Source of the DNA: Paraburkholderia sp. D15
GTDB lineage: Bacteria > Pseudomonadota > Gammaproteobacteria > Burkholderiales > Burkholderiaceae
Direction: 5' to 3'
Assembly: GCF_029910215.1 (NCBI RefSeq)
Contig: NZ_CP110396.1
Coordinates: 1,054,001 to 1,118,000 of the forward strand
Length of the DNA: 64,000 bases
This document shows positions 1-64,000 of the stretch, one piece after another. The notes beneath the pieces were generated by a model. It was not told the DNA's origin. It was given only the letters and a program-made list of their open reading frames with translations, and ran no database searches. Both the position numbers and the translations under genes were made by a program. Every line of letters begins with the position of its first letter. Position 1 is the stretch's first letter.

Positions 1-2355
1 GCAGGCAACCTTGCCTCGAACCATCCGCATCACGTTGCGGCGGATACGCCGCCTTCGGATGCATGCCGCTTTCTGCTCGCGCAACTCGACGCGCACGGCA
101 CGGCGACCACGAACGACAGCATGGGCACGGCGTCGCATGGCACGCGTGCGCGGGGTCTCGCAGCGGGTAGCGGTAGTGGTAGCGGCGGCATTGCCGGCTC
201 CGTGCCCGGTGACGCGAATAGTGCCTACGTGTCCGCTGTTTCCAACGCTTTTAGCGTCGTCAGCGGGTTCAGCGCGGCGCGCACCGCCAGCGTGCTGCAT
301 GCCACCTCCACGAGCAGTTCGCCACCCGCTCGACCTGCGCTCGAATCCATCTGCCGCGCGCTGAGCGGCAATCCGCTCGCGCTCGAACTGGCCGCCATCC
401 AGATCGCGCGCGCGGCGCGCGGCCGCACGACGCTCGCCGATGCGGTCGCGGACTGGGACGCGCGCTGGCGGCGCGTGATGATGCAGCGCGCCGGTAGCCC
501 CGACGTCGCATTGCGTCCGGCGGCGCTGGTGCCGTCGGTGATCGCGCATGCGTACTACGCGCTCGATGCCGGCGCGCAGCATCTGCTGTGCTGCACGAGC
601 CTATTCGCGGGTCCGTTCGATTTCGCCGATGCGCGCGCTGTCTCCATGCGCACCGATGGCGCCGAAGGCCTGGCCGGCGATAGCGCATTGCAGACGCAGG
701 TCGCGGCATTGCTCGATGCGGGTTTGCTGGTCGAGCGGACGCGAGGCGCGGCGAATGGCGCGGCAAATGGCGCGGCAGCCGCGTCTGCGCTCGCCGCGTC
801 GTCCACAGGTTCGGCCGTCGCCTCGCACGCCGGATCGTCCGCTGCGTCGGGCGACGCATCACCCGAACCCTCTCTCGACACCTCACCCGCCGCAATCTGC
901 TCGCTGCGCATGCCGCAAGCAGTGCGGCAATTCGCGCTAGGCGTGCTCGCCTATCGCTTCGACTATGCGTGGGTCGCCGCCCGGCACGCGCAACGCGTGG
1001 CCGAACGGGTCAGCGAAACGGTCGGCCATCCGTCGCATCCGCCGGCCCGCGCGGCCTCCTCACCTTCATCGCCCTCCTCACCCTCCTCACCCTGCCCGCC
1101 CACGCTCGCCGACGTGCGCCGCGCCGTCGACTGGTCGATCGAAGCCGGCCGCTTCCAGATCGCCGCGCCGCTGTTGCAGCATGCCGGGCCGATCTGGAGC
1201 GCCGCGAGTCTGAACGACGAATGGCTGATGTGGATTCGCCGCGCACTCGCGCACGACGGCTCCCGTCAGACGCTTCGCGTCCACGACCAGATGCTGCTTC
1301 ACCTCGCGCTCGCGCAGGCCATGCAGCAGACCACGCCCGCGCCGCCGCCCGCCGACACGCTGGCCGCATGGTGGCGCGTGTACCAGCTCGCCACGACCTG
1401 CGCCGCCGACGACAGCCGTCTGTACGCGCTCTCCGTGCTGCTGTTGCGCACGCTTCAGGCCGGCTTCAGCAACGACCCGCCCGAATTGCTGACGCACGTG
1501 CGCGCGCAGATCGCCCAGGAATGCGAGGGCGCGTCGCCGCACCACGGCTTCGCGCGCCTGCGCGGCGCGCTGATGATGTTGAACGGCCGGCACGAGGAAG
1601 CGATCGCCCTGCTCGCGCCGGCTGACGACAACGCGTCGGCGCCGCCGCGTCACGACCCCGCCGAAGGCAACGGCCCACCGGACTCGCGTCATCCCAACTA
1701 CATCGCCGCGGTCTCGCACAACGCGCTGGCGATTTCGCTGTGGTTCACCGGCGCGCGCGCCACTTCGCACCCGCGCCTGTTGCGCGCGCTGCAGGATGCC
1801 CGGCAGCCATCCGATCCGGTCTCGCGCTGCGTCGGCGCGGCAATGGCCTGCGTGCTGTTCATGCTGGAGGAAAACCGGCCGCGCGCCGGCCAGCAGGCAC
1901 GGCTACTCGCCGACATCGCGCGAAGCGCCGGGCTGCACAGCTGGCAGAACGCCGCGCGCGGTTTTCTGCTGTGGATCGACGCCGCCGACGAAACCTGCGA
2001 CGAAGCACGCCAACTCGCCGATCTCGCGCTACGCAATCTGGCGCGCGGCCACGCGACGATTCTCGACCTGCTGGTGTTCGACCGCTTTGCGGGACTCGCG
2101 CTGAGCCAGGTCGGCGGCGCGGCGCTGATTCGTCTGTTCGAGCGGATGATCGCGAACCTGCTCGATAGCGGACGGCGCTGGCTGTTGCCGGAGGCGTTGC
2201 GGGTGAATGCGGTGCTGTGCCGGCACGCGGGATGGGCCGACGCGGACGTCTGGGCGTTGCTCGAACGCGCGGCGCACGAGGCGCGGCAGCAGCGCGCGTC
2301 GATGTTGTCGCGGCGCATCTCGGCGACCATGGAACAGATCGCGCCGTCGCGCTGA
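1..2355 (+). CDS. Large ATPase-type transcriptional regulator, 3' part (partial)
   Basis: The frame is open from base 1, so the gene starts before the window and only the last 784 residues are present. The stretch NPLALELAAIQIAR followed by a W-rich DARW segment is typical of the end of the NTPase domain in winged-helix or LuxR-like regulators with a STAND-type ATPase; the remaining 500 residues are Ala/Leu-rich helices that look TPR-like. Two low-complexity inserts stand out: NGAANGAAAASALAASS (about base 750-820) and an SPSSPSSPSSP linker (about base 1060-1095). A signal-responsive regulator is likely, but the DNA-binding domain is outside the window, so the role is inferred. Confidence 0.6.
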   Translation, partial: AGNLASNHPHHVAADTPPSDACRFLLAQLDAHGTATTNDSMGTASHGTRARGLAAGSGSGSGGIAGSVPGDANSAYVSAVSNAFSVVSGFSAARTASVLHATSTSSSPPARPALESICRALSGNPLALELAAIQIARAARGRTTLADAVADWDARWRRVMMQRAGSPDVALRPAALVPSVIAHAYYALDAGAQHLLCCTSLFAGPFDFADARAVSMRTDGAEGLAGDSALQTQVAALLDAGLLVERTRGAANGAANGAAAASALAASSTGSAVASHAGSSAASGDASPEPSLDTSPAAICSLRMPQAVRQFALGVLAYRFDYAWVAARHAQRVAERVSETVGHPSHPPARAASSPSSPSSPSSPCPPTLADVRRAVDWSIEAGRFQIAAPLLQHAGPIWSAASLNDEWLMWIRRALAHDGSRQTLRVHDQMLLHLALAQAMQQTTPAPPPADTLAAWWRVYQLATTCAADDSRLYALSVLLLRTLQAGFSNDPPELLTHVRAQIAQECEGASPHHGFARLRGALMMLNGRHEEAIALLAPADDNASAPPRHDPAEGNGPPDSRHPNYIAAVSHNALAISLWFTGARATSHPRLLRALQDARQPSDPVSRCVGAAMACVLFMLEENRPRAGQQARLLADIARSAGLHSWQNAARGFLLWIDAADETCDEARQLADLALRNLARGHATILDLLVFDRFAGLALSQVGGAALIRLFERMIANLLDSGRRWLLPEALRVNAVLCRHAGWADADVWALLERAAHEARQQRASMLSRRISATMEQIAPSR

Positions 2356-2433
2356 GCGCAGAGACGGGCGGTACGTGTGGTACATGCGTTACATGCGATC
2401 GCAGCGCAAACCGGCACGGCGTGCGCTGCCGCG

Positions 2434-2862
2434 TCAATACGGCTGCATCCGCTGCACGATCAGGCGAATCTGCGCCGCGTAGCGATCGCGTTCGGCGGGC
2501 GTCTGCGAATGATAGGCGCCGACCGCGCGCCACGTATTGCCGTACTTGAGCATCATCTTGCGCAGATGCCACGCGGCGATATAGATGCTCGCGCACGGGT
2601 CCATCAACGTATGCGAGGTGATGCCGTAAGAGGATAGCGTCGGCAGATGGATCGAGTTGATCTGCATCAGGCCGTAATCGATCGAGCCGTTGGTGTTGAC
2701 GCGTTTCGCGTTGATGTCGTCGTGCGATTCCTGCCAGGCGAGCGCGCGCAGAATCGTTTCGTTGACGTGCTGATACGAAGCCGCTTCGGCGAAGCAGTCG
2801 GCGCGGGCGGGCGACGTGACGCACAACAGCAGCGTCACGGCCGCGATGGCTCGAATGAGCAT
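2434..2862 (-). CDS. Secreted lytic transglycosylase, SLT domain, 142 aa
   Basis: Small periplasmic lytic transglycosylase of the IpgF/VirB1-like type, which cleaves peptidoglycan glycan strands. Residues 1-21 form a signal peptide ending in ARA. The SLT domain follows with the catalytic Glu45 in the context AWQES and the conserved GLMQIN at 64-69. The length is usual for the single-domain members that serve secretion systems or pili. The ATG at 2862 was chosen because it puts the signal peptide at the N terminus; an ATG 12 codons upstream is also in frame. No secretion genes lie next to it, so its partner is unknown. Confidence 0.8.
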   Translation of the reverse strand: MLIRAIAAVTLLLCVTSPARADCFAEAASYQHVNETILRALAWQESHDDINAKRVNTNGSIDYGLMQINSIHLPTLSSYGITSHTLMDPCASIYIAAWHLRKMMLKYGNTWRAVGAYHSQTPAERDRYAAQIRLIVQRMQPY

Positions 2863-2963
2863 GGTCGGAACCGTCGGAAAGCGTGGTGCGCCGATCATAA
2901 AACCCGCCGCGCCGCCCTCGCGCCGCCGCATGCGAACCCACGACGCGCCATGCGAACCTGGCG

Positions 2964-3746
2964 CTACAGCACCGCCAGCCAGCCGCCGTCGACGTAGATG
3001 ATCTGCCCGTTCACATAACTGGACGCGGCCGATGCCAGATACACCGCCGTGCCGACCAGTTCCTCCGGCTTGCCCCAGCGCTGCGACGGGTTGCTGCTCT
3101 TCACCCATGCGTCGAACGTCGCGTTCTCGATCAGCGCCTGGTTCATGTCGGTCAGGATATAGCCCGGCCCGATCGCATTCGCCTGAATGTTCGCGGCTGC
3201 CCATTCGGCGGCCATCGCGCGGGTCAGCATCTTGATCCCGCCTTTCGCCGCCGTGTACGCGCCGACCGTCGCGCGGCCGGCCTCGCTCGTCAGCGAGCCG
3301 ATGTTGACGATCTTGCCGCCCGTGCCGCGCGCGATCATGCGCCGCGCCGCTTCTTTCGCGACGATGAACGCGCTCGTGAGGTTGGTGTCGATCACGCGCT
3401 GCCAGTCGCTCAGCGCGAGGTCCACGAGCGGCTTGCGGAACTGGATGCCGGCGTTGTTGACGAGAATGTCGATTGCCACGTCGTCCTGGTCCCATTGCGC
3501 GAACGCGGCGGCGACGGCGGCTTCGTCGGTCACGTCGAACGCGCGGCCTTGCGCGTTCAGACCCTGGGCGCGCAGTTGGGCGACGGCGTCGGCCACCGTG
3601 TCGTCGCGCGTGCCGTTGACGATCACGGCGGCGCCTGCCGTGGCGAGCCCCTGCGCGAGTGCAAAGCCGATGCCGCGCGCCGAGCCGGTGACGAGCGCGG
3701 TTCGTCCGCCGAGATCGAATAGCGGGGTCGTGGGACGGTCGTGCAT
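2964..3746 (-). CDS. SDR-family dehydrogenase, IdnO-like (gluconate 5-dehydrogenase family)
   Basis: Short-chain dehydrogenase of 260 aa. The cofactor motif TGSARGIG is at 20-27, NNAG at 97-100, and the catalytic Ser151, Tyr164 and Lys168 are in place. The overall sequence, including the ending GQIIYVDGGW, is close to IdnO/gluconate 5-dehydrogenases, which reduce 5-ketogluconate with NAD(P)H; the exact substrate cannot be read from sequence. The start has a good ribosome binding site (AAGGAGA). It lies downstream of the LysR gene on the same strand and faces away from the transketolase block, so a role in the same sugar-acid pathway is plausible. Confidence 0.8.
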   Translation of the reverse strand: MHDRPTTPLFDLGGRTALVTGSARGIGFALAQGLATAGAAVIVNGTRDDTVADAVAQLRAQGLNAQGRAFDVTDEAAVAAAFAQWDQDDVAIDILVNNAGIQFRKPLVDLALSDWQRVIDTNLTSAFIVAKEAARRMIARGTGGKIVNIGSLTSEAGRATVGAYTAAKGGIKMLTRAMAAEWAAANIQANAIGPGYILTDMNQALIENATFDAWVKSSNPSQRWGKPEELVGTAVYLASAASSYVNGQIIYVDGGWLAVL

Positions 3747-3841
3747 GCAATGTTCTCCTTGAGTCGTGGCCGAAGGGCGCGCCTCGTGTCCGGCGGCAGC
3801 CGAACAGAGAAGCGGCAAGCATTCCATCCGGCAGCTAACGA

Positions 3842-4732
3842 TTAGCGCTCCAGCTCCGCAAACAACCAGTCCTGAAAACTGTGCAGCTTCGGCAGATCGG
3901 CGCGCGACTTCAGCAGATTCAGCGTATAGCCGCGCACCTCCAGGCCATCCAGTCCGAACGGCGCGACGAGTCGCCCCGTTTCCAGTTCGCGCTGCGCGAG
4001 CAGCACGCTTTCGAGGCACACGCCAAGCCCGTCGACGGCCGCGCTCAGTGCCATGAACGAGCGATCGAAACGCGGCCCGCGGCCGATATCGACGCGTGTC
4101 TTGCGATGCAGCCGCATCCAGTCGCGCCAGCCGACCAGACAGCCTTCGCTGTGAATCAGCGGATGGTGCTGCAGATCCGCGACCCCTAGCAGCGGATAGT
4201 CGCCGCTCATCAGCATCGGCGAGCACAGCGGCACGATCGTCTCGGGCGGCAATTCGAGCACCAGCGTACCCGCCGGCTGCAGCTTGCGCGGACCGTAGCG
4301 GATGTCGACATCCACCGCGCCCGACACCAGATCCGCCGCTTCCGACGAAGCGTTCAGCCGCACATCGATATCCGGATGCGCGGCGCTGAAACGGGCGATG
4401 CGCGGCATCAGCCATTGCGTCGCGAAGCTCGGCGTGCAGTGGATCGTGAGGATGTCGCTTTTCGCGACCCGGCCGATTTCGCGGGTGGCCGCATCGATAC
4501 GCGAGAACGCCGCGGTGATTTCCTCGGCGTATTGCCGCCCCGAGTCCGTCAACTGCACGGTGCGATGCAGGCGATGGAACAGACGAATACTCAATTGCTC
4601 TTCCAGCAGCTTGATCTGATGGCTCACGGCCGAAGGCGTGACGAACAGTTCTTCTGCTGCGAGCGCGAACGACGAGAGCCGCGCGGCGGCTTCGAAGGCT
4701 TGAATCGACTTGAGGGTGACGCGATTGTGCAT
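3842..4732 (-). CDS. LysR-family regulator, GcvA-like
   Basis: LysR-type transcriptional regulator of 296 aa, the usual family length. The N-terminal winged helix has the recognition pattern FVTPSAVSHQIKLLEEQL near residues 30-48, which is characteristic of the GcvA/AmpR branch, followed by the two-lobed effector-binding domain. It is transcribed divergently from the split transketolase at 4891, with a 158-bp AT-rich spacer that is the expected place for its binding sites. The likely targets are therefore the catabolic genes to its right and possibly the SDR to its left. Confidence 0.85.
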   Translation of the reverse strand: MHNRVTLKSIQAFEAAARLSSFALAAEELFVTPSAVSHQIKLLEEQLSIRLFHRLHRTVQLTDSGRQYAEEITAAFSRIDAATREIGRVAKSDILTIHCTPSFATQWLMPRIARFSAAHPDIDVRLNASSEAADLVSGAVDVDIRYGPRKLQPAGTLVLELPPETIVPLCSPMLMSGDYPLLGVADLQHHPLIHSEGCLVGWRDWMRLHRKTRVDIGRGPRFDRSFMALSAAVDGLGVCLESVLLAQRELETGRLVAPFGLDGLEVRGYTLNLLKSRADLPKLHSFQDWLFAELER

Positions 4733-4890
4733 GGCAGCATCAGCGTGAATTCAATTCATCCATCGGCCATGTTAATTCGTTTGAGCGCGAAACGGGCTGC
4801 GATTACGCTTGAATCACTGGCCGAGACATCGACGCGGCCCACGAAAAGCATCCGCGCACGACGCTGCGCGGGGCCCATGGAGACGACACC

Positions 4891-5736
4891 GTGAACCCCA
4901 GCGAACCCGCACCCTACGCCGCTCTCGCGGAACACGCGTACCAGATTCGCCGCAACGCGCTGCGCATGGGCGAAGTGCAAGGCCAGGGCTATATCGGCCA
5001 GGCGCTCGACATCGCTGACGTGCTCGCGGTCGCCTACTTCCGCGCGATGCGCTACCGCCCCGACGATCCCGACTGGGAAGGCCGCGACCGCTTCCTGCTG
5101 TCCAACGGCCACTACGCGATCGCGCTGTACGCCGCGCTGATCGAGGCCGGCATCATCGCCGACGAAGAACTGGAGACCTACGGCAGCGACGACAGCCGCC
5201 TGCCGATGTCCGGCATGGCGAGCTACACGCCCGGCATGGAGATGTCCGGCGGCTCGCTCGGCCAGGGGCTGACGATCGCGGTGGGCCGTTGCCTCGGCCT
5301 CAAACGCAAGCAGTCGGACGCCTTCGTCTACACGCTGTTTTCCGACGGCGAACTCGACGAAGGCGCGGTCTGGGAAGGTCTGATGTCCGCCGCGCACTGG
5401 CAGCTCGACAACCTGATCGCGATGGTCGACGTCAACAATCAGCAGGCGGACGGCCCTTCATCGAACGTGATGGCGTTCGAGCCGCTGGTCGAAAAGCTGC
5501 TGGCGTTCGGCTGGTTCGTGCAGCGCGTGGACGGCAACGACCTCGCGGCGGTGGTCGCCGCTTTCGACGCGGCACGCGCGCATCCTGAAGCGCAGCCGCG
5601 CATCATCGTCTGCGATACGCGCATGGGTTGCGGCGTGCCGTTCCTCGAAGCTCGCGAGAAAAACCACTTTATCCGCGTCGATGCGCACGAGTGGCAACTC
5701 GCGCTGCAAGCGCTGGAAGCTGGGAGAAACGCATGA
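4891..5736 (+). CDS. Transketolase, N-terminal (TPP-binding) subunit
   Basis: N-terminal half of a split transketolase, 281 aa. It carries the thiamine diphosphate-binding Pyr/PP module with SNGH at 71-74, SDGELDEG at 151-158 and the downstream VNNQQ segment that completes the TPP motif. The partner subunit begins within the stop codon (ATGA overlap at 5733-5736), so the two are translationally coupled. Split transketolases of this kind are common in sugar-catabolic clusters and can act on unusual ketose phosphates rather than in the central pentose phosphate pathway. Known example by family: apulose-4-phosphate transketolase subunits; the substrate here is not determined. Confidence 0.88.
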   Translation: MNPSEPAPYAALAEHAYQIRRNALRMGEVQGQGYIGQALDIADVLAVAYFRAMRYRPDDPDWEGRDRFLLSNGHYAIALYAALIEAGIIADEELETYGSDDSRLPMSGMASYTPGMEMSGGSLGQGLTIAVGRCLGLKRKQSDAFVYTLFSDGELDEGAVWEGLMSAAHWQLDNLIAMVDVNNQQADGPSSNVMAFEPLVEKLLAFGWFVQRVDGNDLAAVVAAFDAARAHPEAQPRIIVCDTRMGCGVPFLEAREKNHFIRVDAHEWQLALQALEAGRNA

Positions 5737-6731
5737 GCGCCGCCGCTCCGAAACCGCGCCTGAAGACCTCGGCGATGATCGCCTCGATCGCCGGCGAAGG
5801 CCAGATCACGCGCGCCGCGCCGTTCGGCCATGCGCTGGTCGAACTGGCGCGCCAGCGCCCCGAGGTGGTCGGCATGACCGCCGATCTCGGCAAGTACACC
5901 GACCTGCATCTGTTCGCGCAAGCGTATCCCGAACGCTTCTATCAGATGGGCATGGCCGAGCAGTTGCTGATGGGCGCCGCCGCCGGCATGGCGCACGAAG
6001 GCGCGCAACCCTTCGTCACCACCTATGCGGTATTCGCCGCGCGCCGCGCATACGACTTCATTCACCAGGCGATCGCCGAGGACAACCTCGACGTCAAGCT
6101 GGTCTGCGCGCTGCCGGGCCTCACCACCGGCTACGGCCCGAGCCACCAGGCCGCCGAGGATCTGGCGCTGTTCCGCGCGATGCCGAATCTCACGGTGATC
6201 GATCCGTGCGACGCGATCGACATCGAACAGATGGTGCCGGCCATCGCCGATCATCGCGGTCCCGTCTACGCGCGTCTGTTGCGCGGCAACGTGCCGGTGG
6301 TGCTCGACGAATACGGCTACCGGTTCGAACTCGGCAAGGCGAAGCTGTTGCGCGACGGCGCCGAGGTACTGCTGGTGTCGTCCGGAATCATGACCATGCG
6401 TGCGCTGGAAACCGCGAAGGAACTCGCCGCCGACCGCATCGACGTGGGCGTGCTGCACGTGCCGACCATCAAACCGCTCGATGTCGTCACGCTGTTGCGC
6501 GAAGCGCGCCGTCCGGGCCGGCTCGTGGTCGTCGCGGAAAACCATACGGTGATCGGCGGACTCGGCGAGGCGGTGGCCAACGTGCTGCTGACCAATGGCG
6601 TGACCCCGCCGTTCCGGCAGATCGGTCTGCCCGATGCGTTTCTCGACGCGGGCGCGTTGCCCACGCTGCACGACCGCTACGGCATTTCCACCGCGGCGAT
6701 GTGCGACACGATCAAGGCGTGGCTGCGTTAG
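5733..6731 (+). CDS. Transketolase, C-terminal subunit
   Basis: C-terminal half of the split transketolase, 332 aa, with the pyrimidine-binding domain (FYQMGMAEQLLMGAAAGMA near residues 70-88, containing the Glu that activates TPP) and the transketolase C-terminal domain with the HTVIGGLGEAV segment. The start ATG at 5733 overlaps the stop of the N-terminal subunit by four bases. The two proteins together form one catalytic unit that transfers a two-carbon ketol group. The next gene, an SDR, follows after about 150 bases and is probably in the same transcript. Confidence 0.88.
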   Translation: MSAAAPKPRLKTSAMIASIAGEGQITRAAPFGHALVELARQRPEVVGMTADLGKYTDLHLFAQAYPERFYQMGMAEQLLMGAAAGMAHEGAQPFVTTYAVFAARRAYDFIHQAIAEDNLDVKLVCALPGLTTGYGPSHQAAEDLALFRAMPNLTVIDPCDAIDIEQMVPAIADHRGPVYARLLRGNVPVVLDEYGYRFELGKAKLLRDGAEVLLVSSGIMTMRALETAKELAADRIDVGVLHVPTIKPLDVVTLLREARRPGRLVVVAENHTVIGGLGEAVANVLLTNGVTPPFRQIGLPDAFLDAGALPTLHDRYGISTAAMCDTIKAWLR

Positions 6732-6879
6732 CAACCTCGACGAACTTATCCACCCCGGCGACCCCCGGCGCCCCTGGCGACCCGGCAAGCTCGGCGGCAG
6801 CGTGACAGCCGCAGCCGTGTAGTCACGGATAGCCAGACCGTCCACAAAGCATAACCATCCCATTCAGGAGAATCGCATC

Positions 6880-7644
6880 ATGTCAGAGTCACGTCTTCTC
6901 GACGGCAAGGTAGCAGTGATTTCCGGCGGCGCATCGCCGCGCGGCATCGGTATGGCGACCGCGCGCATGTTCGCGGCGCACGGCGCGCGCGTGGCGATCT
7001 TCGATCTCGACGAGAAAGCCGCCGTGGAAGCGGCCGCCTCGATCGGCAGCGCGCATCGCGGCTACGCGTGCGATGTCACGGATCGCGCCGCCTGCCAGGC
7101 CGCCGTCGAGCGCACGGTCGCCGACTTCGGTTCGATCGACGTACTGATCAACAACGCCGGCATTACCCAGGCCGTCAAACTGCTCGACATCGACGCGGAT
7201 AGCTGGGACCGCATTCTCGACGTCAATCTGCGCGGCGTGCTGTATCTGTCGCAAGCGGTCGTGCCGCAAATGAAGAAACAGAAAAGCGGTTCGATCGGCT
7301 GCATGTCGTCGGTATCGGCGCAGCGCGGCGGCGGCATTCTGGGCGGCCCGCACTATTCGGCGGCCAAGGCGGGCGTGCTGGGTCTCGCGAAGGCGATGGC
7401 GCGCGAACTCGGCAACGACGGCATCCGCGTGAACTGCGTGACGCCGGGCCTGATTCAGACCGACATCAACGCCGGCAAGATCAGCGACGACAAACGCGGC
7501 GAGATTCTGTCGGGCATTCCGCTGAACCGCCTCGGCGTACCCGACGACGTGGCCGGCGCATTCCTGTTTCTCGCGTCGCCGCTGTCCTCGTACATCACGG
7601 GCGCGGTGATCGACGTGAACGGCGGCATGCTGATTCACGGCTGA
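6880..7644 (+). CDS. SDR-family NAD(P)-dependent oxidoreductase
   Basis: Classical short-chain dehydrogenase of 254 aa. The cofactor-binding motif is the slightly extended SGGASPRGIG at 15-24, NNAG is at 91-94, and the catalytic Tyr159 and Lys163 are present with Ser residues at 143-146. An AGGAG-type ribosome binding site precedes the ATG. It sits between the split transketolase and the TRAP binding protein on the same strand, so it probably oxidises or reduces a sugar or sugar acid taken up by that transporter. FabG-like activity cannot be excluded on sequence alone. Confidence 0.82.
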   Translation: MSESRLLDGKVAVISGGASPRGIGMATARMFAAHGARVAIFDLDEKAAVEAAASIGSAHRGYACDVTDRAACQAAVERTVADFGSIDVLINNAGITQAVKLLDIDADSWDRILDVNLRGVLYLSQAVVPQMKKQKSGSIGCMSSVSAQRGGGILGGPHYSAAKAGVLGLAKAMARELGNDGIRVNCVTPGLIQTDINAGKISDDKRGEILSGIPLNRLGVPDDVAGAFLFLASPLSSYITGAVIDVNGGMLIHG

Positions 7645-7770
7645 GCGCGCGCCCTGCCGCTGTCGTAAGCGGACGCGGCGAGCGAGCTTCGCAGTTGCCG
7701 CGCGCCGGCGTTCAGAAAGTCGAAAAGCGTCGAAAAAATAGAGCGATACGCCATATTGGAGGAAGACATC

Positions 7771-8814
7771 ATGACTACCCGTTCGAATGCCCCGCAAGGC
7801 ATCAACCGTCGCGACTTTCTGAAAGCCGGCGCGACCCTGGCCGCCGCCGCGCCGTTATGGAGCGTGTCGCGCCGTGCGCTGGCGGCGCCCGAGTTCTCGT
7901 ACAAGCTCGCCACCGGCCAGGACCCGACCCACCCGGTCAATATCCGCGCGCAGGAGGCCATCAATCACATCCGCGAGGCGACCGGCGGCCGGCTCGACAT
8001 CAAGCTGTTTCCGCAGAATCAGCTCGGCTCCGACACCGACCTGCTCTCGCAGGTGCGCAACGGCGGCGTGGAGTTCTTCAACCAGGCGTCGTCGATTCTG
8101 GCGACGTTGACGCCGGCCGCCGGCATCGTCAACACCGGTTTCGCGTTCAAGGACTACGACGCGGTCTGGAAGGCGATGGACGGCGACCTCGGCAACTACA
8201 TCCGCGCGCAGATCGGCAAGTCCGGCATCGTGTCGGTCAGCAAGGTGTGGGACAACGGCTTCCGGCAGATCAGCTCGTCGACCCGCGCATTGCGCGCGCC
8301 CGCCGACCTGAAGGGCTTCAAGATCCGCGTGCCGCAGGCGCCGATGCTGACCTCGCTGTTCAAGGCGCTCGACGCGGGCCCGGCGCCGATCAACTTCAAC
8401 GAACTGTATTCGGCATTGCAGACGGGCGTGGTGGAAGGCCAGGAGAATCCGCTGCCGATCATCGCCACCGCCAAGCTGTACGAAGTGCAGAAGTACATCA
8501 GCCTGACCTCGCACGTGTGGGACGGCTACTGGATTCTCGGCAACCGCGCCGCGTGGGAACGTCTGCCGGCCGACATCCGCGCGATCGTCACGCGCGAGTT
8601 CGAGAAGGCCGCGATGCTGCAGCGCGCGGACATCGCGAAACTGAGCAATACGCTGCGCGACGATCTGAAATCGAAGGGCATCACCTTCGTCGACGTGGAC
8701 CGCGAAGCGTTCCGCGCCGCGCTCGCCAGAACGAGTTTCTACCGCGACTGGAAGGGCAAATACGGCGACGAGGCGTGGGGTCTGCTGGAGAAGTCCGTCG
8801 GAAAACTGGGGTAA
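7771..8814 (+). CDS. TRAP transporter substrate-binding protein, DctP family
   Basis: Periplasmic binding protein of 347 aa for a TRAP carrier. The N terminus has a twin-arginine signal (NRRDFLKAG at 12-20, then a hydrophobic stretch ending in ALA near 38). The mature part shows DctP-family features such as GGRLDIKLFPQNQLG and GFKIRVP. The start at 7771 is preceded by GGAGGA, which makes it preferable to an ATG five codons earlier. The permease starts four bases after the stop. DctP proteins bind carboxylates such as sugar acids or dicarboxylates; the ligand here is inferred to be a sugar acid from the neighbouring enzymes. Confidence 0.9.
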   Translation: MTTRSNAPQGINRRDFLKAGATLAAAAPLWSVSRRALAAPEFSYKLATGQDPTHPVNIRAQEAINHIREATGGRLDIKLFPQNQLGSDTDLLSQVRNGGVEFFNQASSILATLTPAAGIVNTGFAFKDYDAVWKAMDGDLGNYIRAQIGKSGIVSVSKVWDNGFRQISSSTRALRAPADLKGFKIRVPQAPMLTSLFKALDAGPAPINFNELYSALQTGVVEGQENPLPIIATAKLYEVQKYISLTSHVWDGYWILGNRAAWERLPADIRAIVTREFEKAAMLQRADIAKLSNTLRDDLKSKGITFVDVDREAFRAALARTSFYRDWKGKYGDEAWGLLEKSVGKLG

Positions 8815-8818
8815 GGCC

Positions 8819-10678
8819 ATGATCACGATCTCGTATTCGCACGACGCGCAGCATCGCTTCGCCTGCGCGCTCGACGCCGCGCTCAGGCACCTGGTGGAGA
8901 TCCCGGCCGCGCTGCTGGTGCTGGCGGAAATCGCCGTGCTGCTGGCCGGCGTGACGAGCCGCTACCTGCTGCACGCGCCGCTCGTCTGGTCGGACGAACT
9001 CGCGTCGATGCTGTTCCTGTGGCTCGCCATGCTCGGCGCGGTGATCGCGCTGCGGCGCGGCGAGCACATGCGGATGACCGCGCTGGTCGGCATGGCATCG
9101 CCGGGCGTGCGGGCATTTCTCGACGTGGTGGCGATCGCCGCGCCGATCGCGTTTCTGGCGATGGTGATCGCCCCCGCCATCAGCTTCGCGCAGGACGAGT
9201 CGTTCATCACCACGCCCGCGCTCGAACTGTCGAACTCGTGGCGCGCCGCCGCGTTGCCGATCGGCTCGGCGCTGATGCTGCTGGTCGCCGTGGTGCGACT
9301 CGCGCGGCTCGGCAACTGGCGGCTGATTCTCGCCGCGCTCGCGACGGTCGGCGCGCTGATCGGCGTCTTCGTGCTGCTCGGACCGATGCTGCGCGATCTC
9401 GGCAACCTCAACCTGCTGATCTTCTTCGTCGGACTGGTCGCGCTCGGCGTGCTGAGCGGCGTGCCGATCGCGTTCTCGTTCGGGCTCGCCACCTTCGGTT
9501 ACCTCGCGCTGACCACCAATACACCGATGCCGGTGGTGGTCGGCCGGATGGACGAAGGCATGTCGCATCTGATCCTGCTCTCGGTGCCGCTGTTCGTGTT
9601 CCTCGGCCAGTTGATCGAGATGACCGGCATGGCCGCCGCGATGATCGCGTTTCTCGCCAGCCTGCTCGGCCACGTGCGCGGCGGCCTGTCGTACGTGCTG
9701 GTCGGCGCGATGTATCTGGTGTCCGGCATCTCGGGATCGAAGGCGGCCGACATGGCGGCCGTCGCGCCGGTCCTGTTTCCGGAGATGAAAGCGCGGGGCG
9801 CGAAACCGGGCGACCTGGTCGCGCTGCTCGCGGCGACCGGCGCGCAAACCGAAACCATTCCACCGAGCCTCGTGCTGATCACGCTCGGTTCGGTGACCGG
9901 CATCTCGATCTCGGCGCTTTTCACCGGCGGCATGCTGCCGGGCATCGTGCTCGCGTTCACGCTGTGCATCGTCGTGCAGTGGCGCTATCGCCGCGAGGAC
10001 ATGTCGAGCGTGAAACGCGCGACACGTGGCGAGATTCTGCGCAAGTTCGTGATCGCGTTCCCGGCGCTCGCGCTGCCGTTCGTGATTCGCGCGGCCGTGG
10101 TCGAAGGCATCGCGACGGCGACCGAAGTGTCCACCATCGGCATCGCGTATGCGGTGCTGGCCGGCCTGCTGATCTACCGCCGCTTCGAGTGGAAACGGCT
10201 CAAGCCGATGCTGATCGATACCGCGTCGCTGTCCGGCGCGATCCTGCTGATCATCGGCGCGGCCACCGCGATGGCGTGGGCGCTGACCCAGTCCGGCTTC
10301 TCGGGCCAGCTCGCGCAAACGCTCGGCGGACTGCCCGGCGGCGCGGCGATGTTCATGGCCGCCTCGATCTGCGTGTTCGTGATTCTCGGCAGCGTGCTCG
10401 AAGGGATTCCCGCGATCGTGCTGTTCGGCCCGCTGATGTTCCCGATCGCGCGCGCCATGCACATCCATGACGTGCACTACGCGATGGTCGTGATCCTGTC
10501 GATGGGCGTGGGCCTGTTCGCGCCGCCGTTCGGCGTGGGCTACTACTCGGCCTGCGCGGTGAGCCGCATTCATCCCGACGAAGGCATGCGGCCGATTCTC
10601 GGTTATATCGCCGCGCTGCTGGTCGGTCTGATCGTGGTGGCCGCGGTACCGTGGATTTCGACTGGGTTTCTGCATTGA
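8819..10678 (+). CDS. TRAP transporter fused permease, DctQ-DctM
   Basis: Integral membrane protein of 619 aa in which the small DctQ subunit (about residues 1-165, four helices, with the SDELASMLFLW segment) is fused to the large DctM subunit (about residues 195-619, with many helices, MYLVSGISGSKAADMAAVAP and VGLFAPPFGVGYY). DctQM fusions are a recognised subtype. Together with the binding protein just upstream it forms a sodium-driven uptake system for organic acids. The four-base gap to the binding-protein gene indicates co-transcription. Confidence 0.9.
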   Translation: MITISYSHDAQHRFACALDAALRHLVEIPAALLVLAEIAVLLAGVTSRYLLHAPLVWSDELASMLFLWLAMLGAVIALRRGEHMRMTALVGMASPGVRAFLDVVAIAAPIAFLAMVIAPAISFAQDESFITTPALELSNSWRAAALPIGSALMLLVAVVRLARLGNWRLILAALATVGALIGVFVLLGPMLRDLGNLNLLIFFVGLVALGVLSGVPIAFSFGLATFGYLALTTNTPMPVVVGRMDEGMSHLILLSVPLFVFLGQLIEMTGMAAAMIAFLASLLGHVRGGLSYVLVGAMYLVSGISGSKAADMAAVAPVLFPEMKARGAKPGDLVALLAATGAQTETIPPSLVLITLGSVTGISISALFTGGMLPGIVLAFTLCIVVQWRYRREDMSSVKRATRGEILRKFVIAFPALALPFVIRAAVVEGIATATEVSTIGIAYAVLAGLLIYRRFEWKRLKPMLIDTASLSGAILLIIGAATAMAWALTQSGFSGQLAQTLGGLPGGAAMFMAASICVFVILGSVLEGIPAIVLFGPLMFPIARAMHIHDVHYAMVVILSMGVGLFAPPFGVGYYSACAVSRIHPDEGMRPILGYIAALLVGLIVVAAVPWISTGFLH

Positions 10679-10687
10679 GTGGCTGAA

Positions 10688-10728
10688 GCCGAGTCGCTGC
10701 GGTTGAGTCGCTTCGGTTGAGTCGCCGC
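10688..10728 (+). repeat. Short tandem repeat, about 14 bp x 3
   Basis: Three imperfect direct copies of a unit like GGTTGAGTCGCTTC lie between the permease stop and the second transketolase. They are too short and degenerate for a mobile element. Slippage or remnants of regulatory half-sites are both possible. Confidence 0.4.
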
Positions 10729-10855
10729 GGCGGTCCACCCGCGTGGACCGTCCCGCGTGTCCCGCACCGCGTCGACCGGTTTCGCTGTCCACCCCTTCCG
10801 CTTTGTTCGATTGCCGCCGCCCGCGTCGCGGGCCGGCGTAGAGGAGCCTTTTGCC

Positions 10856-12832
10856 ATGTCCATCCCCGAAGCCCGGCTTGCCGACGCGATCCGTTTTCTC
10901 TCCATCGACGCGATCCTGCGCGCCGGCGAAGGTCATCAAGGCGTGCCGCTCGGCATGGCCGAAATCGCCACCGCGCTATTCACGCGGCACCTCAAATTCA
11001 ATCCCGCCGATCCAACCTGGCCCGACCGCGACCGCTTCGTGCTGTCCAACGGACACGGCTCGCTTCTGCTGTACGCGCTGCTGTATTTGACGGGCTACGA
11101 AGCGATCGGCCTCGATCAGATCCAGTCGTTCCGCGAGCTCGACTCGCACTGCGCGGGCCACCCCGAATACGAACCCGCGCATGGGATCGAAGCGACCACC
11201 GGCCCGCTCGGCCAGGGGATCGCGAACGCGTTCGGCATGGCCATCGCCGAAGCTTATCTCGCGGCGAAATTCGGCAGCGATCTGGTCGATCACTACACGT
11301 ACGCGTTCGTCGGCGACGGCTGTCTGCAGGAAGGCATCGGCCAGGAAATGATTTCGCTCGCCGGGCATCTGCAACTGGGCAAACTGATTCTCTGCTGGGA
11401 CGACAACCAGATCACCGACGACGGCAGCACCGCGCTGTCGATCAGCGAGGACGTCCGCGCGCGATTCCGCGTGGCCGGCTGGCACGTGGTCGAGGTGGAC
11501 GGGCACGATCTCGACGCGGTATCGGCGGCGCTGACGATCGCGCGCGCCGACCCGCGCCCCTCGATGATCGCGTGCAGGACCGTGATCGGCCGCGGCATCG
11601 CGCGTCTGCAAGGACAGCGCGGCGGTCACAGCGGCAAGCTGTTCCCGGCCGACGCCGAGGCCGCGCGCGAGCAACTCGGCTGGCCGCACGCGCCGTTCGA
11701 GGTGCCCGCGGACCTTCTGGGCGCGTGGCGCGCGGCCGGTCATCGCAACGACGCGCGCTACCACGCGTGGCAGGCGCGCGTGGCCGCGCTGCCGGACACG
11801 CAGCGCGCCGAGTTCGAGCGGGTGCAGTCCGGCCAATTGCCGGCCGGCTGGCGCGACGTGCTCGACGCGTACCGCCAGCGCGCGGTGGAACGCGCCGAAC
11901 CGCAAGCCGGCATCGCGCTGTCGGGCGAAATCAGCGATCTGCTCGCGCCCTTGCTGCCGGAACGCATGGTCGGCTGCGCGGATCTCGAAGCGCCCACCGG
12001 CCACAAGCGCCGCCTGCACGCATTCACCGCCGGTGACCGTAGCGGCGCCTACGTCCACTGCGGCGTGCGCGAGCATCTGATGGGCGCGATGGCGAACGGC
12101 ATGGCCGCGCATGGCGGCGTGATCGCGACCAGCGTCACCTATCTCGCGTTCTCCGACTACGAGCGCCCCGCGATGCGCATGGCCGCATTGATGGGCTTGC
12201 CCGTGAATTTCGTGTTCAGCCACGACTCGATCGGCGTCGGCAAGAACGGGCCGACGCATCAGCCCGTCGAGATCCTCGCGTCGCTGCGCGCGATGCCGAA
12301 CATGCGCGTACTGCGCCCCGCCGATGCCGTGGAAGCCGCCGAGTGCTGGGCGCTCGCGCTCGAACATCGCAGCGGCCCGAGCACGCTGGTGTTCGCGCGC
12401 CAGACGTTGCCGCCGGTGCGCGGCACTCATAGCGCTCAGCCGCTGTCGCAACGCGGCGCCTATGTACTCGCCGAAGCCGAGGACGGAGCGCGCGCCGTCA
12501 CCTTGCTCGCCACCGGCTCCGAAGTCGCGCTGGCCGTGCAGGCGCGCGGTCTGTTGCAGGACGAGGGCATTCCCACCGCCGTGGTGTCCATGCCCTGCTG
12601 GGAAATTTTCGACGAACAGGACGCGGCCTATCGCGTCGCGGTGCTCGGCGCGGGCACCGTGCGCGTGGGCGTGGAGGCCGCGTTGCGATTCGGCTGGGAC
12701 CGCTATCTCGGCGAACGCGGCGGCTTCGTGGGCATGACGGGCTTCGGCGCATCCGCGTCGGCAGACACGCTGTACGAGCACTTCGGCATCACTGCCGGGC
12801 ACATCGTCGCCGAAGCGAAACGGCATCTGTAA
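10856..12832 (+). CDS. Transketolase, full length
   Basis: Single-chain transketolase of 658 aa, the normal size. The TPP motif GDGCLQEG is at 153-160 with the DDNQITDDG segment after it, and the second domain has the ICGVREH-like HCGVREHLMGAM segment with the catalytic Glu. The ATG at 10856 is preceded by GAGGAG, which supports this start over one 33 codons upstream. It is the second transketolase in one cluster, the first being the split pair at 4891-6731. The sequences differ clearly, so they are not a recent duplication and may act on different ketose substrates. Confidence 0.88.
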   Translation: MSIPEARLADAIRFLSIDAILRAGEGHQGVPLGMAEIATALFTRHLKFNPADPTWPDRDRFVLSNGHGSLLLYALLYLTGYEAIGLDQIQSFRELDSHCAGHPEYEPAHGIEATTGPLGQGIANAFGMAIAEAYLAAKFGSDLVDHYTYAFVGDGCLQEGIGQEMISLAGHLQLGKLILCWDDNQITDDGSTALSISEDVRARFRVAGWHVVEVDGHDLDAVSAALTIARADPRPSMIACRTVIGRGIARLQGQRGGHSGKLFPADAEAAREQLGWPHAPFEVPADLLGAWRAAGHRNDARYHAWQARVAALPDTQRAEFERVQSGQLPAGWRDVLDAYRQRAVERAEPQAGIALSGEISDLLAPLLPERMVGCADLEAPTGHKRRLHAFTAGDRSGAYVHCGVREHLMGAMANGMAAHGGVIATSVTYLAFSDYERPAMRMAALMGLPVNFVFSHDSIGVGKNGPTHQPVEILASLRAMPNMRVLRPADAVEAAECWALALEHRSGPSTLVFARQTLPPVRGTHSAQPLSQRGAYVLAEAEDGARAVTLLATGSEVALAVQARGLLQDEGIPTAVVSMPCWEIFDEQDAAYRVAVLGAGTVRVGVEAALRFGWDRYLGERGGFVGMTGFGASASADTLYEHFGITAGHIVAEAKRHL

Positions 12833-12850
12833 ATCGACGGGAACCTGACC

Positions 12851-13816
12851 ATGCACAAGATCGTTTTTCTCGACCGCGCCACGTTGGCGCCGCAAATCAT
12901 GTTGCGCGAGCCGCGCTTCGACCATCAGTCGATCGAATACGAACGCACCGCGCCGGATCAGGTGCTCACGCGTCTCGCGGGCGCATCGATCGCGATCGTC
13001 AACAAGGTCGCGTTGAGCGGCGACCTGCTCGCGCAATTGCCGGATCTGAAACTCGTCGCGGTGGCCGCGACCGGCACGGATTGCGTCGACAAAGCCGCCT
13101 GCGAACGGCTCGGTATCGCGGTCAGCAACATTCGCGGCTACGCGATCAACACGGTGCCCGAGCACACCTTCGCATTGATTCTCGCGTTGCGGCGCAATCT
13201 GATCGCGTATCGCGACGACGTGCTCGCCGGCGAGTGGCAAAAATCCGGGCAGTTCTGTTTCTTCACCCACGCCATTCACGACCTGGCGGGCGCGCGGCTC
13301 GGCATTATCGGCGAAGGCGTATTGGGGCAGCGCGTCGCGGAAATCGGCAAGGCCTTCGGCATGCAGCCGATGTTCGCCGCGCACAAGGGCCGCGAAGGGC
13401 TCGGTCCGCTTTACACGCCGTGGGACGAGGTGCTCGCGACCAGCGACATCATCACCGTGCATAGTCCGCTCACGCCGCACACGCGAAACATGCTGGCCAT
13501 GCCCGAATTTCGCGCGATGAAACGCCGGCCGTTGCTCGTCAATACCGCGCGCGGCGGCCTGGTCGACGAACACGCGCTGGTGCGTGCGCTCGACGAAGGC
13601 TTGATCAGCGGCGCGGGTTTCGACGTGACGGCAGGCGAGCCGCCGGAAGACGACAATCCGCTGCTGCGCGCGGCGGGGCGGCCGAACGTGATCCTGACGC
13701 CGCATGTCGCGTGGGCATCGGACGAAGCGCAGCAACGGCTGGCGGATCAGTTGATGGACAACATCGAGAATTTTGTCGGCGGCACGCCAACGAATCTCGT
13801 AAGCGGGACGTATTAG
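12851..13816 (+). CDS. D-2-hydroxyacid dehydrogenase, HprA/glycerate dehydrogenase-like
   Basis: NAD(P)-dependent D-2-hydroxyacid dehydrogenase of 321 aa. The nucleotide-binding motif is GIIGEGVLGQRVAEIG near residue 152, and the catalytic Arg (NTARGGLVD), Glu (AGEPPEDDNPLL) and His (ILTPHVAWAS) are all visible. It most resembles hydroxypyruvate/glyoxylate reductases, which connect two- and three-carbon oxidised products with glycerate. Only 18 bases separate it from the transketolase, so it is the probable last gene of the catabolic transcript and may handle a glycolaldehyde- or hydroxypyruvate-derived product. Confidence 0.85.
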   Translation: MHKIVFLDRATLAPQIMLREPRFDHQSIEYERTAPDQVLTRLAGASIAIVNKVALSGDLLAQLPDLKLVAVAATGTDCVDKAACERLGIAVSNIRGYAINTVPEHTFALILALRRNLIAYRDDVLAGEWQKSGQFCFFTHAIHDLAGARLGIIGEGVLGQRVAEIGKAFGMQPMFAAHKGREGLGPLYTPWDEVLATSDIITVHSPLTPHTRNMLAMPEFRAMKRRPLLVNTARGGLVDEHALVRALDEGLISGAGFDVTAGEPPEDDNPLLRAAGRPNVILTPHVAWASDEAQQRLADQLMDNIENFVGGTPTNLVSGTY

Positions 13817-13896
13817 GCGGCGCGCAAAGGCCTGCAACTCGCGGCGTGTTCAGCCCTCCGGCTACCAGTGCGTCGGCGCGCCTGCCCCGCTTCGCG

Positions 13897-14676
13897 TCAG
13901 GCGCTCTGGCGGAACACCGCCGACCCCCACGGTGCGCCCGTCGTACCGCCATCCACGACGATCTCGGCCCCGGTCATGCCGGATCCGTCGCCGGATGCGA
14001 GGAACAGCACCGCCGCCGCCACTTCCTCGGGCGCCGCCAGACGGCCGAATGGAATACGCGGCGCGAGCGCCGTTTCGGTGGCGTCGAGTGTCGCGCCTTC
14101 ACGTGCGCCGCGCGTCCAGATCGGCGTACGCGTGCCGCCTGGAATCACCGTATTCACGCGGATGCCGCGCTGCACCAGCTCGGTCGCGAACACCCTGGCC
14201 ATGCCCGTGATACCGGCTTTGGTCGCCGAGTAAGCGGCCGAGCCCGGCGAACCCAGCTCGCGCATGACCGAGCCGTTCAACACGATCGCGCCGCCCGCGC
14301 TCATCAACGGCAGCGCGGCCTGCACCGTCAGGAAGACCGCCGTCAGGTTGGTGCGCAGAATCGCCTCGAATGCGGCCGCCGACGTGCCGCCGAGCGGCGT
14401 CGGCCCGGAAATGCCGGCGTTGGCGAACACGATGTCCAGCGAGCCGAACGCGGCGCCGATCTGCTCGAACAACGGGCCGAACGCGGCTTCGTCGTCGAGA
14501 TCGGCTCGCACGCCCAATGCGTTTTCGCCGAGTTCGGCGACCGCCTGGTCCAGCTTCGCCTGATCGCGGCCGGTAATCGCCACGCGCGCGCCTTCGGCAA
14601 TCATCAGCCTGGCGGTCACGAAACCGATGCCGCTATTGCCGCCCGTAATCAACGCAGTCTTTCCCTTGAAACGCAT
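13897..14676 (-). CDS. SDR-family oxidoreductase
   Basis: Short-chain dehydrogenase of 259 aa with TGGNSGIG at 11-18, a NAG motif (FANAGISG) and the catalytic pair in YSATKAG. A purine-rich ribosome binding site (AGGAGAGAGAAG) precedes the ATG. It is divergent from the TetR regulator at 14895, the common arrangement in which the repressor controls a neighbouring oxidoreductase. The substrate is unknown. Confidence 0.82.
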   Translation of the reverse strand: MRFKGKTALITGGNSGIGFVTARLMIAEGARVAITGRDQAKLDQAVAELGENALGVRADLDDEAAFGPLFEQIGAAFGSLDIVFANAGISGPTPLGGTSAAAFEAILRTNLTAVFLTVQAALPLMSAGGAIVLNGSVMRELGSPGSAAYSATKAGITGMARVFATELVQRGIRVNTVIPGGTRTPIWTRGAREGATLDATETALAPRIPFGRLAAPEEVAAAVLFLASGDGSGMTGAEIVVDGGTTGAPWGSAVFRQSA

Positions 14677-14824
14677 CTTCTCTCTCCTTCGCGACGCCGG
14701 CGGTCTGGCTCATGAACCATGAGCCATGAGCCGTGCCCTGGCTGGGCGACGCCGCTCGACGGTTAAGCGGCGAATCGTCGCCGCATCAATGGACACTTCG
14801 AATCTGTACCAATCAGATCATTCT

Positions 14825-14842
14825 GCATGTTGATCGTCATGC
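14825..14842. promoter_or_regulatory. Candidate TetR operator in the divergent spacer
   Basis: The 18-bp sequence is an imperfect palindrome: GCATG and CATGC arms around a central GATC, with 14 of 18 positions symmetric. It lies between the SDR gene (start 14676) and the TetR gene (start 14895). Further ATGC-containing half-sites follow at 14858-14870. Binding is inferred. Confidence 0.4.
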
Positions 14843-14894
14843 ACATTTTCAGTATTATGCTCATCATGCAGATTGTCAAGACAGGGGGAACGGG

Positions 14895-15485
14895 ATGGGC
14901 TACTCGCAGGCACAGAAAGCGGAAAGCCGGCAGCGCGTTCTTGAAACGGCAGCGCGGCAAATTCGCGAAGACGGGATCGGCGCGTTGGGCGTCGCGGATT
15001 GCATGCGGCGCGCGGGGCTCACGCACGGCGCGTTTTACGGACATTTTTCGTCACGCGACGAACTGATCGTCGAGGCACTCGAATACGCGGTTGGGCAGAG
15101 CCGCGAGCGCATCGGCACGGTTCGCGCGGCAGCGGGAAAAAGCGGCGGAAAGCAGAAGGAACCGTTGCAGGCAATCGCCGAGATGTTTCTCAGCGAGCGT
15201 CACGTGAAAGATCCCGGCAATGGTTGCGCGTTGTGTGCGCTAGCGGGAGAAGCGCGGCATGCGAGCCCCGAGGTCAGGGAGCATTTGACGCGCTACGTGC
15301 ATTCGCTGACGTCGCAGATCGCCGGCACGTTGGCGGGTCACAGCGAGAGCAAGGCGCTCGGTATCGTCGCGACGATCGTCGGCGCGGTGACGCTGGCCCG
15401 CGCGGTCGACGAGGACAAACTCGCGAAAGCGATTCTTGCTTCGTCCCTGACGATGATCGTCACGCAAAACAGCGAGCAAAAGTAG
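14895..15485 (+). CDS. TetR/AcrR-family regulator
   Basis: TetR-family repressor of 196 aa. The N-terminal helix-turn-helix has LGVADCMRRAGLTHGAFYGHFSSRDEL near residues 30-56. The ligand-binding domain contains CALCALAGEA, a Cys-rich segment seen in a TetR branch that includes quinone- or electrophile-responsive members (known for the family, not proven here). GGGGGAACGGG precedes the start. It faces the SDR at 13897, its likely target. Confidence 0.85.
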   Translation: MGYSQAQKAESRQRVLETAARQIREDGIGALGVADCMRRAGLTHGAFYGHFSSRDELIVEALEYAVGQSRERIGTVRAAAGKSGGKQKEPLQAIAEMFLSERHVKDPGNGCALCALAGEARHASPEVREHLTRYVHSLTSQIAGTLAGHSESKALGIVATIVGAVTLARAVDEDKLAKAILASSLTMIVTQNSEQK

Positions 15486-15521
15486 AAGCGGACGCGGGCT
15501 CCGGCGAGCCCGCGCAGCCCG

Positions 15522-16685
15522 TCACTCGCCGCCGGCGCGTGCGACCGGCGCGGTCGACGCGTTCGGCGCATATTTGCGCAAGCGCTGCGAAATCAGGTGC
15601 GAAGGCCGTTCGACCAGGCGGTAGAACACGTAGCTGATCGCGAACGCCAGCACCATCTGCACAAGCCACACTCGCGGCGACGCGGCATTCCAACCCATCG
15701 CTTCCAGGATGCCGAGCGCTGTCTTGTGGCACAGATACAGGCTGTACGACCATGCGCCGCACGCTGCCAGTCTCGACCAGATCGCGCTACGGGTCGGTGT
15801 CGCGGTTTCCGTGGCCAGCCAGATCGCGGCGAGGAACTGAAACAGCGGCAACGTGATATCCGCCGTGATCTGCGGCATGAAGGCAGGCTTGAGGCTGGAA
15901 CCTGACAGCAGAATCATGACGGCCGCGCCGGCCGCGACGACTGCGATACGCAGCGCAATCAGGTGATCGGCAAAATAATGCGTGCAGCGGTCCAGCGCGT
16001 TTTTCAATACCAACGTAAGCGGCGAGTACGCGCCGCGTACTTCGAAACGCAACGCATTGCGCTGTGTTTCCGCGATCAGACAGCCGGCAATCCAGCCGGC
16101 CGCGTACAACAACGCCGTGCCCGGCACGCGATAGGTTTCGTACACGCAGCTATGGCAGACGGGATGTCCGAACAGACGCACCACCGCCACCATCACGCCG
16201 GCCGCGAGCAGACTGCCCACGATCATCTCGCCGAGATAGCGGAACCGCGGACGCAGCAGCGGATAAACGGCGTAGTAGACCATTTCGCAATAGAGCGACC
16301 ACAGCACGGACTCCAGATAATTCTGCCCGGTCGGCAACGGCTGAACGATGCACAGCAGAATGCCGAGCGGCAAGCCGATCCGGATGAAGCGTGACGCGTA
16401 ATAGTTGATCGGCTTGAGCGCGACGTCGCGTTGATACGCGTTGTGAATGCAGTAGCCGGAAATGACGAAGAACACGATCACCGCGGCGGGACCGGCGAAC
16501 AGCACCGTGGCGCCCGACCACAACGCGCCGCCCAGAAAGGCGAGCTGATGCGGGAAGAACTCCTTGAAGGCAGGCGGACGGAAGTGATACATCAGCACCC
16601 AGAACGCCGCGAGGAATCGAATGGCATCGATCTTGAGCGACTTGTTCGGCGCGACGGACGCTGACGGGTTCAGGTGGTTCACCAT
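15522..16685 (-). CDS. Acyltransferase family 3 (OafA/NodX-like) membrane protein
   Basis: Integral membrane O-acyltransferase of 387 aa with about ten predicted helices. The signature begins LKIDAIRFLAAFWVLMYHF near residue 17, where the His is the conserved catalytic residue of this family, and continues with FFVISGYCIH. The C-terminal FYRLVERPSH element is also typical. Such enzymes acetylate or succinylate cell-surface glycans. The start at 16685 has GGGGCAAAGA in front of it. No glycan genes are adjacent. Confidence 0.82.
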   Translation of the reverse strand: MVNHLNPSASVAPNKSLKIDAIRFLAAFWVLMYHFRPPAFKEFFPHQLAFLGGALWSGATVLFAGPAAVIVFFVISGYCIHNAYQRDVALKPINYYASRFIRIGLPLGILLCIVQPLPTGQNYLESVLWSLYCEMVYYAVYPLLRPRFRYLGEMIVGSLLAAGVMVAVVRLFGHPVCHSCVYETYRVPGTALLYAAGWIAGCLIAETQRNALRFEVRGAYSPLTLVLKNALDRCTHYFADHLIALRIAVVAAGAAVMILLSGSSLKPAFMPQITADITLPLFQFLAAIWLATETATPTRSAIWSRLAACGAWSYSLYLCHKTALGILEAMGWNAASPRVWLVQMVLAFAISYVFYRLVERPSHLISQRLRKYAPNASTAPVARAGGE

Positions 16686-16945
16686 TCTTTGCCCCTTTTT
16701 TACCGGCTGCGGCGATCTTAGCGCCGTGGGGAACGACAAAAATCGAAAGAAATAGCGAAATTAATCGCCTTGATCACCATCCTGTTGGCCGCCTCTTTCT
16801 TCTTCGAAGCCAACGTAGCTCAACGATGGCTTAGCCATTAAGCGCTTTGTGAACTAGCATTCCCTTGGCGCGCTGCGACGTGTGAACAGGCAGATGACGT
16901 ACGCGGCGTAGACCGGACAGCGGATAACCTGCAAGGAGACACCGG

Positions 16946-18094
16946 ATGAGCGAGCAATATGGGTGGTTGTGCCCGTGCTGTGGCAGCGCCGAACATCGGG
17001 CGATGAGCCGCCGTACTTTCCTGAACCTGGTCGCCGGCAGCGCCGCTGGACTCGCGCTGCCGTCCGCGTTCGCCGACACGCAAGCCGTGCCCGCGATCGC
17101 TTACGATTCGATTGCCAACCCCGTTCATTTGCCGAAGGACATGTACTTCGGCGAATGCTCGGGCGTGGCGCTCAATTCGCATGGCCATATTTTCGTGTTG
17201 TCGCGCGGCAATTCGAATGGGCCTGCTTATGGCGCGGCCGCGGCACAGTTGCTCGAATTCGCGCCCGATGGCCGTTTCATCCGCGAGATAGGACGCAATC
17301 TGTACGCGTGGTCGTTCGCGCACACGGTCAAGATCGACCGGCAGGACAACATCTGGGTCACGGACAAAGGCTCGGACATGGTGATCAAGTTCACCCCGGA
17401 CGGCCGCGTCGCGATGGTGTTCGGTCGCAAGCAGGAAGCCGCCGACGAAGACACCGGACCGCTCAAGCATCCCAATCCGCCGCTCCCCGCCGAAGACGGA
17501 CGCTTTCGCCAGGTCACGGACGTCGCGTGGGACGTCGCGGGCAATACCTACATCAGCGACGGCTATATCAACTCGCGCGTCGCCAAGGTGGATCGCGACG
17601 GCAACTGGCTCAAGTCGTGGGGCGAGCGCGGCACCGGGCCGGGGCAGTTTCATACGCCGCACAGCATCGCGCTCGACGCGCACGACAACATCTACGTGGC
17701 GGACCGCAGCAACCGCCGCATTCAGGTGTTCGATACCGACGGCAATTTCCAGCGGCAAATCACGATCGACGTGCCGGTGCCGCCGGGCGCGCGGCCCGCG
17801 ATCGGCAACATGCCCGACGAAGCGACCTTCGCCGCCGGCACCTTCGCGCCGGGCGCGCCGTGGGCCATCTGCATCTCGCCGGGACCGAATCAGGTGCTGT
17901 ATAGCGCCGACGGTTACCCCGGCCGCATCTACAAGATGACGCTCGATGGAAAAGTACTCGGCGTGCTGGGGCAGTCGGGCAAGCAACTCAAGCAGTTCGG
18001 CTGGATTCACCAGATGGCGTGTCCGTCCGAGAACGTGCTGTATGTGGCGGAGTTGCTGAACTGGCGCGTGCAGAAACTGGTGTTGCACGCGTGA
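16946..18094 (+). CDS. Tat-exported NHL-repeat beta-propeller protein
   Basis: Protein of 382 aa. Residues 1-20 contain CPCC (Cys9, Cys11, Cys12) before a twin-arginine motif SRRTFLNLVAGSA at 21-33 and a hydrophobic stretch ending at AFA near 43. The rest consists of NHL-type repeats such as FHTPHSIALDAHDNIYVADRSNRRIQVFDTDG, predicting a six-bladed propeller in the periplasm. Relatives include the lyase half of peptidylglycine amidating enzymes and SMP-30-like proteins, but no catalytic set could be recognised. The gene is alone and followed by a strong terminator. The Cys-rich pre-signal region is unusual and may bind a metal or cofactor before export. Confidence 0.72.
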   Translation: MSEQYGWLCPCCGSAEHRAMSRRTFLNLVAGSAAGLALPSAFADTQAVPAIAYDSIANPVHLPKDMYFGECSGVALNSHGHIFVLSRGNSNGPAYGAAAAQLLEFAPDGRFIREIGRNLYAWSFAHTVKIDRQDNIWVTDKGSDMVIKFTPDGRVAMVFGRKQEAADEDTGPLKHPNPPLPAEDGRFRQVTDVAWDVAGNTYISDGYINSRVAKVDRDGNWLKSWGERGTGPGQFHTPHSIALDAHDNIYVADRSNRRIQVFDTDGNFQRQITIDVPVPPGARPAIGNMPDEATFAAGTFAPGAPWAICISPGPNQVLYSADGYPGRIYKMTLDGKVLGVLGQSGKQLKQFGWIHQMACPSENVLYVAELLNWRVQKLVLHA

Positions 18095-18103
18095 GTGGAT
18101 TTA

Positions 18104-18154
18104 AGCGATGCGTTCGTCGATTGCTGCTTCAGGAACGCATCGCTGGTTTTTTTT
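18104..18154 (+). terminator. Intrinsic terminator after the NHL protein gene
   Basis: A 12-bp perfect stem (AGCGATGCGTTC pairing with GAACGCATCGCT) with a 17-nt loop is followed by a run of eight T. It lies ten bases after the stop codon. Confidence 0.85.
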
Positions 18155-18172
18155 AGCTGTTTTTAGCCGCTT

Positions 18173-18982
18173 TTAACTGGCGTGCCGGCGTAAGAAGTTT
18201 TCGATGACCGTGGCCAGATAAGGCGGACACTCCTGCATCGGATAGTGGCCGCAGTTCGGAATCTTCAGCAGTTCGGCACGCGGATGCCATGCCATGAAGG
18301 TCTGCTGCATCGCTGCTTCGTCGAGACCCGGGTCCTTGTCGCCGACAACGACCAGATACGGCGTTTGCAACCCGCGCACCTCGTCGACGAAGTTGGTGGT
18401 GGTCAGCATCGTCAGATAGCCGGAGCGACATTCGGCGCTGACGTTGGCGCGGTGCTGGCGCAGCTTGACCTCCGCCCATCGATCCGACAGACCGCCCGTC
18501 ACGAACTTGAGCAGACGGCGGAATGCATCGTCGTTCTCCGCGACGCTCGCGAAGAACGCGAGCGACGCTTCATCGAGACGATTGCCGGCGGCCGACACCG
18601 GACAGATCGCGACGGCGCTTTTGATGCGCGCGCAAGCATCGGCGGCGATCCGTTGCGTCGCCATGCCGGTCATCGAATGGCCGATCAGATGAAAGCGATG
18701 CCATCCGAGTGTGTCGGCCAGCGCGAGGCAGTCGCGCGAGATTTCCTCGATCGTGTAGGTGCCGCGCAGGTGGAACGATTTTCCGTAGCCACGTAGGTCG
18801 ACGAACACGTAGGTGAAAGCGGTGCCATCGAGATAAGGGCGCATCGCCTCGTAGTTCGTGTGATCGCCTAGCCAGTCATGCATGACCAGTACATTTTCGG
18901 GTCCGGTCCCGTGCTGCACGTAGCCGAGATTGGCGGTGAAGTTCTCACCGGCATGTTCTATTGCGGAAGTAGATATGTTCAT
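18173..18982 (-). CDS. Alpha/beta hydrolase
   Basis: Alpha/beta-hydrolase fold protein of 269 aa. The nucleophile elbow is GHSMTG with Ser103, the HDWLG segment near 35-39 supplies the oxyanion region, VVVGDKDPG contains the likely acid, and NCGHYP contains the catalytic His. No signal peptide is seen, so it is cytoplasmic. The ATG at 18982 was chosen for its AAAGGA site; an ATG 18 codons upstream is also in frame. The gene has a clear promoter at 19085-19113 and a stem-loop terminator in its leader, suggesting attenuation. Confidence 0.8.
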   Translation of the reverse strand: MNISTSAIEHAGENFTANLGYVQHGTGPENVLVMHDWLGDHTNYEAMRPYLDGTAFTYVFVDLRGYGKSFHLRGTYTIEEISRDCLALADTLGWHRFHLIGHSMTGMATQRIAADACARIKSAVAICPVSAAGNRLDEASLAFFASVAENDDAFRRLLKFVTGGLSDRWAEVKLRQHRANVSAECRSGYLTMLTTTNFVDEVRGLQTPYLVVVGDKDPGLDEAAMQQTFMAWHPRAELLKIPNCGHYPMQECPPYLATVIENFLRRHAS

Positions 18983-19032
18983 TCCAACGGGTTCCTTTAT
19001 GGAGTGGGGAGACTGAAAATCGCCAAAAACCA

Positions 19033-19071
19033 CCAAAAAGAAACGCCCTCCCGGCGGACCGGGAGGGCGTT
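19033..19071 (-). terminator. Terminator-like hairpin in the 5' leader of the hydrolase gene
   Basis: A 13-bp perfect stem with a four-base loop (arms 19042-19054 and 19059-19071, core GCCCTCCCGG) is followed on the minus strand by TTTCTTTTT. It begins only a few bases after the predicted transcription start and ends about 50 bases before the hydrolase start codon. No upstream gene on this strand needs termination here, so attenuation or a very short RNA is likely. Confidence 0.7.
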
Positions 19072-19084
19072 GGAAATTGACTCG

Positions 19085-19113
19085 ATAGTATTAAGTGCGA
19101 AGACGAACGTCAA
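19085..19113 (-). promoter_or_regulatory. Sigma-70 promoter of the hydrolase leader
   Basis: On the minus strand TTGACG (19113-19108) and TACTAT (19090-19085) are separated by exactly 17 bases. Both boxes are near consensus. Transcription would start near 19078, immediately before the hairpin at 19042-19071. Confidence 0.7.
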
Positions 19114-19240
19114 GCGAATCGTGTTCTTTTCTCTGAATTGCAGATCAACCGGTAAAGTCTCGCGTAAGCGTGCATAGTCGCGCGACTCGTTGAACTCGCA
19201 ACGAACCGATCACACTCAAATAGAAACGATTCGACAATTC

Positions 19241-19678
19241 ATGACCATTCGAAACCGCATTCCATCGGATAACGCAACGCTCGCGGAAATCTGGCACCGC
19301 TCGGTGCGTGCCACGCATACGTTTCTCAGCGAACAGGATATTCAGGATCTTTATCCGCAAGTCCGGGATATCTATTTACCCGCCGTCTCGGTATGGGTCT
19401 ACGAAACCGCCGAAGGTAACCTGGCCGGTTTCATCGGCACCAGCGACGCGCAGGTTGAAATGCTGTTCGTCGACCCCGCGCATTTCGGCCAGCGCATCGG
19501 CACGCAACTGCTCGATCACGTGCGCGCGCAACACGCCGAATTGACCGTCGACGTCAACGAACAGAACCCCAGCGCTCACGCGTTCTATCTGCATTACGGC
19601 TTTAGCGACGTCGGCCGCTCGCCGACCGATTCCGCCGGCCGGCCGTTTCCACTCATTCACATGGCGCTGACGGCGTAG
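19241..19678 (+). CDS. GNAT N-acetyltransferase, YjaB-like
   Basis: GNAT-fold acetyltransferase of 145 aa, very similar in layout to E. coli YjaB: IWHRSVRATHTFLSEQDI near the N terminus, the acetyl-CoA segment MLFVDPAHFGQRIGTQLLDHV, and TVDVNEQNPSAHAFYLHYGF before the conserved C-terminal DSAGRPFPLIHM. It probably acetylates an amine or a protein in the cytoplasm; the substrate of YjaB is not well defined. The gene is divergent from the hydrolase at 18173. Confidence 0.85.
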   Translation: MTIRNRIPSDNATLAEIWHRSVRATHTFLSEQDIQDLYPQVRDIYLPAVSVWVYETAEGNLAGFIGTSDAQVEMLFVDPAHFGQRIGTQLLDHVRAQHAELTVDVNEQNPSAHAFYLHYGFSDVGRSPTDSAGRPFPLIHMALTA

Positions 19679-19806
19679 GGAGTCCGCGGGAGGAGTTGCT
19701 GCTGCGACGACCGAGCAGCAGATCGATTGAGCGGCGGATCGCCCGCATAGCGGAACCGCTGCGCAGGTGGAAAACCCATGCGTCGCCGCCCACTTGCACC
19801 ACCGGC

Positions 19807-19848
19807 GTGACTAGTTATATTATGACTAGACTCACAACGACTAGTCAC
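19807..19848. promoter_or_regulatory. Candidate PadR operator with three ACTAG sites
   Basis: GTGACTAGT at 19807-19815 and ACTAGTCAC at 19840-19848 are perfect inverted copies, and a third copy TGACTAGA lies between them at 19823-19830. A TATTAT-like -10 element sits inside. The cluster ends four bases before the PadR start codon, so autoregulation by steric block is expected. Confidence 0.55.
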
Positions 19849-19852
19849 GCCC

Positions 19853-20521
19853 ATGGTTCGCCACTCCCCGCTCGCGCTCGCTGTCCTCGCCATGCTCACC
19901 GAAGCGCCGATGCATCCGTACCGGATGCAGCAGCTCATCAAGGCGCGCGGCAAGGACGAGGTCATCAACGTCAGCCAGCGCAACAGCCTGTATCAGACAA
20001 TCGATCGCCTCCTGCGCGGCGACCTGATCGCGGTGCGCGAAACCGAGCGTGACGGCGCTTTCCCCGAACGCACCATCTACGAGATCACCGAGGCCGGCCG
20101 CGACACCGCGCGCCTCTGGTTGCGCGAGCAACTAGCGCAACCTGCGCGCGAATTCCCCGCGTTTCCGGCGGCATTGTCGTTCCTGCCATTGCTGACGCCC
20201 GACGACGTCCGCCGTCAGCTCGAGACGCGCGCCGCCGCACTCGAACGCGAACTGACGCGGCAGGACGCCGTCGCCGCGCAAGCGCAAACCATGCAGGTGC
20301 CGCGACTGTTTCTGCTCGAAGGCGAACTGGTCCGCGCGCAACTCGTCGCGCAATGCGACTGGGTGCGCGGCGTGATCGACGATCTGAAGGCGGGCACGCT
20401 CACCTGGAGCGAGGCGTGGCTGGCGGACATCGCCCAGCGCTTCACGCTCGCCGCCGACGCTACTTCGTACAAGCGAAGCCCATCCCCCGCAGCCACCTCG
20501 TCCCCGGAGAAAAAGCCATGA
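19853..20521 (+). CDS. PadR-family transcriptional regulator
   Basis: PadR-type winged-helix regulator of 222 aa. The N-terminal domain begins LALAVLAMLTEAPMHPYRMQQLI and contains the basic wing with ERTIYEITEAGRD near 70-82; the C-terminal part is helical for dimerisation. The stop codon overlaps the start of the FAD monooxygenase by four bases (ATGA), so the two are translated together and the regulator probably responds to the substrate of that enzyme. Operator-like ACTAG repeats lie directly upstream. Confidence 0.85.
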   Translation: MVRHSPLALAVLAMLTEAPMHPYRMQQLIKARGKDEVINVSQRNSLYQTIDRLLRGDLIAVRETERDGAFPERTIYEITEAGRDTARLWLREQLAQPAREFPAFPAALSFLPLLTPDDVRRQLETRAAALERELTRQDAVAAQAQTMQVPRLFLLEGELVRAQLVAQCDWVRGVIDDLKAGTLTWSEAWLADIAQRFTLAADATSYKRSPSPAATSSPEKKP

Positions 20522-21876
20522 GCCGTGAACCCATGAAAGTGATCATCATCGGTGCCGGCACCGGCGGACTGTGTCTCGCACACGGACTCAAACGGCACGG
20601 TATCGAGGTCGCCGTCTACGAACGGGATCGCACGCGTACAGACGGGTTGCAGGGTTATCGCGTCGGGATCAACGCGCACGGCGTCGCATCGCTGCAGGCA
20701 TGCCTGTCGCCCGAACTGTTCGCGACGTTTCTCGCAACCTGCGCACGCACGCCGGGGCACTTCAACATCCTCACCGAACACATGACGGAGTTGCTGCGCG
20801 TGCCGCTCGACGACGAAAACCTGAGCGGCGGCAAATCGGTCAGCCGCATGACCTTGCGGCAGGTGTTGCTCACGGGCCTTGAAGAACAGGTGCATTTCGA
20901 CAAAGTCTTCACGCGCTACGAACAGCACGCGGACGGCAGCGTGACCGCGCATTTCGCCGACGGCACGCATGCGAGCGGCGACCTGCTGATCGGCGCGGTC
21001 GGCGCGCGCTCGACAGTCCGCAAACAGTTGTTGCCGCACGCGCGGATAGAAAGCACGGGGATCGTCAGCATTGCCGCCAAGGTGCCGATGACCGCGGCAT
21101 CGCGCGCGCTGCTGCCGCCCAAGGTGCTCGACGGCATCACGCTGATCAATGCGCCGAAGGGCTTCGGCGGGATCGTGCATGTGATGGAGTTTCCGTGGGG
21201 CGACAGCGGGCCGAAACAAGGCATCGGCGGGAACGAGGCCGGCTTGCTGGAACGCTGGCCGGGTCTGCTGTTCGACAACACGCGCGACTATCTGATGTGG
21301 GGCGTGTGGGGCGCGCGGCACAACCTGCCGGCCGATCCCGCCTCGCTCGCACAGCCCGCGCTGCTCGCGCTCGCGACGGAGATCACCGACGGCTGGCACC
21401 CCAATCTGCGTGCGTTGATTCGCGCGTCGGATCCGGCCACGGCATTCAGCATCGAAGTGCGCACCTCGCTACCCGTCGATGCCTGGCCCACCACCAACGT
21501 GACCGTGCTCGGCGACGCCGTGCATCTGATGACGCCGGGCCGCGGCGTCGGCGCCAACACGGCGTTGCGCGATGCCGCGCTGCTCGCCGAACGGCTGGGC
21601 GACGCGCAACGCGGTGCGCTTTCGGGTCGCGACGCGGTGGCCGGTTACGAAGCCCAGATGCGCGAGTACGGTTTTCATGCGGTGGCGGAATCGCGCAAAC
21701 AGTTCGATGCACGCGATCCGCTGCATCGGCCCGTGGTAGGCCGCGTGGCGCTCGGTGCGATGCGCACCGGTCTGCGCGTGGTGAACAACGTGCCGTTGCT
21801 GAAGCGCCGGATGATGGCGGCGGCCAACGATTTTCGCGGCGTGAAGCGCGAGGCGGATAAAGCGCGGGTGCGTTAG
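20518..21876 (+). CDS. FAD-dependent monooxygenase, aromatic hydroxylase type
   Basis: Flavoprotein monooxygenase of 452 aa. The Rossmann motif IIGAGTGGLCLAHGL is at 10-24, and the second FAD motif VLGDAVHLMTPGRGVGANTALRDA is in the C-terminal half. This is the class A layout used for hydroxylation of aromatic or polyketide substrates, or for tetracycline and rifampicin modification. The gene is translationally coupled to PadR, a frequent pairing in detoxification of phenolics and antibiotics. The substrate is unknown. Confidence 0.82.
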   Translation: MSREPMKVIIIGAGTGGLCLAHGLKRHGIEVAVYERDRTRTDGLQGYRVGINAHGVASLQACLSPELFATFLATCARTPGHFNILTEHMTELLRVPLDDENLSGGKSVSRMTLRQVLLTGLEEQVHFDKVFTRYEQHADGSVTAHFADGTHASGDLLIGAVGARSTVRKQLLPHARIESTGIVSIAAKVPMTAASRALLPPKVLDGITLINAPKGFGGIVHVMEFPWGDSGPKQGIGGNEAGLLERWPGLLFDNTRDYLMWGVWGARHNLPADPASLAQPALLALATEITDGWHPNLRALIRASDPATAFSIEVRTSLPVDAWPTTNVTVLGDAVHLMTPGRGVGANTALRDAALLAERLGDAQRGALSGRDAVAGYEAQMREYGFHAVAESRKQFDARDPLHRPVVGRVALGAMRTGLRVVNNVPLLKRRMMAAANDFRGVKREADKARVR

Positions 21877-21923
21877 CCGTCACGCCGAACCCCACACAGT
21901 TGCACACGCAACCAGCAGTAGAA

Positions 21924-21958
21924 CGGCCGGCGCGTTTCAAGCGAAAGCGCGCCGGCCG
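21924..21958. repeat. Inverted repeat after the monooxygenase gene
   Basis: An 11-bp perfect stem (CGGCCGGCGCG with CGCGCCGGCCG) has a 13-nt loop that can itself pair (TTTC with GAAA). No T-run follows on either strand, so it may be a weak or factor-dependent terminator or an mRNA 3' stabiliser. Confidence 0.4.
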
Positions 21959-22115
21959 ATTGCCAGGACGATTGCCAGCACATCGGTACGAAGAAAGCAT
22001 TGCGCGATGAGCGGACATCGCGATGTTTTCTGAAAGGAAGGCAAGGTAGGATTCGCGCAGGCGAGCGTCCTGTTCGCCGCCATCTTCGCAGCATTCACTT
22101 CGCTTACATCAGGCC

Positions 22116-24017
22116 ATGTCCTCCTCCGCGACTTCCTCCTCCCACACTGCCGCCAAAGCCGCGGCGCCGAGCCTGGTGCTCGGTGCGATCGGCGTCGTGT
22201 TCGGCGACATCGGCACGAGTCCGCTCTACACGTTGCGCGAATGCCTGAAGGCTGCCGGCGGCATCACGCAAACCAACGTCTTCGGTATCGTCTCGCTGAT
22301 TCTGTGGGCGATCATCGTGGTCGTCACGCTTAAATATGTCACTTTCGTGATGCGCGCCGACAACGACGGCGAAGGCGGCATTCTCGCGCTCACCGCACTC
22401 GCGTCGCGCGTTGCGCCGCCACGGCTACGTCGCGTGCTGTTGACGCTCGGCGTCTTCGGCGCGGCGATGTTCTATGGCGACTCGATGATCACGCCGGCCA
22501 TCTCGGTGATCTCCGCGGTGGAAGGGGTGACGCTCGTCGATCCGCACCTCACCGAATGGATCGTGCCGATCTCGCTCGTGATTCTCACGGGCCTCTTCAA
22601 GATTCAGAAACGCGGCACCGGCGCGGTGGGCAAGGTGTTTGGCCCGATCATGATCGTCTGGTTCGTGACGCTGGCCGCGCTGGGTCTGTCGCACATCGTC
22701 ACGCATGTGGACATTCTGCGTGCCGTGTCGCCGCTTTACGCCGTCGCGTTCGTTGCGCACGCACCGACCACTGCGTTCATCGTGCTGGGCTCGGTGTTTC
22801 TCGCGTTGACCGGCGGCGAAGCGCTCTATGCCGACATGGGTCACTTCGGCAAGAAGCCGATCAATCTCGCATGGCTCTTTCTCGTGCTGCCCAGCCTGGT
22901 TCTGAATTACTTCGGGCAAGCCGCGCTGGTGCTCGAAAAGCCGTCGACGATCGCGCAGCCCTTCTTCAATTCCGCGCCTGGCTGGGCGCTGGTTCCGCTG
23001 GTGCTGCTGGCAACGGCGGCCACCATCATCGCATCGCAGGCGGTGATTTCCGGCGCGTTCTCGATGACCAAGCAGGCGGTGCAACTCGGCTTCCTGCCGC
23101 GTATTCCGGTGGTGCACACGTCGTCGCACGAAATCGGCCAGGTGTACGTGCCGTTCATCAACATCTCGCTGTACGCGGCGGTGGTGTTCCTCGTCGTGTT
23201 CTTCAAATCCTCCGATAATCTCGCGGCGGCCTACGGTATCGCGGTGGCGTCGACCATGTTGCTGACGACCTTGCTGATGTACTTCATCACCCACGATCTA
23301 TGGAAATGGAGTCCGCTGAAAACGGCGGCGGTGATCGGGCCGCTCGCGCTGGTCGACGCGGTATTCGTCTCGAGCAACGTCAGCAAGGTGATGGAAGGCG
23401 GCTGGTTCCCGCTGCTCGCGGGCGGCGCCTTATTCACGGTGATGACCACCTGGCACAAGGGACGCGAAACCCTGATGGAGCGCATGCGCAGCGACAACCT
23501 GCCGCTCGCCCCGCTGATCCATTCGCTGTGCGACGGCTCGCATTCGCCGCCGCGCACCAACGGCACGGCGGTGTTTCCGGGCGGCGTCGCCGGCATGGCG
23601 CCGAGCGCGTTCCTGCACAACCTGAAGCACAACGGCGTCATGCACCAGTACAACATCTTCATGGCCGGTACGACCGACAACGTGCCGCACGTGCCGGACG
23701 AACAGAAAGCCATCGTGGAAAATCTCGGCAACGGATGCTACTCGGTCGTGGTGCGCCATGGCTTCACCGAGATTCCAAACGTGCCTCGCGTGCTGGAGTT
23801 CGTGCAGAAACAGATTCCCGAATGGCACTACGAAGCGTCCGATACTTCGTTCTTCCTCGCCCGCGATACGGTACTCGCCACCGGAGAAAGCAAGGCGATG
23901 TCGCTGTGGCGCGAAAAGCTGTTTGCCTTTCTGGCCCGCAACGCGGCGCAAGCGGCGGAGTACTACAGCCTGCCCGCTAATCGTGTGGTGGAAATGGGCG
24001 GTCAGATCAATATCTGA
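22116..24017 (+). CDS. kup: Kup low-affinity potassium uptake protein
   Basis: KUP/HAK/KT-family potassium:proton symporter of 633 aa with twelve helices. The signature VLGAIGVVFGDIGTSPLYTLRE is near residues 20-42, followed by NDGEGGILALTAL and GDSMITPAISVISAVEG, all hallmark segments. The C-terminal third is the soluble domain. It mediates K+ uptake at the inner membrane, mainly at low pH in known examples. The gene is alone and ends with a strong hairpin. Confidence 0.95.
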   Translation: MSSSATSSSHTAAKAAAPSLVLGAIGVVFGDIGTSPLYTLRECLKAAGGITQTNVFGIVSLILWAIIVVVTLKYVTFVMRADNDGEGGILALTALASRVAPPRLRRVLLTLGVFGAAMFYGDSMITPAISVISAVEGVTLVDPHLTEWIVPISLVILTGLFKIQKRGTGAVGKVFGPIMIVWFVTLAALGLSHIVTHVDILRAVSPLYAVAFVAHAPTTAFIVLGSVFLALTGGEALYADMGHFGKKPINLAWLFLVLPSLVLNYFGQAALVLEKPSTIAQPFFNSAPGWALVPLVLLATAATIIASQAVISGAFSMTKQAVQLGFLPRIPVVHTSSHEIGQVYVPFINISLYAAVVFLVVFFKSSDNLAAAYGIAVASTMLLTTLLMYFITHDLWKWSPLKTAAVIGPLALVDAVFVSSNVSKVMEGGWFPLLAGGALFTVMTTWHKGRETLMERMRSDNLPLAPLIHSLCDGSHSPPRTNGTAVFPGGVAGMAPSAFLHNLKHNGVMHQYNIFMAGTTDNVPHVPDEQKAIVENLGNGCYSVVVRHGFTEIPNVPRVLEFVQKQIPEWHYEASDTSFFLARDTVLATGESKAMSLWREKLFAFLARNAAQAAEYYSLPANRVVEMGGQINI

Positions 24018-24024
24018 TGTGGCG

Positions 24025-24056
24025 GATCGAACGCGCACGCTGCGCGTTCGATCTTT
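24025..24056 (+). terminator. Terminator after kup
   Basis: A 13-bp perfect stem (GATCGAACGCGCA with its complement) and a three-base loop are followed by TTT CCC. It starts eight bases after the kup stop codon. Confidence 0.65.
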
Positions 24057-24077
24057 CCCGCCTGCCCGCCGGTCCGG

Positions 24078-24461
24078 TCAGTGGCTGTCTTGCGCGATGT
24101 GCCAGAGCACGCCGGACGGGTCGAACACATACGCGACGCGCAAACCCCAAGGCTCGAGTTTCGGCGCTCTCGGCGCCTGCACGCCGTAGCGGCCGGCGAG
24201 ATCGAGCGCATCGATGCGAGCCCACCATGCGTCGAGGTCGCGGACCATCAAATGCATCATGTAGTTGTTGGCGAACTCCTGCGAATCGAATTCCTGCAGC
24301 AGGAACGCGAACGGACCGAGCTGCATCGAGGCGATCTGCCCGCTGATCCGCGACGCGACGAAACCCAGATCCGTATAGAAACGCAGGCTCGTTTCGAAGT
24401 CTCTTGCCGGCAGGAACGACCTGAGGGAAACGACATCGGGGCTTGCGGTCTGATTGCTCAT
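24078..24461 (-). CDS. VOC-family (glyoxalase/bleomycin resistance-like) protein
   Basis: Protein of 127 aa with the paired beta-alpha-beta-beta-beta modules of the vicinal oxygen chelate superfamily: LRSFLPARDFETSLRFYTDLGF at the start, LMVRDLDAWWARIDAL in the middle and VAYVFDPSGVLWHI at the end. It resembles bleomycin-resistance-like members. It lacks an obvious full metal triad in the first half. A LysR gene lies just upstream on the same strand. Confidence 0.75.
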   Translation of the reverse strand: MSNQTASPDVVSLRSFLPARDFETSLRFYTDLGFVASRISGQIASMQLGPFAFLLQEFDSQEFANNYMMHLMVRDLDAWWARIDALDLAGRYGVQAPRAPKLEPWGLRVAYVFDPSGVLWHIAQDSH

Positions 24462-24520
24462 TGCTGTACTCCAGAAATGACGGTGGCGTAGTTATCTATC
24501 TATTCTTCAATTGCCGGCAT

Positions 24521-25396
24521 TCAATTCGAAGCCGTCTCCTCCAGCAACGCCACGAAATGCTCGGAGAACTTTCTCACTCTCGAACTGATGTCCTTTCGCG
24601 ACGGATAAACAATGAACAGGCCAATTTCCGGTGTAGCGGATCGGCCTTGATCGATTTCAATCAGCCGTTCTTCACGCACTTCATCTTCGCATAGATGAGC
24701 GGGAAGAAAGGCCGCGCCCCCGCCATCCAGCGCCAGTTGCTTGAGCAGCGCGAAGCTGTTGGCGGTGACGGCATGGTGGGATTTCGACTGCAGCGACGTT
24801 GCCGAATTCAACGCCTGCGCTTTGCCCGAAGGATCCTCGAACATCAATTGCGCAAGGTTCTCCTCGTTGCGTTCCCGCTGCTGCAAATAAGCCGGGCTCA
24901 CGAACAGACCAAAGCGGAAACTCGCGATTTGTCTCGCGACGAAATCGTCGCTGCCGGGATTCCCACCCCGAATCGCAAGGTCGATGTTGTCGGACACGAA
25001 GTCGCTGACGCTATTGTCGACGATCACGTCGAAGCTCACGCGCGCATGCAGGGCCCGGAATGAGGCAATCGCTTGACTCAGCACATCTACTGGGAAATCG
25101 AGCGGCACGCTGATGCGGATCGAACCGTGCAGCGTCTTGTCGCCACTCGCGCCCGTGAACTCCGCCTCCCGCAATGTTCTGATGGCGGGTGCCACCTGAT
25201 CGAAATAGATGCTGCCATCGTCGGTGGGCGCGATTTGCCGCGTGGTGCGGCGTAATAGCCGCGTACCGAGCCGCTTTTCCAGCGCGGCGACGCGTGCGCT
25301 GACCGTCGAGCGCGGAATGCGCAAGCGGCGCGCGGCCGCGGAAAAAGAACCGCATTCGAGAACCGTGACGAATGCCAGGCAGGCGTTGAGATCCAT
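24521..25396 (-). CDS. LysR-family transcriptional regulator
   Basis: LysR regulator of 291 aa. The winged helix has CGSFSAAARRLRIPRSTVSARVAALEKRLG near residues 16-45, and the effector domain follows with RISVPLDFPVDV. It belongs to the CrgA-like group by this pattern. Two in-frame ATGs, 25396 and 25408, are possible starts; the shorter form begins MDLNACLAF, which matches the family better. The cupin gene at 25517 is divergent and is a probable target. Confidence 0.82.
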   Translation of the reverse strand: MDLNACLAFVTVLECGSFSAAARRLRIPRSTVSARVAALEKRLGTRLLRRTTRQIAPTDDGSIYFDQVAPAIRTLREAEFTGASGDKTLHGSIRISVPLDFPVDVLSQAIASFRALHARVSFDVIVDNSVSDFVSDNIDLAIRGGNPGSDDFVARQIASFRFGLFVSPAYLQQRERNEENLAQLMFEDPSGKAQALNSATSLQSKSHHAVTANSFALLKQLALDGGGAAFLPAHLCEDEVREERLIEIDQGRSATPEIGLFIVYPSRKDISSRVRKFSEHFVALLEETASN

Positions 25397-25516
25397 TGTC
25401 CATTCCATTGGCAGGTGCCGCCAATTTTAACGGTCTTTTTCGGCAGACCGGTTGCGCACAGAATGTCCGCACTGAGCCCGACTCATGGGTCAGATCAACC
25501 AGGAGTGCAATCGATC

Positions 25517-25942
25517 ATGCAATCAGAGTTTTGCGAGGCAGCGGAAGTCGTTCAATTCGCCGGAATGACCGTTCAATTGATCAGCGGCGGCGACGCGAGT
25601 CCCGTCAGCGTCATGGATATGAACATCGCCCGGCACTGCGGCGCGCCGAAACACAAATCGCTCGATGAGGAAAAGATTTTCACCCTCGTCGAAGGGCAAC
25701 TGGAATTCACGCTATGCGACACGACGCGCGTGCTCAATCCCGGCGACCGGGTCACGGTGGCGCGCGGCGATGTCCACGGGTTCACCAACCGGCTCGATCA
25801 GAACGCCCGCATGTTCCTGGTATCGACGCCGGCGCGCCATGACAGGTTCTTCCGCGCGATGGCGGCGCTGCCGGTGCCGCATAGCCCTGAATCGGTGCGA
25901 GCACTGTGCGCGACGTTCCGGCAGGAAATCGTCGGGCTGTGA
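25517..25942 (+). CDS. Cupin-domain protein
   Basis: Single-domain cupin of 141 aa. The first cupin motif contains HCGAPKHKSLDEEKIFTLVEG and the second contains PGDRVTVARGDVHGFTN. AGGAG lies upstream of the chosen ATG. It may be a small metal-binding isomerase, dioxygenase or sensor; the metal ligands are less regular than in germin-like enzymes. It is divergent from the LysR gene at 24521-25396. Confidence 0.72.
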   Translation: MQSEFCEAAEVVQFAGMTVQLISGGDASPVSVMDMNIARHCGAPKHKSLDEEKIFTLVEGQLEFTLCDTTRVLNPGDRVTVARGDVHGFTNRLDQNARMFLVSTPARHDRFFRAMAALPVPHSPESVRALCATFRQEIVGL

Positions 25943-26035
25943 GAGGCGGCGCCCGCAACCGCGCTGCACAGGCACGCGCGACGCCAGCCGGTACCGAGCG
26001 CTCCCGCGACTCGCTGCCCGGCAAGATGCCGCGCT

Positions 26036-26749
26036 TCAGGCCTCGGTGTCGATCATGCCGGTGGTCTGGCCGGACGCGAGCATCAGTTGGGCCAGTTCGG
26101 AGGTGGCCATTTCGATCGCGGAATTGATCGTCGACACCTCGCTTTGCAGGGTGCTCACCACGGTGGCCTGCACGCTGACCTGAGGCGAGTCGGCGGCCGC
26201 CTGGGCCGATTCTGCCGGTTGACTGCGCCGCGCACGTGCGGCCTGCGTGCTTTGAGCGTCGTCGGTCTGTGCGGAGCCGCCGGCTTGCGAGGCGCTACTG
26301 GACTGGATGGAGCCGACCGACTGAACGCCTTGCGACGCCGCGTGCGTAGCCCGCGTCTGCGAGCTCTGCGCTTGCGCCATTTCCGACTGGATCTGAGCCA
26401 GTTGCGCCTGCAACCGTTTGATCAAATCCTCGAGTTGCTGCATGGCGGACAAGGTCGAACTCGAACTGCTACTGCTGTCCGCACCGCCACCACCACCACC
26501 ACCGCCGCCGCCCTTACCTGTGCCCTTGGCATGCGAGGCGGAAGTACCGCTGGTGGATGAACTCGACGATGTCGAAGCGTTCGTGCCGGACTGCGAGCCC
26601 GACGAGCTGGAGGAACTGGACGACGCCGAAGCGGCATCCGTCGTGGAAGAAGTGGACGTCGAGGCAGCCGTCGCGGCCGGGTTCGTGGTGCCGGTCGAAC
26701 CGCTGCCGGTCGGCCAGGCGCTGGGACTGGTGGCGCTGGTGATCTGCAT
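26036..26749 (-). CDS. Ser/Gly-rich low-complexity protein with coiled coil
   Basis: Unrecognised protein of 237 aa. Residues 1-75 are almost only Ser, Thr, Ala and Gly; a run of ten Gly follows near 79-90, then a Ser run, then a helical segment LSAMQQLEDLIKRLQAQLAQIQSEMAQ with coiled-coil character near 99-126. A second low-complexity part and a final helix (STINSAIEMATSELAQLMLASGQ) close the protein. The start has an excellent ribosome binding site (AAAGGAGGTG). No signal peptide is seen. The composition suggests a secreted or surface-exposed filament-like or secretion-associated protein, but this is a guess. Confidence 0.6.
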   Translation of the reverse strand: MQITSATSPSAWPTGSGSTGTTNPAATAASTSTSSTTDAASASSSSSSSSGSQSGTNASTSSSSSTSGTSASHAKGTGKGGGGGGGGGGADSSSSSSSTLSAMQQLEDLIKRLQAQLAQIQSEMAQAQSSQTRATHAASQGVQSVGSIQSSSASQAGGSAQTDDAQSTQAARARRSQPAESAQAAADSPQVSVQATVVSTLQSEVSTINSAIEMATSELAQLMLASGQTTGMIDTEA

Positions 26750-26885
26750 CGGCACACCTCCTTTGAACAATGCGATTCGTCGAGATTGGACAGACCGGAC
26801 GGAATGCCCCTCAATGAATAACGGCTGTTCACGCTGCAAACTTTAGTGCCGCCGCCTTTCTTTTCGCGCGGTCTTTTACACGCAA

Positions 26886-27116
26886 TTACGGCTTGTGCTG
26901 GCTTCGCGCAGAGTTCTTCCCCGAAGGCCACACGGCCGCGATCAGCCCGGCGATCACGCCGAGCACGCCGACGATCGCCATCAATCCCCCGCCGATATAC
27001 GGCGTCAGCGACGCACCAAGCGCATTGGATTTACCGAGCAGCAGCAAGCCGCCGATCAGCGCGATCGATCCGCCGATCCCCCAGACGGCCGCCGCCGCGG
27101 CGAAAAAACGATTCAT
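26886..27116 (-). CDS. Small membrane protein, two helices
   Basis: Protein of 76 aa with helix 1 at about 3-28 (VWGIGGSIALIGGLLLL) and helix 2 at about 41-65 (GGLMAIVGVLGVIAGLIAAV), and a basic C-terminal tail. AAGGAC is placed before the ATG. It is not assigned to a named family; small proteins of this kind are common inner-membrane proteins in this group. It shares its transcriptional direction with the Ser/Gly-rich gene downstream. Confidence 0.6.
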   Translation of the reverse strand: MNRFFAAAAAVWGIGGSIALIGGLLLLGKSNALGASLTPYIGGGLMAIVGVLGVIAGLIAAVWPSGKNSARSQHKP

Positions 27117-27347
27117 TGTGTCCTTGAAATGACGAATAGAGAGCTGCGATGTCATGTTCGCCGACTATGCGCTCGCCGCGTGACGCGCGCATGCGAATGA
27201 ACGATGCAACTTCGAGACGGTGTTTGGGGGGATTGTACCTATCTAAAAACCAGAAAAATCCGCCCGTGATTTGGCTTGTGTCCGTGGGTCGATCCATTTT
27301 CTGCTTTGTAGCATGCATGTTTCAACGTTCAGAACGAAGATCTTCCT

Positions 27348-27824
27348 ATGCCGGTTGCGTGCACGTTTAGCCTGAATTCCAAAACAACTTCCACGTTATT
27401 GTGTCCGGGCGCCGGATTTTTTACGGCGTTCTCCGGCACATCCACGGGACGAGACAATCCGAATGCCGTCGCACAGGAAAACCTCGGGCCACTGCCTCCG
27501 GGCCGGTATTACATCGTCGACCGTCAGAGCGGCGGGCGCGCTGGATGGATACGCGATATTGCTGCGGCAGTTTATGGAGCGGATCGCCGTCACTGGTTCA
27601 TGCTCTGGCGCGAGGGAACGGGAGATACGACCATCATCAACGGCATCAAACGCGGAGCCTTTCGTTTGCACCCCATGGGGCCAGGTGGTTTATCCAAGGG
27701 ATGCATAACGATAGTCAATCCCGATCGCTTCAAAGTACTGGCGGACTATCTGCACAAACAAGGTGCTACCCTACCGGTCCCAGGCACCACCCTCAAGGCC
27801 TATGGCTACGTGGACGTAAAGTAA
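27348..27824 (+). CDS. DUF2778 protein, Tlde1-like L,D-transpeptidase effector candidate
   Basis: Protein of 158 aa with the DUF2778 domain, which is related to L,D-transpeptidases. The catalytic region is RLHPMGPGGLSKGCITI, with His108, Ser116 and Cys119 spaced as in that family; upstream LGPLPPGRYYIVDR is also typical. Salmonella Tlde1, a type VI secretion effector that attacks peptidoglycan, has this domain. There is no N-terminal signal peptide, as expected for a type VI cargo. The stop codon overlaps the start of a small membrane protein by one base (TAATG). The region is visibly richer in A+T than its surroundings, which suggests transfer. Confidence 0.75.
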   Translation: MPVACTFSLNSKTTSTLLCPGAGFFTAFSGTSTGRDNPNAVAQENLGPLPPGRYYIVDRQSGGRAGWIRDIAAAVYGADRRHWFMLWREGTGDTTIINGIKRGAFRLHPMGPGGLSKGCITIVNPDRFKVLADYLHKQGATLPVPGTTLKAYGYVDVK

Positions 27825-28093
27825 TGCGCATCGCTCGCTACACTGCAAACATTGCAGCGACACTGCTATTGGGCGTATTGCTTGCCCGATATGTCGTGAA
27901 TCTGCCTGTCGAATGGCCTTGGCTCACCGGCTCGATACAGTTCGTATTACATCTTCTTGGCAACCGGGACTACGACAATCCAGACGACATGTTCGATCTC
28001 GCCGGTGTTGTGATTCTTCTCGCCTGCCTGCTGATCGTTGGCGTCGCTGTATGGCTTGTCAATCTGGCCTTGTACCGCCACCGGAAAACCTGA
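27824..28093 (+). CDS. Two-helix membrane protein, putative immunity protein of the DUF2778 effector
   Basis: Protein of 89 aa with helix 1 at about 8-25 and helix 2 at about 57-83, joined by an acidic loop with NRDYDNPDDMFD. The start codon overlaps the stop of the DUF2778 gene, the usual arrangement for toxin and immunity genes. Known Tlde1 effectors are neutralised by periplasmic or membrane immunity proteins, so a periplasm-facing loop fits. The assignment rests on position and topology, not on sequence recognition. Confidence 0.6.
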   Translation: MRIARYTANIAATLLLGVLLARYVVNLPVEWPWLTGSIQFVLHLLGNRDYDNPDDMFDLAGVVILLACLLIVGVAVWLVNLALYRHRKT

Positions 28094-28098
28094 GTGTC

Positions 28099-29109
28099 TC
28101 ACCCGCCCACCCTGAATTGCCGCGGCGTCGCACCCACAAGTTTTCGCATCATCCGCCTAAGCGCCGTGGCATCGCCGTACCCCACCTGCTCCGCGATCTG
28201 TTCGACGCTCATGCGACTCGTCGCGAGCAAGGTCCGCGCTCTGCCGAGCCGAACGCTCTGCAACAGATCCTGCGTGCTTCTCCCGGTCGCCGCTCTCACA
28301 TGACGCGAGAGCGTACGCTCCGACATTCCGAAGCGCGCCGCCAGTTCGGACAGACCGGGCATGGCCGGCAACGCCGACTCCACATGCGCCACGATGTTGG
28401 CGATCAGATCGCTGCCGCTCGCCAGCAACGACGGCACGATGAACGGCGCCTGCGCATGCCGCGCGTCGAGCAGCAGCACGCGGGACACGGCATCGGCCAG
28501 CGCCGCTCCGAAACGCCCACGCACCAGATGCAGCATCAGATCTGCCTGCGCAAGCGCCGCCCCACCAGTCACCACGCCACGGTCCTCCAGCACCATGCGA
28601 TCCGCGTCGACCGTGCAGGCCGGTTCCAGACCTTGCAGCAACGGCGCGAGCCACCATGACGTCGTGGCCCGGCGGCCGGTCAGCAAACCCGCCGCCTGAA
28701 GCAGAAACACGGCCGAACAGGACGCAGCGACCGTGCCGCCGCGGCGCGCGTGCGCCTGCAGCGCCTTGATCGCGACGCGCGCGTCATCGCGTTCGAGGCG
28801 CGCCGACAGCTCCGCCGGGCTATCCAGCCCAAGTCCCGGCACGATCCAGATCGAGCCGTCAGCGCGCGACGTTTTCGGCAAGGGCGTCGCGTCGATCGAC
28901 AGGCCGTGCGAGAGCGGCACCTTCGCAACCGCGGCCGGACCTGCAACCGCATTTGCAACACCCCGCACGCGCCAGCGCGGCGCAGCCACGCCGACGCGCG
29001 CCGACATCGCGGCGGCGGCCGACAACATGTCGATGGTGAGTGCAACACTGGACGGATAGGCGCCTTCGAGTACCAGTATCGTGAAATCGTGCATTGGCTG
29101 GATACGCAT
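28099..29109 (-). CDS. GlxA-type AraC regulator with DJ-1/PfpI domain
   Basis: Regulator of 336 aa. Residues 5-200 form a class I glutamine amidotransferase-like (DJ-1/PfpI) domain with AASCSAVFLLQAAGLLTGRRATTSWW, and residues 235-336 are the AraC helix-turn-helix pair with SELAARFGMSERTLSRHVRAATG and VEQIAEQVGYGDATALRRM. This layout is that of GlxA-like regulators. It is divergent from the tautomerase gene, with a clear inverted repeat between them, and convergent with the DUF2778 immunity gene. The inducer is unknown. Confidence 0.85.
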   Translation of the reverse strand: MRIQPMHDFTILVLEGAYPSSVALTIDMLSAAAAMSARVGVAAPRWRVRGVANAVAGPAAVAKVPLSHGLSIDATPLPKTSRADGSIWIVPGLGLDSPAELSARLERDDARVAIKALQAHARRGGTVAASCSAVFLLQAAGLLTGRRATTSWWLAPLLQGLEPACTVDADRMVLEDRGVVTGGAALAQADLMLHLVRGRFGAALADAVSRVLLLDARHAQAPFIVPSLLASGSDLIANIVAHVESALPAMPGLSELAARFGMSERTLSRHVRAATGRSTQDLLQSVRLGRARTLLATSRMSVEQIAEQVGYGDATALRRMMRKLVGATPRQFRVGG

Positions 29110-29121
29110 GAAAAGCGCCTA

Positions 29122-29146
29122 TTTGGACACTGTAATTCTGTCCAAA
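29122..29146. promoter_or_regulatory. Inverted-repeat operator between GlxA-like gene and tautomerase
   Basis: TTTGGACA at 29122-29129 and TGTCCAAA at 29139-29146 are perfect inverted copies with a nine-base spacer. The element lies 13 bases outside the GlxA start and 45 bases before the tautomerase ATG. Control of both genes by the regulator is inferred. Confidence 0.5.
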
Positions 29147-29190
29147 CCTGCACTCTAATTCAAGCTCTCGAATCTAATTACGGAGCTTGC

Positions 29191-29667
29191 ATGCCTAACA
29201 TCGTCGCCAGATTTCCCAGAAACGCCTTTCCGGATGAGCATCGCGAAACGCTCGTACGCCTGCTCAACGAGGCCGCTGCTCAAGCCGAACAGATTCCCGA
29301 CGACGCGAGAAAGCGTTTTCTGTGCTGGATCGTCATCGACGAAATTGCGCCGGGATTGTGGACCTGCGGTGGTATCGACGTGACTGAGCAGGTGTTGCCG
29401 TGCATGGTCCGTATCGACGTCCCGGCCGGTGTTCTCGACGCGGCCGCGCGAGCCCGCTACGTGCGTCTCGTGCACGATGCGCTGCGCACCGCCGCGCCGG
29501 CCGCCGAACGGCGCAAGCTGAGCACGTCGGTGATCGTGCGCGACGTGCCGGATGGCAGTTGGGGCGCGAATGGCGCAATCTGGCGGCTACCGGAATTCGC
29601 CGCCGCGGCGGGTTTTGAACATCTGCAATCCACGCTCGGCGCGGCGAAGTTGCCCACCGCAAGCTGA
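29191..29667 (+). CDS. Tautomerase-superfamily protein
   Basis: Protein of 158 aa that begins MPNIVARFP, with Pro2 available as the catalytic N-terminal proline after Met removal, as in 4-oxalocrotonate tautomerase and related enzymes. The double length suggests two fused beta-alpha-beta units: the second part shows LSTSVIVRDVPDGSWGANGAIW, close to the second half of tautomerases. The enzyme probably interconverts keto and enol forms of an aromatic-degradation intermediate. It is divergent from the GlxA-like regulator. Confidence 0.72.
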   Translation: MPNIVARFPRNAFPDEHRETLVRLLNEAAAQAEQIPDDARKRFLCWIVIDEIAPGLWTCGGIDVTEQVLPCMVRIDVPAGVLDAAARARYVRLVHDALRTAAPAAERRKLSTSVIVRDVPDGSWGANGAIWRLPEFAAAAGFEHLQSTLGAAKLPTAS

Positions 29668-29693
29668 CCATCCCACGCGTGGCCACGCGCGCG

Positions 29694-31076
29694 TCAACGC
29701 GAGCCGTGAGCGCGCGCCGCCATCCACCACACGCCAGCCGCGAACATCGACAACGTCACCACGATGCCGAGAATCAGATTCATCGCGGCCTGAAACACGT
29801 GGGCGGTCGAAATGAACGTGCCGAAGACCGCTACGCCGAGCGCCGAACCGCTCTGCCGCGCCGAATTCAACACGGCGGCGGCGATCCCCACACGCTGCCT
29901 GTCGACCGTGCCGAGCGCGGGCGAGGTCGCCGCCGGCGAAATGAAACCGGACGCCATGCCGATCGCGAGCATCGGCGCGACCGCGAGCCAGTATGGCGAA
30001 TTCGCCGTGGCGAAACTCATGCCGAGCGCACCAAGCGCATAGAGCGCGAACGCGACGCACATCGACTCCCGCACGCCCAGCCGCTTCACGACCCGGCTCG
30101 ACAGCAGACCGCCGAGCGCGACCATCGCCGTCATCGGCAGAAATGCGAGGCCGGTGTCGAGTGCGGAGTAATCGCGCGCCTGCTGGTAGAACAGGCTGAA
30201 CGTGAACAGCATCCCGTAGAACACGAAGGCCGATATCATCGATACGAGCGTCGATGCCGAGAACAGCGCATTGCGAAAGAACTGCATCGGCAACATCGGA
30301 TGCCGGGTACGAAACTCGACGACGAAGAACGTCGTCCACGCGGCGACGCTGATCGTCATACCCGCCACGATCGGCGCCGATTGCCAGCCCAGCCGGTGCC
30401 CTTCGATCAGCACCCCGATCAGGCTGGCGAGCGCAACGGCCACCGCGAGTTGCCCCGGTAGATCGACATGCCGTGTGCGCGACGACGCCGTCCGCTCGAC
30501 CGGAGTCCGTTCGACCGCCTGCGCGAGCCAGACACCGGCCAGTCCGATCGGCACGTTGACGAAGAAGATGCTGCGCCAGCCGAACGAATGAATCAGCAGT
30601 CCGCCAATCAGCGGCCCCGATGCCATCGCCACGCCGCCACAACCCATCCACAGGCTCACGGCCGCCGCGCGGCGCGTGGGGTGCGGATAGGCGTCGTTGA
30701 TCAGCGCGAGCGAGCACGGCACGAGCAGCGCGCTGCCGATGCCCTGCAACGCGCGCGCCAGACTCAGTGTCGCGAGGTTCGGCGCGCAACCGCATAGCAC
30801 CGAGCCCAGCACGAACACCGTCAGGCCAGTGAGGTACACGTTGCGCGCGCCGAAGCGATCGCCGAGCGTGCCGCCCGTCATCAGCAGGCTCGCGAAGGTG
30901 AGCGTGTACGCGTTGACGATCCATTGCAGTCCGGCCACGCTGCTGCCCAACGTATGGCCGATTTCCGCCAGCGCGACGTTGACGATGGAGGCATCCAGCA
31001 ACACCACCGTGTAGCTGATGCAGGTGGCGGCCAGCACACGGGATGCGGCGCCGCGGTGTATCGCGAGATCGGCCAT
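29694..31076 (-). CDS. MFS drug:proton antiporter, DHA2 (EmrB/QacA) family
   Basis: Membrane transporter of 460 aa with about 13-14 helices. Motifs of the DHA2 branch are visible: LDASIVNVALAEIG in helix 1, LQWIVNAYTLTFASLLMTGGTLGDRFGARN with the conserved motif A, and GPLIGGLLIHSFGWRSIFFVNVPIG (motif C region). It exports drugs or other small molecules across the inner membrane. It is divergent from the TetR gene at 31388, with a palindromic site in between. Confidence 0.88.
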   Translation of the reverse strand: MADLAIHRGAASRVLAATCISYTVVLLDASIVNVALAEIGHTLGSSVAGLQWIVNAYTLTFASLLMTGGTLGDRFGARNVYLTGLTVFVLGSVLCGCAPNLATLSLARALQGIGSALLVPCSLALINDAYPHPTRRAAAVSLWMGCGGVAMASGPLIGGLLIHSFGWRSIFFVNVPIGLAGVWLAQAVERTPVERTASSRTRHVDLPGQLAVAVALASLIGVLIEGHRLGWQSAPIVAGMTISVAAWTTFFVVEFRTRHPMLPMQFFRNALFSASTLVSMISAFVFYGMLFTFSLFYQQARDYSALDTGLAFLPMTAMVALGGLLSSRVVKRLGVRESMCVAFALYALGALGMSFATANSPYWLAVAPMLAIGMASGFISPAATSPALGTVDRQRVGIAAAVLNSARQSGSALGVAVFGTFISTAHVFQAAMNLILGIVVTLSMFAAGVWWMAARAHGSR

Positions 31077-31290
31077 GATCAGCGGCCGCCCGAATCTGCA
31101 GCGGCGGTTTTGAAGGCGACGCGGAAGCGAAGAGGCATGACCTGTCCTGATGAAAGAGAGTGAGGCCAGTGTAGAGGCCGCTCCCTTCCCGATGCTTCGA
31201 CGCGAATCGAAGCATGATCACCGCGTCTGGCGCCACGACGCCCGACATGTCTCGCCACGCCACGCCAAATCATTGCCAAACGTCCCTAAC

Positions 31291-31313
31291 AATGTGAGCA
31301 TTGGGCTCATATT
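31291..31313. promoter_or_regulatory. Candidate TetR operator in the MFS/TetR spacer
   Basis: The 23-bp sequence is an interrupted palindrome with arms TGAGC and GCTCA and A/T-rich flanks (AAT...ATT). The 311-base spacer 31077-31387 between the two divergent genes contains no gene that I can support. Binding by the adjacent TetR protein is inferred. Confidence 0.4.
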
Positions 31314-31387
31314 CCCCGGGAGCCACCAACTTGACCACCCGCCCATCCTCGCCCAATTCGTCGCGCGCATCGGCCCGTGTTTCAGCC

Positions 31388-32020
31388 ATGCGCAAGGAAC
31401 CGCGTCAGGCGCGATCGCGCGCCACGGTGGAGGCGATTCTCGTCGCGGGCGGTCTCGTGCTCGGGCGTCGCGGCTGGGCCCGTTTCACCACGAACGAAGT
31501 CGCGGAAATTGCCGGAGTCAGCATCGGCTCGCTGTATCAGTACTTCCCGAACAAGCTGATCCTGTCCCAGGCGATCACCGCGCGGCACTTCGATCAGATC
31601 CTCGCCGTGCTGCGGGCAATCGGCGACGCCACGCTGCCGCTTGCGCGGCGCGTGGAGCAATTGATCGACGGCATGATCGGCGTGCACAGCATCAATCCGG
31701 CGTTGCACCGGGTCTTGCTCGAAGAGGCGCCACGCGCACGCGGGCCGAAGTCCGTACACGAAAAGTTCGACGCGGAATACCTGGGTTGCTATGCGGCCTT
31801 GATTGCGCAATCCGGCGACACGCGCACGCAGGAATCGATCGATGCCGCGGCGCAGGTCATCTCGGCGGCTGTCTCCGGCGCGATTCACGATGCAGCGCAT
31901 CGCGGCACGATAGGATCGCCCGCGTTGAAACAGGAACTGGTGGATATGATCGAAGCGTATCTGCTCAGATGCCGCCGGCGCGCGCGAACGGCGCCGGCCA
32001 CGCCGAAGAAAGGCCGCTAG
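31388..32020 (+). CDS. TetR/AcrR-family regulator of the MFS pump
   Basis: TetR-family regulator of 210 aa starting MRKEPRQARSRATVEAIL, a typical beginning for this family. The recognition helix region is NEVAEIAGVSIGSLYQYFPNKLIL near 37-58. The C-terminal domain binds an unknown ligand and the tail is basic. The ATG at 31388 is preferred over upstream TTG codons because one of those lies inside the palindromic operator. Divergence from the DHA2 transporter suggests it represses that pump. Confidence 0.85.
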   Translation: MRKEPRQARSRATVEAILVAGGLVLGRRGWARFTTNEVAEIAGVSIGSLYQYFPNKLILSQAITARHFDQILAVLRAIGDATLPLARRVEQLIDGMIGVHSINPALHRVLLEEAPRARGPKSVHEKFDAEYLGCYAALIAQSGDTRTQESIDAAAQVISAAVSGAIHDAAHRGTIGSPALKQELVDMIEAYLLRCRRRARTAPATPKKGR

Positions 32021-32122
32021 GGGCCATCAGACGGGAAACGCCAGGAGTCACCACGTTCGCAGCCGCGACCACAACAAGCGAGCGAGTCCGCGCCACGCCG
32101 TGCAGACGCTCGACCAGGCGCC

Positions 32123-32881
32123 TCAATCCCCGCCCGGCATCTCCGCCGAAACCCATTGCGGATCGGCAAACTCCACGCGATTCCGGCCGCCGCGTTTCGC
32201 CTTGTACAACGCCGAATCGGCCAGACCGTAAGCGGTATCGAAATCGGTCCGGGCTGGATTCGCGCTGACGCCGAAGCTCGCGGTAATGCGCCGGTTCACC
32301 GGCGCATCGAATACATGATTGCCGATCGCCGCGCGCATTTCGTCGGCGAGTTGCAACGCGTCGGCAAGGTCATAACCCGGCAGAAGTACCGTAAACTCCT
32401 CGCCGCCCACGCGGCCGATCGCCCCGCGCTCCCCAACGATGCGCCGCAGACACGCGACGATCCCCAGAATCACCGCATCGCCGACCGGGTGCCCGAAGTC
32501 GTCGTTGACCTTCTTGAACTCGTCGATGTCGAGCAGGATCATCACCGCGCGGTCGACCCGCAACGCCTTGATCGTGCGCTCGATCACCGCGCTGCGATTC
32601 AGCACGTCCGTCAACGCGTCATGCGTCGCGCGATACTGCAACTGCTGCGTCAGCGCATGCATCTCGCGCTCGGCGCGGTCGCTGCGGCCGATCAGACGGC
32701 GCGTCTCGCGCATCAGGCGTTCGAAATGGCCGATCAATTCGGCGAGCGCGACGCGGCACTGCTGCGGGTCCGCGTCGGCATGCGCATGGATCGCGCGCGC
32801 CTTTTCCAGCGCGTCGCTCTCGTTGCGGAACAGGTCCGGCGCGTCGTTCGCGGGTGTGTCCGATGAGGAAGAGGAGCCCAC
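32123..32881 (-). CDS. siaD: Diguanylate cyclase, SiaD-like
   Basis: GGDEF-domain protein of 252 aa. The active-site motif is GGEEF near 159-163, after LDIDEFKKVNDDFGHPVGD, so it should synthesise c-di-GMP. No RxxD inhibitory site is seen five residues before GGEEF. The N-terminal 90 residues are helical, as in SiaD, where they take up SiaC. A GTG at 32881, eight bases after GAGGA, is chosen; a TTG at 32911 that would overlap SiaC is possible. It is the last gene of a siaABCD-type operon. Confidence 0.82.
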   Translation of the reverse strand: MGSSSSSDTPANDAPDLFRNESDALEKARAIHAHADADPQQCRVALAELIGHFERLMRETRRLIGRSDRAEREMHALTQQLQYRATHDALTDVLNRSAVIERTIKALRVDRAVMILLDIDEFKKVNDDFGHPVGDAVILGIVACLRRIVGERGAIGRVGGEEFTVLLPGYDLADALQLADEMRAAIGNHVFDAPVNRRITASFGVSANPARTDFDTAYGLADSALYKAKRGGRNRVEFADPQWVSAEMPGGD

Positions 32882-32892
32882 CGTAGCCGTCC

Positions 32893-33279
32893 TCAGGTTG
32901 CGACCGGGCAATCCGTGAACTGGATTGCCGTGAAATCGGCCTGCAATTCCTCGCCGAATTCGAGAATGGTTTCGTCCTCGGCATCGCGATACCAGCGCAC
33001 CAGCACGCGATTGCCCGACGAAGCCGCCTGATCCAGCGCATCGAACACGCTGAACAGCATCTTGGTGCTCGAACTGTTGAAGTAAGTCAGCGTGACATCG
33101 ACAGTGATGACCGCATCGTTGCGCGAGGCCAGATAGGCGCGCAACTGTTCGATGATCGGCGCGTAAAACGCGGCGGCGTTCTCGGGATAGGACTCGCCCC
33201 GGAACGTCAGCACGTTCTGATCGAATTGAAAATCGACTTCCGGCGACGTAGTCGTGGCGGCAATATAAAGATTATCCAT
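32893..33279 (-). CDS. siaC: SiaC-family regulatory phosphoprotein (DUF1987)
   Basis: Protein of 128 aa matching the SiaC/DUF1987 family. The segment TYFNSSSTKMLF near 65-76 corresponds to the phosphorylation region (Thr68 in P. aeruginosa SiaC). In that organism unphosphorylated SiaC binds and activates the diguanylate cyclase SiaD, and SiaB and SiaA set its phosphorylation state. Here it sits between the kinase and cyclase genes with 20 and 11 bases of spacing, which supports the same wiring. Confidence 0.85.
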   Translation of the reverse strand: MDNLYIAATTTSPEVDFQFDQNVLTFRGESYPENAAAFYAPIIEQLRAYLASRNDAVITVDVTLTYFNSSSTKMLFSVFDALDQAASSGNRVLVRWYRDAEDETILEFGEELQADFTAIQFTDCPVAT

Positions 33280-33299
33280 GGCGCGTGGTCGTCCGTTGG

Positions 33300-33866
33300 T
33301 CAGATGATGGTCTTGAGGCAAAACAGCGTGGTTTCCGGCGCGTCCGTACGCGGATAGAACGCGAATTCCAGCGGCGCGCTCGCGTCGCGCGCCATGGTCA
33401 GGAAACCCAGCCCCGCGCCCTTGCTTTCTTCCGGCGTGTCGGCGCGCAAGGTGAGCTTGTACGCCTGCTTGATTTCGTCGACCGACATGCTGCGCAACGG
33501 TTCGAGCCGTTCGCGCAGGCTATCCACCGCCGTCGTCGCGATCGGATTCACGCACAGCATCAGATGACGGTCGCCTTCCGTGGTGATACACACCGCGCCC
33601 TCGCGGATCGCGCCGCTTTCGCCGCCCTCGACGAGCGCGTCGGACGAATAGTGCACGATATTCTGCGCGAGTTCGATGAACGACGAAAACAGTTTGCGCC
33701 GCGTGGGTCCGCTGACGCCGGCCACTTCCAGCTGCAGCTTCACGACTTCGCTCATGGCCGCGACGATGCTGTGGGAAAAGTAACCCTTGTGATAGAAAAT
33801 CAGATTGCGCCGTTGTGCAAGTTCGAAGAACGCCGCATCCTGGTCGAGCTGTTCAAACATATTCAT
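33300..33866 (-). CDS. siaB: SiaB-family protein kinase
   Basis: Protein of 188 aa of the SiaB family, a Ser/Thr kinase with a GHKL ATPase fold. The N-box-like segment is FIELAQNIVHYSSDAL near 63-78, and ESKGAGLGFLTMARD near 147-161 corresponds to the G-box and the following helix. It should phosphorylate SiaC and so switch off the cyclase. AGGGTAG precedes the start, and the stop of the phosphatase gene lies eight bases upstream. Confidence 0.83.
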   Translation of the reverse strand: MNMFEQLDQDAAFFELAQRRNLIFYHKGYFSHSIVAAMSEVVKLQLEVAGVSGPTRRKLFSSFIELAQNIVHYSSDALVEGGESGAIREGAVCITTEGDRHLMLCVNPIATTAVDSLRERLEPLRSMSVDEIKQAYKLTLRADTPEESKGAGLGFLTMARDASAPLEFAFYPRTDAPETTLFCLKTII

Positions 33867-33874
33867 GGACTACC

Positions 33875-35107
33875 CTAAACGCGTGCAAAAAATAGCGTGA
33901 CGTCGTCGCGGCGCACTTGCGCACCTTGCCAGTCCGCCAACGCATGTTGCAAACCGTCGCAGATGACGGATAACGATTCGGTACGGCGCTCGACGATCAG
34001 ATCGAGCGCGCGGCGTTTGCCGAAAGCAATCTTGCGCGGACCGCCGATCTGATCGATCAGGCCATCCGTCGATACGAACAGCAGACTGCCCGGTTCGAGC
34101 GCAATGGTATTCAGCGCCCAGCCGTAGTCGGCCAGACTGTCCACGTAACCCACGCCCATGCGTTCGCCCGCGATGCTGTCGAAGCGTTCGGCATTCGGCC
34201 GCAAGACGTGCAGCGCGATGCGCGCGCCGGAGAAATGCAATTGCCGTTCGGCGGCGTCGAACCAGAAGAACGCGGCATCGAGACCGTCGTTCGATTGCGG
34301 CGACTCGCCGGTGCCGTTGACCTGTCCCAGCAGGCTTTTCACGTTGCGGTTGACTGCCGCGAGCAGCGCGGCCGGATCGCGCGGGCCGAGCCGTTCCAGC
34401 GCTTGCGACAACGAGGCCGACGCGAGCAGCGTCATGAACGCGCCCGGCACGCCGTGACCGGTGCAGTCGGCGACCGCGCCGAACCAGCCGTCGCTGAAGG
34501 TGGCGAAGTGATAGAAATCGCCGCCGACCACATCGCGCGGTTCCCACACCAGTGCCGCATCGGCCAGCATCGACGAGAGCGCGTCACGCGAGACGCGCAG
34601 CATGGCCTGCTGGATCACGCTCGCGTACTCGATGCTCTGCATGATCTGGCGGTTCTTCTCGGCCTGCATTTCGGCCACCGCGCCCAGCAGTTGAAAGCCG
34701 CTCGCGAGGCCGGCGAAACGGCCCGCGCGCGTCACGATGAAACCGTCGGACAACGCCTTGTTGCCCACCTCGACAGTCTTGAAGGTCAGGGCTTCGATGC
34801 TCATGTCGGCGTCGACGATGAGCGGCTCCTTGTCCATGAACGCGATGCAGCTTTTCTTGTCGTAGAGTTCGCGATGAAACGGCTTGCTCATCTGCGACAG
34901 GAAAATGTCGCGATTGATCAGTCCGATCGGCCGCTCGCCTTCCAGCACGGCAAGACTGAGCATATCGCGGCGCGCATAGAAGATCTCCATGGCGAGCGAG
35001 TTCGAATCGGCCGCGTCGATGGCGGGAACATCCTGGCACAAATCGCCGGCGCAACGCGGGCTTGCGGCGACTCCGGGGCGGCGAAACTGCGCAAGCGCGG
35101 GGTGCAT
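33875..35107 (-). CDS. PP2C/SpoIIE-type phosphatase with CBS-like domain, SiaA role
   Basis: Protein of 410 aa. The C-terminal half is a PP2C-like SpoIIE phosphatase with EPRDVVGGDFYHF, DCTGHGVPGAFMTLLA and LLFVSTDGLIDQIG, which hold the metal-binding Asp residues. The N-terminal 130 residues look like a CBS-pair or related sensor (GLINRDIFLSQM, DADMSIEALTF), followed by a helical linker. Pseudomonas SiaA instead has a membrane sensor with HAMP, so the input here appears cytoplasmic. It should dephosphorylate SiaC and activate SiaD. First gene of the operon; an ATG 11 codons upstream is an alternative start. Confidence 0.82.
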   Translation of the reverse strand: MHPALAQFRRPGVAASPRCAGDLCQDVPAIDAADSNSLAMEIFYARRDMLSLAVLEGERPIGLINRDIFLSQMSKPFHRELYDKKSCIAFMDKEPLIVDADMSIEALTFKTVEVGNKALSDGFIVTRAGRFAGLASGFQLLGAVAEMQAEKNRQIMQSIEYASVIQQAMLRVSRDALSSMLADAALVWEPRDVVGGDFYHFATFSDGWFGAVADCTGHGVPGAFMTLLASASLSQALERLGPRDPAALLAAVNRNVKSLLGQVNGTGESPQSNDGLDAAFFWFDAAERQLHFSGARIALHVLRPNAERFDSIAGERMGVGYVDSLADYGWALNTIALEPGSLLFVSTDGLIDQIGGPRKIAFGKRRALDLIVERRTESLSVICDGLQHALADWQGAQVRRDDVTLFFARV

Positions 35108-35359
35108 TTCGTGACTACCCGATGAACGAGAAATGAGCACGCTAATGCGCCAATATGTCAGTTTCGTTACCGCCAGTAATTAAAGAAAGCTTCCTCGAAA
35201 CCCCGGCGGGATGCGGCCGCGCTGCAGGCCGCGCCGCAAACGTTTTCCTGTCCGATAGCGGCCTCGCAGGATTTTTTCGGGCCTGCGTTGCGTTCGCACG
35301 ACGACCGGAGCGGCACCGGCGATTTCGCACGCGACTGCGTTTCCTCCAGATTGTTTGAC

Positions 35360-35391
35360 TGAAACGAACGTTACATGTAACGTTCGTTTCA
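35360..35391. promoter_or_regulatory. Perfect 32-bp palindrome over the TetR start codon
   Basis: All 16 base pairs of the symmetric arms match, with centre ACATGT at 35373-35378 and outer arms TGAAACG and CGTTTCA. The last base is the A of the ATG at 35391. It therefore covers the place of the ribosome binding site, and no Shine-Dalgarno sequence is visible. Repression by the encoded TetR protein and possibly leaderless translation are inferred. Confidence 0.7.
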
Positions 35392-35939
35392 TGGATCGCA
35401 AACTCGAACTGCGCGACAAGGCGCTGGAATACTTTCTCGACAACGGCATGGCCGAGCTGTCGCTGCGTCCGTTAGGCGAGCAGATCGGCAGCAGCGCGCG
35501 TCTGCTGGTCTATCACTTCGGCTCGAAAGACGGCCTGATCGAGGCCGTCATGGACGAGGTTCGTCTGCGTGTTCAAACGTCGTTCGTCGAGCTGATGGCT
35601 CAGGCCGGCAAGTCGCGCATTCTGAAGACCTTCTGGGCGTGGGCAACGGCCGCCGAGAACAGCCGCTACGTGCGGTTGCTGTTCGAAGTCCAGGTGCTCG
35701 CCCTGCAAAACCCGGCCATGTATGGCCGCTACGTGGAACGGTCCGCGTCGAGCTGGATCGCGATCATCGAAAACGTGTTTCCGCCGTCGGCGAACCGGCG
35801 CGCTATCGCCACGCTGTGCGCCGCGGTCGTGGACGGTCTCATGCTCGAATTTCTCAGTTCGGGCGATCTGAAGCAAACAGGCGCGGCACTCAACCTGTTT
35901 GCGTCGATGCTGCAGGACAAGTTGCGCGCGCCCGTCTAG
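35391..35939 (+). CDS. TetR-family regulator with operator at its start codon
   Basis: TetR-family protein of 182 aa. The DNA-binding domain is short: LSLRPLGEQIGSSARLLVYHFGSKDGLIEAVMDEV near 22-56. The C-terminal domain contains FWAWATAAENSRYVRLLFEVQVLALQ. The start codon is embedded in the end of a perfect 32-bp palindrome and no separate ribosome binding site is seen, so expression is probably tightly autoregulated. The gene stands between the sia operon (divergent) and the CPBP protease; which of them it controls is unclear. Confidence 0.82.
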   Translation: MDRKLELRDKALEYFLDNGMAELSLRPLGEQIGSSARLLVYHFGSKDGLIEAVMDEVRLRVQTSFVELMAQAGKSRILKTFWAWATAAENSRYVRLLFEVQVLALQNPAMYGRYVERSASSWIAIIENVFPPSANRRAIATLCAAVVDGLMLEFLSSGDLKQTGAALNLFASMLQDKLRAPV

Positions 35940-36000
35940 CGGCACGCTGACATACCAACCTCTTCAGGCCAATTCAAACAACAAGTAACGAGGGCAACGA

Positions 36001-36999
36001 ATGAGCGAATCGAAAGACTACGGCAAGGCATCGGGCAATCTCGAACCTGGCGGCAATGTGGACCACGATCGGTGCGGAGGATGGCGACGCTTTTCCGGCG
36101 GCCGGTTTGCGCGCGTCTGGATGGGCCGCGACGGCTTGCGCGCGGGCTGGGCCGTGCTGCTGTTCGTCATGATCATGAGCGCGCTGCTGGCGGGGATCGC
36201 GTATGCCGCGCATCGGCTGCATCATCTGCCGCCCATGACGGGCGAATTGCAACCGTCGCGCATGCTGATCGGCGAACTCGCGATGATCTTTGCCGCCGTG
36301 GTCGCGACGAAGGTCATGAGCCTGATCGATAAACGCTCGTGGCGCGACTATGGATTGCAGGCGCCGCAGCGCGCCTCGCGCGTCGCTCATCTTGCGCAAG
36401 GGCTCTTTTTCGGCGCTGCGGCGATGGCGTTGTTGATGGGTACGCTGCGCGCTCTGCACGCGGTCAGCATCGAGCCGTCTGGCGTTGCACTCAAGCCGTT
36501 GCTCGAATCGGCGGCGTTATGGGCCGTCGTGTTCGTGCTCGTCGGGTTCAGCGAGGAAACGAGTTTTCGCGGCTACGTGTTGTTTCGACTGTTTCGCGGT
36601 GTGGGGCCCGTGGCCGCGAGTCTCGTGACGTCGGCGGTATTTGCGCTCGTGCATCTGACCAATCCCGGCGAAACGGCATTCGGCATCGTGTCGGTGGCCG
36701 CCACCGCGCTTGTGTTCTGCTTTGCGATCTGGCGCACCGGCGCGCTGTGGTGGGTGATCGGCTTTCACGCGGCCTGGGACTGGAGTCAATCGTTCGTGTT
36801 CGGCATCGCCGATAGCGGGACGCTCGCGAGCGGGCACTGGCTGACCAGCCGTCCAGGCGGACCCGCATGGTTGAGCGGCGGCGCGGCCGGTCCGGAAGGC
36901 AGCGTGCTGATGCTGCCGCTGCTTGCGATACTCGTGGTCCTCATGGTGCGGACGTTGCCGGGCGGTGGCGGGCGGCGGTCGGTGCAAGCCTGGCGTTGA
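36001..36999 (+). CDS. CPBP-family intramembrane protease
   Basis: Membrane protein of 332 aa with about eight helices after a charged 40-residue N terminus. The CPBP (CaaX protease/bacteriocin-processing, Abi) motifs are present: SEETSFRGYVLFR with the EExxxR pattern near 182-194, FALVHLTN with the second-motif His, and FHAAWDWSQ with the last His. These proteins are glutamic-type intramembrane proteases, sometimes linked to bacteriocin self-immunity or protein sorting. The partner is unknown. The start follows an ACGAGGGCAACGA leader after the TetR gene, with 61 bases between them. Confidence 0.85.
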   Translation: MSESKDYGKASGNLEPGGNVDHDRCGGWRRFSGGRFARVWMGRDGLRAGWAVLLFVMIMSALLAGIAYAAHRLHHLPPMTGELQPSRMLIGELAMIFAAVVATKVMSLIDKRSWRDYGLQAPQRASRVAHLAQGLFFGAAAMALLMGTLRALHAVSIEPSGVALKPLLESAALWAVVFVLVGFSEETSFRGYVLFRLFRGVGPVAASLVTSAVFALVHLTNPGETAFGIVSVAATALVFCFAIWRTGALWWVIGFHAAWDWSQSFVFGIADSGTLASGHWLTSRPGGPAWLSGGAAGPEGSVLMLPLLAILVVLMVRTLPGGGGRRSVQAWR

Positions 37000-37231
37000 G
37001 CGGGAGTGAACGGCCGGTGGATCGGCGCATTCAATACGGCATATAGATGAGCCGGCTCGTCAACGGGGCGGCGTTCGCCTGGATCGCCACCTATTCGGCA
37101 TGAATGTGGAGATTCATTCGATATAGACAATTGGAGTGCTAACTTACTTTTTAGAGACTGGACAGAACCCTGTAAAATAAAGCCGCCCTCATGAGGAGAG
37201 TCACAAACCAAAAGCTCGGGTTCAATGCACG

Positions 37232-38155
37232 ATGATTGTCGTAATCTACGAAGAAGAAGTAGCGAACGCGGCCGGTGTTGCGAGCCATGCGCAGCTTGGC
37301 TTCGAATCGCATCAGCATATCGAAGAGGTATTGCTGCCGGGTCACCCTCGGCCAGACAATCCTGTTTTCTTCACGAAGAAGTTTGTCGGGCACGCGGAAT
37401 ATCGGTGGCAGGTTCTGAAAGTCTGCCTGAAAACGGGTGTTGCTCCGTTGACGTACATCGTAACGCTCAGACGACGACCACAAAGCAGGAAAGACTTTTA
37501 CCTGAAAAACATCCTTTCGACGCGGAAGGAGAAGGTGCGTCGGGTCATTCATCCATGGACCCTGGTCGAGGTGGAGTTTGGCCATTCGCTCTCCGTCGGC
37601 AAAGCAAGCGGCTCGATCAAGGGCAACAAACGCTACGCGGATACCGTTCAGCTCTTCAGCATGCCGAAACGCCGTCTGGCGATTGTCATGCAGGTCATCG
37701 AGCGCGATCAGGAAGATTTGTTGCAGGTGGTGCCTATCTCGTCAAAGCATCCCGGCGTAACCGAAAGGGCTTCCGTGGAAGTCACTTCTGCTCTGACAAC
37801 GCTGACTCATTATCGGAAACGAAGCTGGGCAGTATGCCGCATGATTCAACCGGTCACTGCCAGTCGAATCATCGCACCGATGGTCCAGATCGGTCCGCGC
37901 CACCAGACTCGCGACAAGGGTTTCCGCCTCAAGGTGCGCGGCGCAGTCCGGGAAGCGATCAAAGATGCATTGATGTTTGGCGTCGCAGCAAATAGTCGGG
38001 TTACGGAGTTGGCGGCGGAGAAAAAGCGGGCGGACGAACTTTGCGAACAGGTCACGGATCTGCAGGACAAGCTGGAGTTCTACGAAAAACTGATGGCGCA
38101 GTCTGGCTTGACGTTGGAAGGAGAGCAAGTGGACGAGACCGCCGCCGCGTCCTGA
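37232..38155 (+). CDS. PemK/MazF-like protein with C-terminal coiled coil
   Basis: Protein of 307 aa by this start. The conserved part begins near residue 103 (IHPWTLVEVEFGHS) and continues with MPKRRLAIVMQVIE and LLQVVPISSK, the strand order of PemK/MazF-type growth inhibitors. After about residue 225 there is a basic helix and then a coiled coil (LAAEKKRADELCEQVTDLQDKLEFYEKLM). The first 100 residues match nothing I recognise, and the true start may lie near 37538, where AAGGAGAAG precedes a GTG. No antitoxin gene is adjacent. The region is richer in A+T than its neighbours, suggesting acquisition. Confidence 0.5.
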   Translation: MIVVIYEEEVANAAGVASHAQLGFESHQHIEEVLLPGHPRPDNPVFFTKKFVGHAEYRWQVLKVCLKTGVAPLTYIVTLRRRPQSRKDFYLKNILSTRKEKVRRVIHPWTLVEVEFGHSLSVGKASGSIKGNKRYADTVQLFSMPKRRLAIVMQVIERDQEDLLQVVPISSKHPGVTERASVEVTSALTTLTHYRKRSWAVCRMIQPVTASRIIAPMVQIGPRHQTRDKGFRLKVRGAVREAIKDALMFGVAANSRVTELAAEKKRADELCEQVTDLQDKLEFYEKLMAQSGLTLEGEQVDETAAAS

Positions 38156-38187
38156 TCCCCTTGGTCTGAGTCGGCGGAAAAGACCGC

Positions 38188-38216
38188 TTGCCGGGGAGCG
38201 CAAGATTCCTTATAAT
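38188..38216 (+). promoter_or_regulatory. Sigma-70 promoter of a candidate small RNA
   Basis: TTGCCG (38188-38193) and a consensus TATAAT (38211-38216) are separated by exactly 17 bases. Transcription would begin near 38223. It lies 33 bases after the PemK-like stop codon. Confidence 0.65.
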
Positions 38217-38222
38217 TCTTTC

Positions 38223-38331
38223 ACTTTGGTGATGGAACTCCCGGACAGGACCGGCCATCGCGACGGTTAAAAGCCTCCTGAGTAGCACCTTCTTTAAGAT
38301 GAATCCGCCTTCATGGCGGATTTTGTCTTTC
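38223..38331 (+). ncRNA. Candidate small RNA of about 109 nt
   Basis: The segment is bounded by a near-consensus promoter and an intrinsic terminator. Internally GGTG (38228-38231) can pair with CACC (38286-38289) and ACTC (38237-38240) with GAGT (38280-38283), which would close a long stem around a C/G-rich core. No open reading frame with a ribosome binding site is inside. I do not recognise a known family; it could also be the leader of the VOC gene at 38482. Confidence 0.45.
38302..38330 (+). terminator. Intrinsic terminator of the candidate small RNA
   Basis: Eight base pairs, AATCCGCC with GGCGGATT, close a five-base loop and are followed by TTGTCTTT. No protein gene ends directly upstream, which is why a small RNA or attenuated leader is proposed. 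Confidence 0.7.
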
Positions 38332-38481
38332 CAGGCCTGGAAATTTCTCAAGCTCGTTGTTTCTCCGTCTCGCCATTCCGGCAAACCGTTACCGCACTCG
38401 TCCTTCGTTCATCCACGGACCACCACCGTACTCAACCCGTTCCGGTAGACTGGGTCATCACGAACTCTGGAAAAGTCGGCC

Positions 38482-38880
38482 ATGATTTCCCACGTCTTCA
38501 TCGGCATTACCGATTTCGACCGTGCCCTGCACTTCTACTCGCCGGTCATGGAAGCGCTACGGCTCAAGATGAAGTTCTGCGATCGTGACAAGCCGTGGGC
38601 CGGCTGGATGGCGCCGGATGCGCCGCGTCCGCTGTTCCTGATCGGCAAACCGTTCGACGGACATCCGGCCCGTTTCGGCAACGGCCAGATGATCGCGTTT
38701 CTGGCGCCGGACCGGCAGGCCGTCGATCTCGCCTACACCCACGCACTCGCACACGGGGGCTCATGCGAGGGCGCACCCGGCTTGCGAGTGCACTATCACC
38801 CGAACTACTACGGTGCTTACTTTCGCGACCCGGACGGCAACAAGCTCTGCGTTTGTCATCACGATCCCGTCGATGCGTAG
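38482..38880 (+). CDS. VOC-family (glyoxalase-like) protein
   Basis: Protein of 132 aa of the vicinal oxygen chelate superfamily. It starts MISHVFIGITDFDRALHFYSPVMEAL, has the middle segment GNGQMIAFLAPDRQAVDLAYTHAL and ends YYGAYFRDPDGNKLCVCHH, the pattern of the common glyoxalase/lactoylglutathione lyase-like group. His4 and the Tyr/Asp near the end are candidates for metal ligands. It stands alone; the function in the cell is unknown. Confidence 0.8.
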   Translation: MISHVFIGITDFDRALHFYSPVMEALRLKMKFCDRDKPWAGWMAPDAPRPLFLIGKPFDGHPARFGNGQMIAFLAPDRQAVDLAYTHALAHGGSCEGAPGLRVHYHPNYYGAYFRDPDGNKLCVCHHDPVDA

Positions 38881-38948
38881 CGCGGAATCGATCAAAAGCG
38901 AGAGCCGGTCGCCAGCGGCTTTCGCTTAAAGCCCCCGATTCAATCGCT

Positions 38949-40538
38949 TCAACCGCGCCCCTTCCCGCGCCCCCGCAGCGCAAACGCCGCCACCGTACAC
39001 CCCAGCATCGCGACACCCGCCAACAGAAACGTATCGCTATACGCCATCAAAAGCGCTTCGCGGCCCACCACCTTATCGATCACGCCCAACGCCGCTGCAC
39101 GCGCATCGCCCAAGCCGGCCGACGCCAATGCATCGACACGGCCGATGTGCGCGCCGCTCAACGTTCTGACCATCTCCACCATCCGATCCCGATACGCGCC
39201 GTTGAACGGCGTGATCGCCTCGCCGATCCGCGACGCGTGCAGCTTCTCGCGCTCCACCACGATCTGACTGGCAATCGCGATGCCGATCGCGCCGCCAAGA
39301 TTGCGCACCATGCTGAAGAGCCCGGACGCCGACCCGAGCTGCGACTTCTCGATACCATCGACGGCCATCACGCCGAGCGCGACCACCACCAGCGACTGTC
39401 CGATGCCGCGCACGATCAGCGACGGCACGACGACGTTCGCCGATGCATCCACGTTCAGATGTATGTTCATCAGACAGCCGATCGCAACCAGCGTGAAGCC
39501 CGCGATGATCGTCGTGCGCGCACTCGTTCTACGCATCAGCGGCGGCGTCAGAAACGACATCACGAACTGCACGAGCCCATACGGCACCATCAGCACACCG
39601 ATGTCGCGCGCGTTATAGCCCTGCAATTCGGCAAAGTAATTCGGCACGAGGAACACCACCGCGAACACCGCGCCGCCGAACAGAAACTGCATCAGACTCG
39701 CGATCCCGAAGTTGTAGCGCCCCAGCAGTTTCAGGTTGATGAACGGTTCGTCGCGACGCAACTGCACGACCACGAAGATACTCAAGCCCACTACGGCAAC
39801 GACGAAAGCATTCGTGATGAAGCTCGACCCGAACCAGTCCTTGCGGCCGCCCTCTTCCAGCACGATCTGCAATGCGCTGAGGCCGATCGCCATCGTCGCG
39901 ATGCCGAGCCAGTCGGCCTTGCGCAAGCGGTCGAGATGCACCGGCTCGGCCTTGATCGACCAGCCGATCGCCGCGAGCAGCGCAAGCGCGGGCGGAATCT
40001 GCAGATAGAAAATCCAGCGCCACGAGTACATGTCGGTGAGCCAGCCGCCGAGCGATGGCCCCGCCGCCTGCGCAACGTTATTCGCGACGGCGAACAACGC
40101 CATGCCGAGCGGATGCCGCGACGCGGGCAGCTCCGTGACGATCAGCTGAAACGACAGTGGAATCAGCACGCCGCCGAACGCGCCCTGAAACGCGCGCGCG
40201 ACGATCATCGCGTCGATGGTGGGCGCCACCGAACACACCAGCGAAAAAACCAGAAACCCACTCGTGCCGACCAGCATCACGCGCCGGATGGAAAACACTT
40301 TCACGAGCCAGCCCGTCAATGGAATCACGATGATCTCCGCGACCAGATACGCGGTGGTGATCCACGAGCCCTCCTCGAAACTCGCGCCGAGCGAGCCGCG
40401 AATGTCGGGCAGCGACGCGTTGGTGACGTGCACGTTCATGCCGGCCATGAAGCAGCCGAACACGCCGCCGAGCACCGCCACCCACGCGCGCCAAGACACC
40501 GGCTCGTGACGGCGGGAAGCCGTCGCCGCCGCGCTCAT
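38949..40538 (-). CDS. MFS multidrug transporter, EmrB/QacA (DHA2) family
   Basis: Inner-membrane antiporter of 529 aa with 14 predicted helices. Helix 1 has FGCFMAGMNVHVTNASLPDIRG, followed by SWITTAYLVAEIIVIPLTGWLVKVFSIRRVML and GPSLGGWLTDMYSWRWIFYLQIP, the DHA2 motifs A and C. The start codon overlaps the stop of the adaptor gene by four bases. Together with that adaptor and the outer-membrane factor upstream it forms a tripartite pump like EmrAB-TolC. Confidence 0.9.
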   Translation of the reverse strand: MSAAATASRRHEPVSWRAWVAVLGGVFGCFMAGMNVHVTNASLPDIRGSLGASFEEGSWITTAYLVAEIIVIPLTGWLVKVFSIRRVMLVGTSGFLVFSLVCSVAPTIDAMIVARAFQGAFGGVLIPLSFQLIVTELPASRHPLGMALFAVANNVAQAAGPSLGGWLTDMYSWRWIFYLQIPPALALLAAIGWSIKAEPVHLDRLRKADWLGIATMAIGLSALQIVLEEGGRKDWFGSSFITNAFVVAVVGLSIFVVVQLRRDEPFINLKLLGRYNFGIASLMQFLFGGAVFAVVFLVPNYFAELQGYNARDIGVLMVPYGLVQFVMSFLTPPLMRRTSARTTIIAGFTLVAIGCLMNIHLNVDASANVVVPSLIVRGIGQSLVVVALGVMAVDGIEKSQLGSASGLFSMVRNLGGAIGIAIASQIVVEREKLHASRIGEAITPFNGAYRDRMVEMVRTLSGAHIGRVDALASAGLGDARAAALGVIDKVVGREALLMAYSDTFLLAGVAMLGCTVAAFALRGRGKGRG

Positions 40539-41668
40539 GAACGGCTCGCGACGGGTTGCACGGCGTCGTCGCCGGTATGGACGCGCGCGATCACCGACAT
40601 GCCGGGCCGCAACGCCAGCGCATCGCGCGGGCCGCCGTCCACGCGGATCTTCACTGGAATGCGCTGAACCACCTTGGTGAAGTTGCCGGTGGCATTGTCC
40701 GGCGGCAATAGCGCGAACTGCGCGCCCGAGCCCGGTGCGATGCTCGCCACGCGTCCATGCAGCGTGTGCCCGGCGTAGGTATCGACGTCGATCTCGACCG
40801 CCTGGCCCGCACGCATCGCGGCGACCTCGGTCTCCTTGAAGTTGGCGATCACATAGACGTCCTGCAACGGCACCACCGCGAGCAACGGCTGTCCGGTCTC
40901 GACATACTGGCCGACGCGCACCGCGCGCTGGCCGATCGTGCCATCGCCGGCCGCGCGAATCGTCGTGTGATCGAAATCCAGTTGCGCGAGCGAGAGTGCC
41001 GCGCGCGTCATGCCGAGCTGGGCCTGTGCCTGCTCGATCGTCGCGAGGCTTTGCGCGCGTCGCTTGAGCAACACGGTTTGCTGCCCGCGTTGCGCCTGCA
41101 CGGAGGCGTCGGCCTTCGCGAGCGCGGCGTCGGCGGTGAGCGCGTCGGCATGCGCCTGCTCCCAGCGCTGCGCGCTCGATGCCTGTTCGGCGGCCAGTTG
41201 CCGGTAGCGCTCGGCGTCGGCCTTGCGGCGGATCGCGCCGGCCTGCGCCGCCGCCACGTCCGCTTGCGCGGCGGCCGTCAGGCTGCCTTGCTGGGCGATC
41301 TGGGCGTCGAGCGTCGCGAGGTTCGCCTGGTCCGCATGCAGGGTCGCGAGCGCGGCATCGACACTCGCCCGCGCGCGGCTCAGTTTCGCCGCGTAGTCGG
41401 CGCTGTCGATCCGCGCAAGCACATCGCCCTTGCGCACCGGCTGATTGTCGTCGACCTCGACGCTCGTCACGTAACCCGGCACGCGCGAACTGACGGTGAC
41501 GACATCGGCGCGCACGTAGGCGTCGTCGGTGCTCTCGATGAAGCGGCCGACGGTCCACCAGCGGATGCCCACGACGACCAGCACGACCACGGCGACGGTT
41601 GCCCCCGCCACGATCAGATTGCGTTTGCTCAGCGGCGACGACTTGCCGGGAACGACGGTAGTACTCAT
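40535..41668 (-). CDS. HlyD/EmrA-family membrane-fusion adaptor
   Basis: Periplasmic adaptor of 377 aa. Residues 20-38 form the single N-terminal helix; a biotinyl-lipoyl-like segment (VPGYVTSVEVDDNQPVRKGDVLARID) comes near 64-90, then a long coiled-coil hairpin from about 95 to 225 rich in Ala and Gln, and the C-terminal barrel with YVIANFKETEVAAMRAGQ. This is the EmrA layout. It bridges the MFS transporter and the outer-membrane protein. AAAGGT lies upstream of the ATG at 41668. Confidence 0.9.
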   Translation of the reverse strand: MSTTVVPGKSSPLSKRNLIVAGATVAVVVLVVVGIRWWTVGRFIESTDDAYVRADVVTVSSRVPGYVTSVEVDDNQPVRKGDVLARIDSADYAAKLSRARASVDAALATLHADQANLATLDAQIAQQGSLTAAAQADVAAAQAGAIRRKADAERYRQLAAEQASSAQRWEQAHADALTADAALAKADASVQAQRGQQTVLLKRRAQSLATIEQAQAQLGMTRAALSLAQLDFDHTTIRAAGDGTIGQRAVRVGQYVETGQPLLAVVPLQDVYVIANFKETEVAAMRAGQAVEIDVDTYAGHTLHGRVASIAPGSGAQFALLPPDNATGNFTKVVQRIPVKIRVDGGPRDALALRPGMSVIARVHTGDDAVQPVASRS

Positions 41669-41734
41669 ATCGGGACCTTTGAAAAAAATAACGAATCCAT
41701 CGTGACGACGATGCGCTGCGATGGGGTTCAACGT

Positions 41735-41766
41735 GATGCAGTTCAACGACGATGCAGTTCAACGAC
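41735..41766. repeat. Tandem 16-bp duplication
   Basis: GATGCAGTTCAACGAC occurs twice in direct succession in the short spacer between the NodT and HlyD genes. It is probably a slippage product. Confidence 0.6.
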
Positions 41767-41785
41767 GATGTGGTGCGCCAGCCGT

Positions 41786-43276
41786 CTACCGCTGCCAGCC
41801 GCCACCCAGCGCCTTGAACACCGCGACCTGATCGACAGCCAGGTCCTGCGCCGACGCGGCCAGCGCCGCATCGGCCGCGACGAGCGTGCGTTCGGTGTCG
41901 AGCACATCGAGGAAATCCAGCGCGCCCGCCTGGTAGTTCAGTTCGGCGAGGTGGAACGCGCGGGCGTCGTTGGCGCGCGCATCCTGCAACGCGTGTTGTC
42001 GCGTCCACTGCGCGCCGTAGAACGTCAGCGCCTGCTCGGATTCCTTCAGCGCGGTCAGCACGTCGCGATCGAACGCGGCAAGCGCCTCGGCGTTGCCGGC
42101 CTTCGCCTGCGCGAGGCGCGCGCGGCTCGCGGCCAGATTCGGAAAGCGCCAGCTGATCAACGGGCCCACGCCCCAAGCCATCGCGTATTGGTCGCCGAGC
42201 GATGCGAGACTGCCGGTGGTCGACAGCACATTCACCGAGCCGCCCAGCACGATCGACGGATACAGCTCGGCGTGCGCCACGCCGACACGTGCATCGGCGG
42301 CGGCCAGCCTGCGTTCCGCCTCGCGCAGATCGGGGCGGCGGCGCAGCAGCGCGGCGCCGTCGCCGACCGGAAACGGCGCCGCGAGCACCGGCGTTACGCG
42401 GCAGGCGTCGGCCTGCGCCGGAAACTCGCCGGGCGGACGACCAAGCAACACCGCGAGATCGAACAGCGCCGCGCGGCGCTCGCCTTCTAGCGTGGGCAGC
42501 GTGGCGCGCGTTTCGTCGAGAAAACCCCGTGCGCGCGTGACTTCGAGATCGGACACGAGGCCACGGTCGCGCTGCCGCGTGGTGAGTTCGAGCACGCGTT
42601 GCGCGACGCCGAGCGAGCGGTGCGCGACGTCGATGCGTGCGCCGCTCGAGCAGGTGCGCAGATAGGCTTCGGTGGTCGCCGCGACGACCGACACGCGCAC
42701 GGCGTCCGTTGCGGCCTGCATCGCGTCGGCGTCCGCATGCGCAGCGTCGACGAGATGGCGCACGCGTCCCCACAGATCGATTTCGTACGACACCGTGAAC
42801 GACGGCGAGTACGCCCAGCGCGTGTCGGCCGAATCGCGACGCGCCGCCGCGACGGTTTGATCGGCGCTCTGCTTGCCGTAGTTGCCGCCGAGCGCCAGTT
42901 GCGTATCGGGCAGTTGCGCGGCGCCCGCTTCGCTCAACACCGCCCGCGATTTCGCGAGACGCGCGAGCGCGACCGCGAGATCGCGGTTCCGATCGAGCGC
43001 TTGCTGAATGAGCCCGTCGAGCACGGGGTCCTGGTAGAGACGCCACCAGTCGTCCGCTAACGGTTGCGCGGTGACGGGCGCGTGTCCGGTGGAGACGAAT
43101 GGTGCGGAGGCGGCGGCCGGCGTCGAGGGTGCGCGATACGGCGCATCGAGTGAACAGGCCGAGGCGAGTAACGAGAGCGCACCGATGCTTGCGCGGCGTA
43201 AGAAGTAATCAGCAAGACGGCGAGCCACGCGATGAACGGTGCGAAAAACGGTGCGATAAGCGCCCGGAAGAACCAT
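41786..43276 (-). CDS. Outer-membrane efflux lipoprotein, NodT/OprM family
   Basis: Outer-membrane factor of 496 aa. A lipobox LLASAC with Cys41 follows a long basic and hydrophobic N terminus, so the mature protein is acylated. The body shows DDWWRLYQDPVLDGLIQQALDRNRDLAVALARL and the duplicated helical TolC-like repeats, ending QVAVFKALGGGW, the usual ending of the NodT family. First gene of the efflux operon; 117 bases separate it from the adaptor. The start may be further inside, as the first 25 residues are unusually basic for a signal peptide. Confidence 0.88.
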   Translation of the reverse strand: MVLPGAYRTVFRTVHRVARRLADYFLRRASIGALSLLASACSLDAPYRAPSTPAAASAPFVSTGHAPVTAQPLADDWWRLYQDPVLDGLIQQALDRNRDLAVALARLAKSRAVLSEAGAAQLPDTQLALGGNYGKQSADQTVAAARRDSADTRWAYSPSFTVSYEIDLWGRVRHLVDAAHADADAMQAATDAVRVSVVAATTEAYLRTCSSGARIDVAHRSLGVAQRVLELTTRQRDRGLVSDLEVTRARGFLDETRATLPTLEGERRAALFDLAVLLGRPPGEFPAQADACRVTPVLAAPFPVGDGAALLRRRPDLREAERRLAAADARVGVAHAELYPSIVLGGSVNVLSTTGSLASLGDQYAMAWGVGPLISWRFPNLAASRARLAQAKAGNAEALAAFDRDVLTALKESEQALTFYGAQWTRQHALQDARANDARAFHLAELNYQAGALDFLDVLDTERTLVAADAALAASAQDLAVDQVAVFKALGGGWQR

Positions 43277-43350
43277 GACAAATGCCCGGCAGTGGATTCG
43301 GAGGACAGATGGTAGAGTCCTGCGATCCGGTCATCTCTCGCAGAATTGCC

Positions 43351-44142
43351 ATGCATCGTCGCGAAATAGACAACTTCGGTTTCGTCGAAAGTCAGAAGGC
43401 ACTCGAAGTCTCGCCGGTCGTCGTGCTGGCCACTGACCAGCCCGCCCGCGCGGAATTTCCGCCGCACGCGCACAGCAGCGCGCAATTGCTCTACGCGATT
43501 TCCGGCGTGATGATCGTGCGGGTCGCGGGCGGCAGTTGGATCGTGCCGACCGGACGCGCGGTCTGGGTGCCGGGCGGCGTGCGCCACGAGATCCAGATCG
43601 CCAGCGACGCGCAGGTCCGCACCGTCTACGTCGCCGCCGGCGCCGACGCGTGCGCGACCTTGCCCGGCGAATGCCGCGTGATCCTTGTGAGCGCGCTGTT
43701 GCGCGAGTTGATCGTGACGGCAGCCGGCATCGGTCCGGCCAGCGACCACGGCGAGCGCGAGCGGCGCGTGCTTGCGCTGATCCTCGATGAAATCGCGGTG
43801 GCCGAACCGCTGCTGTTGCACGTGCCGATGCCGCGTCATCCCGCGTTCGCGGAACTGTGCGCGGCGTTGATTGCGCAGCCGTCGCTGGAGGCGTCGTTGC
43901 AGGGCTGGGCAGAACATGCCGGCATGAACGCACGCACGTTCGCCCGGGCATTCCAGCGCGAAACCGGCATGACACATGGCGCCTGGTGCCGTCACACGCG
44001 CGTGCTGCTGAGCCTGCCGCAACTGGCGAGCGGCGCGTCGGTGCTGGATGTCGCGCTCGATCACGGGTACGACAGCCCGAGCGCGTTTACGGCGATGTTC
44101 CGCAAGGTGCTGGGCGTGGCGCCGAGCGAGTACTTCAGATAG
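43351..44142 (+). CDS. AraC-family regulator with cupin-like sensor
   Basis: AraC-type regulator of 263 aa. Residues 35-90 form a cupin-like domain (FPPHAHSSAQLLYAISG, WVPGGVRHEI), and the C-terminal two-helix-turn-helix unit has SLQGWAEHAGMNARTFARAFQRETGM and VLDVALDHGYDSPSAFTAMFRKVLGVAPSEYF. The MHRREIDNFGF start at 43351 is preferred; an ATG at 43309 is in frame. It is divergent from the tripartite efflux operon at 43276 and probably regulates it. Confidence 0.86.
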   Translation: MHRREIDNFGFVESQKALEVSPVVVLATDQPARAEFPPHAHSSAQLLYAISGVMIVRVAGGSWIVPTGRAVWVPGGVRHEIQIASDAQVRTVYVAAGADACATLPGECRVILVSALLRELIVTAAGIGPASDHGERERRVLALILDEIAVAEPLLLHVPMPRHPAFAELCAALIAQPSLEASLQGWAEHAGMNARTFARAFQRETGMTHGAWCRHTRVLLSLPQLASGASVLDVALDHGYDSPSAFTAMFRKVLGVAPSEYFR

Positions 44143-44183
44143 AGGTTGATCCGGGTTTGCCGCTCGCGCGTGAATGCACGCCA

Positions 44184-44220
44184 TAAAAAACGACGCGCCA
44201 GCCACCAAAGGCTAGCGCGC
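44184..44220 (-). terminator. Terminator of the radical SAM/DUF1843 operon
   Basis: On the minus strand a stem with arms GCGCTAGCC and GGCTGGCGC (one G-U pair), extended by further G/C pairs, is followed by CGTCG and a run of six T. It begins six bases after the radical SAM stop codon. Confidence 0.75.
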
Positions 44221-44225
44221 CGCTC

Positions 44226-45686
44226 TCACGTCACCGGCTGCCCCAGCAAGTGTTCGAGATTGGTCATCAGCGTGCGGCGGTATTGCGCCTGCTCTTCGTA
44301 GGTTTGCGCGGCGGCCGCGATGTCCGCGTTGCAATGCGGGCAGGTGTGTTCATGCGCATGAACGTAGCCGTTGCAGTTGCGGCACAGTTCAAGCTTCGTC
44401 GGAAGCCGGCCCATATCCGGCGCGCGCTTGCCTTTGTTCTTCCACGTCAGTTCGATGGTCTGCCCCGATCTGACGATGCTCGACACGGGCGTGCCGTCGT
44501 CGATGCGTTCGGTCACCAGGTCGAAACGGCCCACCGCGAACGAAGCCGGCCCAGCCTCCTCGACCTTCGCGATCCGTTCGCGCAGCCCCTGCTTCTGCAA
44601 CTCGATCACGCGATAGTGGCAATACGGGTTGTTGCCCGGCTTGCCGAGCAGCGAATGCGAGGTCCACGTGCAGCCGCCGCGGCACACGTCCGCGTAATAG
44701 CAGGAGCGGCAAAAGCCCCACAGGTCGTCCACCGAACGCAGCCGGCCGAAGTGAATCGCTTCGCTGGTACGCCAGATTTCCTCGAGCGAAAGATCGCGCA
44801 CGTTGCCGCCCGCGAAGCCGACCGTCGCGAGCGACGGGCAGCCCTTCACCGTGCCGTCCGCCTCCAGCGCGATCACCTGTTGACCGGCGCTGCAGCCGGT
44901 CCAGTGCACGCGCTCGTCGCCGAACCCGCGCCACAGATGTTCGTACGGTCCGTAGTAGCCGATGTTGTTGCCCACGTTCATCAACAGACCGTGGTCGAGA
45001 CCGCGTTTGTAGAGATCCGCGAGCAGCGGCATCAATTCCTGCAACTGGTAAGGCTGCAGCAGCAGTTCGTCGTTGTCGGCGGCATTGCCCATCGCCACCG
45101 TCAACTGAATCTGCCAGTGCGTCGCGCCCAGTTCGATGATCGTGTCCATCAGCGCCGGCAGATCCGCCATGGTCTGCGCGCCGATCTGCGTGTTCACGCT
45201 GGTCGCGAGGCCCGCGGCTCGCGCGCGCTTGAGCGTGTCGACGGCGCGGCCGAACGCGCCGGGCACGTTGCGCACCTTGTCGTGCAGCGGCGCAAGTCCG
45301 TCGAGCGAAACGCCGACGCCGTTGAGCCCCGCCTCGACCGCCGCCGCGAGCCGCGCCGGATTCAGATTGCGGCCGCCGGTCTGGATCGCGCAGTACATGC
45401 CATGCGAGCGGATCGCCTTGATGAGCTGAATCCAGTCCTTGCGCAGATACGCTTCGCCGCCGATCAGCGAGACCTCGCGCGTGCCGAGCCGCGCGAGCGA
45501 ATCGATCACGTCGAGACATTCCTGCGTGTTCAATTCGTCGGGACGCCGGCGCCCTGCACGCGAGCCGCAATGCAGACACTTCAGATCGCAGGCCAGTGTG
45601 ATTTCCCACACCACATGAACGGGAACGAAGCGTGTGTAGTCGTCGTCGCGCAGAAAGCGCGCCGGTTGCTGACTGGTCTCGAGCAT
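44226..45686 (-). CDS. Radical SAM/SPASM protein with C-terminal zinc ribbon
   Basis: Radical SAM enzyme of 486 aa. The cluster motif CDLKCLHC supplies Cys33, Cys37 and Cys40; GGE is at 76-78. A SPASM-type set of cysteines follows at 265, 283, 326, 329, 335, 339 and 356, which in known peptide-modifying enzymes binds auxiliary iron-sulfur clusters. A C-terminal extension has two CxxC pairs (435/438 and 449/452) and resembles a zinc ribbon. The gene is last in an operon with three DUF1843 proteins, so it probably modifies them; this is inference. The start at 45686 has AGGGACG in front of it. Peptide maturases and heme d1-type SPASM enzymes are the nearest families. Confidence 0.85.
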   Translation of the reverse strand: MLETSQQPARFLRDDDYTRFVPVHVVWEITLACDLKCLHCGSRAGRRRPDELNTQECLDVIDSLARLGTREVSLIGGEAYLRKDWIQLIKAIRSHGMYCAIQTGGRNLNPARLAAAVEAGLNGVGVSLDGLAPLHDKVRNVPGAFGRAVDTLKRARAAGLATSVNTQIGAQTMADLPALMDTIIELGATHWQIQLTVAMGNAADNDELLLQPYQLQELMPLLADLYKRGLDHGLLMNVGNNIGYYGPYEHLWRGFGDERVHWTGCSAGQQVIALEADGTVKGCPSLATVGFAGGNVRDLSLEEIWRTSEAIHFGRLRSVDDLWGFCRSCYYADVCRGGCTWTSHSLLGKPGNNPYCHYRVIELQKQGLRERIAKVEEAGPASFAVGRFDLVTERIDDGTPVSSIVRSGQTIELTWKNKGKRAPDMGRLPTKLELCRNCNGYVHAHEHTCPHCNADIAAAAQTYEEQAQYRRTLMTNLEHLLGQPVT

Positions 45687-45833
45687 TGTGGCGTCCCTAT
45701 CTTGTGTGTGTTGCCCAGCGTGTGTGCCGTGCCTGTGCGGTATTGCTCGCGCGCGATCGGATGCGCTCCGCCCTTTGCCGCCGACACCGGCGACGCGCCT
45801 TGGCACCCCAACCACGGCACGTCGTCCGGTATC

Positions 45834-45862
45834 GGCATCGGGCGCGCTTTGGCGCCCGTGCC
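45834..45862 (-). promoter_or_regulatory. Intercistronic stem-loop before the radical SAM gene
   Basis: GGCA and GGGCGC on one side pair with GCGCCC and TGCC on the other, with small internal mismatches and a short loop. It lies right after the stop of the last DUF1843 gene in a 183-base gap. No T-run follows, so it may protect the upstream mRNA or reduce read-through into the enzyme gene. Confidence 0.45.
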
Positions 45863-45869
45863 GCGCCGA

Positions 45870-46454
45870 TCAGCTACGTCCTTCCAGACGCGCGATTTCC
45901 GCGTTCAGCTTCGCCAGTTCGTTCCTGATGTTGCCGGCATCGCCGAGATGCTGTTCGGCCTGCTGCGCAAGCGCCTTCATCTGCGTCAGATCGCCGGACG
46001 CCTTCGCCTGTTGCAGACCGACGCCATACAGCGGCGTGACCGGCTGATTCGGCTCGTGCGGCTGGATCGCGCCGACCAGCGTGACGAGCGCGTGCTCGAT
46101 GTCGTGCCAGCGGCCGTTCTCGAAGTACTTGTAGCTGGCTTGCCCGGACTGCCAGCCGCTCTTCAGCACGCCGTGAAACTGGAACGTTTCGGCGAGGCCG
46201 CTGGTCGGTCCCGACGGATTGCCCGACAGCGTGAGAACGATGTCCGCCTCGGCATTCGGGTTCAGCAGCAACTGCGTGTAATTGCCCCATACGTCCGCGT
46301 GAAATTCGAGCGGCGGGTAGGTCGATTGATAGATGCGGGCCACGCCGCTCACGCGTTTGGCCGGCGTATTGACAAGCAGCGACAGCGTGAGCACGGGTGC
46401 GCCGATCGCGGGCGTCGCGACGCGCAGATTAACCGGGAAAAGACCGACGGTCAT
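45870..46454 (-). CDS. DUF1842-DUF1843 protein, possible radical SAM substrate A
   Basis: Protein of 194 aa. Residues 1-130 are beta-rich (LTLSLLVNTPAKRVSG, FHADVWGNYTQLLLNP) and correspond to DUF1842; residues 138-194 are the DUF1843 unit: TPLYGVGLQQAKASGDLTQM near 140-159, then an Ala/Gln/Leu helix and the ending LAKLNAEIARLE. The same unit recurs in the two upstream proteins. No signal peptide is seen. CAGGAG precedes the ATG. The function of the family is not known to me; position next to the radical SAM gene suggests it is a modified protein or peptide precursor. Confidence 0.82.
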   Translation of the reverse strand: MTVGLFPVNLRVATPAIGAPVLTLSLLVNTPAKRVSGVARIYQSTYPPLEFHADVWGNYTQLLLNPNAEADIVLTLSGNPSGPTSGLAETFQFHGVLKSGWQSGQASYKYFENGRWHDIEHALVTLVGAIQPHEPNQPVTPLYGVGLQQAKASGDLTQMKALAQQAEQHLGDAGNIRNELAKLNAEIARLEGRS

Positions 46455-46503
46455 AGCGATAACTCCTGTGAACAAAGATAGCGAAGCGTGACGATCCAGC
46501 GCG

Positions 46504-47124
46504 TTAGCGAGCGGCTTCGAGCCGGGCGATTTCAGCCTTCAGATCGCTGAGGCCGGCCTGAATGCTTTCGCGGCTGTCGAGCTGCTGCTGCGCGAACGTC
46601 GCGAGCGTCTTCATGTGCGCGAGATCGCCGCTGGCGGCCGCGTGCTGGATGCTCACGCCATAGAGCGGCGTCGGGACGACGTGCGGACGGTTCGGAATCA
46701 CCGGACCCGGCTCGAGCGGCACGAATTCCGGATCGAGTCTCGCCGGCACGTTGCCGACTTCGTGCCACGAGCCGTTGTTCAGGTAGCTGTAGTTCGCCAC
46801 GCCTGCCTGCCAGTCGCTGTTCAGCACGAGATGCAGACGGAAGGTCGTGATGGAGTTCGATTCCGGGCCGCCGGTGTTGCCTTGCAACGCCACCAGGATG
46901 CGCGTTTCCGACGGCGGCATCAGCGCCAGGTACGTGAACGTGCCCCAGGTGTCGGCGTGAAAATCGAGCGGCGGGTTCACCGCCTGCGTGATCGTTGCGC
47001 CGCCGACGACGGTGCGCCGCGGCGTATCGACCAGCAGGCCGAGCGTGAGCGTCGGCGCGCCGGGCTGTCCAGTGCCGACGACATAACGGGCCGGGAACAG
47101 GCCAATACGGGGAATGGTAGCCAT
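46504..47124 (-). CDS. DUF1842-DUF1843 protein, possible radical SAM substrate B
   Basis: Protein of 206 aa and a clear paralogue of the next gene. The DUF1842 part (1-135) has LTLGLLVDTPRRTVVG and FHADTWGTFTYLALMP; a Pro-rich linker (PLEPGPVIPNRPHVVPT) leads to the DUF1843 unit with PLYGVSIQHAAASGDLAHMK near 153-172 and the ending LSDLKAEIARLE. AGGAAAACAGC precedes the start. The 48-base gaps on both sides indicate a single transcript. The divergence between paralogues is higher outside the YGV...GDL...MK core, so that core is under selection. Confidence 0.82.
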   Translation of the reverse strand: MATIPRIGLFPARYVVGTGQPGAPTLTLGLLVDTPRRTVVGGATITQAVNPPLDFHADTWGTFTYLALMPPSETRILVALQGNTGGPESNSITTFRLHLVLNSDWQAGVANYSYLNNGSWHEVGNVPARLDPEFVPLEPGPVIPNRPHVVPTPLYGVSIQHAAASGDLAHMKTLATFAQQQLDSRESIQAGLSDLKAEIARLEAAR

Positions 47125-47172
47125 GCTGTTTTCCTGATGATGGATGGGACGTCGATGAAGGGAGGCGACGAC

Positions 47173-47361
47173 TTACTGACGCTCGAGCCTGGCGATTTCC
47201 AGCTTGAGCACTTCGATCGCGGCGGCGAGATTGCCTTGCTGCTCCAGAAGCGATTCCGCCTTGGCGAGCAGGGCTTTCATCTGCGTCAGATCGCCTGTCG
47301 ACATCGCCTGATGGATCGCCACGCCGTACGGGGTGATGGGATGCTGCGCTGCTTGACTCAT
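47173..47361 (-). CDS. Stand-alone DUF1843 peptide, 62 aa, possible substrate C
   Basis: Small protein of 62 aa that is little more than the DUF1843 unit: TPYGVAIHQAMSTGDLTQMK at 10-29, a helix with AESLLEQQGNLAAAIE and the ending LKLEIARLERQ. GAGGAAGACC lies directly before the ATG. It is the first gene after the sigma-54 promoter. Its size, conserved core and linkage to a SPASM enzyme are those of a peptide precursor, but no leader/core boundary can be defined. Confidence 0.82.
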   Translation of the reverse strand: MSQAAQHPITPYGVAIHQAMSTGDLTQMKALLAKAESLLEQQGNLAAAIEVLKLEIARLERQ

Positions 47362-47460
47362 GGTCTTCCTCGCTGAACGAAGTAACGCGTTTGCAGAGAA
47401 AACAACTTTTTTATATTTGCGCCGGCTGAACCGGCGCGCCTCGGAACGCGGGGCAGACAA

Positions 47461-47476
47461 TGCAAGGCCTGTGCCA
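47461..47476 (-). promoter_or_regulatory. Sigma-54 promoter of the DUF1843/radical SAM operon
   Basis: On the minus strand TGGCACAGGCCTTGCA matches the -24/-12 consensus, with GG and GC separated by ten bases. Transcription would start near 47448, about 87 bases before the first start codon. Confidence 0.8.
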
Positions 47477-47546
47477 AACGCGGCGGAGATTGAGGAGGCG
47501 GTAAAACGGGGAGAAGATGGGGCGTCGAAGTGGACGGCGGCGTCCT

Positions 47547-47582
47547 TTCGAGTGGATTCGAGTGGACGAATTCATCCACTCG
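47547..47582. promoter_or_regulatory. Candidate upstream activating sites for the sigma-54 activator
   Basis: TTCGAGTGGA occurs twice in tandem (47547-47556, 47557-47566) and TCCACTCG at 47575-47582 is the inverse, so 47559-47582 is a 24-bp palindrome centred on GAATTC with one mismatched pair. A related AGTGGAC lies at 47529-47535. The sites are about 100-135 bases upstream of the predicted start, the normal distance for an enhancer. The 370-base gap 47362-47731 holds only these control elements and a terminator. Confidence 0.6.
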
Positions 47583-47642
47583 TCCTCGCGCGCGGCATGC
47601 GCGATGCGATGATGGACGCGCAAACGTTGGCGCGTCGGCAAG

Positions 47643-47679
47643 AAAAAATGCGGCGCGGAAAAACACTTCCCGCGCCGCA
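47643..47679 (-). terminator. Terminator of the activator/DUF917/racemase operon
   Basis: A perfect 10-bp stem (TGCGGCGCGG with CCGCGCCGCA) and an 11-base loop are followed on the minus strand by six T. It separates the racemase operon from the DUF1843 operon. Confidence 0.85.
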
Positions 47680-47731
47680 CTTTCCGCTTCGGTTTTTGCC
47701 TGGCGTCAGTCCATAGCCGCGACGCCGCGCG

Positions 47732-48457
47732 TCAGGAGCCGAGCACGTACTTGCTATACGTCAACCGGCTCGGACGAACGCGCATGCGCACCAGCCCCAC
47801 GAGGAAACTGAAGCCGGCGTGATTCGGATCGATCACCGGCACATACGCGCCCAGCTCCGCTTCGAGCATCGCGCCGACGCGGCTCGCCACATCGACGAAA
47901 CCGGTGCAGCCGAGCAGGATGGATTGCGCGCCGTCTTCCTTGATCGCCTTCATCGCCTGCTCGAAGGTTCTGGCGACCACCACGTCGGTGTTGCCGAGAT
48001 CGTCCACCGGGCAGTTGATCGAACGGATCGACGCGAAGTTGTCCTGCAGGCCATAACTCTGCGGATGGCCCCGCTGCATCGCCAGCGTGCTTTGCAGGAT
48101 CGTGATGATCGAGAAGCGCTGGCTGAGCAGCAACGCCGCGGCCGCCGATGTCGGAAAACCGCCGACGATCGGAATGTCGATCACTTCTCTGGCCGCTTCG
48201 ACGCCGGCCATGTCGAAGTCGGTCAGCCAGATGCCGTCGAAACCGTCTCTGGCGATTTCACTCGCGAGCTGAACGACCGGCATGCCGTTCTCGAGCCAGT
48301 TGGTGCGGTTCTCGATACACGGATGGCCGCTCGTGATGTTGCGGACCTCGACCTGAACGTCGGGCGGCACCACGGGGGCGACCGCCTGCAGGATGCGGTC
48401 GTTGAACTGGCTCGTCGCGACCGGCACGAGCACGCAGATACGAAGCGGTGCGCTCAA
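47732..48457 (-). CDS. Asp/Glu/hydantoin racemase-family protein
   Basis: Protein of 241 aa of the Asp/Glu racemase fold. The two parts expected of the fold are visible: LVPVATSQFNDRI at the N terminus and LLGCTGFVDVASRV in the second half with one catalytic Cys. The other usual Cys position is not obvious, so it may be a decarboxylase- or isomerase-like member. The best start is a TTG at 48457, five to six bases after AGGAGA, overlapping the stop of DUF917 by four bases (TTGA). Pairing with DUF917 is common in hydantoin-type amidohydrolase clusters. Confidence 0.75.
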   Translation of the reverse strand: MSAPLRICVLVPVATSQFNDRILQAVAPVVPPDVQVEVRNITSGHPCIENRTNWLENGMPVVQLASEIARDGFDGIWLTDFDMAGVEAAREVIDIPIVGGFPTSAAAALLLSQRFSIITILQSTLAMQRGHPQSYGLQDNFASIRSINCPVDDLGNTDVVVARTFEQAMKAIKEDGAQSILLGCTGFVDVASRVGAMLEAELGAYVPVIDPNHAGFSFLVGLVRMRVRPSRLTYSKYVLGS

Positions 48458-49692
48458 GACAGTTCTCCTCGCTGCGACGTCGAATGAAGTTTGCCCACGG
48501 GCACGTAGGGGCCGAGATAGCCGAGCTTCTGCAGCAGCACCTGGAAGCTGTCGAGAATCAGACCACCCGGTACGCGCAACGGCGCTTCGGCTTCCCAGCC
48601 GATCAGCGTGATCTTGCGTTTGCCGACGACGGGATTCGGCTTGCCGTCGGCCAGCACCAGGTCGCCATTGGTGAAGATCGACTGGCCTTCGCCTTCGACG
48701 AAATACGCGACGCTGTCCGGCGCCAGCACGATCGGTTGCGGACGCTGACTGTCCCACGCGAGCAGCGATTCGTTTTCGTAGATCACGGTGTACGTATGCG
48801 CGCCGGCCTTGATGCCGATCTGGCCCACGTCGAAACCGCCGCTGGTGTCCACCTTCGTCGACACGAGTTCGCCCGGCTCGGAAATCGCGCGCGCCGAAAT
48901 CCCGCAATGCTCGACGAGCCACGCGATCATCTGCGGCACGTTGCGGATGCGGCCCGCGCCGACCGCGCGGCCGAGCGTCAACGCACGCGTCAGCGTGCCG
49001 CGAATCGGCAACGCGGCGGCGAGTTGTTCGGGCTTCATCTGCCAGATCGCGAGGCCGCCGAACTGGCCGAACTCCGGATCGCCGACGATCGGCCGCATCA
49101 TCTGCTCGACGATCACCGACACGTCCTGCTGATGCATCGAACCACCGCCGTTGCTGCCGGCCCGCGGCGTCACGTTCAGCTCGACGTTCAAGCCACTCTG
49201 ACTGACGAGAAACGCCGGACGCGGATCGATCTCCTGCGCGGCGTACGTGAGCATCGGCAGCGACGGCACGGCGCGGCCGGCGCCGTCGGCGTCGATCACC
49301 GCGAGGCCCAGCTTCGCCGCCACCAGACACGCGACGCTGAAACCCAGCGCGCCGCTTTCCGGCGGCGCGATATAGGCCAGCTTGCGGCCCTGCGCGGCGA
49401 GCCGTTCCTGCACGCTACGCACGGCTTCCACCGGTCCGGTCGGATAGGTGGCCGAGTTGATCGCTTCCGGCGCGCCCAGGTAGGCAACCATCACGGCCTC
49501 GCCCTGTGCGTGCTCGCCCGACGCTTCCTCGACCGTCACGATGCTGACCGTGTCGCGCGGGTAGTAGTCGCCTTTGCGGAAATGCGCGGCCAGATGACGC
49601 GCGGATTCGATGGTGCCGCCGCCGCCGCTGCCGAAAAACGCACCCCCGAGCAGCAAGGGTTCCAGATCCTGGGGACCGAGTTCATAAGCCAT
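48454..49692 (-). CDS. DUF917-family protein
   Basis: Protein of 412 aa of the DUF917 family, found with hydantoinases and Asp/Glu racemases. The N terminus has DLEPLLLGGAFFGSGGGG, a hallmark glycine-rich segment; SNGGGSMHQQDVSVIVEQMM and VDTSGGFDVGQIGIKAGAHTYTVIYENE follow. AAAGGATTGG lies before the ATG. It overlaps the end of the activator gene by 11 bases, so the three genes are one operon. Its biochemical role is not established. Confidence 0.82.
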   Translation of the reverse strand: MAYELGPQDLEPLLLGGAFFGSGGGGTIESARHLAAHFRKGDYYPRDTVSIVTVEEASGEHAQGEAVMVAYLGAPEAINSATYPTGPVEAVRSVQERLAAQGRKLAYIAPPESGALGFSVACLVAAKLGLAVIDADGAGRAVPSLPMLTYAAQEIDPRPAFLVSQSGLNVELNVTPRAGSNGGGSMHQQDVSVIVEQMMRPIVGDPEFGQFGGLAIWQMKPEQLAAALPIRGTLTRALTLGRAVGAGRIRNVPQMIAWLVEHCGISARAISEPGELVSTKVDTSGGFDVGQIGIKAGAHTYTVIYENESLLAWDSQRPQPIVLAPDSVAYFVEGEGQSIFTNGDLVLADGKPNPVVGKRKITLIGWEAEAPLRVPGGLILDSFQVLLQKLGYLGPYVPVGKLHSTSQRGELS

Positions 49693-52138
49693 GTGCCAAT
49701 CCTTTTTGATGCGGTTGGAGGGAATCGCTGTCTGCATTGCTACCGTTGCTGCCGTTCATACCGTTGATGCCGTTGATGCCATTGCCGGCGTTGATGCCGC
49801 TTTGACCGTTGTGGCGCAGTTCGGCGAGCAGGCGGAACGCACGCATCGCATTGGGCGCCGGCCGCTCCGACGACTCCGCGCGCAGCGCGCGTTCGAGCAC
49901 GTCGATCGCGTCGGTGCGTCGTCCGCTCTGCTTCAGCAGATCCGCGAGATAGGTCGATGCGGCGATGCGCGCCGGCACCGACCCCAGCGCGCGGGCGGTC
50001 GAAATCGCGCTGCGCAGCCCCTGCTCGGCTCCGTTCAGATCGCCCAGCGCCCATTGCGCGCGCGCCCGGACAATCAGCAGTTCGCCGAGATACACGCGCT
50101 CCTGGCGCTCGATGGCCTCATCGAGCGCGCCGGCCAGCAGCGCCTCGCACGCGTCGGGGCGACCCGCGCGCAGCAGCAGTTCGCCGTGCTGCCACGTCTT
50201 GAATGAGTAGAACAGCGCCCCGCCGTTGTTCGCCATGTAGTTGTCGTAGCCGTCCAGCAAGGTCGTCTGGGCTTCGTCGAGCGCGCCGCGCGCGCTCAGG
50301 AAGCAGGCGCGAAACACCTTGCCCACGCCGCGATAGAACGTGAAGGCCGCCACCTTCGACACCGCGTCGAGTTCGGCGGCCAGCTCGCCAAGCCGGTCGA
50401 TGTCGTTGAACAGGAACGCGAGCCACGCCGCGCCCTGCAGGTCGAGCACATGGCCCAGCGCGTGGTCGTTGCCATCCGACGTGCGGGCGATCAGTGTTTC
50501 CATCGCACGGCGCGCGGTATCGACCGCGCCGATCTGATAACTCGCCAGACCCTCGAAGGTCAGCGCAAGACCGGCGAGATCGAGCCCTTGCACGCCGATG
50601 CGACGATCCTTGCGGCCGATCCCGCTCAGGCCGCCGCGCGTGAGACAGGCCAGCGCTTCCTCGCTGTCGCCCAGCCAGAACAGCGTGTTGACCATCGCGA
50701 CGTGCGCCTCGTCGAGCGTCGCCTGACGGCCGATGCCTTGCGCCTGTTGCAGCAGGTTCTGCGCGGTCGCGCGCGCTTCGGTGAGTTGCAACGTGGTGAG
50801 CTGCGTCGTCCAGACGCCGAAGCGCACCGACGCCAGTTCGTTTTCGTCGCACACGCCCTGGCCCGCGGCGAGCGCCGCCATGTAGCACGCGGTCGCTTCG
50901 GCGTGCAGCCAGCCGTAGACGCTGCGCAGACACACGCCGAGCATGCGGTACGCCTCGAACTGGAGATGGCGCGTGTCGTCCGGCCCGGTGCTCTTCAGCA
51001 ACAGGTCGAGACAGCGGCGCAGCAACGGGATCGCCTCCTGGAACTGCGATGCGCCGACCAGCACGTCCGCCTGCGCCAGACAATCGCGCGCCACGCGATG
51101 ACGTTCCTCACGCGCCTTCTGGCGGCGCTCGATCGTTTTGCGGCTCACCCCCAGCAGCACCGCCGCGGCGCTCTTGTTGTTATGCGTGCGTTCGAGCGCG
51201 CGATCGATCAGCAGGTTTTCGGCGGCGGCCAGTTTGTCGTCGCCGTCGAGTTGCAGCAGCATGTCCGCGAGACTCGCGCGCGATGTCTTGTCGACCGTAT
51301 CGGTTGCGAGAAACGGCGCCAGCATGTCGGCGTCGATCCGGGTGCGCTCGGCCAGCACGCTCAGTTGGCTGATGAGATTGCGCAACTGCCGGATATGACC
51401 CGGCCACGCCTGCTGACATAGACAGCGCAGCGCCGCCGGGGTGAATTCGATTGCGCGCGGCTGTTGCGCGGCGAAATGCTCGATCAGCAGAGGGATGTCG
51501 TCGGCACGCTGATCGAGGCCCGGCACCGTCAGCACGAAAACGGCGAGCCGGTAATAGAGGTCTTCGCGGAAGCGTCCTTCGCGCACGGCCGTGCGCAAAT
51601 CGCGGTGCGTCGCGGCCACCACGCGCCCCTCGAAACGCACGCTCGACGACGCGCCGATCGGTCTGAAGCTGCGGGTCTCCAGCGCGCGCAGGAGTTTCGG
51701 TTGCAACGCCAACGGCAATTCGCCGATTTCGTCGAGAAACAACGTGCCCTGTCCGACCTGGCGGAGCAATCCGTCGCGATGGTCGACCGCGCCGGTGAAC
51801 GCGCCTTTCGCATGACCGAACAATTCCGCTTCGACCAGGTGTTCTGGCATTGCCCCGCAATTGACGTCGACGAACGGCTCGTTGCGATTCAGCGCGAGCG
51901 CGTGGATGCGCCGCGCGACCAGCTCCTTGCCCGAACCGGTCGGTCCGGTCACCAGCAAGGCGTGATGCGTCGGCGCTACGCGGTCGATCATGCGCACCAG
52001 TTGCCTGAATGCGAGCGACGAGCCGATAAACGCCGCGTCGTCCGGAGCATGTGCCGACGCGCGCCGATGCGCTCCGCTCGACGAAGGTTGAGGATCGAAC
52101 TCCATCATATGACGCGCCCCCGGCACGGCCTCCATCAT
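49682..52138 (-). CDS. Sigma-54-dependent activator with C-terminal TPR-like sensor
   Basis: Enhancer-binding protein of 818 aa by this start. Only about 30 residues precede the AAA+ domain, which has Walker A TGPTGSGKE at 64-72, GAFTGA (the sigma-54 contact loop) at 112-117 and Walker B LFLDEIGE near 133-140. A Fis-type helix-turn-helix (KSAAAVLLGVSRKTIERR) is at 322-339, in the middle rather than at the end. About 450 helical TPR-like residues follow and may sense the signal. The tail is Asn/Gly-repetitive (GINGINGMNGSNGSN). Upstream TTG at 52183 and ATG at 52108 are alternative starts. The DUF1843 operon promoter is its obvious target. Confidence 0.85.
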   Translation of the reverse strand: MMEAVPGARHMMEFDPQPSSSGAHRRASAHAPDDAAFIGSSLAFRQLVRMIDRVAPTHHALLVTGPTGSGKELVARRIHALALNRNEPFVDVNCGAMPEHLVEAELFGHAKGAFTGAVDHRDGLLRQVGQGTLFLDEIGELPLALQPKLLRALETRSFRPIGASSSVRFEGRVVAATHRDLRTAVREGRFREDLYYRLAVFVLTVPGLDQRADDIPLLIEHFAAQQPRAIEFTPAALRCLCQQAWPGHIRQLRNLISQLSVLAERTRIDADMLAPFLATDTVDKTSRASLADMLLQLDGDDKLAAAENLLIDRALERTHNNKSAAAVLLGVSRKTIERRQKAREERHRVARDCLAQADVLVGASQFQEAIPLLRRCLDLLLKSTGPDDTRHLQFEAYRMLGVCLRSVYGWLHAEATACYMAALAAGQGVCDENELASVRFGVWTTQLTTLQLTEARATAQNLLQQAQGIGRQATLDEAHVAMVNTLFWLGDSEEALACLTRGGLSGIGRKDRRIGVQGLDLAGLALTFEGLASYQIGAVDTARRAMETLIARTSDGNDHALGHVLDLQGAAWLAFLFNDIDRLGELAAELDAVSKVAAFTFYRGVGKVFRACFLSARGALDEAQTTLLDGYDNYMANNGGALFYSFKTWQHGELLLRAGRPDACEALLAGALDEAIERQERVYLGELLIVRARAQWALGDLNGAEQGLRSAISTARALGSVPARIAASTYLADLLKQSGRRTDAIDVLERALRAESSERPAPNAMRAFRLLAELRHNGQSGINAGNGINGINGMNGSNGSNADSDSLQPHQKGLAHGL

Positions 52139-52183
52139 GATGAAAAACGGTAGGACTTCTCGAATCGCAGAACGAACGGACAA

Positions 52184-53358
52184 CGCAATCTCACAGCCTT
52201 ATGCATTTCACATAGGGAAAATTGCGTTTTCGCTCATGCAATCTGGATACTTCTACTCGGCGACTTTCAGTGTCCGCCGCGTCATGTCGATCGAATGAAA
52301 TCGATCTGAACGAAATGACGCCGGCAGTTATATTTTTTATGCTTGTTAATTAGTTTTGCGAAAAGCTCCGTTTCGCAGGCGACATCAGGCCGCGGCAGCA
52401 CGGTGGTTGAACGTGTTATCGGCATCAGGATCGCTAACCTTAGAGAAGATACACGGATTTTCGCGGGCCGCTCCATTGCTATTTGCACAGACGCTGCTTC
52501 GCCGCCATAGCGGCAACAGCCGATGTTCATGCGTATTTATTGTGGTTATCACTCGCGTGCGAACGCATACGTTTGCGCGGCGGATTCGGGCAGGCGAGAT
52601 GAGTTGAATTGGCGTACGCAATAGTGTGGCTTCAGATAGTGTGGCTTCAATGTGTCGTGCGTGTTTCCTTTCGCTGAGAGGGAAACGGGCTGCGCAATCT
52701 ACCGTTGCACATCGCACGCTTCGCGCGTGAAATCCCGCCGAGCGAAGCGCTGCTCTAAAAGCTTTCCGTCATCAAAAATTCTTGAACATTTTTTTGCGGC
52801 GAGGCATAGAATTCGATCAGTTTCGCAATCCGCGGAAAGGTCGCTGACATCTTGCAAGCCGCTACTGCTGCACCGTTTGTCTGGTTTCTGAGCTTCATCG
52901 AGCACGACGCCACACGCAATGGGATCGAATCCCGCGTGCTGCGCGCACTGGCTCCCTTTTCCCTTCTCTCGCCACGGCTTCTGCCGCTGCCTTTCTCCGA
53001 GGCCGCAACGCAGCTCGCGTTAGCGGGTCGCGTCGTGCGTCGCTCGAACGCGTCGTGGTCGCCGGCGCCGCAATCTCCGTGGCGGATCGTGCTGGCCATT
53101 ACCGGCAACCCGCCCCTCTCCCGGCGCCGGGATAGAAATCCCACCACGCCGCTCGACGGCTGACGTCGCTCTACCGCTTGATCGTCCGACCGCTTGACGG
53201 CTGATGGCTTGATTGCCGGATTGCCTGATTGCGCTGGCGGTTCATTCGTTTCATTGCAGTGCCCAAGACCTTGCGTCGCACTCGTGCTCCGTCACACGGC
53301 GGCAGCAGTGGGTGACGCTCGGCCATTCGAAGTACAACGCTAAAAAGAGTCCAATAAC
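52184..53358. other. Gene-poor interval of about 1.2 kb
   Basis: I can support no gene here. The part near 52320-52350 is A/T-rich. A weak plus-strand promoter (TTGAAC at 52782, CATAGA or TAGAAT about 17-19 bases later) is the only regulatory signal noticed. An open frame at 52852-53163 has no ribosome binding site and an Arg/Pro-rich composition like that of non-coding frames. Degenerate CTTGA/TTGCC repeats lie near 53170-53235. Confidence 0.5.
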
Positions 53359-55314
53359 ATGCATACGTTTTTATCGATGGGTTTGTTGGTGCCTTTGATC
53401 GTCTTGCTGGTCATCGGCGTGATTCTGGTCGCCGGTTTCTGGCTATCCGGGACGGTTCGCTACATTCCGAACGACGCGATCGGCGTGGTCGAGAAGATCT
53501 GGAGTACGCAGGGATCGGTGCAGGTCGGCCTGCTCGCACTGAACGGCGAAGCGGGCTTCCAGCCCGACGTGCGCCGCGGTGGATTTCATTTCTTCACGCC
53601 GTTCCAGTACCGCGTGCATATCCGGCCGATGGTGTCGGTCACGCAAGGCAAGATCGGCTACGTTTTCGCGCGTGACGGCGTCGATCTGCCGGCGGGGCAA
53701 ACGCTCGCCGACAATTCCACCGTCGACGATTTCCGCGACGTGCGCGCGTTCCTCGAACATGGCGGCCAGAAGGGTCCGCAACGCAAGGTGCTGCGCGAAG
53801 GCACGCACATCCTGAATCCGGCGCTATTCGTCGTGATGACGGAGGACACGACCTATTCGCTGTCGATGGCGCCCGAGGAACGTGCGTACTATGCCCGCAT
53901 GCGCGACGTGCTCGATGAACGCAGCGCGTTCACGCCGGTCGTGATCAAGGAAGTCACGGGCACGCACGGCTCCGATCAGATCGCCGTCGTCACGGTGCAG
54001 GATGGGCCGGGATTGCGTGTCGACGAACTCCTCGCGCCCGATGTCGGCGATCTGCACAACGCCTTCCAGGAACCGGAGAAGTTTCTCGCCGCAGGCGGCC
54101 GGCGTGGTCGTCAGGAACGCGTGCTGGTGGAAGGCACTTACTACATCAACCGGCTGTTCGCGACCGTGGAGTTTCTGACCAAGACGATCATTCCGGTCGG
54201 CTATGTGGGCGTAGTCGTCTCGTACACCGGGCGTCGCGGCGATGATGTGTCGGGCAACGAATACAGCCACGGCGAACTGGTTAAAACCGGTTGCCGTGGC
54301 GTGTGGAGCGAGCCGTTGATGCCAGGCAAGTACGCGTTCAATCCGTACGCCGGCAAGATCGAACTCGTGCCCACGACCAACTTCGTGCTGCTGTGGAAAG
54401 CCGGCGAAAGCGGTTCGAACTTCGACTCGAATCTGCGCGAAATCACGTTGATCACCAAGGATGCGTTCGAACCGCAACTGCCGTTGTCGGTGGTCGTGCA
54501 CATCGACTATCGCAAGGCGCCGCTCGTCGTGCAGCGATTCGGCAACATCGAACAGCTCGTCGAGCAGACGCTGGATCCAATGGTGTCGTCGTACTTCAAG
54601 AATGTTTCGCAAACGCGTACGTTCATCGAGTTGATCCAGTCGCGCAGCGAGTTGCAAAGCAATGCGTCGAGCGAGATGCGCGAACGCTTCAAGGCGTATT
54701 CGCTTGAATTCGAGGAAGTGTTGATCGGTACGCCGAAGCCGCAAACCGGCGACATGCAGATCGAGAACATCATGGCGCAGTTGCGTGACCGGCAGATCGC
54801 GCGCGAACAGGTGGAGACGTTCGCGCAGAAGCAGATTGCCGCCGACAAGCAGCGCGAGTTGAACGAAGCCGAACAGCGCGCGGCGAAGCAGAAGGAGTTG
54901 ACCGGCTCGCTGGTCGACGTGTCGATCAAGGAGAACCAGGGTTCGGCGGCGGTGAAGGCTGCCGAGAAACGTCGTCAGGAAATCGAGGCGCTCGCGCAGG
55001 CCGACAAGTTCAGGCAGGAAATGGAAGGCTCGGGACGCGCATCGGCGATCAAGGCAGTCGGTGAAGCGGAGGCTTCGGCGATCAAGGCGAAGTCCGAGGC
55101 ACTGCAGGGAGAAGGCGCGGACAAGCAGTTGATGCAGACCGTGATGCTGCGTTTAGCCGAGGCGTTCGAGGTATCGCGTGTGCCGCTGGTGCCGCAGATC
55201 CAGCTGGGCGGCGAAGGCGGCGGCAATGCGTTCAATACGCTGATGTCGCTGATGGGTTCGTTGAAGGCGGGGGAACTGGCGGGGTCGCTGACGTCGCCGG
55301 GTAAGGGCGGGTAG
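53359..55314 (+). CDS. Flotillin-like SPFH/band 7 membrane protein
   Basis: Protein of 651 aa. One helix at about 8-30 anchors it in the inner membrane; the SPFH core runs from about 38 to 470 and includes PNDAIGVVEKIW, MPGKYAFNPYAGKIELVPTTN and LPLSVVVHIDYRKAPLVVQRFG. A long coiled coil from about 470 to 600 (QIAREQVETFAQKQIAADKQRELNEAEQ is part of it) precedes a Gly-rich end. It is longer than classical flotillin. Such proteins form large membrane scaffolds. The gene is alone and converges on the rRNA operon. Confidence 0.82.
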   Translation: MHTFLSMGLLVPLIVLLVIGVILVAGFWLSGTVRYIPNDAIGVVEKIWSTQGSVQVGLLALNGEAGFQPDVRRGGFHFFTPFQYRVHIRPMVSVTQGKIGYVFARDGVDLPAGQTLADNSTVDDFRDVRAFLEHGGQKGPQRKVLREGTHILNPALFVVMTEDTTYSLSMAPEERAYYARMRDVLDERSAFTPVVIKEVTGTHGSDQIAVVTVQDGPGLRVDELLAPDVGDLHNAFQEPEKFLAAGGRRGRQERVLVEGTYYINRLFATVEFLTKTIIPVGYVGVVVSYTGRRGDDVSGNEYSHGELVKTGCRGVWSEPLMPGKYAFNPYAGKIELVPTTNFVLLWKAGESGSNFDSNLREITLITKDAFEPQLPLSVVVHIDYRKAPLVVQRFGNIEQLVEQTLDPMVSSYFKNVSQTRTFIELIQSRSELQSNASSEMRERFKAYSLEFEEVLIGTPKPQTGDMQIENIMAQLRDRQIAREQVETFAQKQIAADKQRELNEAEQRAAKQKELTGSLVDVSIKENQGSAAVKAAEKRRQEIEALAQADKFRQEMEGSGRASAIKAVGEAEASAIKAKSEALQGEGADKQLMQTVMLRLAEAFEVSRVPLVPQIQLGGEGGGNAFNTLMSLMGSLKAGELAGSLTSPGKGG

Positions 55315-55359
55315 GTTCTGGCCGCGTTCTGAGGCCATGTTTTCATGGCGCGTAAACGC

Positions 55360-55389
55360 AGAAACCCCACCGTTGTAGGTGGGGTTTCT
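55360..55389. terminator. Terminator between the SPFH gene and the rRNA operon
   Basis: A 12-bp perfect stem (AGAAACCCCACC with GGTGGGGTTTCT) has a six-base loop. Only short T-runs follow on each side, but position and strength fit a terminator for the 5S end, perhaps in both directions. Confidence 0.75.
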
Positions 55390-55415
55390 GTTTGCTGCAG
55401 CGTGCTGCTGGGGAG

Positions 55416-55529
55416 CCTGACGATTACCTACTTTCACACGGGCAATCCGCACTATCATCGGCGTGGAGTCGTTTCACGGTCCTGTTCGGGATGGGAAGGG
55501 GTGGTACCGACTCGCTATGGTCATCAGGC
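55416..55529 (-). rRNA. rrf: 5S ribosomal RNA
   Basis: The minus strand reads TGCCTGATGACCATAGCGAG at the 5' end and GGTAATCGTCAGGC at the 3' end, which pair as helix I of 5S rRNA, about 114 nt apart. The ends are placed by this pairing and may be off by one or two bases. It follows the 23S gene after about 215 bases. Confidence 0.93.
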
Positions 55530-55744
55530 ATGACTTGTTGCCGTGGCGCCTTTTGGGGCATCACGACCAATCCGGAAGAAGTAGTTTCTGATGATGTGAC
55601 ATCAGTGGCGGGGGTTGTGTTGTTTTATCTGGCACAACACTGATCTCAACCTGTGTGTGGTCTGCATAAGACCCTGCGCGTAGCGCAGGGTGGGGCATCC
55701 ATAAGTGCTGAAGCACTAACGGCTGCCGACACACACCTGTTATA

Positions 55745-58622
<2,878 letters not shown>

Positions 58623-59010
58623 CCTATAACGGGTGTGTCTTCGGCGCATTCACTCGGAACACGGCCTTCGCCACATCGTTACAGGTTGAGTATTCGTGTT
58701 GCGCCGTATTCCAAGGCAATCTTTCGATCACCTTTTCATACATTGATACAATCACAACCCTGATTCACCTACTCGCACACCCATCTCTAAGTATGCTTTC
58801 GTGAATCTCTTTACTACTTCTTCCTGATTGTTAAAGAACGACAGCCGATCGCGTGGTTGCTATAACCACGTCCCGCTCTGACTGGCTCAATCGCCAATGC
58901 GAAGTACTCTGCTCTTCACAGAACACTGCGCACTGAGGATTGTCCATCCAGACTGCTGCAATTCACAGCCGATAAGCGTGAGCGCTCAACGTTGAACACG
59001 TCAGCTCGAG
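58623..59010 (-). other. 16S-23S internal transcribed spacer without tRNA genes
   Basis: The spacer is about 388 bases. I looked for the tRNA-Ile (GAT) and tRNA-Ala (TGC) genes that usually occupy this spacer in the group and found neither. A boxA-like antitermination element, GTTCTTTAACAAT on the minus strand, is at 58827-58839. Confidence 0.7.
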
Positions 59011-60541
<1,531 letters not shown>

Positions 60542-60798
60542 AAACCTGTTACTGTTTTTCGGGCTCTTTCGAACCCGGTCGCTCACTCAACGTACTGACG
60601 AATTGTTCGATCATCTTTCGACGGTCAAACCTTCCTTTCATTACTGTGTGAGACTTGATACTTTTGCTTTACGCCAGACTCCGAAGAATCCGGCTCGCAT
60701 TCCGCATCAAGCGCCCACACTTATCGGCTGTTAATTTTTAAAGATCATTTTGCTCAGAAGCTCTGCTTTCTTCGCGTCCGTCATCTAACGGGAGGCGA
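60542..60798 (-). other. rRNA operon leader
   Basis: About 250 bases between the predicted transcription start and the 16S 5' end. A boxA-like TGATCTTTAAAAAT lies near 60736-60749 on the minus strand. It also carries the sequence expected to pair with the 16S 3' flank for RNase III processing. No open reading frame with support is present. Confidence 0.6.
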
Positions 60799-60853
60799 AT
60801 TATGCAGAGTGGAATTCCATAGGTCAACCCCTCTTTGCAAAATAATTTTTTCG
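60799..60853 (-). promoter_or_regulatory. rRNA operon promoter with UP element
   Basis: On the minus strand TTGACC (60827-60822) and CATAAT (60804-60799) are 17 bases apart. Just upstream, AAAAAATTATTTTGC (about 60853-60838) looks like an UP element. Transcription would start near 60792. Confidence 0.8.
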
Positions 60854-60881
60854 ACGCCTCTCCGCGCTTTTCTCACACGCC

Positions 60882-61019
60882 TCATTGGAAGCGCCGTTTG
60901 CGACTCTCCATCCGCGCGCTTGTACTCGTCGTACTCACGAGCGAGCACTGAAACGGATGCGCCCACTCCGCGGCGAAACCGCCGGCCACGAATGCGATGA
61001 TCGACAGCACCCGTTTCAT
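60882..61019 (-). CDS. Small unrecognised ORF with hydrophobic N terminus, 45 aa
   Basis: It starts MKRVLSIIAFVAGGFAAEWA, with one helix or signal-like segment, and ends in a basic tail. The ATG overlaps the stop of an upstream open frame by four bases, and GGAGG lies close upstream, so translation is plausible. It lies immediately upstream of the rRNA promoter. It may be a small gene or a truncated remnant. Confidence 0.35.
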   Translation of the reverse strand: MKRVLSIIAFVAGGFAAEWAHPFQCSLVSTTSTSARMESRKRRFQ

Positions 61020-61177
61020 GCGTCCTCCACGATGGACAGACTGGCGCCATCGGCAACACCTGCCTCCAGCGAATACGGATCGATACCTTCGAGGCATCCG
61101 ATATTGGCGCGCCACATCAGCGGATCCTTGCACGTCTGATGAAACGGGTAGATGCCGCAATCAATGGCAAGATCCTT
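61016..61177 (-). pseudogene. Possible gene remnant coupled to the 45-aa ORF
   Basis: The frame reads LAIDCGIYPFHQTCKDPLMW and continues IGCLEGIDPYSLEAGVADGA to a stop at 61016. The codon choice and balanced composition look like real coding sequence, but an in-frame stop at 61178-61180 cuts it and the first ATG is at 61117, which would leave only 33 aa. I do not recognise the family. A truncated gene left by a rearrangement next to the rRNA operon is the simplest view. Confidence 0.3.
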
Positions 61178-61228
61178 TCAGTCCACGAGTACTCATCAGG
61201 CTCTCCGACATTGAATGACGACAGTACT

Positions 61229-62263
61229 TTAAAACCGTGCGACATCGATGACCGCATCGGCAAATGCCTTCGGTGCTTCCTGCGGAAGATTGTGTCCAAT
61301 TCCACCGCCGACATTTCGGTGCGAGTACTTTCCCGTGAACTTTTTCGCGTACGCGGAGGGCTCCGGATGTGGAGCGCCATTCGCATCGCCTTCCATCGTG
61401 ATGGTCGGCACGGCAATGCCCGGTGCCATTGCGAGACGCTTCTCCAGTTCGTCGTATTGCGTTTCGCCTTTGACGAGCCCTAAACGCCAACGGTAGTTGT
61501 GAATCACCACGGCAACGTGATCCGGATTGTCGAACGACGCGGCGGAGCGATCGAAGGTTGCATCGTCGAAATTCCATTTCGGCGATGCCGTGTGCCAGAT
61601 CAGCTTATTGAAGTCGTGACGGTTCGCCTCGTAGCCCGCATAGCCGCGCTCGGTGGCGAAGTAGAACTGGTACCACCACGCGAATTCCGCTTTCGGCGGC
61701 AACGGTGCGCGATTCGCTTCCTGGCTGCCGATCAGATAGCCGCTCACGGACACCAACGCCTGGCAGCGCTCCGGCCACAACGCGGCGATGATGTTCGCCG
61801 TCCGCGCGCCCCAATCGAAACCGCCGAACACCGCCTTGTCGATTTTCAGCGCATCCATCAGCGCGATGATGTCGACGGCGACGACGGATTGCTGCCCATT
61901 GCGCGGCGTATCCGCGGACAGAAAGCGCGTGGTCCCGTAGCCGCGCAGATACGGCACGATCACGCGATAACCGGCCGCCGCCAGCAACGGTGCCACGTCG
62001 ACGAAGCTGTAGATGTCATACGGCCAGCCATGCAGCAGAATCACCACCGGACCATTCCCCGGGCCCACTTCCGCATACCCCATGCTGAGCGTGCCGATGT
62101 CGGCCTGCCTGATCGCACCGAACGAAGCGGTGCTGCGCGACCCCGCCGCCACGCCCGAAGTCTGCGCGTTGGCGATACCGCTCAGGCCGAGTTCGAGCAG
62201 GCTGATCCCTGCGAGCGTCGTACCGAGCAAACGCCGGCGGCGGGTGTTGATCTGCTCTGTCAT
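61229..62263 (-). CDS. Tat-exported epoxide-hydrolase-like alpha/beta hydrolase
   Basis: Alpha/beta hydrolase of 344 aa. The N terminus has an Arg-rich Tat-like motif (TRRRRLLGTTLAG at 7-19) and a signal ending ANA near 33. HGWPYD at 78-83 is the oxyanion segment; the nucleophile is Asp150 in GGFDWGAR, as in epoxide hydrolases and haloalkane dehalogenases, and GIGHNLPQE holds the catalytic His. The start has GGAGAAGGAG. The LysR gene at 62482 is divergent and is its likely regulator. Periplasmic epoxide hydrolase is the best guess for its activity. Confidence 0.82.
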   Translation of the reverse strand: MTEQINTRRRRLLGTTLAGISLLELGLSGIANAQTSGVAAGSRSTASFGAIRQADIGTLSMGYAEVGPGNGPVVILLHGWPYDIYSFVDVAPLLAAAGYRVIVPYLRGYGTTRFLSADTPRNGQQSVVAVDIIALMDALKIDKAVFGGFDWGARTANIIAALWPERCQALVSVSGYLIGSQEANRAPLPPKAEFAWWYQFYFATERGYAGYEANRHDFNKLIWHTASPKWNFDDATFDRSAASFDNPDHVAVVIHNYRWRLGLVKGETQYDELEKRLAMAPGIAVPTITMEGDANGAPHPEPSAYAKKFTGKYSHRNVGGGIGHNLPQEAPKAFADAVIDVARF

Positions 62264-62481
62264 GGCGAAACTCCTTCTCCAGTGATGTGCGTAGCTGATG
62301 TCGTGGCATGTCGTTGAACGAGCCCTTGCTGCCGCCGGCTTGTTACGGCGCAGCGCGACTCGATCGGGTGAAGGCAGTTTGCCGATGCCGAGCCGCACTA
62401 GCAACAGCAACTAAGTTCACGTATCGTTGCCCGTGGAGCAACACTCGATCGCCCCTATCACCGCCCGAACGGATCACTGGA

Positions 62482-63414
62482 ATGCGCGAAATCAACCAGC
62501 AACGCCTGCGGTATTTCCACGAAGTGCTGACGCACGGCACGATTCGCGGCGCCGCGGACAGCCTCAATACATCGCCGTCCGTGATCACGCGGCAGATCAG
62601 ATTGCTGGAAGACGAACTCGGCTCGACGCTATTCGAACGCCAGGCGCGCGGCGTCAAACCCACCGAGGCGGCGGCGCATCTGCTCGAATTCTGGCGAGGC
62701 TATCGCTCGCAGCAGGAAAAGCTCGAAGACCGGTTGCACGCGTTAAGAGGTCTTCAACAGGGGCACGTGCAACTCGCGATCAGCGAGGGCTACGTCGACA
62801 TGCTGGTCGACGAAGTGTTGACCGCGTTCTGTGCGCAGTACCCGAAACTGGAGATCGGCGTGCAGATGCTGCCCGTCGACGACGTACTCAACGAAGTCGC
62901 CGAAAGCCGCGCGCATATCGGCCTTGCCTACAACCCGCCGCCCGATCCGCGCGTCGACTATCGCGCGAGTTCGGCGCAGCCGGTCGTGCTGCTGGTCCGG
63001 CCGACGCATCCGCTGGCACTGCGCGGTGGCCCCGCGAGCATCCACGACGTGCTCGACTATCCGCTGGCGTTGATGCCGGCTACCTTCGGCATCGGGCACG
63101 CGGCGAGAATGCTGGAATTCGCCGAGAACATCGAAATTCGCGCGACACTCACCACCAATTCGCTGACCGCGCTCAAACGCATCGTCGCGTCGGACGACTT
63201 CGTCACCTTGATCGGCGAGTTCGCTGTCTATCGCGAGATCGCGGCGGGCGAACTGACCATCGTGCCGATCGACCATGCGCTGTTTCGCGGCACCCAGGCG
63301 CGCGTCCTCGTCAAATCCGGCCGTCCGCTGGTGGCGGCCGCACACGAATTGCTCGAGTGGATTTTGCGGCGCATGAGTATGTTCGCGGGAACCGGCAAGA
63401 AACGGCGCGGCTAG
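62482..63414 (+). CDS. LysR-family transcriptional regulator
   Basis: LysR regulator of 310 aa. The winged helix has [32 protein letters not shown] near 16-47, and the effector domain has [18 protein letters not shown] and [18 protein letters not shown]. The ATG at 62482 gives the normal family start. It is divergent from the exported hydrolase and converges with the LysR gene at the window edge, sharing four bases at the stop codons. Confidence 0.85.
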
Positions 63415-64000
63415 GCGCGACTGCTCGAACGCTTCGCCTTGCCCGAACGCAACGCCAACGCCGCCAGCCACTGCACCTTCACCGCGTCGATCAAGGCCCG
63501 CACCTTGCGCGATGGGAAACGCGTCGCCGGAAAAATCGCATGAATATTCGCTGGTGCGGTAGCCCAGCCGTCCAGCAGACGCACGAGGCGGCCGGCGGCG
63601 ACATCGTCGGCGATCGAGAAATCGGTGAGCAGCGCGATGCCGCCGCCCGCGAGCGTCGCGGCGCGCGCCGCCGTCGCCGTGTTGGTCAGGAACGCGTTCG
63701 GGTAGCGCAGACTGTCCTTGCGCCCGTCGCGATGCTCGAGCGCTACCGATAACGGCCGCGGCAACGTGGCCACCGCGACGTAAGGCCGGTCGGCGAGCAT
63801 CGCCAGCTCTGCCGGCTTCGCTGCGCCCGCGCCGAGCGCCGCCGGGCTCGCCACCATCCACTTCACGAACTCGCCGATCTTCACCGCGCGATAGTTCGAA
63901 TCGGCCAGACGTCCCAGACGAATCGCCACGTCGACACCCTCGCCGACCAGATCCACCAGTTGATCGACACATTGCAGATCGACTTCCAGCTCCGGATGTA
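63411..64000 (-). CDS. LysR-family regulator, C-terminal part (cut by window end)
   Basis: Only the last 195 residues or so are in the window; the helix-turn-helix lies beyond base 64000. The visible part is the effector-binding domain of the CrgA-like group: HPELEVDLQ at the edge, [25 protein letters not shown], and [20 protein letters not shown] near the end. The last 12 residues are basic and Ser-rich. Confidence 0.8.

Follow-up and report, generated by a model that had tools for sequence, protein, structure and literature searches.

A Paraburkholderia operon pairing DUF1843 proteins with a candidate splicease of the radical SAM/SPASM type

The closest described chemistry is that of the PlpX spliceases of Pleurocapsa, which, in the published passages available, excise tyramine at X-Tyr-Gly (PMC11002830, PMC10373908, PMC10533398); the PlpXY pair targets MYG and LYG, and one of its tags reads PIRPLYGLPI (PMC10533398). 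Proline at position X is not among the natural splicease sites found in these passages, in which the motif is given as XYG. The closest known group is NCBIfam family TIGR03913, the GDL-associated maturases, whose name states an association and not a chemistry. Scott et al. 2022 may already include this enzyme family. In the available part of a 2025 paper, the co-expressed genes U6115_13245-13260 of Chromobacterium subtsugae encode one DUF1843 protein, two DUF1842 proteins, and one GDL maturase, the same gene set as in the operon treated here, and the authors assume a link to an XYE maturase system and to the SAM supply for AHL synthesis (PMC12114271). For BPSS0212 of B. pseudomallei, a DUF1842 structure (PMC10994174; PDB 8t0b, 8t1m, 8t1n) was obtained from protein made without the enzyme, with DUF1843 not visible, and the passages at hand from that paper discuss no enzyme function. 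Strong induction of DUF1842/DUF1843 proteins, at high density or in stationary phase, is described for the few species looked at.

The operon lies in a window of 64,000 nucleotides from Paraburkholderia sp. D15, the whole stretch of DNA that was analysed, and comprises four genes (62, 206, 194, and 486 aa), all on the minus strand, with the DUF1843 genes first and the enzyme gene last. The first gene (47173..47361) encodes a 62-aa DUF1843 protein (PF08898, 81.9 bits) with its PYG at 47323-47331; the second (46504..47124) a 206-aa DUF1842-DUF1843 protein (PF08896, 128.6 bits; PF08898, 77.2 bits) with LYG at residues 154-156 (46657-46665); and the third (45870..46454) a 194-aa protein of the same architecture (130.0 and 77.9 bits) with LYG at residues 142-144 (46023-46031). 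The Pfam cut-offs are 23.3 bits for DUF1843 and 23 bits for DUF1842, and no other Pfam family exceeds its cut-off in the three proteins. These scores confirm three consecutive DUF1843 genes, two of them with a beta-rich N-terminal domain (DUF1842), as the initial annotation had described, but the pattern P-x-YGV that it assigned to all three holds only for the two longer proteins (TPLYGVSI and TPLYGVGL), since the 62-aa protein (ITPYGV, within TPYGVAI) has Pro directly before Tyr, and the EIARLE ending, present in all three, stands close to the C-terminus rather than exactly there. The two longer proteins are homologous to 8t0b (E 5.6e-72), which the modelled barrel matches, and in the model of the 206-aa protein Tyr155 lies accessible at the end of a disordered linker. 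The three DUF1843 and two DUF1842 domains of this operon are the only ones in the Paraburkholderia sp. D15 genome.

The fourth gene (44226..45686) encodes a 486-aa radical SAM/SPASM enzyme, the proposed splicease, with the CxxxCxxC motif at C33, C37, and C40 and the seven SPASM-region cysteines already annotated (C265, C283, C326, C329, C335, C339, and C356); four further C-terminal cysteines (C435, C438, C449, and C452), missed at first, look like a zinc ribbon. The enzyme scores 994 bits for TIGR03913 (cut-off 591.75) and is a member of this family without substantive difference from it, and the three DUF1843 genes directly upstream provide the adjoining small proteins with the GDL motif that belong to this family. 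Among the 25 NCBIfam families listed for the enzyme, the second is TIGR04103 at 432.3 bits and the next scores 162; with a cut-off of 725 bits, TIGR04103 is its nearest other family only, and PqqE (116.5 bits; cut-off 381.35) and MftC (132.9 bits; cut-off 265) likewise remain below their cut-offs. TIGR04103 is what we take to be IPR026482. A Nostoc TIGR04103 enzyme, 47% identical to the window enzyme over 383 residues, in turn has TIGR03913 as its second family (414 bits; next 154). A tree was built from 47 of 48 prepared sequences (L020 was dropped as too short), with five outgroup rows less than half filled and a program warning of long branches; in it, 21 GDL enzymes, the Nostoc TIGR04103 enzyme, and a Tropicibacter enzyme form one clade (97/97), with 23 other SPASM rows outside and PlpX not included, and the GDL enzymes alone are grouped with a support of only 83/79.

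The Nostoc enzyme has as neighbours a Nif11 precursor ending in GG-RGSIALYGLPPELF, the core of which contains LYGLP, a gene for a 71-aa protein, and an NHLP precursor, a layout of the kind described for PlpX in the passages available (PMC11002830), and the 71-aa protein is, from the place of its gene, presumably PlpY. The window operon is like PlpX/PlpY in having a SPASM enzyme related to the nearest family and a similar LYG setting (TPLYGVSI compared with PIRPLYGLPI), and its three proteins present PYG, LYG, and LYG, all of the form X-Tyr-Gly. It is unlike PlpX/PlpY in that its proposed substrates carry no Nif11 or nitrile-hydratase-like leader (they give no NCBIfam match, and only DUF1842 and DUF1843 in Pfam) and no GG site, in that the candidate substrates are small helical proteins, with YA at half of the DUF1843 family sites, and in that the enzyme bears the additional C-terminal four-cysteine ribbon. 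A PlpY-like gene was not found near window-type enzymes either, a tblastn search of 80 loci with the Nostoc 71-aa protein giving no match at E 1 or better, although a diverged partner could escape it, and no small downstream ORF is widely common to these loci. None of the three partner proteins contains a cysteine, so they offer none for a thioether of the sactipeptide or ranthipeptide kind.

The 80 loci were kept from 96 confirmed matches to the enzyme, and at 78 of them, across four phyla, a DUF1843 gene on the same strand directly precedes the enzyme gene, at a distance of no more than 1,850 bases. In a sample of 398 Pseudomonadota genomes, which overlaps with the 80-locus sample (G349 and L112), the enzyme exceeds 490 bits in three, one being the window's own genome, and full-length DUF1843 over the cut-off occurs in the same three and no others; G120 also exceeds the cut-off, but with a match of 27 bits that covers only part of the domain and lies in a 753-aa frame, and was left out of this count; partial matches in G152 and G129 fall below the cut-off. 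TIGR03913 matches of any kind at 1e-20 are found in 81 of the 398 genomes and in 5 of 14 control genomes, but outside the three genomes these matches belong to different SPASM enzymes and reach about 120 bits at most. Co-occurrence of the enzyme clade with DUF1843 in other genomes had been set beforehand as a check, and it held because the two share 78 of 80 loci and the same three genomes; for the same reason, a chance operon is rejected. DUF1843 is thus very probably the substrate domain, as the initial annotation proposed from sequence, and the coupling that it noticed is real. It is not new, however, since the NCBIfam family is named after this association and the same four genes appear in the Chromobacterium paper (PMC12114271). 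A rough survey of ORFs of at least 100 aa found no conserved extra gene (protease, exporter, or PlpY) across the 80 loci, the widest ORF cluster outside the operon being a LysR-type family at 15 of the loci; its script favours the longest frames and therefore took antisense frames at part of the loci.

Tyrosine is invariant in all 216 DUF1843 domains of the relatives, nearly always as [L/P]-Y-[G/A], with Pro before it in 72 and with Ala (109), Gly (105), Met (1), or Asp (1) after it; in this tally, 213 domains were assigned and three other rows, all LYG, were added, the window's own three being excluded, as were L111 and L113, which have no DUF1843 match. At least one XYG is present at 76 of the 78 loci, 73 by the domain tally and three (L057, L059, and L085) through an extra N-terminal PPYG; the L112 partner reads VYD at this site. 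The Sphingomonas-type loci L111 and L113 have only divergent partners, with an upstream protein containing VYYRPVVFDIL, which in L113 has no NCBIfam match; these proteins are perhaps divergent relatives.

The general notion of a peptide or protein modification system is partly borne out by these data and can be made more specific, since the kinship of the enzyme and the motif of its substrates point to tyramine excision at X-Tyr-Gly. We consider it probable, by analogy with PlpX, that DUF1843 proteins undergo splicease-type backbone editing by the enzyme of the operon. The operon would then be a PlpX-like splicease without leader peptides and with its own protein substrates, the 62-aa protein being the minimal one; the enzyme would cut part of the conserved Tyr, as tyramine, from the backbone and leave a reactive beta-amino acid, and the DUF1842 barrel may serve as a carrier or targeting part. 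The points against a splicease are Ala after Tyr (109/216), Pro at X (72/216), the lack of a leader and of a GG site, and the failure to find PlpY; further points are the TIGR04103 score (432 of 725), the 83/79 support for the GDL set, the divergent Sphingomonas-type partners, and VYD in L112. A more far-reaching version is held only tentatively: a self-sufficient lineage of spliceases might take DUF1842/DUF1843 proteins, which lack a leader, as its substrates, and would thereby work on small proteins of the ordinary kind, tolerate Pro at X as well as Ala following Tyr, and place a ketoamide on each substrate. As a guess, the electrophilic ketoamide could be the working group, for example as a protease-inhibiting or covalently binding site, on proteins whose production is tied to high cell density or stationary phase.

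The invariant Tyr, with a following residue that is not always Gly, would also suit another SPASM-type reaction (crosslink, decarboxylation, or epimerisation) at this Tyr or adjacent residues that leaves the backbone unspliced, and the closest solved folds to the enzyme model, PqqE, SkfB, and SuiB, do other chemistry, as would the XYE-type system assumed for Chromobacterium in the passages cited above; yet the enzyme groups with TIGR04103, far above the other families among the 25 listed, which include no XYE model, and we regard this alternative as unlikely. Decidedly less credible is that DUF1843 merely docks the enzyme and that the modified residue lies in DUF1842 or in another cell protein: the DUF1842 barrel is present in two of the three partners, and B. 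thailandensis and C. subtsugae are each reported to have an additional DUF1842 gene elsewhere than in the operon, but only 56 of the 80 loci have DUF1842, in many operons the sole partners are DUF1843 proteins that stand alone and measure about 55-65 aa, and the invariant Tyr is placed by the model in an accessible linker. That DUF1843 paralogues self-assemble into a shell or filament which the enzyme cross-links or hardens is very improbable, for although 64 of the 78 loci have three DUF1843 domains and BPSS0212 is stated to have been chosen for structural work because its operon holds paralogous genes, the purified homologue, made without the enzyme, is described in the same passages as likely monomeric, with no higher-order assembly seen (PMC10994174).

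Should the splicease reading be true, a concrete chemistry, tyramine removal, could be assigned to a domain whose function is unknown, which has a solved relative and shows strong density-dependent induction. Splicease action, so far on peptides guided by a leader, would then extend to small proteins without one in Pseudomonas, Chromobacterium, Burkholderia-type, and other bacteria, and new enzymes would be at hand to install reactive ketoamides in proteins, perhaps with no need of a partner protein. In the more far-reaching version, these bacteria would use backbone editing to modify proteins in general, beyond the making of peptide natural products.

The operon is flanked, as annotated, by one promoter and one terminator, namely a putative sigma-54-type site (TGGCAC-N5-TTGCA, 47461..47476, minus strand; 11 of 12 consensus positions) and a predicted intrinsic terminator (44184..44227, minus strand; hairpin of -32.9 kcal/mol, z -6.07, followed by UUUUUU). 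A simple terminator scan, which excludes sigma-54 sites, does not list this hairpin behind the enzyme gene, and no structured RNA is matched in Rfam within 43000-48500. A gene at 49682..52183 (minus strand) encodes a sigma-54 activator with AAA+ (PF00158, 211 bits), a Fis-type HTH, and a long C-terminal region with TPR matches, and is likely the regulator of the operon. The label of a sigma-54 operon fits this locus and is too wide for the family: a site scoring at least 10 lies upstream at 4 of 78 loci (5%), compared with a rate of about 2.5% in random stretches of 400 bases, and sigma-54 control as a family-wide trait was rejected. The four strong-site loci (L034, L035, L037, and L038) are the same four of the 80 that hold a near-full-length activator homologue; L108 has a fifth activator match, which covers only part of the protein and lies far downstream. 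In the window, the site itself reads TGGCACAGGCCTTGCA (47476-47461, minus strand), with the ATG 115 bases further on, and is one of two sites with a score of 11, both on the minus strand and none on the plus strand.

The operon lies on the minus strand and opens with a predicted sigma-54-type site (47476-47461), after which come the genes for a 62-aa DUF1843 protein, two DUF1842-DUF1843 proteins of 206 and 194 aa, and a 486-aa radical SAM/SPASM enzyme, with a strong predicted intrinsic terminator behind the last; the four-gene set that the initial annotation had placed between such a site and a terminator is confirmed. The enzyme scores 994 bits against TIGR03913 (NCBIfam), the name of which states an association with a GDL-motif peptide; the pairing of enzyme and DUF1843 is real and was catalogued before. 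DUF1842 and DUF1843 are confined to this operon within their own genome (8.3 Mb, three contigs), and across 398 sampled Pseudomonadota genomes the enzyme exceeds 490 bits in three, its own included, and no genome but these three has a full-length DUF1843 over the cut-off. Relatives of the enzyme occur at 96 places in 84,980 species genomes, and the best 80 of these 96 were retained: the nearest named ones are from Paraburkholderia (92-93% identity), the hosts are chiefly Pseudomonas, Chromobacterium and Burkholderia kin, followed by Alphaproteobacteria, Lysobacterales and Nevskia and, more rarely, by Bryobacterales (Acidobacteriota; two), Gemmatimonadota (one) and Bacteroidota (one). DUF1843 domains are found in 78 of these 80 loci, always upstream, on the same strand and within 1,850 bases, which supports well the earlier proposal that DUF1843 is the substrate domain. 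Three such domains are present in 64 of the 78, and DUF1842 in 56 of the 80, many other operons carrying stand-alone DUF1843 proteins instead.

The layout varies in individual loci. In two loci from Lysobacterales (L106 2346-2780; L107 6418-6840), three DUF1843 units are fused into one protein of 141-145 aa adjoining the enzyme, and a plasmid of Aureibacter tunicatorum (Bacteroidota; L122 1664-5992) carries three DUF1843 genes and the enzyme, with genes for a rimK-type ligase and a class I SAM methyltransferase on either side.

One tyrosine of DUF1843 is kept in all 216 domains tallied from the related loci (three unassigned rows being added to the counts). It is followed by A in 109, G in 105, and M and D in one each, and preceded by L in 138, P in 72, M in four, and Y and V in one each; in an alignment of 35 proteins, it shares full conservation with just two other columns, an Ala and the initial Met. 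Stand-alone proteins mostly have PYG (72), fused ones LYA (90), LYG (17) or MYA (2), and the three proteins of the window PYG, LYG and LYG. At least one XYG domain is present in 73 of the 78 loci; of the five that remain, L057, L059 and L085 have an extra N-terminal PPYG on a DUF1842 protein, which leaves L039 and L112. The first three are Chromobacterium loci, in which a DUF1842 protein (at about 5640-6304) has PPYGTAL at its N-terminus and a C-terminal DUF1843 with YA; in L112, the motif is VYD. Upstream of the sphingomonad-type enzymes of L111 (6654-6971) and L113 (6534-6971) lies a protein with VYYRPVVFDIL, perhaps, from its sequence, a strongly diverged DUF1843.

The second-best NCBIfam family of the enzyme is TIGR04103, which we take to be IPR026482, at 432 bits, the next scoring 162 bits. 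Reciprocally, a TIGR04103 member from Nostoc sp. C057, found by a plasmid protein search and 47% identical to the window enzyme over 383 residues, has TIGR03913 as its second-best family (414 bits; next, 154 bits), and near it are encoded a Nif11 precursor ending GG-RGSIALYGLPPELF, a 71-aa product and an NHLP precursor. In a tree, 21 GDL-type enzymes and the Nostoc and Tropicibacter enzymes form one group (support 97/97), outside which fall an Agathobacter enzyme and the 23 remaining SPASM rows. Modelled with AlphaFold (mean pLDDT 81.8), the window enzyme comes closest in fold to PqqE, SkfB and SuiB, as would be expected of a SPASM enzyme, and no splicease is listed among its sequence matches to solved structures. 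The likeliest mechanism, which we hold with moderate confidence, is that of a leaderless splicease acting on DUF1843. On the Tropicibacter oceani plasmid (L123 112-8319), the splicease-like enzyme has no DUF1843 partner; two related larger proteins encoded close by hold VLYGADL and LLFDVN, respectively, seemingly at the same place, and are possibly another substrate family.

The reference for such a reaction is PlpX, a SPASM enzyme (IPR026482) encoded with PlpY, a truncated RRE protein, beside Nif11- or nitrile-hydratase-like precursors (PMC11002830; PMC10373908). Spliceases of the PlpX kind cut tyramine out of the backbone at X-Tyr-Gly. One published splice tag is PIRPLYGLPI, the natural sites are MYG and LYG, and the leader is dispensable for PlpXY (PMC10533398). 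The window system differs from PlpXY: neither a leader match nor a GG site was found in the DUF1843 partner proteins, nor a PlpY-like gene in the best 80 of the 96 loci. There is also an added C-terminal four-cysteine ribbon, which at least 90% of 25 aligned GDL enzymes retain but which the Nostoc enzyme and those of L111 and L113 lack. The main weakness of the splicease reading is that, whereas PlpXY acts at XYG, half of the DUF1843 sites are YA; either Ala is accepted by the GDL enzymes or the YA copies are unspliced. A tie between DUF1843 and splicing was not found in the accessible portions of the open-licence PubMed Central literature. Scott et al. 2022 (Chem) is cited for splicing being widespread, with beta-residues giving protease inhibition (PMC10373908), and because of that citation it may already include the GDL family.

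AlphaFold models the barrel of the 206-aa protein confidently, and this part matches 8t0b and 8t1m; the stretch 138-156 is disordered, and the three helices that follow start at Tyr155, the DUF1843 part being of low to middling confidence. DUF1843 is invisible in a solved homologue, in which proteolysis was seen that could fall just before it (PMC10994174); together with the modelled disorder, this suggests that the tyrosine is reachable.

As a working guess, the product would be a protein that bears a ketoamide and is produced when cell density is high. For Chromobacterium subtsugae, a study from 2025 describes an identical four-gene set, assumed by its authors to belong to an XYE maturase system, in which the DUF genes rise by about 5 log2 from 9 to 18 h (PMC12114271), and acyl-homoserine lactones activate a DUF1842 gene in that species (PMC10197875). 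In stationary-phase B. thailandensis, consecutive DUF1842, DUF1842 and DUF1843 genes are among the most induced transcripts (8.0, 7.7 and 7.5 log2), with an additional DUF1842 gene at 7.3 log2 (2025; PMC12322963), and in C. violaceum iron raised a DUF1842 protein (PMC4216352).

Sites matching at least 10 of 12 sigma-54 positions precede the operon in four of 78 loci, and the sigma-54-type site is, as predicted from sequence, a local rather than a family-wide trait. Near-full-length homologues of the activator at 49682-52183 occur in the same four, which for Burkholderia and Paraburkholderia ties this gene to the operon, the four loci being a small sample of two close pairs. This putative sigma-54 activator (minus strand) has no recognised N-terminal sensor domain and an unusual order of parts: the AAA+ domain begins at about residue 50 and is followed by a Fis-type HTH (319-354) and a long TPR region at the C-terminus. 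Between it and the operon (47732-49737, minus strand), an Asp/Glu/hydantoin racemase-family gene adjoins an S-Me-THD-like (thiohydantoin desulfurase type) gene, a pair kept, among the best 80 of the 96 loci, in L034 and L035 only, two of the four with strong sites. Farther along, at 38949-43276 (minus strand), ORFs named by eye may encode a tripartite drug-efflux system (outer-membrane factor, membrane-fusion protein and DHA2-type MFS pump), adjoined by an AraC-type gene (Pfam) at 43282-44142.
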